Source: Dryococelus australis
Lineage: Eukaryota > Arthropoda > Insecta > Phasmatodea > Phasmatidae
Direction of reading: 5' to 3'
DNA length: 64,000 nt
Assembly: GCA_029891345.1 (NCBI GenBank)
Contig: CM057006.1
Location: 40,709,056 to 40,773,055, forward strand
A program made the position numbers and the translations under genes. The notes under the pieces were generated by a model, which saw only the letters and a program-made list of their open reading frames with translations, made no database searches and was not told the origin of the DNA. Shown here in pieces: positions 1-64,000 of the stretch (position 1 is its first letter; every line of letters starts with the position of its first letter).

Positions 1-1138
1 AGAACCTAATTAAGATATTCAAGACTGCTCTTATGGTAAAAAAGAAATACTACAAAGGTGTGTTGTATAAAGTCACGGACTCCATAAGCATAAACCAACT
101 GTATGGAATAACCTACTGTACTAGCAAATATTAATTTGTTTTCCAATTTACTCCAAAATTCTTTGAGCTATCTGACAATTACTCTCAGTGATTGGAAAAT
201 GATGCATGGATAACAGTAAAACAATTTTGTGTCTTGTGTGAGTCAACATGTGTATTTGAATATTTGCTCAAATTGATATTAGTGGCCTGCTTGCTGTCTG
301 TGACTGATCTAAATCAACGGGTTGAGTCCCACAACATTTACATATTAAATTTTATTTATTTCGTACTGTCCACAAGGTGAACACAGCTACCATATATAAA
401 TAAAAAGCACTACTACAGATGCTATTGCACACATATCCATGACCTACACACAACCACACACGAGACTGACGGACACAAACAAGACTGGTCCCACACGAGG
501 CTGATTACACTGTGACAGTGTGTTTTTGTCACATTTTTTTTCTATCAGTCTCCAATTTTGATTCCACATTCTTGTGGCCTAATATTTTCTCTGCATCTTG
601 AAAGAATTTTCTTACATTCACAGGCAGTGTCGGGACTTTGGTGACTGGCAGAAGAACACTGTTTCGCAGCCAACGCAGCATCACAATCACCAACAGATGC
701 AAGTTCGCTTAAGAGTGCTACTACCTGTCATAATACTGGTGTTTCGCGGGAAGCTGCCGGCAAGAACTAAGGGGATTGTGTTGCACTCCAAGAAGCCTCC
801 TTGCTAGTCATATGTGACTGTTGGAGGATGAAGTAATGTTCTGCAGAGAATGATGTAATGCTTAGACTGTTGTGGATTTTTCCATTGCTATCCTCGCACC
901 TTTCCAAGCAGCTCTAGGCATGGGTTTCGCAGGGAGGGCCAGATGTGTGTGTATATAGACTGCGGGGTGGAGCTTGCGAGAGCAGGCACTTCCCCGGCGA
1001 GCAATGGCAGAAATTTCCTGGAGGAAATGTTAACACTGCCAGCGAGATATTGTGCTTCATATTATCACAATTGATGCCACCCTATACTGTAGTGGGCAAT
1101 ATGCTACTAGACTTAAGAGTGTGATGGACCCCCACATT

Positions 1139-1500
1139 TTCTGTGAAAAAGTTGTTTTGCAAATTTGACTTTTTGTCAGAAAAGATTAAAAAACCATTAT
1201 CTATGCCCGTATTGTTTTACTTTTGTCATATTAAGTGTATTCTTGGAGACAAAATTGAGTGAAAATGATCAAATATCACATTTTTAAAGCTTGCCTATGC
1301 AGTTTCCTTAAGTGACAAGAGAAAAGTACAAAGATACAGGTGTAGTTTAATCTGTGGTCTTTCATCTCGTGTAATAAAACCCCTATGTTACAGATCTAAT
1401 TTTCATAGTACAGTTTTACACTCACACCTTGCACGTAGGAGCGATGAAGCACTAAGCGTATATGTTAGTGTCACCCCCATTACTCCCTCGCTTCTTGGCC
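1139..1500 (+). repeat. Dispersed repeat R1, copy 1
   Basis: This segment matches the reverse complement of 26763-27123 along its whole length. Shared blocks include TTAAGTGTATTC, GCCTATGCAGTTTCC, ACAGATCTAA and, at the end, CGCTCCCTCGCTTCTTG (CTCCCTCGCTTCTTG here). It is a non-coding, uncharacterised interspersed repeat of about 360 bp. Both copies stop just after CTTCTTG, which suggests a true element end. Confidence 0.7.
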
Positions 1501-2094
1501 TTGGATGCAGGGTTCCCCACGAGGGTCCATCCCACTCATAAAAGTATAAATTAAAGACTTTTACATTTTTCTGAGAGGAATCGGGACTTAGTTGTGTAGC
1601 AGGGAGTTACCTTCAGGAAAACGTTATAGAGATTTGTGGGACAGACTCGTCTGCTCTTAGGAAAGAAGGAGCTCATGGACTCATTCTGAGATGATTGATC
1701 TCTCAGGAGAATAGAAGTGTAGAGGTCATTCTGGGACATGAAGAAAGCTGTGCAGTGTGAAGTTGATGAGATGACAGACTTTTGGAGTTGGAGAAGAGGT
1801 GTTTGAGAGCTGTGAATCAGTAAAGCACTACCAGCATCATAGGGTTTCAGGTGAGGGCAGTACCCTTAGGTTCAGGACTGTTGCGTGGGTGCTTAAATCA
1901 ACATCACTAAGCACTTCCTACACTCCCAGGTGTTACGTGAGGGGAGCGTAATCCATTCACAGTTACTTCACACTTTTATGAAACCTTGCTAAAGCTCTAC
2001 TTCTTGGATACTCCTCCGCCTCATACAAACAAAGTTTATCTAAGTCTAGAAAATTACATCAAAGGACAGTGCACCAAATTTGTGCACATTCAGA

Positions 2095-2392
2095 TGTAAT
2101 TATATTTTGCATGAGAACTATTTCTTACTAGGTGCTACTATCACACATCTTTTCTCGCTGTTTTTCTTTGTGTTTATAATAAATGAATTATTTTATTTTA
2201 TACATAAAATCCAGCTAAACTTCAATTTAACGAAAAATAAAATACTTTCATGTTAACAGACGTATAAGACATTTGTGATACATGATATATTTAGGAAATA
2301 AATAAACACGTCATACATGGGGTTATTTTTCAAAGGTCTGATTCAAAAAGTGTGAAGAAACTGCAAATAGACTATACTTTCAGCTAATGGAC
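2095..2392 (-). repeat. Dispersed repeat R2, copy a
   Basis: Read on the minus strand it starts near TATAGTCTATTTGCAGTTTC, passes TTCACAC and CATGTATGACGTG, and ends near AGTAAGAAATAGTTCTC. The same order of blocks recurs at 15145-15350, at 40702-40975, and in two halves at 29096-29222 and 31248-31400. It is AT-rich, non-coding and about 300 bp long. Confidence 0.7.
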
Positions 2393-3797
2393 TGATGTGA
2401 TGCTATGATAAAGGGGATATGCGATGGATGTGAGGGAGTGAAGGACTGAGTTTTCAGTGCTTTTCTCTGGGGAGATTTTTGCCTACAGCCTGCGCAAACT
2501 CATGAACTGATAATTGTAAAAGATATTGTGTGCCACATTTAAAATGTATTTTGTTCAGGAGAAGCAAGCTGAATATTTTACGGTATTGTATATATATTTG
2601 GATGTTAGTTAAATTGTTTTTATGTGTGTTGTAAAGCAGTCGGAATGACATTTTGGAAGAAAATAATTTAAAGCCACAAGCATACAACAAAAAATTTATA
2701 TCAGTGTTAATTGCTTTCACACTCCTACCAATTTGGGAAGGGTAAATTATGGGTCAAACATCTTTTCCCCCCTTTTTTGTGTGTTTTGTTTTGGAATTAA
2801 CGGTTGCCATCCCTTCTCTCTCTCCCCCCCCCCCCCCCACCCACCCGATTCCTGTGGGGCGGGATCGGGTGGAGATAGAGACAAAAAGTTGTGGTGGATG
2901 TAGAGGTCGGGAGAATCTGCCACAATATGCAAGACTGACCAAACACAAGATGGACCCCCCCCCCCCCCCCACATTCTCCTTTGCGATGGCATGTATTTTA
3001 AATATGTATAACATGTATGTACATCATCCAAGTCAGACAAGAAGGGAAAATATTTAAAAACTGTGATTTTTTTGGGATGACTGTAAAACTGTTGTATGGT
3101 AATGCACTGTGGGTGACCAAGTGGTAAGAAAAAAGCTACACTCCAAGATCTTGGCAAATAAAAATGGGTCATGCAATCATTTTAAAACATGTTGCACTAC
3201 GAGGACATAGTAGAAGTTTAACAGCCTTGAAAATGTATGTGTACTCTGAATAATCCTTATAATTATTCTTTTTAACTGCATAGGTCTGCAATGGTGTATG
3301 TCCATACTATATAATAAATAATTTTTCATTTTGCCATGTATGTCTTTCCCTGGCTCTATGGCTCCTAAGTTTATGAATCAGATTGTGTTGGACCTGGTTA
3401 CCTAATTCTCTTCAAAACCAATGGTACTCAATACAAATAAAATAAAATGCACATAAAAATAATAAAATAACAATTGTTAATTTCTGTAGGTTAATTCTGC
3501 AACTAGCAAAACTAATTGGAAAAACAACACAGTAGCACAACATTTTTCAAAACTTAAATATATAGAAATAAGCACCAAAGAAAATCTTAATTATTATTTA
3601 ACAACTATAGCTGTTCCTAAGCCAATCAAGTACTCTGCAGGAATTTTTGCAGTTTCTTACATCACTCTCACATTAGCCCAGAAAGATTCAAACTCTAAAT
3701 TCTTTATAACACAAATTTATCATTCCAGCATTTGTAATTTTTAACAACATAAATTGCTTTCAAGCTAAAGAAAATCTTCCCTACATCACACCCTTAC

Positions 3798-3941
3798 CTA
3801 TCATACTCTTTGAGATTGAAGTAACTTTGAGCCAACAAATAAGTGTCAGCTTCATCATCAATTTCCAAAGGTTGCTGACATTTAGCGATGTCTGATGGCT
3901 CAAGTTCCACAGAGCTCAATGAATGGTTCAGTTCTGCCAAC
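3798..3941 (-). CDS. CDC23: CDC23 coding exon 2
   Basis: A pyrimidine-rich acceptor (TTGTACTTTAAG|G) and the donor AG|GTAAGG bound 144 nt. The exon starts with the last base of a Trp codon and ends with two bases of an Arg codon, so the next exon must supply one base. The encoded segment runs from LAELNHSLSS to AQSYFNLKEYD, the linker before the first TPR. The acidic stretch EIDDEADTY corresponds to the acidic linker in other animals. Confidence 0.9.
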
Positions 3942-6900
3942 CTTAAAGTACAACAAAGAAAAAATATGTCAGGCCTGCAACATTTTTTTTTAAACAAAAC
4001 TACTGTCACAGCTGAATTCAAAGTGGAAGCAATGAGTTTACATGACATTACACAGTTTCCAACTAATCTGTGAACAGAACTCTTTACAAGTTGTTGGCAA
4101 ACAAAGCTGTATATTTTTTGTATTCTCTATTCATATAGTTGTCAGGCTATTGGCCTCCCACCAAAGCAAACCAGGTTTGATTCTCAGCAGGGTTGCTTCC
4201 CGGATTTTCGCAAGTGGTAGTTCTACTGGACGATGCTGCTGGTCAACGGGTTTGCTCAGAGCTTTCCCATTTCCCCACTTCTCTTGGCATTCTGGAACTG
4301 CTCCATACTCACTACCCTTTACCCTCATTTACTTTCCAGACCCCGATGTTAAGAGCAGTCCAAATCTCTCCACTCTATTCAAGAATGGTACCTATCTGAA
4401 ATCAGTATACACATATTAAAACACTCCAGTCAAAAAATTTTGAACAGATTAACCCTTCCACTCATTGTCCTGTAACTGTGACGTTACACAATAAGTTGAT
4501 TTCAGAGTGCGGAGGACGTAGAACAACACTGTGAACTTTAGTTAAATTCTACACATTTATGGAAGTCAATGTAGACAAAGCAAGAATGCACAACCCAACA
4601 TAATTGTTCTTACTAACTTTATGAGCACATAACATTGCTGGACATGGAAACCACTGCACCCTCTTACCTTATACGGAACCTCACAAAACCTTCACAGGCC
4701 TGTAGATGATAGTACACGTACACAGTGATTATTCTTTCACCCATAAAGAGTGTGTTATTTAGTATCCGCAAAGCACTTGCAGAATGTGGGATAGAACCTC
4801 CTCTCACAAATATTCATGCAGCAATGTGATATGGATTATGCTGGTTCTAGGACAAGGGCTGGGGGCTGCGCTGCATCGTCTGCCATCTTGGATGTTGTCA
4901 TGGAGGCCACCATACTTCCATCTGCCATCTTGTGTGTTTAGTTTGTTTTCCCTACACCATGTTGGTTCTTTCATCGCCTGCTAGAGTGTGGCCCTGGTGC
5001 CCTACCATATTGGTTGCTCTCGTCTGCCAGAGCGCGCCACTAGTGTCCGCCATATTAATTTATGACCACTAGGTGGCACAGCTTTCTCATTAATAAGGTT
5101 GTATCGTAATATATATGGTAGGATATTCTGTTGTACTTACATGCAGATACTTATGGTAACATAACTCAAAAATATCTCTTTCCTCTTGGAGGGGCGGAGC
5201 AGCGAACTGCAGACTTTTGGATCACCGGCCAGATGCCCTAGCCATCTGAGCTTACAGGACAAGCGTCAATTATAGTTTTTAAATTAAGTACGTATAGGTA
5301 TGTGAAGCAACATGGGTATGGGAGAAGAATATTCTTGAAAAATGTGTAATGCGGAATATCCTGAGGCACATACTACCATGGTTCCTGCAACTGCACACAC
5401 AGCCTAGATCAGGCAGTGTTTGGATAGATGGTTGACAGTGGTGCAAACATTACTCCATCATATCCCATACATGTTCATTAGGGAACAAATCTGGAGACCT
5501 GGCAGGACAAGGAATAGTGCATGCATCTTATAGTCTGTTGGGTGATGCATGCTGCATGATAGCAATGGGTATGCTGTGCAAAAAAGGGTGAAAATGCAAC
5601 CACAGAACCTCATTGACATATTGCTGTGCTGTCTCCCTACCTTCAACAACTACGAGACATGACAAGGAGTCCTAACTGACAGTAACATACCATAACACTT
5701 GTTGTCCTGGATGTATGGCATTCATTAATCAGAGGAGGATAGCTGTATTGCCCATTGTAGCACCAAACTCTACTGCGACCATCATCTGCAGTCAGATTGA
5801 AGTGTGAGTCGTCATTCCTCTGTCTAATGTTGACATTCCTGGCACCATTGACAGCGTGCCTCATGATGATGCAAACTGCAAACCCGTCGACCAGCAGCTC
5901 CGTCGGGCTCAATTCAATCTCTCCGGATGTGGTGCCACATTCTATTACTGCACACTGGCAGATATGACATTCTTCTCCATCTATAGTGTGTCTGGCAGGA
6001 CCAATAGGTGACGTACAACCTGTACATATCGACACCTGCACACTGTGTGGCAGAGGGGACTGCACGGCTATACAAGAAAATCATGCAAACTTCGTGCAGC
6101 CTGACCATACAGCCCCATTCAATTGCATATGGGTGGTGATATTTTTCACGAGCACAATGCTGTGGCATGCCGATCTGCCACTCAACGTGCAGACTTTTGC
6201 CTTTCCAGCCTGTTGTATGACTTTTTTAAGTACTGCACAAGCATCCCCTATATCACATGTTGCACTGGCGTTTCTGCGACGTCACTTTAACCCTTTACAT
6301 TGAGCAATTAAAACTACAACACCACGAATTCCAAAAACAAATTAAGATTAATGCAACATAACATGACACAGTTTGCTAACCGTGGTCCATATATAGGTAC
6401 CTACTCTTCTTTTTAATAATCTGCCATCATCAGTTACATAACTTATATTGCAGTCTTTAAAAATAAATTAAAAATTATCTTTCAAGAACAGTGTTTTTAT
6501 AATATAGATGAAGTAAAAGATCATAGTTCTTACAAACACACATACATACACTCGCAATTAGGCTACCGCCCAGTGGCGAGCTCTTTCACCTCTCCTTCAC
6601 CCAACCAACTCCTTTTCCACTCCCTTCCTGAATTAACCAACCTCTCTCACAGATACCAATTCCTCCCTCAACACATTCCACTCCCTCACAGACCTCATAA
6701 GCATGGACTGCCAACCCTGCTCCATTCTCCTCTACACCCTCTGAAGCTTCTCACTGTTGTTTCCTCTTCCTCTAAATACCCCCTTACTTAGCATGCAGTG
6801 TAGCCCTCCCCATCCTCCCTCTTCATTCACCACCCTGTACATCCTGACTAACCGTTCAACTTTCCTCCTGTCCTTCAATGAGCTCCACCCCGTTTCTTTC

Positions 6901-9900
6901 ATCATCAATGATGGCCTATACTTCCCTTCTTCCCCATCATCCTACCCCTGCTTTCTCCACCTACCCATCACCCATCTTGCTGCCCTTCTCTGCACCTTTT
7001 CCAGTTCTCGCATCTCCAGCTCCACCTACGGGTCCCATACTGCTGCAGTATATTCTAACATAGGCCGTACCATTGTGCCATACGGCTTCTCCTTCACCTC
7101 ACAGCTGACTTCCTTCAGCAACATCTAAGTTATCTACGTAACAATAAAAAAATCCTAGTGTAACTGCAGTAAGGTATATGCAAGTATTTACATTGGTGTT
7201 TATGTGTGCTTATATAAGTGAGTGTGTGTATCTCTGTATTACCGTAGATAAGTAACACAAAATATTAAGAATCTTAGGAAAATGTATAAAGATTCTGGGT
7301 GTGTGAGTTTGTCTATATATGTAAACAAACTATAATAATGATTTTTTTCTTTTCTTTCTTAAGCTGATAAAGTTTTATGATTTTATTTGTCTCTGGTAAG
7401 TTTTATGCAACAAAATTATTTATATAGGCCGTTCAGGGTAAAGTGAGCACTTTTGAGGCCCTAGTTAATTTTTCCTTTCAGCCATTTTTATCCTTTAATC
7501 ACCTTTTCAAATAAATATTGCAATGCAAGTAATAAACACAGTGTGTATATTCCACCGCACTTGGACGTTAACGTCCAAGGCTAAAATAAAATATTGACTA
7601 TTGTTCCATATGAGAGGGCTTTAAAGAGTGCTCACTTTACAGTGAATAGACTATATAGGTATATACCTAATGTAAGAACAGTGTGTTCAAATAGATGTGT
7701 AAATTGTAGGCACACTAAGAGTTAATAATTGTTCAAACATTAAGGTCAGATTTGGTTAGTCTGATGCCTGTTTTTGTAAAACAAAAATGTTATTAGGATT
7801 AATTTTGTCATTGTAATTTTATTTTTCCTTTGTATGTTTTAATTTATTCATTACCTGTTTTGTATGTCTTAATTTATTTGTTACCTGTTTTGTATGTATA
7901 TAATGTATCGTATTCTATTGACTTATTATATGCCCTCTGAGCTGTGCCGGCTCACACAGGATCCACGGAATAGAAAAATATAAATAAAAAATAATAAAAA
8001 ATACCTACGAGGTCTTGATTTTATTGCAAATGGATAACACCTTATGGGTGTAGCAATTTCTATGTCCAGCTGTTTATTTCAATCGAGTGCTGTTTTTCTG
8101 CTGAACTATTTCTTGCACCGTAAATTTGCATTTCACTGCAGAGCAAGATTTTGTGTGAAATAAATGCATCAATCTGGCAAAATATTTGGCGCACTACAGT
8201 AGGCCTAGTCAAGAAATTTTACCTAGTAACGTATCGCCATTTCTTAGTTTTTCGTGTTAGGTACTTAATATCCCATATGTCATTAATGATCTGCACTGTA
8301 CATAACATAAAATAGAATCCATACAGGAAGTTCATTACATATGGGAGGCATCATTTGCTGCTGATACTATATTGCTGCCAAGTAACCTGAAGCATAAACA
8401 TGTTTTTATTGTCCTTGCTATAGGATATAGGATAGCCACACAATAGATTTAGGTTATACCTATACAAAAGTGAAATGGTGAGGTGGTATCTTTCACCTAA
8501 GTGTACACAGTTGCTTGTTGGATGTACAGGACTCTGGAATCGAGTCCTGGATCTGATTGCCTACTTCACATTGCGGACGATTCCTTATTGGTTGGGCTGC
8601 CGTCTCGCCAATTATATTTCCATGCACTGATTGGCAGACATTGTTTCCTTTGACATTGGTCAGTGGAGTTGTGTTCCTGGAGAGTGCGATTGGAGTTGGA
8701 AATACACACCACCATTTCAGTTCTGTATTCTTAAAATATTGTGCAGTTTGAGCATTAAACCGATACTACAGTAGTGTGGTTTTGAAAGAAAAGTGTGTTG
8801 CAACACTCAAAATTGTATATTTATTGTATATAAATGCAATATAAATTGTGTACTTACATTAAGCTACCTGATAACTGATAGACGAGACTCCTAAATCTTC
8901 ACTCCACATTCTTTACAACTATCTTCCCTGGTTAACCACATTTCTGAGTAAATAAGGCTACTCAAAAAAACCTTGAAAAGCAAAATATCATCAAAAGGAA
9001 AATTAATTATAAATTCTTAATTCCAAAAAAGAAAAAAAAAAATGTTTACGACAAACACCATACAGTACATAAGTTGTACAAATTCTTGTGTTGTTTGTCA
9101 CAACCATCAAGACACTTGCCGCTTTTTGCACAGGCAACCACATCTCTACATGATGTCATCCACCACTTATAAAATTGCCAGTAAAGCATGTTCTACAATG
9201 ACATGGATGCGGATATGTTATAATGAAAGTGGAACACGCAACACACTCCGTGTTCAATCTACAGGAGATACACATTTACTCTCCAGCAGAATACATATAC
9301 ACATAATTCAAGGATATTTTTGATATGTCCACCCTACATGTCCAAACAAAGTGACAGGTGCTCCAACCAACCATGGTGAACATGTGGCAAGGTATCTCCC
9401 GTTATCTGCTGGCACTCTGCTGTGATTCGTCTCATCAAATGGTTGACATTACGAATCTTCTTCTGATACACAATGGTCTTCAGTTGCCCAACCCCCCCCC
9501 CCCCCCCCCAGATTAAAAAAAACCATAGGAGTGAAATCTGGGGTGACCTAGGTGGCCACTCCACTGCACCATGTTAAGCCCATCCAATGGAAAGGGAACT
9601 GCTGATCTAGCCATTCGCGCACTATGATGCCATAATACGGTGCTGCCTCCGTCTTGTTGGAAGACAGCAAGAAAGTCCCCATCCTCGTTCAGTATTCTGC
9701 CCAGCTATCAGGATCGTCCTCTGTCAGATGCTACAGCATCTGCATCTGCATCTTCAACGGGTGCCACTTGTTAACATGCAAAATGCAAAAGGCGCTTCTT
9801 TGGCTGATTCCGATTTCCGCACTGTTCTTCCCCATCGCTGGAAGTATCATCATTGACATACCTTCATCTGGCTTCGCTGGTGATGGAACCTGTCCTCTTA

Positions 9901-12900
9901 AATTTCTGAATCAATTTGGCCAGTGTTATGGGTGATCTGCGCTCTGCGTGTCTCCTTGAAGGATTGCGCTACATGACAGGTGGTAACACTCCCAGCCAAC
10001 AAAATGATATCAATGGGCTCTGACTTCGTCAGTGGCATTTCGCTTGGTCTAGTCCATCAAATTGAAATGCTAAACAAAAATTGGTCAGCATTTGTATGGA
10101 GACTTATGCCTCACCCAATACAACGGGACGCACGTGTACTCGGACGTACAGACACATGTAAGAAAGTTGGGCAACTCCCAACTTTTCCATATCTGTGAAT
10201 CTGTGTAACCAATAAGAATCAAGTACCTATTCAGTTCGTTGATATGCATTTTCGTGGCCATTGTAGTATACACAAGTGCACCAATTTGCAGTGGCTATTA
10301 TAATTTTTGTTTTAATAAACACATGCACATGGTTTGGCGGTAGTATTTACACAAAGTTACAACATTCTAAATATACAACAGTACAGTTATTTTAATTTTA
10401 AATACCTTAAATTCATCCTAATTTGCCCGCTCGTTCGGCTTACACATTCCGTGTATTTTTTTAAATTTATGTGGACCTGCCCTAAAGAGCTGGAAACTCA
10501 TACTAAGGGCCCTACAAACACGTTAGATAGCGGACATGACAAGTTACATAATAATGCATCTTCCAGCAGTCTTCTGTGATGACATAACATACCACATACA
10601 AACATAAACTAAACAATTCTCTTTTAGAACAGTCATCTGCAAGTATCTCACACAGTATTTACAGACAAGAACTAATTTAAACAATTATTATCTAACAGTC
10701 ATCTGTAAGCACACAACTTACAACTAAACAATTATCTCCATTAGTAAACACATAACATTTACATAATGCAACTAGACAATTCTTTTCTTGAAGTATATAT
10801 AACCTATACATGACATGTTAGTGCAGAAATTACAGTTAGAACAGATTTAAGTCAATTACTCAATTATGTGTTATTTGATGTGTAATACTGTAACGTAATG
10901 AAAGATTCATGAAATATTACAGAACCATTTAGTACATAAAAGATGAGCCTATTATATAAATATACATACACATACATTATGAATTACTGTCTAGTTAGTA
11001 GACATGGATTGGGAGAGCTGGCGCAGCGCATAAAATCATACAAAAATCAAACAAATTACAGCTAAATTCAAGTAACTTTCTCGGGCATGGGTATGGGCCC
11101 ATCAAGTCCAGCGCCATGGTCTTGAACAGTTATTGAGGGGTGCAGGGCTATTGTTGCATACAATTTGTACATTGACTCGTGTACCTGTTGCACGCTGTAC
11201 AGTCTCGTACAAAAGTGCGGACATCGACGGACACTCCCGGCGAGTGGAAGTATTTCAGGATGTTCCAACGTGTCTGCTGAGTGCCAGGGTGTCCCGCGGC
11301 GTGGTTGGAATGTGCGTATTGTAGGACAACCCTGTGGGCAGCAGTTGGTACATACATTCTCCAGGTGTCGGCGTTGGTGTTTGCATGCGATTCCAAGGCA
11401 CCATTCAACACACGCCATTGATTACTGACACGTTGCTCGCATACGGAAATCCACTGTTGGGCGATGGGGCAGTCTGCTTGCTTGTTTATCACATGTGTTC
11501 TGACCATGACATATGATGGTGCTTACGGTAACATTGTTACGTTAGCACAATTTCCTAGTGGCATTGTGTGTTTTCTTAAGTCATAGGTGGAGGGGGAGGG
11601 TAAGACACTCTTCCTCGTCACGTGCGATTTCTGCCCCTGGTGTTTAGAAGAGGTTACCGCAAGTTGATTTTCTGTGCCGGCCACGTGCTGCACCTCAAAG
11701 TCATACGCTTGCATCAGGAGAGCCCAGCATGTGATCTTGCTCCTGCTCGCTCATGTTGTGCAGCCGTAGTAGGCAGCAGTTGTCGGTCCGCAACGCAAAG
11801 TGTTTGTACTCTGGTAGTGCTCTGTACTCCTTCAAGCTCCACACCATGGCCAGGAACTCTTGTTCATTCACGTCGTACCGCCGCTCTACTGGGCCGAACT
11901 TCATGCTCCCTGAACAGCTGAAAGACTACTACACCTAGCCCCTTCTCACTCGCATCCGTCTGGACATGTAAGTGTTGGCTGGGGTTGCACCTTGATAGGA
12001 CTCGGCACTCATGGAAACTATGCTTCACTTCCTCAAAACTTTGTTGTTGTGCTGGTTGCCATTTGAAGCGCACATTTGGTGACATTAGTTCTGTTAGCGG
12101 TGCTGTGATGATGGGAAAACGCTCTATGTATTCCCTAAGCCAGTTAACCAACCCGAAAAATTTTCTCAACTGTTGCAGGTGGTGGACACAGGGTACTCCT
12201 CGATGAGGTGAAGCTGTTCCGGTACTAGTCTCCGCCCATTATAGTTAATGAGGTGGCCTAGGAACTGGATGTCCTCCTTCCCAATATGGCACTTCTTGTT
12301 GGCACACGTCAGACCATTTATTTGCAAGCGCTCGAACACGAGTGACAGGTGGTGCAGATGTTCTGGCCATGATTCACTCCACACAATCACGTCGTCGAGG
12401 TATGCCAGCGCACAGACACCAATCAAACCATACAGTACACAAAACATCATCTCCTGGAAGGTTAACGGGGCACATTTCAGGCCGAATGGCATGGCACAAA
12501 ATTGAAAGCGGTGTCTGTCAGGGGCGGTGAATGCCGTTTTGTGTCAATCCGTGGGTTTTACCAGTACTTACCAATAACCACTGCGGAGGTCGGTAGTTGT
12601 TAATACCTTTGCATGTCCCAGCGTATTCAAGGCATTTTGGATGTGGAGGTGTGGCGGTGGAACATTGCAGGTAATAAAGTTTTCAGCAACCCGTATATTG
12701 TAGAACAGCCTTAATATGCACACACTACACCGGTCGATGTCGGTTTTTTCTCCATCACACTTACCACAAAAAAAAAAACACAATTGCGCTTCTTGGGAGC
12801 ACAACACATTTAACACTTAGTTATTCCTGAAGTACATTTTAACAGAGCTGTAAAATATAATCATTAACCGTTTTTACGCTAAAAGTGAGCTTATTAATTA

Positions 12901-13009
12901 CGTACCACTTCGTGCTATGATAAAGCCCTCTCTGCGAACATTCGTAAATTGCTCGTTTCAGATCCATCTTCACATCTCTCAACTCATAATTGAAATAATC
13001 CTCTGTCAT
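3798..13009 (-). CDS. CDC23: CDC23 / APC8, anaphase-promoting complex subunit (5' part; continues off the left edge)
   Basis: CDC23 is a TPR scaffold subunit of the anaphase-promoting complex, the nuclear/cytosolic E3 ligase that marks cyclin B and securin for the proteasome. Two coding exons are visible: join(12906..13009, 3798..3941) on the minus strand. Together they encode 82 complete codons, about a seventh of a usual protein of roughly 590 residues. The join restores a Trp codon (TG|G), so the text reads HSTKW then LAELNHSL, matching the animal CDC23 N-terminus (LLHSSKW, then an AEL segment). Exon 2 ends ADTYLLAQSYFNLKEYDR, matching the human DAYTLAKAYFDVKEYDR segment that leads into the TPR array. 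Intron 1 is about 9 kb and holds a gypsy fossil and several transposon remnants. The gene is head-to-head with PITHD1. Later exons were not found in 1-3797. Identity is well supported; the absent remainder is inferred. Confidence 0.9.
4132..4388 (+). repeat. tRNA-derived SINE, family A, copy 1
   Basis: It has a B-box-like GGTTTGATTCTCAGC and a body CCCGGATTTTCGCAAG, then GACGATGCTGCTGGTCAACG. It continues with the family's tail GTTAAGAGCAGTCCAAATCTC. The same order is seen at five other sites in this window. It is degenerate and its 5' half is damaged. Confidence 0.75.
5180..5275 (-). repeat. Possible short tRNA-derived repeat
   Basis: The minus strand contains AGCTCAGATGGCTAGGGCA, similar to an internal polymerase III A box. 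About 35 bp further on it has CAGTTCGCTGCTCC, a poor B box. The body does not match SINE family A or B. It could be a third SINE type or chance; no cloverleaf closes convincingly. Confidence 0.35.
5330..6300 (-). mobile_element. Tc1-like DNA transposon fossil
   Basis: Translating the minus strand across several frames gives the order of a Tc1 transposase. It starts with a degraded DNA-binding and linker region (about 6165-5950), then SHFNLTADDGRSRVW around the first catalytic Asp region, then SVMVCYCQLG. Near 5515-5460 it reads LVLPGLQICSLMNMYGI, a decayed form of the WPARSPDLSPIEHVWD motif. Frameshifts and substituted catalytic-region residues show it is dead. No clear terminal inverted repeats were found. 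Confidence 0.7.
6545..7127 (-). mobile_element. Non-LTR retrotransposon (LINE) 3' end, copy 1
   Basis: The minus strand encodes a decayed reverse-transcriptase C-terminus with MVRPMLEYTAAVWDPYVE and ELEKVQRRAARWVMG, a hallmark of LINE polymerase tails. It is followed by a 3' region ending near TAATTGCGAGTGTATGTATG. It is 5'-truncated, as is usual for LINEs, and carries premature stops. A second copy lies inverted at 13796-14387. Clade is not assigned. Confidence 0.75.
7427..7652. mobile_element. MITE of about 226 bp with TA target duplication
   Basis: The left end GGCCGTTCAGGGTAAAGTGA, followed by GCACTTTTGAGGCCC, is mirrored at the right end, whose reverse complement reads GTCTATTCACTGTAAAGTGA then GCACTCTTTAAAGCCC. 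TA flanks both ends, as in Tc1/mariner insertions. It has no coding capacity. A longer relative lies at 16759-17180. Confidence 0.75.
9320..10030 (-). mobile_element. Mariner-like transposon fossil (internally deleted)
   Basis: The minus strand carries EWPPRSPQISLLWFFLIWG (about 9560-9505). This is the family's WPPRSPDLTPLDFFLWG catalytic-region motif with its third acidic residue lost. Upstream are a decayed QQDG block (near 9655) and an N-terminal helix-turn-helix fragment LAKLIQKFKRTGSI (near 9925-9880). The stretch between the DNA-binding part and the QQDG block is too short, so the copy is deleted. A poly-C run of about 18 at 9492-9509 interrupts it. The same superfamily is represented by the fuller element at 53119-55134. 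Confidence 0.7.
11055..12830 (-). mobile_element. Ty3/gypsy-type retrotransposon pol fragment (dead)
   Basis: Read on the minus strand, the order is reverse transcriptase, RNase H, then the start of integrase. Visible motifs are TTDLRSGYW (12603-12568), MPFGLKCAPLTFQ (from 12492), the catalytic YLDD (12402-12391) and FLGHLINYNG. Next come RNase H motifs VQTDASEKGLGVVVF and YDVNEQEFLAMVWSLKEYR, and an integrase HHCC zinc finger (HSNHAAGH with DCTACN) near 11320-11180. The fragment ends where the integrase core should begin (near GPIPMPEKVT). Frame changes and stops separate the blocks. No LTRs, gag or protease were found. It lies in CDC23 intron 1 on the same strand, about 75 bp from exon 1. 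Confidence 0.85.
12906..13009 (-). CDS. CDC23: CDC23 coding exon 1
   Basis: It begins at the ATG at 13009-13007 and ends at a consensus donor (G|GTACGTAA). The 104 nt give 34 codons plus two bases of the Trp codon. The reading MTEDYFNYELRDVKMDL followed by KRAIYECSQRGLYHSTKW fits the N-terminal helix and the RGL-HS-KW motif of the family. No in-frame upstream extension is needed. The exon is too short to stand out as an open reading frame. Confidence 0.88.
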
Positions 13010-13476
13010 TTTTACAGTTAGCTATTTATTTAAAATAACTATACGTAGATAGCCAACATTCAAAGTTTTAGAAGATACTTTGTGTCCACGTGCGCCTCTT
13101 GTTTGTTTATTTACTAGCATAGAATAAGGAGTACTGTAGGAAGCACACGTCAATAGTAACACAGGCATCCAGACTTTTAGTAAAATATCCTATTCGTCGA
13201 AAAAACAAAAGGAATAATATTGATAATATTGACTTAATCTATTCCATAAATAATCAGTGTTTGGCGTCATTATTTAGGCAACATTTAAATAAATTCCGCT
13301 GGGTGTAGCTTCCATTCATGCATTTCAACTAACGTGAGCCAGTACTGATTTGATCGATTAGTGTCGTATGAGTTGGTACACCTTTTCTGTAGCGTTCAGC
13401 TGTTTTGCATCAAAATACAAATTGTAAACACTAATAACTAGCTTTGAGGTTGAACCAGACCAGACCTATTAAAATC
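13010..13476. promoter_or_regulatory. Divergent CDC23/PITHD1 intergenic region, probable bidirectional promoter
   Basis: Only 467 bp separate the two start codons, which face away from each other. Both 5' UTRs and both core promoters must fit here unless there are unseen upstream non-coding exons. A palindromic CACGTG E-box lies at 13087-13092. I see no convincing TATA box and cannot place transcription starts from sequence alone. No transposon was recognised in the interval, in contrast to both sides. Confidence 0.65.
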
Positions 13477-13662
13477 ATGTCTGGTAATCATGGACATAGC
13501 TGTCAAGGCAATCACAATCATGATGATACGCCTGAAATGGGTATACACTACAGTCTGTACACCAAAATTGATACGGAGAACCTGGAGTGTCTAAACGAAA
13601 AATCTGAAAACTCTGGGAAGGATGTTTTTAAAGCGTGGGAAAATCGTTTAAGTTTTGACAAG
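13477..13662 (+). CDS. PITHD1: PITHD1 coding exon 1
   Basis: Sixty-two codons from the ATG to Lys62, ending in phase 0 at the donor AAG|GTAAGA. It contains the His-rich leader and the ENLECLNE and DVFKAWENR motifs of the family. Confidence 0.95.
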
Positions 13663-16600
13663 GTAAGAAAATTTTCTGTTAAAAGCAATGCTACAATGGG
13701 CTGGTGGTGTGCAATGCACTGTAGGCGCTTTTCTGAAATATGATAGTCTCACGTGACGTATGACGTAATCTTGTAGAACAGTGTAGCGCAGACTGAGGGA
13801 AGTGTGCTGAAGGGAGTCAGCTGTGTGGTGAAGAAGGCATATGGCACAATGGTACGGCCAATGTTAGAATATGCTGCAGCAGTATGGGACCCGTATGTGG
13901 AGGTTGAGGTGCGAGAGCTGGAGAAGGTGCAAAGAGGGGCAGTAAGATGGGTGAAGGGTAGGTGAAGAAGGCAAGGGCAGGATGATGAGGAAGAAGGGAA
14001 CTATAGGCTATCAGTGATGATGACAGAAATAGGATGGAGCTCATTGAAGGACAGGAGGAAAGTTGAACGGCTAGTCAGGACAGGATGTACAGGGTGGTAA
14101 ATGAAGAGGGAGGATGGGGAGGGCTACACTGCATGCTAAGTAGGGGGTATTTAGAGGGAGAGGAAACAACAATGAGAAGCTTCAGAGGGTGTGGAGGAGA
14201 ATGGAACGGAGTAGGCATTCCATGCTCGTGAGGAAGTGAAGTGTGTTGCGGGGGGGAATTGGTATCTGTGAGGAGGTTGAAAAGTTCAGGAAGAGAGTGG
14301 AAGAGGAGTTTGGTTGGGTAAGGGAGAGGTGAGAGCTTGCCACCGGGTGGTAGCCCAATTGCGAGTATATGTATTATTATTGAGTTCACCAACTGCTAGA
14401 GCTCACATTATTGGTCCAAGAGCAGCGCAACAAAGAGACTTGCCGAGAGGATGAAGCTCTGCCCCTCCCCCCCCCCCCCCCTTGTTCTTAGTCATTGCGA
14501 TCCTGTTAACTGCCACTCTGCGATCAAAATTTTGGGGTGAAATATGGTATAACTCTCCGCATCAGTAAGTGGTTTTGTGAATTAACTATTTCCCACCATA
14601 CAACACTTAGAATTGGGACCACAGTGTTGTAAGAGTTAGACTACTCGCCTCCTACCTAGACGACCCAGGTTCGATTCCCGGCAGGGTTGCTCCCGGATTT
14701 TTGCATGTTTGAATTTTGCTGGACGATGCCGCTGGTCGGCGGGTTTCCTCAGAGATCTCCAGTGTCTCTTGCCGCTGGTCGGCGGGTTTCCTCAGAGATC
14801 TCCAGTGTCTCTCGCCCCTTCATTCCGGCACTGCACCATACTTACCTTGCTTCACCCACATCGGCTCTCAAGACCTCAATGCTCAATGTTAACAGCTGCC
14901 CAAAGCTCTTCATTGACATTCTCTAACAACACTATGAATTAATGGAAAATACCGCAAAACAATTTTATTTTTAAGTGTTCCATTTGATTTTTACTATTTA
15001 ATCATTTTGGCACGTTGCAGGGTTCAGACATAAGGGGAATTAGGAGTCTGTGTATGATACAAGCTAGAGGCATAAGATTATCAGGCAGATGATAATTTTC
15101 GGGAGTATAAGAATGGTGGGAGTGTGGTCGATGGCCCTAGGATGTAATACTATTTTGAATAAGAACTATTTCTTGCCATGCATTACCGACACACCTGTTT
15201 TCTCACTGTTGATATTCATATTATTTACAAATTAAATATTATAACTTATAGATAAAACATAAGTAAAAGTTAAATTTAACCATAAATAGATACTTTTGTG
15301 TTACTGTAAGAGAAATTTGAAATACTTGTGTTGCGTGGCATATTTAGGAATTAACCAAACATCTCCTGATGGCCCAGCGTCTAGAGATCAGGTATAATCC
15401 AAGGTGCATAGGCGAATTGGAGGTTGTTTTACCCCTCTCAATGCATATTCACTCCCGTACTGGGATAGTTACTGGCACTGCCAATGTCCGTTATGACAAA
15501 CAGTTAAAAAAGGCTATGCATCAGCGAAGTGGCTGGACACATTGCCATTATACAGGTGGCACAATGAGGGAAAGCGGGGAGGACGCCGATCTAAAAGCGG
15601 GCAATGGGATAAACTCTCGCTGGTAGGGTTGGACGTGGTACACGTCAAATGTTCATGTATACCATCTGGTCTGGGTGTAGTTGAGGAGGCTAGGAGCTAC
15701 TGTGTCGTGTAGCGGCGCTGATTCTCCCTTGTTGCATGAATGTTTTGCTCATTTCATTGCCATTGTGTTGTCATTGAAGCACTAGTGTTGTCATTAAAGC
15801 TCTAGTGTTGTCATTGAAGCTCTATACTTTGTATGCCTGAAGGAGAGGGCAAGGGAAATGATGCAGAGTGGTAGCATGTAACAATACCATGCCAATTCTG
15901 AATCTTTCTCCATTCAACTTAACTGTTGTTACTAAACAGTGAGCATAAAATTAATTGGTAAAAATGTGGAATCGTGCGCCACTAGTTAACACCAATGGGT
16001 ACATGAGGTTACCCACACATCATGAAGGCTCCAGTCAACCAACACAGACCATACCTCAACGTACTATGTGCCAGGCTTTGTGCACCCCCATTATATTCAC
16101 ACCTGCCATCCAGACACAATCACTTGACACACTACAATACCTCCCGTCATCCCATACCATGTCTAGGTGACTGATATCAAATGGACTAGGAATTCATCAT
16201 CCTTTGCATAGTTTGTTGTTAACACCAAAGCAGAGACTGTGATGTTTGGAACGATGCCTTAACCAGGAAGTACGGAGTGATTATTGGCATTGCGTCATGT
16301 TAAGCAATGAATGTTAGCCCTACTTTACAATTGATGGCCATTGTGTGCGAGTTTTGCGGTGCTGAGCGGAGAGGACACATCTTGCCAATGTTGCTGAGAG
16401 GCACTTCTGCATTACTTGTGGCACCATGGTTTGGGGAACCACAGGATATGACTTCAGATCACCTCTGGTAGTGATTCAGGGGACCCCGACAGGCACAGTG
16501 GTACGTCGGTGACATTATGTGTCCTCATGTTTTACCCCCCAGAGGGACAGCACCCTGGTACAGTCTTTCAACAAGACAACATTCTTCCACACACAGCACC

Positions 16601-19600
16601 CAGTATACCCATACTGCCAACAATGTTGTCTATATGATCTGAAATTGAAATTGTTCCAGTATAGTCACATAACCTTTCAACATGCTGTTTCATTTTATTT
16701 CCAAACCCTTTGTAATGTGCATTACTTTTTTGTCCAGTGGGTATTTGATTATCAGGTAAAGGCTGTTCACGATTAAGTGAGAACTTTTGAAATCAACTTC
16801 TGAAAAATGTCACTGCCTCTACCTGCATATAGTTAAATGGGCACACTGAGTGGCATACGGCCAGTGAGGTTGGTAACGATGGAGGGAAAGTAGTTCCATG
16901 TCTTGACATTGATTTAAAAGTGTCAGGTAAACATTTATGAATACTAAAACTTTTTCTTTGTTTCCTGTTTTTCTTTTAATGCTTAAAAGAGTAAAGATAA
17001 ACAAACTTGTAATATTCACTTTTCTAATTATTTTACAGTTATACTCGACCAACACATGAATAAAGTGATGAGACACGTGGCAATGTTAATTTTACATAAG
17101 GTGTAAGGATACACAATGTGCCTGCAAGTAGATCTTCAGCAGGGATGTCAATAGTGCTCAGTTTATCGTGAATCACCTATACCAGTAATTGTTCGTTATA
17201 TTTTTATCCCAGTTTGTTCTACATGATACACAAGCAATGGGTATTTTCAATTTTCAGATTTCTAGGCCTTGTGACATTATAAGAAACAGTAGTGGAGCAT
17301 CTTTGAAAATCAAATAAAATTGTAGTTTAAATGCACAAAAAATAGCTAACAGCTCATTACCAAGATTATTGTTCTTGTTAACATGCTAACTCAATCTAAC
17401 ATGGCTCCATTGTCTACATGTAAATAATAAGAATTAAGCTGTAATCTATAATTCATGGATAATTAGGAGATTGGAGGTTGTATTTAATGGTGGATTGTAA
17501 GGTTCCAACATCGCATTAAATAAATTGGTGTGTCAGAAAATTTATTTTTAGCTAGGGACCAAATCAAGTAATTGTAGAGTCTAAGCAGGAGACATGAATA
17601 ATCTGTGAAACCATTAGATTCGATTACTTCACTCCAGTAATCTTGAAACAGACAATCAATTACAAGCATAAGTATTTGGTGGTTAAAATAGTAACTTACT
17701 ATGTTTAAATTTAGTACTGTAGTTAAAAAATATTGATTAGAAAGCAGTGGAGCATTATAGGCCTACTGCACCATGTAGGTCTGCGATATGGGAAAAAAAA
17801 TGTTGAGTAGGTATATAAGTTATTTATTGCATATGAAGTTATAACCGAGCACATATCCTTATTGTTGCAACATTCATAGTTTTAAGTTCCCTCCTGCTGA
17901 ATGTTTTCAAATTTTACAAAACTTTATTTGGTTCAGAACAATGCATCATGCTTACATGGAAGTATGCACGCAGGGCATAAATTGTTTGATTACCTTAAAA
18001 ACTACTTTATGGTGGGATGCAAGCAAACATAGTGACATTACTAGCTGTATTGTAGTGAAAGGTTATACTGTATATCTCACTAATTTATTACTAACAGACT
18101 AGAGCAGTATTATTTTAATTCTTTGAGTTTCTAATTCATGTAAGAAGTATTCAGTGTTTTTGGACCTGTTTTGGACCCTTTTCACCTGATTGTGATATCA
18201 CATGTTACAGTTTGTAGAGAGTGACGTGGATGAAGAACTGCTTTTCAATATTCCGTAAGTACAGTGAGTGTGAGTATGGTTCTTAATAATATCACAAACT
18301 AATTAGTTTGTTACTGTGTGAGATAAGCAATGAATTTATGGAGTATGTTAGCCTTAGTTTACTAGTTTGTTTTATTTATCCGTGTGTTTTAATTGGTTTA
18401 TTTATCCATAAGCGTAGTTGTTATCTATGTACTTAGTTATGTACTTATTTATTTTCTATTTATTTTGTTGTATGTTTTAAATCAATTTGTCTATGTATCT
18501 CTTTGTGTGTTTTTTTTATTATTATTATTATAATACAGGGCATATGTGAACACAGGCAAATTCAGCAGATTATTCTTTAGGAAAACATAAGACAAAATGT
18601 TATGTAGGCATACAACTTTTCGCTTATGAGAGCTACGTATGTGCCCCCAAAAGTCAAATTTTGAAATTCTTTTACACAGAAACATTAGAAAGTACTTGTG
18701 ATGAAGTGACAAGTTAAACCTCTGAAAATGCTGACGTGTAAGGGGTTCCAGAGATGGTGATGTGGGTTCCCACCTTACCCGGTTAAGGTGAAAACTGGTG
18801 AAATTGCCCAGCACCATAACTTAGTGAGCATGAGTTACTGAAGGTCGTACGGTCGACAGTCTCTGGAGTCCTCTGTCGATATGCAGTGATTAAAGCTGAT
18901 GAACTTACTGATAGTTTACCGTACCTAGTGGTTTCACTCGTTATGCTGGTGAGGTTGTAGGCCACCTTGCATGCTTTACTTACACTTCCCGAGGCTGCAA
19001 TGGTCATCCCCTCAGCACTAAACGCACAAGTGTTCCGCTTAAATTACATTACTATAGAGAATTAAAGTGATTGCAGCAAAAGTTGAAGGTGCCAAGCGGG
19101 TCTGCGCAGAGCGAAACTCCCATGCTGCCGGCCGGCTTGAGTGCTGTAGTCAGACTAAAATATTAGCGTCTTCTTCCACTAATGGTAGCCGAAGCCGGCG
19201 CCAAAATTTGGTTCGAAAATGATATGTGAATTAAAATGTTACACAATTCGATTTCATGGTTAATAACAAATTGGTGACATCCCCGTGATTAATTAAGTGT
19301 CGAATACATGTGTGACTGTGATGTCACGGGGGATGTTACTGTATTAGAAAAATTAGACAAAAACTGTAAGTCCATGATAGGTAGTCTGCTGCAAAGAAAA
19401 TACATAATTACACTTTTGCACACTGAACATAATTAAAATAATAAAAATGAATGTAATAACTGTTTTCAAAAGTGTATAACCGTTTCAGGTATGTTTCGCC
19501 GATGGCGAGTCCAAGTGTTCCAGCTTGGGTGGGCTGGATGAGTCCATCCCTTAAAGGGGTGTGGGTAGTCACACTCGATTGAGGTTTTAATAAAGAAATT

Positions 19601-22600
19601 AATTCAAATTATTTGGCTATGGCATTTTTGATACTGTGAATTGCTTCAGGATTTTACTTCCCACTGTTTAAATGCACTTGGGGTCACATAGCACTGATTT
19701 CTCGACCTGTAGGCCAGTCGACATCATGCAGGTGGGAAGGGTGCTGGGCCTCGTGGTGCAAGCTGCGCTGACTTTCCCTCCCCAATTGCCGGGGCGCCTG
19801 ACGGCTGAGGCTTTCTGGGGGACACCATGTTTTTGCCCGCTTGTTATTTTCCCCCAAGAGTTATCTTTTGAAGTAAATAAAGCAAAATGGTCACCTGAGT
19901 TATGTAGTACATGTCGATGAGGCAGGTGTGTTCGGTTCTTGCCGGCCCATATTGAGGTACTCGCAGCAGAGTGTTCATTTTGGCCCGGTGTTGGCTAGGT
20001 GGTGTAAGTGACTGTGGAGGTGCAAGTGGTCACGAGAGCTCACGTTTGACATCTGGTTCACATCAACAATATTGGTAACATCTTCCCCCATCACCCAATG
20101 GTTGCATGAAACTTCTAACAATAAACTGTAAATGATTTGTTAAGACAACTTATATATCAGCATGTCTAAATTAACAGAAAAGTCAGCCTTATCAGAACAC
20201 TCTCTGGTAAACTGTTTTTGAGAAATCCATGTGGAAATTTCAAACAGAATGTGAGTTTGTCACAAAGGGATTTTTAGTGAATTATACACTGGTATGAGTA
20301 ACCCAGCATTCTTATCCGTGATTCTCTTCGCCAATCATTGCCAGGAGACTGTCAGCTGAACTGGACACAATTTTATTATAACCAATATTTTATTTTGTCA
20401 TAAAGTCATCCAAATTCTTAAGTAAATCTTCCCCGTGAGTCTTGCCTTCAAATGGCTATATTGCTAACATATAATTCCTAAATACAAACTTCATTTTTAA
20501 TATCAAATAATTGCACAAAAATGGGCATTTGTTAAGCACCAAAGATATCACAAGATTGTCAGTTTCAGTAATGTGATAAGGCACTTTCTATGAAAGATGG
20601 AGCAAGCTGCTTTTTTTTTTCAACAGCCAAAATGTCTGTCCTTGCATTGTTTCTTGCCGACAATGGAATACGCTGAGTAGCTGCAACAGTGTCCTTTTCT
20701 TCAAGAAGTGCCATGGCCACTTCAAACATATGCTCTATGATCTCTATGTCTGAAATGTCTTTTGATGCTTACTAACCAACTGGCAGACACACAATGCTGC
20801 TTCTGTTGATTTTTCTTGTTCACTCATCCACCAAACTAGTATAGCTAGTATAGTAAGGCAATATATATGCCATGAGTTTATCTTCACATGCAGGACTGCT
20901 GGGAGGAAATTTCTTATAGAAATCCTGGTAAGTTATTTCATAGTGTCGCTTTATATTTACATTTTAGCAATAATGGCAGTTTTGTTGCATGCGAAGCAAA
21001 CTGGAACTTCTACAGCCTTTTCAGGCAGCATAAGACAATATTTTTTGGTCCACACAATTAGAAAATATGTATTTTCACCACCTACTTTACATATTTTAGA
21101 ATTCATTTTGAAATCTAAAAAAATGAAATTTAAAAAATCTTGAGTGGGGAGTGAACCCAAGGCAAGGCAACACTCACCGAGTGACAGGCTTTCCAGCTGG
21201 GACCTGTAGGTGGCCGTCATCCCCGGACATGACATGAAATGAGACCCTAGGATGGAGCAGCACTGGAATACAAGGGCAGGGGAAACGGGAGTACCCCAAG
21301 AAAACCCGCCGGCAAGCTGCATCGTCTAGCACGATTCACACATGCAAAAATCCGGGAGTGAACCCGTCGGGTATCGAACCCGGATCGCCGTGGTGGGAGG
21401 CGAGTGCCCTTGCCACTGCGCCACCGCTGCCCCATTTTTAAATAAAATATTGCTTTTAAATTTAACAGGCTATCAACGTTCCATGCTTTTAGTAAATTTT
21501 ATGATAGTCAAAATTGTTTCAAAACAAGCTTATCTGAACTACAGACTAAGCAACCTAGAGACAAGATTCCAGTAATCTTGCTATAGCATAGATTTTAACA
21601 CACACAGGGCAGGTAAAAATCAGCCACCTGACCTGCTGGCAAGATTACAGTATTGTAACATTTCTACTACATGTGATACTACTTCTCTGAATTACGTCTC
21701 TGTAATTTAAAGAATAGTCTTTATTTTTAGGTATGCTACTGTAAGTTATAGTTTTAAGAGTATTGGCCAAGAAAAATTTTCTTTTATATTTATACTACAT
21801 ATTATTCAACTTGCAGACATTATCTCTGACCACTTTTTCCTGAGATAAAATTTTTTAAGATCACATGGATTTTCCAAAATGACATATCAAAGTAAATATT
21901 GTACTGTTTTCGTGAGGAGCAAATAAAATAAACCAAACTGTTTGCAGTAAATTTAACAAGGGCAACTGGAAAGTCTTTCTTAATTCCTTTTATGGTATGC
22001 TTAGGCAAAGTTATGTTATTAAAATTCAGGGAAAATATGCAATAATTTCTTTATTTTTAGTAATTTTTTGAAATTGCAAAAACATTTCATTTTATGGCTG
22101 TGCAGACATCTTGAAGTAACCCTTGGCATCTTTTTTCATTGTAAATTATTTCATTTCTCTACATAAGTTAGTTGTCAATTTGTACATTCCTAAAACAGTA
22201 TATTTGTGTTTTTGACTTGTATTTATGCAAAAACTATGCACTTAAAAAACAATTTTTGCAGTGGAGTAATAATCATACACTAATGTTTGTGAAAAATGCA
22301 ACGCCAAGAAAGATACGTGTGATTAAAATGAACTTTATACCACAGATTAGGTACATGACAATACACACTTTAATGATGGCCCACACCAACACACTTGGCA
22401 TTTGTCCGCTATGCCGCTCCACAATGCAGGCTGCCAGATTGCTGTCACCACAGTAGTATCTAACACATATGCGTTCATCATTGTAGGACAGGTTGAAGTG
22501 GGACTCGTCCAAAAACACTACATTTTGCCACTCACCATACCAGCAAAAGCATTCCTGTGCCTATTGCAGTCTGAGGCATTTGTGGTTTTTGGACAATGGA

Positions 22601-25600
22601 AGCCCACAGCAGACGGCATTGAACCGTCGACGCAGACAGGTTCACACCCGTTGCAGTGCTCCAGTGTCAAGCGAACACTATGAATGAGGATGTACTGTCC
22701 GCTACGGCCATGCAAACAAGTTGGCGGTCATACTGTGCTGTGGTCACATTGCGTGGTCCAGTACTCGCTCATCGCTGCATACAACCCTCTTCAATCCACT
22801 GGTTCCACACATGCATCACTGTCGCAGCAGCATGCCCTGTACGAGCCGAAATGTCACGGTATGGTAAACCCGTTTCCCGAAGACCAATCATTTTGCCCCG
22901 TTCGAACTCACTCACTCACATGCTGATATGGCACCCTTTGATGTCGACGAGGCATACTGGCACTTGCTTTCACTTCGTTTGACGGCTCTTCACTGACTGA
23001 GCTTAGCGTGCAACACGAACCTTTCCGGTCTCACAAGAGAGGGCGCTGTTGGGCTTACTTATACGCCATCTCTCTGCAGTTGTAATCACTTATTGTTAGT
23101 ACACTGTTCCACACATTCTCAAAGTTTGGATTGATTCGGGCCATTCTTTCTGGGTGTTGCAATTTTCACAAACAACAGTGTAGATAATGTCTTATTAAAG
23201 TTGAAAAATATGTAGTACAAATATGAAATAAAAAAAAAATTTTTTTTGCCATTACCCTTAAAGTGGCTGCTTGCAGAAGCTGTCTAAAACTGTGCAGACA
23301 TTCAATAAAACACATTCGATTCCAAAGCACTCAATTTTTTTTTGTGGTGTTGTTCACCAGGGTGGCTACAGACAGAGAAAGTCAGAGAATTTGAAACAAT
23401 CAGAGAAAATCAGGGAATTTTTTTTAGACATCATGGAATTCATTCTCATTGAAATGTTTTAATTAACTTTTTGCTATCGCCTATTCAGATATGTTTGATG
23501 TTCCTGTCATTGGTATCTTTGTGAAAGGGTCATTTGCTGGATGTCCATGAAATGTGTTGCAAGTGGTGTATTTCAATTGTTTACCATGTGTGCAGCAGCA
23601 TCTAAAGTGCATCTAATTAATTGACTGCAAAAAGTGCATTCTGTAATGTATTTAAATTTTACAATAAGGTTTTACAAAATAAAGCACACATTATATTAAA
23701 TCTGCTTTGGCTGTATCCTCTACTACATTGCACTTTATAATCTTTAACATTAGTTAATGAGTTGGAGTGGCGGTGTGTGTGTGGTATTTTAAACCAATCT
23801 TAGAAAGGTTCCTTGTTGGGTACGACAGTGATAATTCACAAAACATGGAAATTTTTTTCGACTATAGTAGTAGGTGTGGTTGGGTTTTTTGTTTCAAACG
23901 TTTACCAGCAAAATTACCGAAAGGTATTTATTTTGTTGCATACTTTTGCAGTACTCATGCACATATTACATGACTGTTAAAATTCTTTAGAATAGATAGT
24001 CTGGAGAATAGCATTTCCTACCAAAATTTTATTGTCAACGTACAAGGCTTCAGCTGAATGAAATGTCTAAAAACATTTACTTTTATTGCATTGGTATAGG
24101 CTAAGGGAAAATCTGTGAATGGTGGTAGGAATTTAGTTTTATGTATGTTCTGTGTAGCCACCCTGTCTAATTACGAATAGCATTAAATATGTATGTATAC
24201 GTATATAAATACAAGTTTCTCTGGTCCATAAAAGTGCAGAATTTCAAGTTAGAAAATGATTAAAACAGGAGTTTCTGTGATGCTATTTTAATTTAAAAAA
24301 TTTTAATTCACAATTATTCGAATAACAAAAGGAAATGCATCACATTGACGCCATTGGGTGAGACACGAGACGAACGATGACACAAATACTTACTGGTTAT
24401 TTGGGCACCAGCAGTGCTTTCCAATCACCCCACTAGTGACACTCGGGGTTCTCAGGGATGTTGTGAGTTCTGTGTGTCCATCTCACCCGTGCATATTTAC
24501 AAACACGTAGGCAATACTAAACTTTTTCCTAAACATCACCGGAAATAAACACTTAATAAAGTATATGTGACTAGGACACTGTCACTACTGAATAAAAGGG
24601 TCACCGTAGATGTGTTTTTATTGTTATTATGCATACACATCAACGTGGCAATGAAATTATGATTATCTTGGTCATGACTAGTCAATTCTGCTTGGGTGCT
24701 CCCAGCCTGCTATTACTCTAGCGCATGCCTAGATGGATGATCTCACCGAGGTGAGTGAAAGCACAGCCTTCACAAGTGAAAAGGGCTGACAGCCGCTAGA
24801 GTGGACTGACGGTTTTCCTTAAAGACAGGACACTGTGAATTACTAATGAAACCCTTAATACATATTAACACGTGTGATTACTCGGCATCACTAACGCAAA
24901 CTCGTCTGGGCTTGCCCTCCAACATGTGGGTAGTGTGGTGACGGCCTTTACACAGAGCCGGCTAGGATGGGAATAATTGCACCGTACAATAATTACAAAA
25001 TTACATAAACCCTTGAATGATACATGAAACAAGATGGGACACGAGATGAATATTCACAATAAACACACACGTGTGAAAACAATTTTAGATGGCGCGGATG
25101 CCGCTGGCTGAAGTTCGTAGTGGACCATGTGGTGCAGGTGAAATTGCAATATTTCTGCATGTAAATGGCAAACTATATTCAGACAAAAGATTATCCTTGC
25201 TGAGAAAATTATTCTCTTTACAATTGCAGTGGTTACAGACGTGTAACATGCCTGATGGCGGTAAAATCAAACATTACTGTGACAGCGTGGTCAAGTACAA
25301 AAAGCATCAATTAACGTGAAAAATACATTGAACCCTGAATAAAGTTGACATAGAACCCTGAAATAAATATTGCACATACGATGTTACATAAATAAGCTCT
25401 CAAAACGCAATGATGGTGCATACAAAGACTTGGCGTAGGTCGGCTACGTGCTTATACGTGATGTTGCCGTAAAATATTCAAATACGAAAATTACCCTCAA
25501 ATACATACATAAAAATTAAGCCCTTGAAATTGCATGTAGCAATAATGCAGAAGTTACAATGAAATGCCATAAACATAGGTGGATGGCTCCTGATTCAAGT

Positions 25601-28600
25601 TGTGCGGGTCACGTGACCTCTCCGACATCTTTCTCCTCCTTCTCCTCGATTAAGTTAAAAATGCCACAAGGGCGCAATAAATTAGTAAAGCGGAAGTATG
25701 ATGATAGGGAAAATTGGCAAAAACGTATGCAAGCAAAGGTTAACTGGTAAACTAAATGAACTAAGAAAACCGAAATCAGTGAACAAAAGTTTTAGTGCAT
25801 ACGTGACAGTATTTTTACCTCGTCAACTGTCCTCGACAGACTGTCCAGAGACAAGCGTCGCACGGACCTACCATGGCCGCCTACGGGGTTCACATAAGCG
25901 GAAGTGCTATGCACGCCAAGTAAAATATTTTGTTATAGAAAATATAATGGTACGAATTAAATTTATTATTGTTTTACATTTCTATAATTTTCTTATGAAT
26001 TTCAGTATTATTTTAGTGTGTCTTTATGATGGCATTCGTGCCGGAATTTTAAGTGTTCTTAATCTCGGTGCCGCGGGCACTTTGAACTTTATAACCAAAC
26101 AATTTAAAAATAGTAACAAACACTTGAACACAAATTGAGACATATTAAACCCTGCAAATACAATAGAACATATTGTACACTGAAAACTAACATTTATATG
26201 AGAGTTCAAAATTATTGGCCTCTTTGTGCACGTAGAGGGACACGTGCGTGGTGAGCGCCGTCATGTTGTTTTATTGTGACACCACAAAATAATAAAATAT
26301 GCCACTGGACATCTCATAGATGTACCGGTATCTTGTTTACAAAATGACTGCATTTCTCTTCAGTTCTTTGCATGTATCAAGGTGATAAAGCATTTAATTT
26401 ATGTAACATTGTCACTCTTAAAGCTTTTACACTTATAAAACTCAGAAACACAAAACAGCGTGCCTAGCAGCCACCTTAAATTTTAATTTGGGTTTTTGTA
26501 TCATTTCAATGTTGTTGGTAACAATTAAAAAATAATTTTGTCAATTATTTTTACAGATTTACTGGAAACGTAAAACTGAAAGGTGTAATTGTAATTGGAG
26601 GAGAAGGTGAAACACATCCTTCGCGAATGAGATTGTAAGTAATAATGATGGATGTATGTATATTAATGCGTTCAACTTGTTGTCAGCTGCTTTCATACTT
26701 ATAAGGTCAGGGTAATATGTAATACTAAATGGTGTTTTTAAGAGGAGCATGTAGCTGTGTGTTCAAGATCAAGAAGCGAGGGAGCGATACAGACAACACT
26801 AACACGCACCTCTAGAGCCTCATTGCTCCTACATGCAAGGCATGTAGTGTGTCCATCATGATGTTGTACTGTGCAATTTAGATCTGTATCAGTGGGAATT
26901 TATTACACACAATAAAAGCTCACATAATGAACTATGCCCGCGTAGTTGTACTTCACTCATACCACTCTAGGAAACTGCATAGGCATGCTTCAAAAGTGTG
27001 ACATTTAACCATTTTCACAAATATTTTTCTCCATGAATACACTTAGTATGATAAAAGTAAGAATATAGGGCCATAGATAATGTTTTTTTTGCATTTTATG
27101 GCAGAAAGTAGTATTTTCAGAACATTAATTTACTCAGATGTGTGCTCGTGCAAACAATTATTTCACAGAAAAAGTTACAGTATATACTCCTCTTATATCA
27201 TTTAATTATCATTCATGCCTTGCAACATATATACAATCACAGATTCACTTATTTAGGAGACCCAGTGATTTCACATTCGTATCGGCCATTTTTATTCTAC
27301 CATTTCATCCCCAGAGAGCAGGAAATCACAGGCTGGCTAAATCCCTTAAAAATATACCAGTTCACATTCCAGAATTCAAAGGTGATTCAATGAAGAGCCA
27401 CCATTCTGTACTGCCTGTTCATTTGGTGAAATTTGAGAAATGCCACCATAAAATCTTAAAAATTGTGTTTTAGAGTTTGTTTGTGAATTGAGTTGGTATG
27501 TGCATACGAAACCTGCATATGTCTAAAAAATTATGCGAGCACACATTTTTGGCACTTGTAAAAATCAAAGTTTTGAGAGAGAGTGATGCATATTTGTGGT
27601 TTCATAGGTGAAAAGAATGCCCTGACAAATGCATGAATTGTGGTTTAATAGTGGATACCTTTATACATTATATATGGTCAGACTACTTGTATCCCACCTA
27701 GGAGAACTGGGTTCAATCCCCAGCCTCGTCACTCCCGGATTTTCGCAATTGGGAATCATGCCGGATGATGCCCCAAATCCACTAGTTTTCTTGGGAATCT
27801 CCTATTTCCCCAGCCCTTGCATTCTGGCAGCACTACTCCATTCTCACCTCATTTCACCCTCATTGACTCTCCAAGACCTCGTTAAGAGTCACCCAAATCT
27901 CTCAACCCAACCCAATGTAGTTTTCCATCCATGTTCCAGGCTAATGTCGCTGCATAATGTCAGCCTTCCTAATTTCTTATCCATTAGATTAAGGTCCTGG
28001 ATAGCCTATTTAGGCATGTAAAAGGAAGTGTAATTCTGCATGTTGTTGTTGCCTTCATGCAGTATCAACATGGATGAGGGAAGGCTGGTGTTAATGTAGC
28101 CGGCAACTCCACTTGAGGGACGAACCTGTTGTTTTCGACAGACCAAAGAATGTATGCAGCGAGACGAGGAAATGGGTGCAGTTGCAGCAAAATGATAATG
28201 CGAAAGGAAACAGGATTGCCTAAAAAAAAAAAAAAAAACCATATTCCATCAGTGCCCATCACTCTTGCTGCATGAGGAAAACTATCTGAAAAATTTTCTT
28301 CCCAAGAGTCTAGGATTGACTATGTGGCTTTGTATATGTAAATTTATTTTAGGCTCTTGTGTACTTTTTTCCCCAGTGATAATTATGGAAGAGGCAAATA
28401 TGCTAACCACAGTTGATAGTAAATATCTGTAACAAAAACAAAACATTTACTACTCTGTGCAACCAAGTTCATTTACACAAAACTGGTTTTTTTTTTTCTT
28501 TCATATATGCTGTGATAGAGTGTTTATTTCTGTTCCAATTATGTAAGAGACTTTTACTACAATTTATGTCTTCCAGTCTGGTTCAAATGTTTGTAGTGTT

Positions 28601-31600
28601 CAATTTAAAATTTTGTTTTTCGCATGAAACAATATACCCAGTTAATTAGTGATATAATATTGTTTTATTTCAGATTTAAAAATCGTCCCCACATGACATT
28701 TGACGACACGCTGTCAACACCAGACCAAGAATTTGAACTTCATCCTGACACTACGGGAACAATAGAATACTCAACTAAGTAAGTTGTTTATTCCATGCTC
28801 ATACACATTGTTACTATTCTAAAGTTTTATACCTGACTTTTTTGTGGCATTTGTAAAAAAAAAAAATACTTTTATAATAGTTTTTTGTTTCTCCAGTTGT
28901 TACTTAAAAAAAAAAAACATTTATAAGTAGAAGTTAAAAGTGGACACATTTTAAAAATTTAAATGAGAGAACAAACCAGATCTTGCACTTAAAGTAGCAT
29001 TAACATACTACTTAATTGAGTTAATATTTAGACCTTAGTATAAAAATGGTACATTTATATCTCCCAAACTTACTCCTGGAAAACAATACACTGCCTATAG
29101 TCCATTTACAGTTTCTTCGGATGTTTTGAAACAAACCTATGAAAAATCACCCTAGGAATAACATGTCAACCGGTTTTTTAAATAACTTGTATTCCTTAAA
29201 TATATAACACTGTGATAAACTGATGTGTGACGCTCTCAAGATATATGCAACCACAAATACGTCTCACCTGTGCGTATCTCCTTGGCGCACCAAGCGGGGT
29301 CTGAACCAATATGATATCTACCAGAGTACACACAGCTTACGTCCCTTGTTGCGGGGAGTAATACAGACACGTCAATATTTTACTGTTCGTCGCAGTCTGA
29401 GAGCCATGCCAATGACCCCACAGAGAAGATGAGTAAGCCAGCGGCCGAGCGGCTGAAACCACCCCCTACAGTAAAGTAGTTGAAGAGCATGCCAAGCGAT
29501 AGCGCCACCTGCCGCGCTCGGGCCTTCAGCAGACGCCGTAGCAGACAACCCTTGGTTCCGTCTCCAGTGATGTCTTCACTCCCACCCCAGCAGGCCGGGC
29601 GAGGGCAAGTTGGCCAGTAGTTATATCTGCGCGTGGCTCAGAAGCGCCAGTTGTACGTCAGCTCTTCTGAGAGCTACACAGCTTCAGCAGTTCGCTCCAC
29701 CACTGTGTGCGCTGGAGCTCTCTCTGACCGCTTTCTGTCTTCCAGACAACCCAGAAGCTCTTCAGTTCCAACACCAGCTATGCCCAGACCTTCCAAAGGA
29801 TCTCCCCCTGCAGACCTTGGAGATTACCCCTCCTGGTAACGGCAGCCCCACTACCCTTCAGAAAGTGAGCCGCCTTATTCCCTTCAGGAAAAGGAAACAG
29901 AGTAGATAAGGAAAGCTATCAGCTACCTAGTCGAATCTGCCTTCCATTCTACAACGAGGTCCCCTTCACCTGGCATATTGCGTAGTTTACACCTTCGGTC
30001 AGCACAAAGTAGTTAGGAGGTAGTATGGACCACCGTGTCTATTCCTTTCAGGAATAAAACGCGTATTCTCTCTTACTTTGACTTACCTTTCCTTAGGTTA
30101 CTGTGTGATTCCCTGTAAACGCCACGCCCACCAAAGTGAATCAGGAGACCAGGCTTTTACCACCTGATTTTACCGCTTCTACTGTAGGACTGCGAGTCCT
30201 CTCAGGGACTCTTACGTCGATCACACACATATGCTCGACGGCCACCCGTTGGGTGCACCTTGGTGTACCGAGAGGCAGAGCCACAACCGCTAGGAAGGCA
30301 ACCGATAAGGCGGCTAGTCAGCCAGGCCAATTGGTACTCCGTCCACCGCACCGATGTGTTACCGGAGGGGTATTTGATTGGTCTTGGGGGCCTGACTGCC
30401 TTTGGACCCACACCCACAGTTATTGTTGGATGATTCTGAGAACACCCACATTCCAACCACCGCTCCATTTGTGTCACCGGGTGGAGTAAGGGTACAGCTC
30501 TGTGTCAGTTCGGCTGTGGCTGTAGCTGAACACATCTAGCTAGGGACCATACGTTGCCTGCTTCCCTGTAGCGAGGCTGGTAGTAGAACCCCCCATGCCT
30601 TATATCAAAAGAGGTGGGAAGGTTATGCAGGAGAGAAAGGCAGCTGCCACTTACAAGACTACCTGGGGCTGCACCACGATATCTAAGGCACTCTGCCATG
30701 ATAACCTCCGGGACCGAGCTCATGCCGCCCACCAGCTGGAGAAGCATGACCTCCCAGCTCCCTCCCCATCTCTATTTTCAGCCCTAAAGAAAACGCCTGG
30801 GATGCCCCTTCCAGTAGTAGCAGCCATCCATCGAGGGGAAGCTGTCCTGCCCAGCATCGCCTGCCCCTGGTTCAAGGGGAACCGGAGTTCCAGCCCGACT
30901 AAGGCCCTCGCCAAAGACACCAGCCACCGCAGCACCCTCGGGACACCCAGCTCCACCAGCACCACCAGCAGCCGATACCAACTGCCATGACTGGGGCAGC
31001 AATCTAGTCGGAACACCACCAGTGCAGGTAACGCCATGACTGTGAGTCACCAGGTCCGACGGGTTGCACAACCAGTAGTTGACTTTGTGCATAGTCACTA
31101 GGTGGTGCGCCCTACCCTGTATATTGGTCGGGCCCCAGCCTGCCATTCAGATAGTCAGTCGTAAACCCAGTGTGACTGACCTGCAAAAAAAACTAGATTC
31201 GACAGTGACATAGTCATTGACTGTTCCCGAGCCCGTCACACGCCAAAACTTTAAAGTATTGTATTCTTGAATAAATTAAACTTTAACTTCTTCTGTATCT
31301 TGTAATATTTATTTCAAATTAAATAATAATTAAAAATAGTGAAAGCAGCGATGTGTTGGCAAAGGCTAGTAAGAATTAGTTCACAGTTAAAATATTGTTT
31401 TAACGTAGTTTTTTGGTATGCTATTTGTAAATTAGGCATTGCCTATTGATATATTTAAATTTTTAGGTAGCACTGAAAGAAACATATTTCATTGATACAG
31501 TTAAAAATATCAGTGCAAATTACGGTGCTTAGCCCCTAGTGGCACAGTGTTTTTTTCCGTCCGAGGAAGAGACTTGAATAAACTGAACGGAGTTTGTCTC

Positions 31601-34600
31601 TCTCTACCTCTCCCCCCTCTGCCTCTCTCTCTACCCCCCTATCTCCTCCCTCTCTCTCCCCCTCCTGGGAGGTGTCCGGAACATCTGAGCCTATCTAGAG
31701 ATATGCTCACGACTATCCAGATTGTCTAACTCGCTCATTACCTCAGATTGTATGAAAAGTTTGAGCCCAGGAGGGCTTGAGCTACACTGAATAGACTGGG
31801 AGTGTGCCATTATAATTAAGTGTAGTAATTGTGAGCCAATTTCTTAATGCCCCTGAACAGAGGAGGGTGCAGTAGCCAGCTTCGACGTCTAGTCCGACAG
31901 GCCCTACAAAGAGAGTTAATGTTACCCCCGGCTACTGCAGCTCCTAGCCTTACCAGTGTGCCCCTACAGAACACCCAGCCTACTAAGCCTCCCTTTAATC
32001 CACCCAAAGAACTGCCCTCTATAAGTGAGGACTGTAGTTAATTTTTGATTCCTTGCTAGGAATTAGTTGGTCGTGGCCGGATCTAGAATACTTGAGTAAT
32101 CTAGAACCTCAAGAATCCAGACCGTAACCTAGCCCCCTACCACGACTGTGCTCAGTCCGTAGTAATTTCACTAACACGTGTCAAATACATACCACCGCCG
32201 GAAAATTGATAACTGTCACCATTCCCCCTAAACTGGCACATTCCCATAAGGTGGCGATGATTACCTCAGAATTTGTCCCTGTATGCAAAGTAACTAGGCC
32301 GGCCCCGTATAAACGTCCAGTTAGCATACGAGAGACAGAGCAGGAACTGCCAGGAGAAGTATAGTTCATCACCATTTCGTGACTATAGCATACCCATTTA
32401 TTCCCCTTTTTAAATTAATTAGTGACAGATGGTATTATGTATCTTGGCAACCTTTACGGTGATCAGGACCAAACTCCCTGGGGGGGGGGGGAAGTTTATG
32501 CATTCAAGCTCACCCTGGGATTTGATTCCCCTCCTCCACCTATCAAATCTTCTCTGAGCCAGTGCCTCATTAGATCTCTCAATGTGGGTAGATTCACGAC
32601 CCTGCCAGGCAAAGCATGTCTAGAACTCACAGACACTGCTGAATAGTATTCCCATAAATCGAGGATGGAACCAGCACTCCCACTCACCGGATATTATTTC
32701 ATTTATCCGCTAGGCCTGCTAGTCACTAGGCACCCTACTGATAACCTACCGGCGAGCAAGTAGGTGAGGGAGAGAGGGAGTGCGTCAATTGGCGTCCAAC
32801 GTGGGTTGTAAGCTCCAAGTAGTTCAGCTGTGGCGCTCAACATACCATACCATCATGTCAAGCTCAGACGACAGCGTGCATGAACCTCCAGAAGTATCGG
32901 CACAAGCTGGATACTTGTCTGATTGACACACAATGTCCTATCGAAAACTGTAATGGAACGGGTATCAATATGATCCAATGTGAATATTTCCAAAGGCAAT
33001 TCCATTATTCATGCCTAGGATGGGCAGATACCCCTAGGTACATGAATGGGTTGGAATTCAGGTGCCAGCTATGCCAACTGACCCAGGTGGTCACCTGCCA
33101 TTGGCCAGTGTGTGATGGGCAGGGACAGTATACTGTACGGTGCGGAATATGTGCGAATGAATACCACCACAAATGTATAGTTTGGCCGGACGAACGTATT
33201 ACGCGTTCCGGTTAAGTATACCAGTGTGGCGTGTGTAGATGCAATCTTGCACACCGACTCCCAAATCCCGGACCGTGGGTCAGCCCAGCGATCTTCAGAT
33301 TATATACAGAGCTGCAGCTTCCAGAGTTCAGTGGACGACCGCATGAAGACCCGGTCCTCTTCCTGAATGAATGTGAGCGAGAGATGTACGAGCATCAAAC
33401 ACCATCCAAACAGTGGGTAGGCAGGGCATGTCCTCAACTGGGTGGAAAAGCACAACAATGGTGGGAGAAATACGTGGAGTTCATTCAGGAATGGGCTCAA
33501 GTAAGGACCTGTGACTCGCCGCACATTTCGCTGGTGACGAGGGGATGTCGGGGTTAATCACCCACTTTCACTTTCGAACCCAGACCCCTGAGGAGGAGGT
33601 AGAATTGTTTATTCGCCAGAAAGAGTGGATACATAAAAGAATTTATTCAGACCAGAATGAACAACAAAGGATAATGTGTGTTGCTCACACCCTCCTCCCT
33701 TCCTTCCGAAACCTGCTGCTAACCCAGCGGCCTCAAACCGTGGAAGAGCTGGCAGAAAGGGCAAAGGAAATAGAACAAAACAACCGCCCGCAGTCTAGGT
33801 AGACATCCCGGCACACGCCGCCAAGAACGCTGGTCCGGGCCCTTCACCAGACCGCCTGCAGGGTGTGACTCAACCCTTCTGCTACCTGCCGCCTGCTTGC
33901 CATGCTGCTGGCATTGCCTGGGCCACCACTACAACAAAGATTACCCAACCCTGCGAGCTCCGGAAAGGAGAAACCCTCCTCTCCGACCGCAGGGGATACT
34001 ACCCTGTTATTTAATTGGTGGAAAGTCTCTAACAGAGTTCAGTACAGGCCCTATAGTGTATTCATTTGTGTTTGAGTTGTATGTTTTGAAGCATAATCGG
34101 GAAAAGAACTCTACTTTCCCTCTCATTCAAATCTCCTTACCAGATTGATGTGAGCCTAGGGTTATGAGGGTACTAACGTCCATATGTTAGACGTCACTAA
34201 GATGTGCAACTTCAAATAGTAAACATGTGGCTAGGGTGGGGGTTCTCCACGTTGAGGTGAATATTACCCTTTGGGCTTATTTGCATAAACGTCGGACCAA
34301 AGACTAGGTGATTTAAACCCTATACTAAATTTGACAAAATATGTTTCCTTATACGAGGGTTTAGTCTTGGTCACTTTGAGAGACTTCAAATATCACGATG
34401 CCATAATCACGGAGTACATTAGGGTAAGAAAAATAAGACAGGGTCCTTAAGTTCTGTTGGGTGCCCGACTGGTATATAAGATAGGCCTCGTGGGGCATCT
34501 GGTCGGTACAAAATCTGGGATTACAGACCCCACCCTTTGTCTTAACTGGCACTGTACCTTAGGAGTGATGGAAGGAGGGTGCTCCTCCTCGTTGACTGGC

Positions 34601-37600
34601 TCACGTGGTGGGTGAGCGGTTGGTCAGCAGCTGGCTCTGGTTGATGTGCAGTGGTGCAATTATTCTCATAGTCTGAATGGACTAGAAGAAGGGTATCCTG
34701 CAATTGTACCCCAAACCAGGGGCAGGCAAGACATAGGGGAATTTCTTCCCCATGAGCAATTGCCTCTACGATCGGGTGCAGTCTATCAGGTGGTTTGATT
34801 AAGGACGGAAATAATGGTGTTGAGAGGTGCGACAAATAAGTGGTATCAATGTCGCTTACCGCACTTTCTGAAGGGGTCAGTCTATCTCACACACTGTGGC
34901 TTGTAAGGCCCTCTTTAGTCTTTTCTGTGTGCCTCTCTTCTGAGAGTATGGCATTTGGTCACAGAATAAAACAATCCACAGAGGATAAGCCGGCACTTTG
35001 GTGTCGCTAGCATGTTTTTCCAGGTACTCAGACTTGTGACGTGCAGTAACACTCTGCGTTCCTTTCATCCGGCCTTTGCAAGTGGTGTACAGAAATTTGA
35101 GCAGCACATCTCACTTCCTCGCTGAGATACCTGGGTGTGGTATCCCCAGGAGGTCGCTCAGGCCTAAGTGGATCCAGTACCAATCCGGCCACGTTAGCAG
35201 CGGTGGTAGAGTATATATCACCTGGTCAGGTCAATTCTCCTAGTGGATGGAGTGCGTAGTGCTTTTGGTGCAGCTGAAGGTGTACCAGTTGACAGAGCTT
35301 GGTTTGCCTCCGGCTTTTCCTCTGAGATGTATTTTAATTTTATCAAAAGTGAAAAGGGGTTATTCAAATTACACTCAAAGAGAAATGAATCTCTCAAGGA
35401 TATGCTTAAAATTACATGTTGTATTTTACATACCTACTTAGAAAACAGGGTTGTTCCACACTAACACCTATTAAATCAAATTTAAGATTACGGAAGTTAA
35501 TCCTAACCTTAGAATCCAGGTGACGGCAGACCTGGTGCAAGAGCTAGGTGTAATGTGTAGGCGAATTAACACAGGAAATTAAAATAACTAATAGTTAACA
35601 TATTTGACAGCACCTAACTACCAAGGTTGTTCTTAAGGAACCTAGGAAAAATCAATTACCAGAAGGGCAGTTGATATCGCAGTTCCACTCTCCAGTGGGC
35701 TATAGAGGTCCAGAAAGGATGTCGACGCAACCTTCTACCAAGGGGGTTCTGGTGGTTACCAGGATGTAGGCGAGGAACGACGTCTTCAACTTAAGCTTTA
35801 TGGATAAATGTGGTGGGACCATGAAATAATGGTGTTAATATGCAGAAAAATTTTATATGCAGGAATGTGATGACAGGGTTCTACATAGTATTGATTGTAT
35901 GTGTAGTCTCATGAAAGAACCATTTTGTCCTCGTCTTGTAATGTTTTCTTTTTTTAGGTTAGCATATCGGTAGGCGTGTGCAAATATTTGCTATACCAAA
36001 ACGAAAATGACAAATGACAGTATTCATTGTCTTTTCAGTAAGAAATTCAGTTGCAGAAAGTTGTTGCAAAACAAAAATTCTCTATTTCAATGAATATTCA
36101 GGTATTTAATGAATGTTGATTTACTTGACCAGCAAACGAAATTGTCTGTAAATTATCTTGTTAGCTTTTATTATTTTATAACTGAAATAACTACAGTACA
36201 TAAAACTGAAACTTGAATGTAGGCAAGAACCCATGTGATAAATATTCCATATCCTACCTTTCTTTTTGTTTTTGTTTTGTTTTGCAATGATTTTGTCATG
36301 AAAAATAATTTGCTAAAATTTTAGGAACATCATTAAACTTTCATTAAGATTGTGCTCTTATGAAATTATTTTTAGTTTTACTTTCATAGAAGTTCATTAC
36401 ATACTGACGCCGTCGGGTGAGACACGAGACGAACAGTGACACAATAAACTTATGGTAGGTGGGGGCCAGCGGTGTTTCCCAGTCACCGCACTGTGAGACT
36501 CAGGGTTCTCAGGGATGATGTGTGTTCTGTGTGTCCATCTCACCCGAGTGTACTTACAAAACACTGCATTACTAAACAGTTTAACACTGAAAAAGGTGAG
36601 AGATTGCTGTCACTATAAAGAAATACTTTATGCACTGTTAGACTTGCTTTTATTTTGTCACTCATTACAAAATCGTGCCAGGATTTGCTTTATGATTGAA
36701 CTTGGATGTGTCTAGCTAACTCCGTCGGGTGCTTCCCCAACCCATAATTAATCTAGTGCACTCCTAGATGGATGACTTCGCGGTGTTGGAAAACACAGTC
36801 TTCACAAGGAAAGGGGTCTACAGCCACTAGGATGGATTGTAGATTTCTCCTGAAGACAGGGCAGGGAAAATTACGAAATGAACAGTGGACACGTGTGATT
36901 ATTTGGGATCGCTAATGCGGACTTGTCGGGACGCGTCTCTCAGCACGTGGTGAGTGTGGCAACGGCCTTTACACATAGCCGGTTAGGACGGAAATAATGT
37001 CACTGTACAAATTACACAAATAACACAAATAGAGATGAGACAGCATGGGACGTGACATGAATGGTCACAATAAACACGCAGATGCGTGAAAGCAAACTTA
37101 TATGGCATGGATGCCGCTGGATATGATTTGTAGCGGATCACGTGATGCAGGTGAAATTTCAGTATTTCTTCTTAAAAACTGCAAATTATTGTCAGCCAAA
37201 TTGTTAGTGATGTTGGGGAAAAATATTCCCCTGAAGATTTATGCATTTATAGGCTTCTAACATGCCTGATGGCGGGAAAATCAAACATGAAATAGACAGC
37301 GTGGTCATACATACAAAGCATCAATTACATGAAAATACACGGAACCCTGAATAAATTAATACATAGAACCCTGAAATTAATTATGGCGCACATATTACAC
37401 AAATAAACCCTCAAAGCGCATTGATGGCACCGATATTGATTTGACTTTGATTAACCACGTGGCCGCAAATGATATGGCTGGAAAACAATTAAACATGAAA
37501 ATTACCCTTAAATACATACATGAAAATAAAGCCCTTAAAATTGCATGCATCAATTAAACAGGAATTACACTGAAACACCTTTAACATAGGCGGATGACGC

Positions 37601-39541
37601 CTGATTCAAAGTTTTGTGAGCCGCGTGGCCTCTCCGAAATTTTCTCCTCCACGTCACCTCGTTTACATTGGAAAAGTCACAAGGACACAAATTATTAAGT
37701 TAAGTGTAAGCATTATGCTGGGGAATGTCTGGCCAAACGTATGCAAAACAAATGTTAACCGGTATACTAAAAGTGAACTATTGTAATGTACGTCAGTGCA
37801 AAAAGTTTGTAGTGCGTACGTGACAGCATCTTACCTCACCAGCTCTCCTCGGTGGACTGCCCAGAGGCAGGGGTCATGCTGCCTACGGGTTTCACACAAG
37901 CAGAAGTAGTATATATGCAGAGTGAAACTTTAATTTTCATAATAAATGGCACATAAATGATTCAAATATTGATATTTACATTTTAGATTTAAATTGTGAA
38001 TTTTCCATATTCTTTAAATGTTTTTTATGACGGCGTTCATGCCAGAATAATAATGTTATTAATCTTCGCACAGTGCACACTTTGAATTCATAACCAAACA
38101 TTGTGCAATATTATCATACATACATTTTAAACATTTGAACACTTGAGAAACCTGGAAATAAAACAAGAGACATAATTTTACACTTCGAATAAATATTCAG
38201 TTATTGGAAAGTTCAGGTTATGGCCTCTTTACACACGTGCATGTCCACGTGTCACGTGATTGGTGAGTGCCGTAATGGCCTTAACGCGGCTGACTGTTAG
38301 CCGGCATCAATACATATATTTATTTTGTTTTCATTTTGTGAAAAAAAGTTGCATTCGCACAATCCAACTTGTTGGGTACATATTTTAATGGTGTCGTCAA
38401 AAAACCAGTATTCCAAACATGCTGCAATATCTTTGTGTTCACAAACACAGAACATAAAAATAAGCAACTAAATAGGTATCCTTTGAAGTTCTAATACTTC
38501 TAATACTATATTAGCAGGAGGAAATGAAATACTACAAAACATTTCTGGCGACTCTCAAAATGAAACACAGGAAGTCCTTATATAGTGCGTGACTTACCTT
38601 TGTAAATGTGCATGCTGAAAAATTTCACTGTAATAATCATGTCTTCCCATGAGAACAGTGCTAGTCGAGTTTTGTATTTCTTGACGATTTCTTAAAATAA
38701 CAACATTGCATGCCTCATTGCTAAACGTGTCAAAAAACTACTTGTGTAACAAAAACTAAAATTACTGTAGCCTGTTTGCAGTTAATTGAATCTTGTTTGC
38801 AGGTGAATATTTTTAAAATTTACCATTGTTTAGCCACTTTAAGTTATAAATTTTAAAAAGAAAAGAAACAAAGCTGTAAGAGGTAGCATTTGGTTTGTGC
38901 TTGACTTCGTCATGCTACACACTGCATTCATGAGTTTAGTTGCTAACATCTAACTTACATAGCCAGTGTGTTCTAAGTTCAAATCAGATTTCAACTTTAT
39001 TGCCTATTTTTGTGCTGATAGTAGCAGTGACAGTAATATATAGGGACAGATGTTTTTCGTGGTTGGATTATTTTAAATGTCGCATGACTCAACTGTCTGT
39101 CCATGAATCATGGACGCTCAGAACCGGAGTACTTCATTACGATTGGCCCCATCAGATAGGAACATGTCATTTCAAGCAGCTACGCATCCAATAACCAAAG
39201 GAAATTGCGGTTGTGGACATAAGATTTTGAAGTCTAGCATGTCCATAAATATTTTCGCGAAAGACACCTGTCCCCACATTACTAAATGACATTCTGTCAT
39301 ATAATTGTTTTTTTTATTTTTTTGTTGCAGAGTGGTAAAATTTTCCTCAGTTCACCACTTGACAATGCATTTCCCGAGAAATTTTGGCAGTGAAACAACA
39401 AAGGTATACTACATAGGCCTCAGAGGAGAATACAGTGAAGCTTATAGGCATGGCGTTACTATTTGTACCTATGAAGCACGCCCGAACTTGTCGGACCACA
39501 AAACTAACCTGATGGACAATGTAACTCATGAAGTGCAATGA
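13477..39541 (+). CDS. PITHD1: PITH domain-containing protein 1 (complete, five coding exons)
   Basis: join(13477..13662, 18211..18254, 26557..26634, 28674..28778, 39331..39541) gives 624 nt, 207 residues plus stop; the human protein has 211. All introns are GT-AG and all phases close. The protein has a His/Gly-rich start (MSGNHGHSCQGNHNHDD), then IHYSLYTKIDTENLECLNE. Next come the PITH-domain hallmarks FVESDVDEELLFNIP, FTGNVKLKG, HPSRMRLFKN and KVYYIGLRGE. The PITH domain is the C-terminal proteasome-interacting module first seen in thioredoxin-like TXNL1; PITHD1 has it without the thioredoxin domain. The human protein is reported as a positive regulator of RUNX1 in megakaryocytes and is linked to the 26S proteasome. 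It is divergent from CDC23 and convergent with TTLL3. The N-terminal start is fixed by homology and by the lack of an upstream in-frame ATG. Confidence 0.97.
13796..14387 (+). mobile_element. Non-LTR retrotransposon (LINE) 3' end, copy 2
   Basis: The plus strand carries the same reverse-transcriptase tail as the copy at 6545-7127: MVRPMLEYAAAVWDPYVE, ELEKVQRGAVRWVKG, then GWSSLKDRRKVERLV. It ends with TTGCGAGTATATGTATTATT. Stops and frameshifts make it a fossil. It starts about 135 bp into PITHD1 intron 1. The two copies face outward from the CDC23/PITHD1 promoter. Confidence 0.75.
14622..14923 (+). repeat. tRNA-derived SINE, family A, copy 2, with internal 43-bp duplication
   Basis: It has a good B box (GGTTCGATTCCCGGC) and the CTCCCGGATTTTTGCATG body. 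A segment of about 43 bp beginning TGCCGCTGGTCGGCGGGTTT is present twice in tandem (14728-14770 and 14771-14813), which the other copies do not show. The 3' end has the family's CACCATACTTACCTTGCTTC region. Confidence 0.8.
15145..15350 (-). repeat. Dispersed repeat R2, copy c (5'-truncated)
   Basis: The minus strand carries the distal two thirds of R2, including the block GGTGTGTCGGTAATG and the terminal AAGAAATAGTTCTTATTC. It lies in PITHD1 intron 1. Confidence 0.65.
15950..16640 (+). mobile_element. Tc1-like DNA transposon fossil
   Basis: The plus strand, read across frames, follows a Tc1 transposase. A linker region near 15955-16200 is followed by a catalytic-core segment, and FQQDNILPHTAP at 16566-16601 corresponds to the FQQDNARPHTA motif with the second catalytic Asp (GAC, 16575-16577). 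It is broken by stops and shifts. The region just upstream (15360-15940) is uncharacterised and may be part of the same or another element. Confidence 0.7.
16759..17180. mobile_element. MITE of about 420 bp, relative of the one at 7427
   Basis: The left end AGGCTGTTCACGATTAAGTG, then AGAACTTTTGA, is inverted at the right end, whose reverse complement reads AGGTGATTCACGATAAACTG then AGCACTATTGA. TA bounds both ends. The TTCA and TGAGCAC elements match the 226-bp MITE. It is non-coding. Confidence 0.7.
18211..18254 (+). CDS. PITHD1: PITHD1 coding exon 2
   Basis: A 44-nt exon between acceptor GTTACAG and donor GTAAGT. It encodes FVESDVDEELLFNI plus two bases of Pro, almost identical to the human sequence here. 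It is far too short to appear as an open reading frame and was placed by homology. Confidence 0.95.
19275..19340. repeat. Imperfect hairpin within a GC-richer intronic patch
   Basis: ACATCCCCGTGA is followed about 35 bp later by its near-perfect reverse complement TCACGGGGGATGT (one extra G). It may mark the end of an unassigned transposable element. Confidence 0.5.
21140..21434 (-). repeat. tRNA-derived SINE, family A, full-length copy
   Basis: This is the best-preserved family member. On the minus strand it has GGCGCAGTGGCAAGGGCACT (A box), CCGGGTTCGATACCCGACGG (B box), the body CACTCCCGGATTTTTGCATG, and a longer 3' region through CCTTGCCTTGGGTTCACTCC. The head resembles a tRNA but has no complete cloverleaf, so it is a SINE and not a tRNA gene. 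Confidence 0.85.
22284..23174 (-). mobile_element. Tc1-like transposon, decayed, with terminal inverted repeats
   Basis: The ends are inverted repeats of about 30 bp: the left reads TGTTTGTGAAAAATGCAACG, then CCAAGAAAGA, and the right reverse complement reads TGTTTGTGAAAATTGCAACA, then CCCAGAAAGA. The total of 891 bp is shorter than an autonomous Tc1. The minus strand encodes MFLDESHFNLSYNDERICV and SVLVWAIIKV, matching the DESRFNL and VMVWGAI motifs with the first catalytic Asp kept. The catalytic core downstream of VWGAI is missing, so it is a deletion derivative. Confidence 0.8.
23358..24165. mobile_element. Non-autonomous DNA transposon ending CAGGGTGGCTACA
   Basis: Perfect 13-bp terminal inverted repeats CAGGGTGGCTACA and TGTAGCCACCCTG bound 808 bp. 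Just inside the left end, GAGAAAGTCAGAGAATTTG and AAATCAGGGAATTTTTTTT resemble the termini of widespread CAGGGTGG DNA elements of insects (CACTA/Chapaev-like by recall). No transposase motif was found. The target duplication is not obvious. Confidence 0.65.
24346..26263 (+). repeat. 1.9-kb direct repeat, copy 1
   Basis: It matches 36405-38275 in order and orientation. Shared blocks are GGGTGAGACACGAGACGAAC, GTTCTGTGTGTCCATCTCAC, GGATGCCGCTGG, CATGCCTGATGGCGG and GGTGAG-GCCGT at the end. The ends read TGACGCC and GCCGTCA, resembling an LTR or transposon terminus. No protein motif is seen. It is probably a solo LTR or a non-autonomous element; the family is unknown. Confidence 0.7.
26557..26634 (+). 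CDS. PITHD1: PITHD1 coding exon 3
   Basis: A 78-nt exon between acceptor TTTTTACAG and donor GTAAGT. It completes the Pro codon and encodes FTGNVKLKGVIVIGGEGE followed by THPSRMR, ending with two bases of Leu. Confidence 0.95.
26763..27123 (-). repeat. Dispersed repeat R1, copy 2 (inverted)
   Basis: Inverted partner of the segment at 1139-1500. It lies in PITHD1 intron 3, about 130 bp downstream of exon 3. The copies differ by many substitutions and small gaps, so the repeat is old. I see no coding potential. Confidence 0.7.
27672..27913 (+). repeat. tRNA-derived SINE, family A, copy 4
   Basis: B box GGGTTCAATCCCCAGC, body CACTCCCGGATTTTCGCAATT, and the tail AGAGTCACCCAAATCTC. It is degenerate at its 5' end and has no clear target duplication. 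Confidence 0.75.
28674..28778 (+). CDS. PITHD1: PITHD1 coding exon 4
   Basis: A 105-nt exon after acceptor TTTATTTCAG, ending before GTAAGT. It encodes FKNRPHMTFDDTLSTPDQEF and the following ELHPDTTGTIEYST, matching the YKNIPQMSFDDT segment of the human protein. Confidence 0.95.
29096..29222 (+). repeat. Dispersed repeat R2, copy b, left half
   Basis: It starts with CTATAGTCCATTTACAGTTT and continues through GAAAAATCACCC to AAATATATAACACTGTGATA. Its expected continuation is found 2 kb further on at 31248, so the copy has been split by an insertion. Confidence 0.65.
29223..31247 (+). mobile_element. Inserted GC-richer element of about 2 kb, possibly an LTR
   Basis: It sits inside an R2 copy. 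The ends form an inverted repeat, GTGTGACG at the left (29223-29231 region) and CGTCACAC at the right (about 31235-31242), and contain TG and CA as in LTRs. An AATAAA lies at 30054. Short proline/serine-rich frames occur (for example near 29610-29910 and 30595-30990) without recognised domains. A flanking target duplication could not be confirmed. A solo LTR or a remnant retroelement are both possible. Confidence 0.5.
31248..31400 (+). repeat. Dispersed repeat R2, copy b, right half
   Basis: It continues R2 from the TAAAGTATTGTATTCTTGAA block to GATGTGTTGGCAAAGGCTAG, then TAAGAATTAGTTC. Together with 29096-29222 it forms one nearly complete R2 copy. Confidence 0.65.
31585..31672 (+). repeat. 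Polypyrimidine (CT-rich) tract
   Basis: Nearly uninterrupted C and T, built from TCTCTC and CCCCCC runs, directly upstream of the gag-bearing region. It has potential to form triplex DNA. It creates a meaningless leucine/proline-rich frame. Confidence 0.7.
32790..32805 (+). other. Retrotransposon primer-binding site, tRNA-Lys-like
   Basis: TGGCGTCCAACGTGGG differs by one base from TGGCGCCCAACGTGGG, the complement of a lysine tRNA 3' end used by several LTR elements. It stands two bases after GAGTGCGTCA, which has a plausible LTR end, and 50-65 bp before the gag start. This places the 3' end of a 5' LTR at about 32787. Confidence 0.7.
32854..34010 (+). pseudogene. Retrotransposon Gag with two PHD-like zinc fingers (dead copy)
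   Basis: It opens with an ATG at 32854 (MSSSDDSVHEPPEVSAQAGY), then shifts frame. Two Cys/His modules follow. The first (about 32930-33080) has CPIENC, IQCEYFQRQFHYSC and RCQLC, with one zinc ligand changed to Phe. The second (about 33100-33240) is intact: CHWPVC, RCGICANEYHHKC, QCGVC, apart from an internal stop. Next comes a capsid-like region (LQLPEFSGRPHEDPVLFLNE, later LLTQRPQTVEELAERAKEIE). Last is a zinc knuckle CCWHCLGHHYNKDY (near 33898-33940) whose final Cys is Tyr. Stops and shifts show it is inactive. The pol genes that should follow are not recognisable. The C4HC3 spacing is why I call the fingers PHD-like; their function is inferred only. Confidence 0.75.
34150..35830. mobile_element. 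Retroelement-derived segment, partly inverted
   Basis: The minus strand at 35000-34540 reads MPYSQKRGTQKRLKRALQ and later PIVEAIAHGEEIPLCLACPW. These resemble the plus-strand frames MPYIKRGGKVMQERKAA and PVVAAIHRGEAVLPSIACPW at 30595-30880. This suggests a related element inserted in the opposite orientation. 35460-35830 on the plus strand has retroelement-like composition with no firm motif. Borders are unknown. Confidence 0.45.
36405..38275 (+). repeat. 1.9-kb direct repeat, copy 2
   Basis: Second copy of the repeat at 24346-26263, here in PITHD1 intron 4, with frequent substitutions and indels. The right terminus is damaged (CGTAA in place of CGTCA). Two PITHD1 exons lie between the copies, so they cannot be the paired LTRs of one insertion. 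Confidence 0.7.
39331..39541 (+). CDS. PITHD1: PITHD1 coding exon 5 (last)
   Basis: It starts after TTTGTTGCAG and runs to TGA at 39539-39541. It encodes the end of the PITH domain (FSSVHHLTMHFPRNFGSETT, KVYYIGLRGEYSEAYRHGVT) and the C-terminal tail. The first base completes a Lys codon. Confidence 0.97.
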
Positions 39542-39752
39542 ACAGAAAAATATATTTGAACCCACTTGAAAAGCCGTGATTGTAACATTTGCACTGGTGT
39601 CTTACATGTGAGTGTTAAGTTATTACTTGCATTTGTTTTCATATTATATAATATGTTGTGATCCCATAAGCAATAATGTGGGTGTAATATTGTGATAATT
39701 ACCTACAGTAAGTAAATTATTATGCTTCCAAACTTCGTGACTTTTTTTTAGT

Positions 39753-39758
39753 AATAAA
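39753..39758 (+). terminator. PITHD1: PITHD1 polyadenylation signal AATAAA
   Basis: A canonical AATAAA lies about 210 bp downstream of the PITHD1 stop codon and is the first good hexamer after it. This would give a short 3' UTR. No cleavage site can be fixed from sequence alone. Confidence 0.6.
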
Positions 39759-40701
39759 AACCTAATATCATTTTATAAAAAATTTTTGTTATAAGGGTGT
39801 TAACGTATTCAAATTTGAAGTTGGAAGGCCTCGATTGTTGAGTACCTGTGGTAATAACACGGTCAGTACTCTCAACAAGAATTACAGTAGAACCATTCTA
39901 ATAGAACCCTTCACAATTTCCAAAAATATGGTAACTATGGAAAAAAAGTTGTTACGGTATAAATATTTTGGGAAATTTTGGACCCATTTTAACCTACCCC
40001 TTACTCCTATACCTCAAAATGTGCAAATTTTTGCATGAAGTTGTCTTTTATGCAAAAAAATGACATTTTTCTTAAAATCAAATAAAAATTTATTTTAATA
40101 TGCAGATGTGTTTCCGAATTCTATATAAATCTATAATTTTCCAAAAGATTTTGTGCCCAAAATCAAACCAATTTCTGTATGGGCATTTCAAAAAAAAATT
40201 TCTGTGATAACTAAATTTAATGGTATACAAATGAAAACTTCTATAGGACATTTAAAAAAAAAGAATAAAAGTGAACTGTGCAGAGCAGAGCACAATACTA
40301 ACAGAGAAGATGAGCTAGCTGTGTCAAGTTCATGGTCTCGGGCAGTGATGCAGCAGAACAGAATGTAAAGTAATGGCACAAACAAAGCAGAGACGTGACT
40401 ATAATCAATACTTCTACAGTCGACAGATTGCTAACACCATTCATGGGGAAAATTAAAAAGAGTCACTAAAAATATGGTTTTTAGGCAGATTTAAGATTAA
40501 TAAAGGAATACATTACACAGTTCATCCATATACTGAAAACTTCACAAAATGATAAACTGGCTGTTCAGGGTAGAACTGTGCTATCTTACTTTGGGAAGAG
40601 TTTTCGGGTAGGGGATGATATTGACAGCTCCATCCTGTTGATGTAGTGACGTTGCCAAGAACATACAGAAGCTAGCCAAATCAGAGAGAGAAAGAAGACT
40701 A

Positions 40702-40975
40702 TAGTCTATTCGCAGTTTCTTCACACTTTTAAAATTTTACCTCTAAAAAATCACTCATGTATGACGTGATGGTTGTTTACTCTATATGTCGTGTATTGCA
40801 AGCATTTTGCACTAGTGTTAACGTAAAAGTACCTTATTTTTGGTTAAGTTGTATTTTTCGTATATTTTATCAATAAATTATAATATTTAATTTTTAAATT
40901 TTATTTATACAACGAGAAAATAGATGTGTTGGTAATGGCTAGTAAGAAATAGTTCTTTGCACAATTGTATTACAG
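40702..40975 (+). repeat. Dispersed repeat R2, copy d
   Basis: The plus strand reads TATAGTCTATTCGCAGTTTC at its start and GTTGGTAATGGCTAGTAAG, then AAATAGTTC, at its end. It is the fullest copy and allows the split copy in PITHD1 intron 4 to be recognised. It lies just downstream of PITHD1. Confidence 0.7.
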
Positions 40976-43900
40976 TGAGTGCGTACAAATGTGGTGCACC
41001 GTCCTTTCTGTGTAATTTTCTAGACTGGTAAGCTTTGTTTGCATGAGGCAGGGGTATATCCTTTAAGTAGAAATTTAGCAGGGCTTTTGGGAAGCGTGAA
41101 GTAACCGTGAATGACCTATAAACAGTAAACAGACATGCTAACCCACAACCTCCTCCAACCATCGTTATCTGCACAGGCGTCGTGTAGACTGGGCGGGAAC
41201 TCTAAAAAAATTTGAATAACAAATATTGGATACTATAATATGAAGTGTGGAGTCTGAAGAAATTTTGTAATGCCTTAGTCAACTATATAACTTTTTATTG
41301 TTACACATATACATTATACAACAACTTTGGCAGTGATAACATTTACAAGATCTTAATCCGTAAAAATATTTCTCATTAGATGGTATATATTTTCAACATC
41401 TAACATGTAGAATTGTTATAAAATAATCACAGTAAATTTTTATTGGTTATAGTATTTAGTAAAAAGCATTAAAATTGGAAAACATAAAAGTTGAAAAATA
41501 TATTTTAACTTTACCATAGCTACATACACTGCAATATTGTTCAACAAGTTATTAGATAATCATTATATAACATTTTTTTTTTATATATTTCTTTTGTGAT
41601 TATAAAATGCTTGGCAATATTTTGCCTATCACTACACATTCCAGTTGTAATTACATTACTTGAGCAGTCATCTTAATGTAATTTTTTATATGTGAAGCAA
41701 ATGTATTAACATACAACTTACATTGCAGAAGAAAGATCACAGACATTTCATCAGAGAAATAAATCTAAAAATTTAGAACAGCATGATTATCATAAGGTAC
41801 ATATTTTCTGGCACGACATTTATACAAAAATAAGCATTACTAAGGTAGAATTAATTTTTTAATACTTGATACACATCTATGACATTCAAGTTTTGTTGAA
41901 TTTGTCGTACATTGAAAGTAGGCTTGTTGCTGTAGGGTAATGAAGATTTAATATCTACAGCGAAATGAACTTCAAGTCATGAAATATTATCTTTAAAGAC
42001 AAGATTATACGTGAATATCGATAAAACCAAAATAACACAGAAAAGCATGTTAATACACCATGTAACACTGAAATTCAATTTAAGACACAAATAAAACAAA
42101 GCTAGAAAGTACCTTATTTTATAAGTAAAGCTTTAGTTATTTTTGTAGGATGCTGACCAAAGGGAATAAATGTTGTCTAGAAACTTCAACATCTGTACCG
42201 GAAATTATTTGAATACGTAAAATGTAATAAGTGTATGTCTGTATTATTTTATTTTAAATAAAATGCATACTCTTGGTTATTTAGTTCTTTAAATGCTATG
42301 TATTACAAATTTTATGTGACTTATGATTAAATGTGCATTTGTGTGAATAGTATACCTAAATAGTTACCAAAATAAAAACAATTACTCCAAAATATGACAT
42401 TTTTAAAACAAAATTGAGCAAAAAATAAAACCATAAGATATTGTCGCTAACTATCTTATTTTTGGTGGTTTCAATGTATGTAGCAGTTTCTTAAGTTTTT
42501 TATTCTTCTATAATCAGGATTTGCTGATCTCCGAAATTTAGCTGATGCACTGCTTTTTTTGATATGTGGTAGTGAAAATAAATTCATCAAAATTAGATAT
42601 TCACATGCACTTGTAAAGCTAGAATATAACATTTGAGTTGCGCATTCAGGTAACATGTTGTACTTAATGTTTAGGTAGGATTAGTTATGTTTGCTCAGTA
42701 GTTAAAATCACTTTAAATGAACTATTGGGAACTAAGTTTAAGGATTGTACCAGAAAAGGCTCAGCGAGTTGAATGCAGCTAGACTGCAACTGTTAATGGT
42801 AGGAACGAGATGTTTTTTTTTTCTGGGGAATTGTCTCCAAGTAACTCATGTAGTTTGGTTGGAGAATATAGTGTACAGCATCTGTAATACAACATTCATT
42901 AAAAAATCAATACCATAATATATTTTTATTCATTATATTTCTGATTTTTTACCGTACAAAAAGTTGAGAATTGTCATATTTTTTCGTGATAAAAATATTG
43001 CAATCAGTAGTTTTGCTTGAGTAGTGGCAAGGGATAACCGCTGTTTTCTTATTACATATATGTTCGTTTCATTACAGTAAAAGCTACTTAACAAAATTTT
43101 TAATAAAATAGCAGACACTGCTTTATAAATAGAAAAAAATTTGGTATAAAGTGTGATTTACTCAAATATTCATTAATTTTTGGCATAGTATACTATTTTT
43201 ATCATTGTTATTATAGTTCTTGTTAATTACATACAATTAGGGCACATATTTTTTGAACATTTGGTTACAGTTTCATAGTCAAACTTTTACATTGTGTTGT
43301 TACTATTAAGTTCTGTTTCAGGAATCAAGGTGTACATATCTTGAATTTTTATTCAAATGCCAGGGTAAAAATCCAGCTAAATTATACGTCCAAATAATTT
43401 GTGAAGAAATTAATATTTTGTGTGGACCACAATAAAAATGTGAGAGGGAGAAGGGTTGTATTATTTTTGAGGTGGTTTATGGCGTCAGTCTTGGTAGAAA
43501 TAGAATGAAAGAAACTTTTCGTGTCAGACGGGTGAGTTGAATTTTTCAGCCTTGCTCTAAATTGAATTGTTTTGAACTTGAAATGAGCTAATGCAGTATA
43601 AATTCATGCTGAATAGATTTAAACTATTCTGCAGACATGGAGGAGACTTTCGCTAATATTGTGGAGTCATTATATTACAATTGTGTCCTTAAAAGTATTT
43701 TTATTTGGATCTTGCCTATAGAGACAATGTATTACTTGTTTTCGCAAGGTTTGCAGGTTCAGTCTCAACTACACACGTTAGGGATGATCTTCCGCAAATG
43801 ATTTTCCCTCCATTTTCATTGAGTATTATCATTCCTTATTATGTGCCTTCTACATTCTACGCTCTGTATTTTGAGAACCTAATAAGCCACTGTTCTAGAC

Positions 43901-45292
43901 GGATAAATATGGCTTTCGTCCCAATATAGTCGTGTAACATTTATGCATGTTAAAATGTCACCTGCACTATTGTCTCTCTGATCTTCATATATCTAGACTG
44001 GTTAGCAAAGTTATTGTGAGATTTTTATACTGCTGCATTATGTTATGGTCTCTTATATTGTAGGCACATGTTGTAGACAATTTAGAACTATTGCACCAAA
44101 CCTAAGCTTGTTGCTTGTAGCCCAGGCACTTTAGAGTAAAAATTGATCAAGCTATGAAAAAAAAAAATTCAATGGTGTTTTTTTGGTATAGACCTTCATT
44201 TTGATGTAAGAAATAATATCTCAAATGTGATACTGGATCTGAGCTATGCTCACTGCGCTATGCTATACAAACATACTAAAAACATATTTAGGAATTTTTC
44301 TAAATTAATATTGCTCTTATAGTAAAATATGAAATTTACTATAAATTTTGTTATAAATGTGATAGTGATAGTTTTGTTTAGCAGTAGCAGTTTGAAGATG
44401 GTGTAAGAAGTTCTGAGCACAATATGATTTTTTACATGTAACCAACAGGTAATATCCAAAATTTGTGATGGTTATACTTGTAAACAATACAATTTACAAA
44501 AAAATTAAACAATAGATTTTACAAAAAATTAAAACAATACAATTTACAAAAAAATTTACAACAAATAGCTGCCTAGGCAATAAATACACAAATGTAGTAT
44601 TTGTTGTTCAACAGTTGGTTATAAATTGAAGTATAAACTTCTTCCAACTTCACTGGCTGCCATAAAACTTGCAAATGAACTTACCTGCTTTAGGAACTCC
44701 ACTAAAAAATTTAAAAGAAGAATTTATACCACTGTTTGTAGATGGTTAGAACATTTTCTAAGAAACAAGATAAAGTGCAAAGTTGCCTTATGTTATATGT
44801 ATAGTGTTTCACACAAATCCCACTTTCCTGGTCCCAAATACTCAAGCAATGAATGTGTCGTAATTTGCTCAAATGGCATTTTTGTGAACCTACTGTGCAG
44901 TTATTTGTTGGCCTGAAACTTGTGAACGGTTTTTAGATATTTTCCTGTTCATGTATTCATCTTGTTCAGTTGGTTCCTCATATAATGGCCAGAAGCTGTT
45001 CAAGCAGACTATCATAATAAAGGTACTTAGCACAAATTTTCAGTGTTGACAGTAATTAGTTTCTCATTTTCGTTGCGTAACTTGCAATAACTTTTGAGCT
45101 TACTCCAGTGAAATTGGAACTGAAAATATTTTAATGTACAAAATTTTACTTGTATAGCATTTCATACCTCATATACAATATTTTTACCAACTGTTTTGTA
45201 ATTTTGAAGCCATGTAAACTGGTTGAAATATGTTTTCTAGATATTGACAGATGTTTTAAAGTAGTCCCCTGTAAATTAACAACAGCCTTATA

Positions 45293-46312
45293 CACTGAAG
45301 CGCCAGAAAAACTGGGATTCCACTCTAATACCATGTAGGTTTACGTCTCAATCTTAAAACTGCATAAGCACAACGAAGCATGGGCACCGTAAGCATTGTG
45401 TGGACAGTTGAAAACCATGCCACCCCAAGAACAAGCTACAATCAACAGGGTAATAGATCTTTCCTTTCAGTGGCTCGTTGAAGAGCAACTCTGATATGGT
45501 TGATAATGTTCAAATCAGGCGACCAATACGGCCATCACGTGTTCCTAAATTCAGATAAATCATTTCTCCAACCAAACATGTTTTGGTACATTTTACTGTT
45601 GGGAGAGTACAATCCCAATCAGAATGAACGCAAGTCATGAATGGGTGTAACACATATGAAAGGAGTGCATATCAAGTACAGTCATTTGTAGACGTACAAA
45701 GGTTCCTAATGTGGCTCAGGTGAATGAACTCCATACCATTTCAGAGCCAACACTAGCCAGTACGGCGTTGTGTTGATGTGCATCATCCAAAGGCTTTTCT
45801 CCGTGTGTGGAGTCTTCCATATACCTATTGGTTGGAAATATGACTTGTCAGATCTCTAGTTGTCACGTTTGCAGTGGTAGTGTTCCCAGCTTAGTGATAT
45901 GCAGTTGGAAATGGTACTCTGGTAGGATGTTCACTCCTAAAGCCCATATGCGGAGTACAATATACAGTGTTCACACTGCTGTTTAATGTAAGCTTTGATA
46001 TTAAATGTTATGTGCTGTACAGCTGCATGAGAGTTGCTTAAGCCAACATTGGTCACAGTTGAGCGTGAAATCCAAACTTTGCCTACCTTGAGGAAAAGCT
46101 ATGGCTTGTCTTACAAGATAGTGCTGTAATGCCACGTTGAAAGTCACTTAATCATGACAACCTACCATCCTTGCCATGCAATCAGTTCCATGAGCTCTGT
46201 CACTTTGTTTATGTAGCTATTCTTGTTGGTTGCATCACTTGATTTGCAAGAGGACACTGTTGTGTAGTTCAAATGATCGTGTCCCTCACAGGTTTTTTTT
46301 TCGCACATAGTG
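45293..46312 (-). mobile_element. Tc1-like DNA transposon fossil ending CACTGAAGCGCC
   Basis: The left end (TA)CACTGAAGCGCCAGAAAAAC is the kind of terminus carried by Tc1-like elements of orthopteroid insects. The minus strand just inside encodes YWSPDLNIINHIRVALQRA, a decayed form of the WPPLSPDLNPIEHLWD motif that ends Tc1 transposases. The right boundary, at CATAGTG next to TA, is tentative. Many stops are present. Confidence 0.65.
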
Positions 46313-46838
46313 TATTCTTTTCAGTAGTCTTTCTTGAACACATTTGCTTTCAATATGGTGGTTGGTTGAACAAACGTAAGTTTTGTTATATTTTAGTAAA
46401 TTAGTAATAAAGCTCTCATTAACATTCCTGGACAACATAATTTAATTTAGTTCAATGAACATGCAGAAATAATGTATTTGTTAACCTCCATTTTTAAATG
46501 TATTTTCTGATTAAAACTTTCACCCATTTCAGATCTATTTGTATTATTGACTGATGTGGTAATAAAAGTGGGGGAGGTGGGGACAGTTTTAGTGTAGAAT
46601 ACATGTTGTCAATGCATTATTTGGGTTTAAATTCTTGGTCTTCCAAATATTTAAGGCAATATTTCATACAGTATGTAGCAAAGTCTGCATGGCATTTATA
46701 TTAACTGTTGAACTACATTTATTATAAAATACTGTAATCCTAATCTATGAGATTGTTTAAAAAAAGGCATGATATTAGCATAAAAAATTCTAAATGTTCT
46801 TCATCGAGTTTATATTTCTACCTGACTATAAGACAGAA

Positions 46839-47088
46839 ACCGAGCGAAGTGGCACAGTGGTAAACTCACTGGACTCTCATTGGGTAGGGCCCGGGTTCAA
46901 GTCCCGGTCCGGCCATCCTGATTTCGGTTTTCCATGGTTTTCCGAAATCACTCCAGACGACTGCTGGGATGGGTCCCTAACAAAGGCCATGGCCGATTCC
47001 GTCCCAATCCCTCTTCCCTGTGCACCTTGCACCATCTCTAATGACCTCACTGGCGACGAGACGTTAAGCCCACTAACCTACCTACCTA
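46839..47088 (+). repeat. tRNA-derived SINE, family B
   Basis: A box AGTGGCACAGTGGTAAACTC and B box CGGGTTCAAGTCCCGGTCC are followed by GGCCATCCTGATTTCGGTTT and CACTCCAGACGACTGCTGGG. This body is known to me from polyneopteran insect SINEs. A 12-bp target duplication, TATAAGACAGAA (46827-46838) and TATAAGGCAGAA (47089-47100), brackets it with one mismatch. The tail contains CTAACCTACCTACC repeats. Confidence 0.85.
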
Positions 47089-47379
47089 TATAAGGCAGAA
47101 TGCAAATTTATTTATTTACTGGTTTTCACAAGCAGTTTACACCCCAGCTTTTTCCAGTACTCCTTGTTGAGATTAAAAGCCTTTAAAGTTAATCATGGTG
47201 CATAATTTATGCATCACCTTTACTATGGGAATTTGTATTAGGAGAACTGGTAAGTGCGCCTGAATTTGAGACAGAAAATGTTTTGCAATACAAATTTGAT
47301 GCGTGATGCTATCTGCACTTTTATATAGCGCACCGTACTTGCAACTGCATCCCATCTTGGAATGCAATAATCCTTATGG

Positions 47380-49320
47380 GCCAGTCCAAAACCACTGAAG
47401 AAGGAAGAAACAGAGACAGGTCATGTGTCTACACGAGCGCCTGGGGAACAGTCCCCATGTTATGACTTGAAGCTTCACATCACAAAGCCATCAACAGTGT
47501 CACCCATAGTGGTATTTCACAATCCTGCAGCTGAAGAGCAAAGCGCCCTGGAGCATTCAGAGCTTACAAAAGGCATAGGCTGGCCAGAGCACATCATCAC
47601 CTCGCAGCCTCGCTGCGAGTGCTGCAAAGATAAGAATCCAGTCACCCATGCATGACTGGCCTCAGGGCAGTCTGCTGCACTCCCACCGCTGTCATGGCTC
47701 CTGTAAGGTGTCGGCCACGAGGCGATCTAACAGGGACTACTAGTTGCTGGAACACTTTGCACTGCGTCAGTAACATCAAGACTCCAGAGGATCCTCGAAT
47801 TTAACGTCCACTGGCAGCTCTGAACAACCGGCCAGCAGTCCAGAGGGTCGTCCACCTCTTCAGTGATCTCCAGCTCCAGAGACCACCTAGACGCCGATGC
47901 CACCAGAGGGTCTGCCAACACAGTCAACCCCTACCCTTCCTTGGACTTTCGCTATTGACGACGTTCCTTCTGGTATTTCTAACAGCCACCACCCATCTTC
48001 AGCACCCTTCTGGTGCTGCTTCATGTAGGTTCCTTCAGAACACACCATTAATTAATTTGTATTTAATTTAATATTTTATTGTGGCTACCAGTCACGTAAT
48101 ATTCCAAACATTCAGTTATTATTAATTTGATTCAGGACACCTTCTGATTTAGATTCACTTTTTTTTCTTTTATGTGTATTTAAATATTTCTAGGAGAATG
48201 CTGCCCCATTGTTTAGAAGCTTTTAATAAATGCTCATACAATTGAAGTAAATCTTTTATTCTTGTTAATAAAGTGTCACCTAATTTCATTAAGCCATTAA
48301 TGCCACCAGGGCAGACAAACACTTTTCACGTGTGGAATTCAGTCATCAGAGTTCATCCCTACTCTGCCTCACCTCTATAAAAGGCCGAAGGAAAGGAGAG
48401 AGGAGTGCGCTAACCACTAGACCCGCAGTAAAACATCACATGTCACTACTACCCCACAAGTCTCGCATACGTACCGTACTTTTCACCCACCGCCGTAAAA
48501 AGTCAGGCAAGAATATCGGAGTGTGTGAACGAAATTGATACACCAGCTATCTTCTACTATTGTTTTTTAATGGCATTCCAATGCCACATATCCACAAAGG
48601 TAGTGTTAAATACAGACGTAAAGTTGATGTGCCAAACTTGGTGAATGAAATTCTGGATTTAGTTGAGAAACCCACCACCTTTATTTGAACCACCCACTTA
48701 GACATCTAGGAAACCTCACGTAATACACTGGTTAATTACACAGTATCAAGATTCCTTGTTAGGATATGATCCAATTCTCGCCGCATACCCTCCCCATCTC
48801 GTACCCTCCTTCGGCTTGGACCATTACATGGCCACGACTTCACTGCAGCCAGCATCGGCCGCTGTTCAGCCGCCACCACCAGCAAGTCGCCAGTCTCCAC
48901 CAGCTAGAGCTCCGCAACCAGAAATATACTAGGTAAGGCATCGTCCTAGTATAATTTTGACCACGCTTGATTTAGTCCCCATACGAAAACCTACACGCCC
49001 ACGTATGTACACAGGGAAAGCACCCCAGCTTGATAGTCCCCTGTAATCAGTTCAACATTACTTGAATGTCCTTTCATGATGCTGACATCACATTGGTCCA
49101 TGTACACTTCTTCCTTTACCAAACAATCCACTCACAAATCTACCGCACGTTACCAACTAGTGATGATGCTTAGAGTCAGGGATTCGACTACCCGAGCCGA
49201 CGTCAACAAGCCTTCTCTATTGCAGCCCCAACGTGGCCGACACCACGCCCAGCCGGCATTTTTAACTAGAACATCAAGTGAATAACGGGCATGTGACTCA
49301 TCTTCGACCTTAGCTAGCTT
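47380..49320. other. GC-richer segment, probably transposon-derived, unassigned
   Basis: Markedly less AT-rich than its surroundings, with an AT-rich break at 48040-48300. It holds short frames without recognised domains and a TATA-like CTATAAAAGGCCGAAG at 48377-48392. A 34-codon proline-rich frame (48828-48932, MATTSLQPASAAVQPPPP) ends at a splice-donor-like TAG|GTAAGG. The pattern fits a retroelement leader, but no RT, integrase or transposase motif was found. Confidence 0.4.
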
Positions 49321-49526
49321 TTGTGTTAATGTGTGTAGAATTTATGTGTAGTGCTATTTTGCTATCATTCCTCGTAATAGGCAGTATACATGTGACAAAT
49401 TTTACATTAAAAAGTATCAGAAAAGAATTTTTGAGTTAAAAATATAATTTCTTTAAAAAATAGAGTAAAATATAAAGAACTATTTCTGAAGGAATGTTCT
49501 TATGATTCACGCTGTGATTGGTAAAA

Positions 49527-62324
<12,798 letters not shown>

Positions 62325-62650
62325 CTGTAACAGATAATGTATGTTACTTCTTAAAATTCGTACAAGCTATGGTAAAAGCACATGATCTCTACATACATTG
62401 ACCATATAAAGGACATAACACTGATGTTAGACATAAGCAAAACTAACAGTAAGCAGTATACAGTAAACTAATAGTAGTCCATATTTTAGTTTTTCAAATT
62501 ACCAGATGGTTAAAAAAAGTTTCTGTGGAAATATTGTATCAGTATAAAAATTATAAGACAACATACATTCAATGATGAATTTTTCTTTTTATGTGACTGT
62601 ACTAAAATCCCATATTGTCCATTACTTCGCACATCTCCACACTAGATCAA

Positions 62651-62905
62651 GGGGCCATGGTGATTGAGCGGTTAGACTGCTCGCCTCCCACTTAGACGAA
62701 CCGGGTTCAATCCTCGGCCAGTTCACTTCGGATTTTCACATGTGGGAATTATAACAGATGATGCAGTTTATCTGTGGATTTTCTTGCGAATCTCCAGTTT
62801 TCCCTGCCCCTTCATTACGGCGTTGCTCCTTGCCTCAATTCACCAACATCTGCTCTTCAGACACCGTTGTTAAGAGCCACCCAAATCTCTTCACTCATTC
62901 ACTGG
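62651..62905 (+). repeat. tRNA-derived SINE, family A, copy 6
   Basis: ATGGTGATTGAGCGGTTAGA is an A-box-bearing head, and CCGGGTTCAATCCTCGGCC a B box. The body and the GTTAAGAGCCACCCAAATCT tail follow. No clear target duplication was seen. Confidence 0.8.
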
Positions 62906-63672
62906 ATAATAATGCAGCATAGCTGTGCAGCAGAGCAATATGTCATTCTGTACAGAATCACATTCAGAATTTAATTGAACTTTGTAATTTGTCTTTAATT
63001 ACTCAATTATCATGGGAATAGATTAATAAATAAGGTTTTCATGGTAATAGCTTCATGCATGCTAGGGGAATTTCATATTTCGTGTTTGTACGCACTGCTT
63101 ACGATGTAGCACATTCCATCATTTTGGCCCCACATCCTTGAAGTGAGCAGTTTAATAATGACATAATTATTAGCATGGTCCCGTGTTGAAGATCACACTG
63201 TGATTCAGTTTTCATGGTCTAAACATCTCTTCTATCAGGACCTACTGGCTAGTGGTAGTAGTTTATGGTGAGCAAGCAATAAGTGTGCAACGCATGAGAC
63301 AATTCTGCAGAAAAATTCGCAAGTGGGAGAACAAGGGCTGGTGATAAGTACTTCAACAACAGACCAGTCATCACAACTACAGGATCAACAAAATTATTCA
63401 CGAGGATTGATAGTAGACAATATGGAACATCACTAGTGATATAGACACATGTCATTTCTCACCACAATATTCACTACTGTAAAGTGTGTGCACTTTAGTT
63501 GCCAATATTTTTAACACAACAACACAGAGATGCTCAGTTTTCCACTTCACTTACTTGGAAATGAGTGTGCGAAACACCATCTTCAACTTAGGAGAGTACA
63601 TTCCTTTAGATGCTTGCTTCATAAATGATAGAGAAAAGTCCATACCCCCAGAAGTAAAGGTGTATTTGAGTA

Positions 63673-64000
63673 TACACTGACATGACAAAAGTCATGGAAT
63701 AGCACTATGTAACTGAATAACTCATGGCACCACCACTGTAGAACGACATTGCTCGGCCTAAACCGGTCTCAGTTGTGAACAGGTGGTCGTGTCATTCAGA
63801 TTGACTGTTGTTTCCATACTCATGGTAAGGCGACGTAATTATCAGCGTTCAAACTGCGCATGATTGTGGGTGACAGAATGATGGGACATTCAATTTCAGA
63901 AGTTGTGGAGACCTTCAATATTCCTCAGTCCACGTTGTCACATGTGTACAGGGAATATAAAAATTAAGGCATTACAATCCTCCGTGGACATCACAATGGC
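63673..64000 (+). mobile_element. Tc1-like DNA transposon, 5' part (cut by the window end)
   Basis: After TA it begins TACACTGACATGACAAAAGT, a Tc1-type terminus. From about 63880 the plus strand encodes MGHSISEVVETFNIPQST and LSHVYREYKN, the helix-turn-helix region of Tc1 transposases. A stop in place of a codon after EYKN suggests decay. The remainder lies outside the window. Confidence 0.75.

What the first reader, a model, noticed from the sequence alone, without database searches (positions are those of the whole stretch)
32854..33940. Retrotransposon Gag with two N-terminal PHD-like zinc fingers
Two consecutive C4HC3-spaced modules precede a capsid-like region and a CCHC knuckle, just after a lysine-type primer-binding site. 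PHD fingers normally read histone H3 tails, so a Gag carrying them could steer the particle or integration to chosen chromatin. I do not know this arrangement as a standard one in gypsy elements.
Basis: partly seen in the sequence, partly recalled or inferred. Interest (0 to 1): 0.7.

Follow-up and report, generated by a model that had tools for sequence, protein, structure and literature searches.

The report
Dead retrotransposon Gag with PHD-type fingers
The sequence holds the broken front end of an old retrovirus-like jumping element whose shell protein seems to have begun with two zinc fingers of a type usually found in proteins that read chromatin; this is an unusual combination, but it is seen here in one damaged copy and what the fingers did is untested.

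Summary
A tRNA-Lys-type primer-binding site (32790-32805) is followed, about 50 bases on, by an ATG, two tandem 47-residue zinc-finger modules (32934-33074, 33096-33236), a two-lobed capsid closest to Arc, and a worn CCHC-like motif. Both fingers share one ligand spacing, and each matches Pfam PHD alone (E 2.6e-4, 4.9e-4; below Pfam's cut-off). Finger 1 lacks its fourth Cys; a stop interrupts finger 2. The last Cys pair of finger 2 shares a stop-free frame with the capsid N-lobe, which argues against a neighbouring gene. The copy is dead: two or more frame breaks plus the stop, and no pol or LTR pair in the part searched. No intact copy was seen, as the genome search did not complete, so the joined frame is unproven. 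Chromatin steering is plausible but untested; the Trp recalled for H3K4me3 reading is Gln or Glu here. PHD fingers are known in LINE ORF1 proteins and a Ginger1 transposase; ten searches of a partial library, seen mostly as listings, showed none in a Ty3/gypsy Gag. New variant of a known kind.

The parts
32790..32805 (+). Primer-binding site, tRNA-Lys type, 15 of 16 bases
   Evidence: only site with <=3 mismatches in the window. The 16-base query was recalled, not taken from a call.
32855..32926 (+). First ATG after the PBS and its 23-codon frame, possible Gag start, closed by TGA; another frame than the fingers
32823..33215 (+). Open frame (130 aa) with finger 1 and most of finger 2; own ATG at 32880; ends at stop 33213-33215
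   Evidence: Pfam PHD E 1.3e-4 with 2 stretches
32934..33074 (+). Finger 1, PHD type, 7 of 8 zinc ligands (fourth Cys is Phe)
   Evidence: Pfam PHD E 2.6e-4 alone, PHD-1st_NSD E 0.0019; best solved structure AIRE E 0.56
33096..33236 (+). Finger 2, PHD type, 8 of 8 ligands, interrupted by a stop before the last CxxC
   Evidence: Pfam PHD E 4.9e-4 with X at the stop and 8 flanking residues, next best I-EGF_1 E 0.0025; solved ZMYND11 PHD E 0.0029
33216..33557 (+). Open frame holding the last CxxC of finger 2 and the capsid N-lobe
   Evidence: solved Arc N-lobe E 0.0035; Pfam Arc_capsid_dom E 0.055
33515..33802 (+). Open frame holding the capsid C-lobe, shifted against the N-lobe frame
   Evidence: Pfam Arc_C E 7.1e-7, 29.5 bits, cut-off 31.9; solved Arc C-lobe E 4.5e-6
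33906..33944 (+). Worn CCHC-like knuckle (CX2CX3HX4Y), in a frame shifted against the C-lobe
   Evidence: Read by eye from the 33774-34148 frame; no Pfam match

Best explanation
This is the decayed 5' part of a Ty3/gypsy-type LTR retrotransposon. Its Gag carried two tandem PHD-type zinc fingers where retroviruses have a matrix domain and most Ty3/gypsy Gags have nothing, followed by an Arc-like two-lobed capsid and a nucleocapsid knuckle. Shown: PBS, fingers, capsid lobes, their order and strand, and the shared frame of the end of finger 2 and the N-lobe. Inferred: that all parts once formed one reading frame. Inferred mechanism: finger pairs held at the N-termini of many Gag copies bind a histone tail or another chromatin protein with high avidity, so that the incoming particle or its Gag-bound DNA is held on chromosomes before integration. 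A ligand other than H3K4me3, such as unmodified H3 or another partner, is more likely. My probabilities: anatomy 0.85, chromatin tethering 0.35. The confidence given is for the anatomy together with a targeting or localising role of some kind; it overlaps the first rival (cytoplasmic localisation), so the figures do not sum to 1.
For: PBS 15 of 16 and unique in the window at <=3 mismatches, with the ATG about 50 bases downstream. Each finger matches Pfam PHD on its own, better than ligand-preserving shuffles. The fingers have identical length and spacing, and their non-ligand residues score higher than in shuffles (BLOSUM fraction 0.0002 of 20,000; identity 5 of 39, fraction 0.057). The first ten of 23 solved-structure sequences found with the two-finger profile come from proteins recalled as PHD-bearing (PHF8 twice, ZMYND11 twice, AIRE, CHD4, KMT2D, Cph2, Spp1, MLL3 homolog), though none is significant (best E 0.042). 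Both capsid lobes match Arc. The last CxxC of finger 2 lies in the N-lobe frame. Precedents from passages seen: the N-terminal stretch of the Ty3 capsid runs outward and, in one conformation, over the capsid (PMC6525542); a PHD finger fused to LEDGF/p75 in place of its PWWP domain and AT hooks moved HIV-1 integration to transcription start sites, and HIV-1 with MLV Gag parts integrated less in gene-rich regions (PMC4176367); foamy virus Gag has a chromatin-binding signal (PMC7828637).
Against: One broken copy only, with no relative in viral contigs by three queries and none credible in genome contigs (a 14-residue chance match). PHD scores are below Pfam's cut-off, and one shuffled control reached PHD_4 at E 0.016. 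Beyond its first ten, the two-finger profile mainly found C2H2 fingers of zif268 type. Finger 1 lacks a ligand, and the first Cys pair is spaced CX4C rather than the usual CX2C (recalled). The Trp two residues before the ligand His, recalled as part of the H3K4me3 cage, is Gln in finger 1 and Glu in finger 2. No pol, integrase or LTR pair was found to confirm the class, though only part of the downstream ORFs was scanned. Mutations altering MLV p12's chromatin contact did not change site choice (PMC4176367).
Confidence: 0.55

Rival explanations
1. Same Gag anatomy, but the fingers are structural or nucleic-acid-binding: they help Gag-Gag contacts, RNA selection or cytoplasmic localisation, and bind no chromatin.
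For: The recalled cage Trp is missing in both fingers (sequences). In Cer1 the large N-terminal Gag domain is proposed to target P granules or microtubules, not chromatin (PMC10309623). PHD folds can serve other ends (recalled).
Against: The nearest solved-structure matches are chromatin-protein PHD fingers, though mostly not significant. A CCHC-like knuckle would already supply an RNA-binding zinc module.
Confidence: 0.4
2. The fingers belong to another sequence, such as a CR1/L2-type LINE ORF1 with PHD or a host gene exon, that lies by chance or insertion beside a gypsy gag remnant.
For: PHD domains are found in many subgroups of CR1 and L2 lineage ORF1 proteins (PMC4120745). The copy has a possible frame break before the finger block and no intact copy is known.
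Against: Only about 50 bases separate PBS and ATG, and the finger frame overlaps that ATG. The last CxxC of finger 2 is in the same stop-free frame as the capsid N-lobe (33216-33557), so an insertion boundary would have to fall inside the finger. No LINE domain was seen in the pieces scanned around it.
Confidence: 0.1
3. A Gag-derived host gene (domesticated, Arc-like) with PHD fingers, now a pseudogene.
For: Arc itself is a domesticated Ty3/gypsy Gag (PMC6525542); the best capsid matches are Arc; no pol was found.
Against: A primer-binding site just upstream is a retroelement part with no use in a host gene. Arc is the main solved relative; the same Arc lobes were the best templates for Ty3 itself, so the match does not show descent from Arc.
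Confidence: 0.08
4. Chance: cysteine-rich noise read as fingers in a non-coding stretch.
For: Scores are below Pfam's curated cut-off; one of 10 shuffled controls reached PHD_4 at E 0.016.
Against: None of 40 shuffled windows holds a strict C4HC3; two separate modules each match PF00628 at E below 5e-4, against 0.13 for the best of 10 shuffles that keep the ligands.
Confidence: 0.03

Closest known systems
Arc and Ty3/gypsy Gag (Metaviridae)
   Same: Both capsid lobes match Arc models or solved Arc lobes; a knuckle-like motif follows; a PBS precedes.
   Different: Most Ty3/gypsy Gags begin at the capsid (PMC10309623); here two PHD-type fingers precede it. No pol was seen here.
PHD-bearing ORF1 of CR1/L2 lineage LINEs
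   Same: A PHD domain in the ORF1 protein of a retrotransposon, with general targeting to the genome proposed by the authors (PMC4120745).
   Different: Those are non-LTR elements with RRM, coiled-coil, esterase or CCHC domains; no capsid was mentioned in the passages seen. Here two fingers stand before an Arc-like capsid.
Ginger1 DNA transposons (Hydra Ginger1-9)
   Same: A gypsy-integrase-related element with a PHD motif (PMC2836005).
   Different: The PHD is in the C-terminal part of the transposase, in one family of the table seen, not in a Gag.
Chromoviruses
   Same: A Ty3/gypsy element carrying a histone-reader type module.

Membership tests
Ty3/gypsy LTR retrotransposon (Metaviridae) | Primer-binding site complementary to a tRNA 3' end, shortly before gag | tested here: met
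   32790-32805, 15 of 16 to the recalled tRNA-Lys type
Ty3/gypsy LTR retrotransposon (Metaviridae) | Two-lobed capsid of the Gag fold | tested here: met
By sequence: Arc_C E 7.1e-7, 29.5 bits against a cut-off of 31.9; solved Arc C-lobe E 4.5e-6, N-lobe E 0.0035.
Ty3/gypsy LTR retrotransposon (Metaviridae) | CCHC knuckle CX2CX4HX4C | tested here: inconclusive
   Remnant CX2CX3HX4Y at 33906-33944; no Pfam match
Ty3/gypsy LTR retrotransposon (Metaviridae) | pol in the order PR-RT-RH-IN | tested here: inconclusive
   No pol domain in 24 of the 116 ORF pieces; 92 pieces, among them all beyond about 35.8 kb, were not scanned, and the copy is probably truncated
Ty3/gypsy LTR retrotransposon (Metaviridae) | Paired LTRs and target-site duplication | tested here: inconclusive
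   The 1.1 kb before the PBS has no second copy in the window. One direct pair flanks the gag (31300-31382 and 40878-40955, 75%), but it is a dispersed repeat with further copies and ends 1.4 kb before the PBS. Target-site duplication not tested
PHD finger (PF00628) | Cys4-His-Cys3 ligands with PHD spacing | tested here: met
   Finger 2: 8 of 8, with a stop before the last pair; finger 1: 7 of 8; first pair CX4C, wider than the recalled usual CX2C
PHD finger (PF00628) | Profile score above the curated cut-off | tested here: not met
   22.4 bits for the ORF, 21.4 and 20.5 for the single fingers, cut-off 24; hence called PHD-type
H3K4me3-reading PHD | Aromatic cage Trp two residues before the ligand His | tested here: not met
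   Gln in finger 1, Glu in finger 2 (sequences); the rule itself is recalled

The most novel reading that the evidence does not exclude
A lineage of Arc-like Ty3/gypsy elements evolved or captured a tandem PHD reader as a replacement matrix domain, so that the capsid surface itself reads chromatin. Integration or nuclear retention would then be steered by Gag rather than by integrase.
Probability: 0.25. Interest if true: 0.75.

Novelty: new variant of a known kind. Interest (0 to 1): 0.5.

Why it matters
If intact copies confirm the frame, this would be a Gag with a chromatin-reader module at the place of the matrix domain. It would make directly testable whether a retroelement's shell, rather than its integrase, can choose chromatin. 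It would also add Gag to the LINE ORF1 and Ginger1 proteins that carry PHD modules, and suggest that mobile-element proteins gain such modules repeatedly.

Tried and rejected
Searched for relatives of the finger, C-lobe and N-lobe pieces in viral contigs (none) and of the finger piece in genome contigs (one locus, L001, rejected as a 14-residue chance match in a bacterial MAG). Both collections are poor places for an animal element. Looked for an LTR pair and other copies in the window: no second copy of the gag or of the 1.1 kb before the PBS. One direct repeat pair flanks the gag (31300-31382 and 40878-40955) and was rejected as LTRs, because it belongs to a dispersed repeat and ends 1.4 kb before the PBS. 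Looked for pol in 24 of the 116 ORF pieces (17 plus, 7 minus strand): none. The limits were E 5, E 1, and E 0.01 for the one piece. PHROGs gave only E 0.03 or weaker, unknown function. Rfam at gathering thresholds and ARAGORN gave nothing. Solved structures with the whole finger ORF gave only a weak MYT1 match, E 1.3, less clear than with the fingers apart.

Papers: 14 were opened, all by found passages, none read whole. PMC9004415, PMC5408684, PMC4255032 and PMC3118150 held the search word only in references or not at all in the text; PMC10799480 has PHD in host-TE fusion proteins, not in a Gag; PMC12440569 (Troyka) describes Gag similarity to dArc but no PHD. PMC3286476 lists a Culex gypsy insertion at an exon-intron junction of a gene annotated 'phd finger protein'. 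That gene could be a chance neighbour or a misnamed element protein, and I could not check it. That no PHD-bearing Ty3/gypsy Gag was found rests on search in an open-licence subset, seen as listings; some searches showed only part of the papers that matched. Repbase and most subscription papers were not searched, so the arrangement may be listed there.

Full report
What is in the sequence. On the + strand, 32790-32805 matches the tRNA-Lys type primer-binding site at 15 of 16 bases; no other site in the window has 3 mismatches or fewer, and two have 4 (the query was recalled). The first ATG after it is at 32855 and opens a 23-codon frame. A second, overlapping frame, 32823-33215, holds the fingers and has its own ATG at 32880. 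A stop at 33213-33215 ends it. The next frame, 33216-33557, starts with the last Cys pair of finger 2 and runs without a stop into the capsid N-lobe. The C-lobe lies in a shifted frame, 33515-33802, and the worn knuckle motif at 33906-33944 in a frame shifted again. So in about 1.1 kb there are two frame breaks (three if the first ATG was the Gag start) and one stop, and the copy is dead.

Are the fingers real? Both modules are 47 residues long with the same spacing Cx4Cx9Cx2[C]x4Hx2Cx16Cx2C. They share 12 of 47 residues and 5 of 39 outside the ligand positions. The BLOSUM score over the non-ligand positions is reached by a fraction of 0.0002 of 20,000 shuffles, while the identity alone is reached by 0.057, so the evidence for common origin of the two modules is moderate. 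Finger 1 has Phe for the fourth Cys. A strict C4HC3 pattern, chosen after the sequence was seen and allowing stops as any residue, is found in the six frames of the window only over finger 2, and in none of 40 shuffled windows. Pfam PHD scores 22.4 bits for the frame (cut-off 24) and E 2.6e-4 and 4.9e-4 for the fingers apart; the next best families are PHD-1st_NSD (E 0.0019) for finger 1 and, unrelated to PHD, I-EGF_1 (E 0.0025) for finger 2. Of ten shuffles that keep the ligand positions, two matched PF00628 (E 0.13 and 0.37) and one of them also matched another PHD family, PHD_4, at E 0.016. The real finger 2 query carried 8 flanking residues that the shuffles lacked. A profile of the two fingers finds 23 solved-structure sequences up to E 10. 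The first ten are from proteins that I recall as PHD-bearing, none significant (best E 0.042), and most of the rest are C2H2 fingers of zif268 type. Finger 2 alone finds the ZMYND11 PHD finger at E 0.0029; finger 1 alone finds only AIRE at E 0.56 and an unrelated enzyme at E 0.76. I therefore call them PHD-type fingers, probable rather than certain.

Is it one protein? The order PBS, ATG, fingers, capsid lobes, knuckle is that of a gag gene. The last Cys pair of finger 2 and the capsid N-lobe share one stop-free frame. An insertion of a foreign finger gene would need its edge inside finger 2. This is strong but indirect; the proof is an intact natural copy, and the genome search did not complete in 19 tries (listed in Tried and rejected).

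What is the element? The C-lobe matches Pfam Arc_C at E 7.1e-7 (29.5 bits, cut-off 31.9) and solved Arc at E 4.5e-6. The N-lobe matches solved Arc at E 0.0035 and Pfam Arc_capsid_dom only at E 0.055. Arc is described as a domesticated Ty3/gypsy retrotransposon, and Arc lobes were also the best templates for Ty3 itself (PMC6525542, passages), so this places the protein among Ty3/gypsy-type Gags without making it Arc. No pol domain was found in 24 of the 116 ORF pieces listed for 33.9-40.7 kb. The 1.1 kb before the PBS has no second copy in the window. One direct repeat pair does flank the gag, 31300-31382 and 40878-40955 (75% identical), but the downstream copy lies in a repeat that also occurs at 1954-2376 and 15143-15303, and the upstream one ends 1.4 kb before the PBS, so I do not take it for LTRs. 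The copy is probably a 5' fragment. A different gypsy pol remnant lies at 11151-12543 on the minus strand; nothing links it to this gag.

How it may have worked. Most Ty3/gypsy Gags begin at the capsid and lack a matrix domain; Cer1 is an exception with a large N-terminal domain that its authors suggest may localise particles (PMC10309623, passages). In the Ty3 particle the N-terminal stretch of the capsid runs outward and, in one conformation, over the capsid (PMC6525542), so an N-terminal finger pair could be displayed outside in many copies. [quoted passage not shown] On the other side, mutations that altered the chromatin contact of MLV p12, a Gag-derived tether, did not affect site choice (all PMC4176367, passages). 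Foamy virus Gag carries a chromatin-binding signal (PMC7828637, passages). I put chromatin tethering at 0.35 and a structural, RNA-related or cytoplasmic role at about 0.4. The Trp two residues before the ligand His, recalled as part of the H3K4me3 cage, is Gln in finger 1 and Glu in finger 2. If a histone tail is read, H3K4me3 is not the likely mark.

Known or new? PHD domains are established in LINE ORF1 proteins of the CR1 and L2 lineages, where a targeting role was proposed and, as far as those authors could tell, no functional study existed (PMC4120745, passages), and in a Ginger1 transposase (PMC2836005, passages). A survey of markers across LTR elements lists chromodomains and CCHC arrays and has no occurrence of 'PHD' in the held main text (PMC2774666). 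Ten searches of the held library, seen as listings and through passages of 14 papers, showed no PHD-bearing Ty3/gypsy Gag. One listed Culex gypsy insertion touches a gene annotated 'phd finger protein' (PMC3286476), which I could not check. The library is a subset, and Repbase was not available, so this does not show that none is described. I rate it a new variant of a known kind, interest 0.5: unusual and testable, but resting on one broken copy.

Host. The window's organism was not identified. Its repeats look animal, and by eye and memory some look like arthropod repeats; no call establishes this.

Noticed in passing
window 11151-12543, minus strand: Remnant of another gypsy-type pol: reverse transcriptase (E 1.4e-17), RNase H (E 9e-11) and integrase H2C2 (E 8.1e-13) in separate ORF pieces.
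   Followed up: partly
window 36389-38277 and 24332-26265, plus strand: Two copies of an unnamed repeat of about 1.9 kb, 70.5% identical.
   Followed up: no
window 30762-30872 (+) and 34714-34824 (-): Inverted pair flanking the gag, about 60% identical in DNA and 47% over 34 residues in translation, lying in ORFs of 148 and 114 aa without any clear Pfam match; perhaps two remnants of another coding element.
   Followed up: partly
window 49527-52253, minus strand: Uninterrupted 908-aa open frame with an internal tandem repeat (about 30 bases, 50652-51024) and no Pfam match at E 0.01; possibly a host exon.
   Followed up: partly
window 53784-54182, minus strand: ORF that by eye resembles an arthropod mariner-like transposase end; no Pfam match at E 0.01.
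   Followed up: partly
window 40700-41113 with 2376-1954; 40819-40974 with 15303-15143; 40878-40955 with 31300-31382: Copies of a further dispersed repeat, 73 to 79% identical; two pairs inverted, one direct pair flanking the gag.
   Followed up: partly
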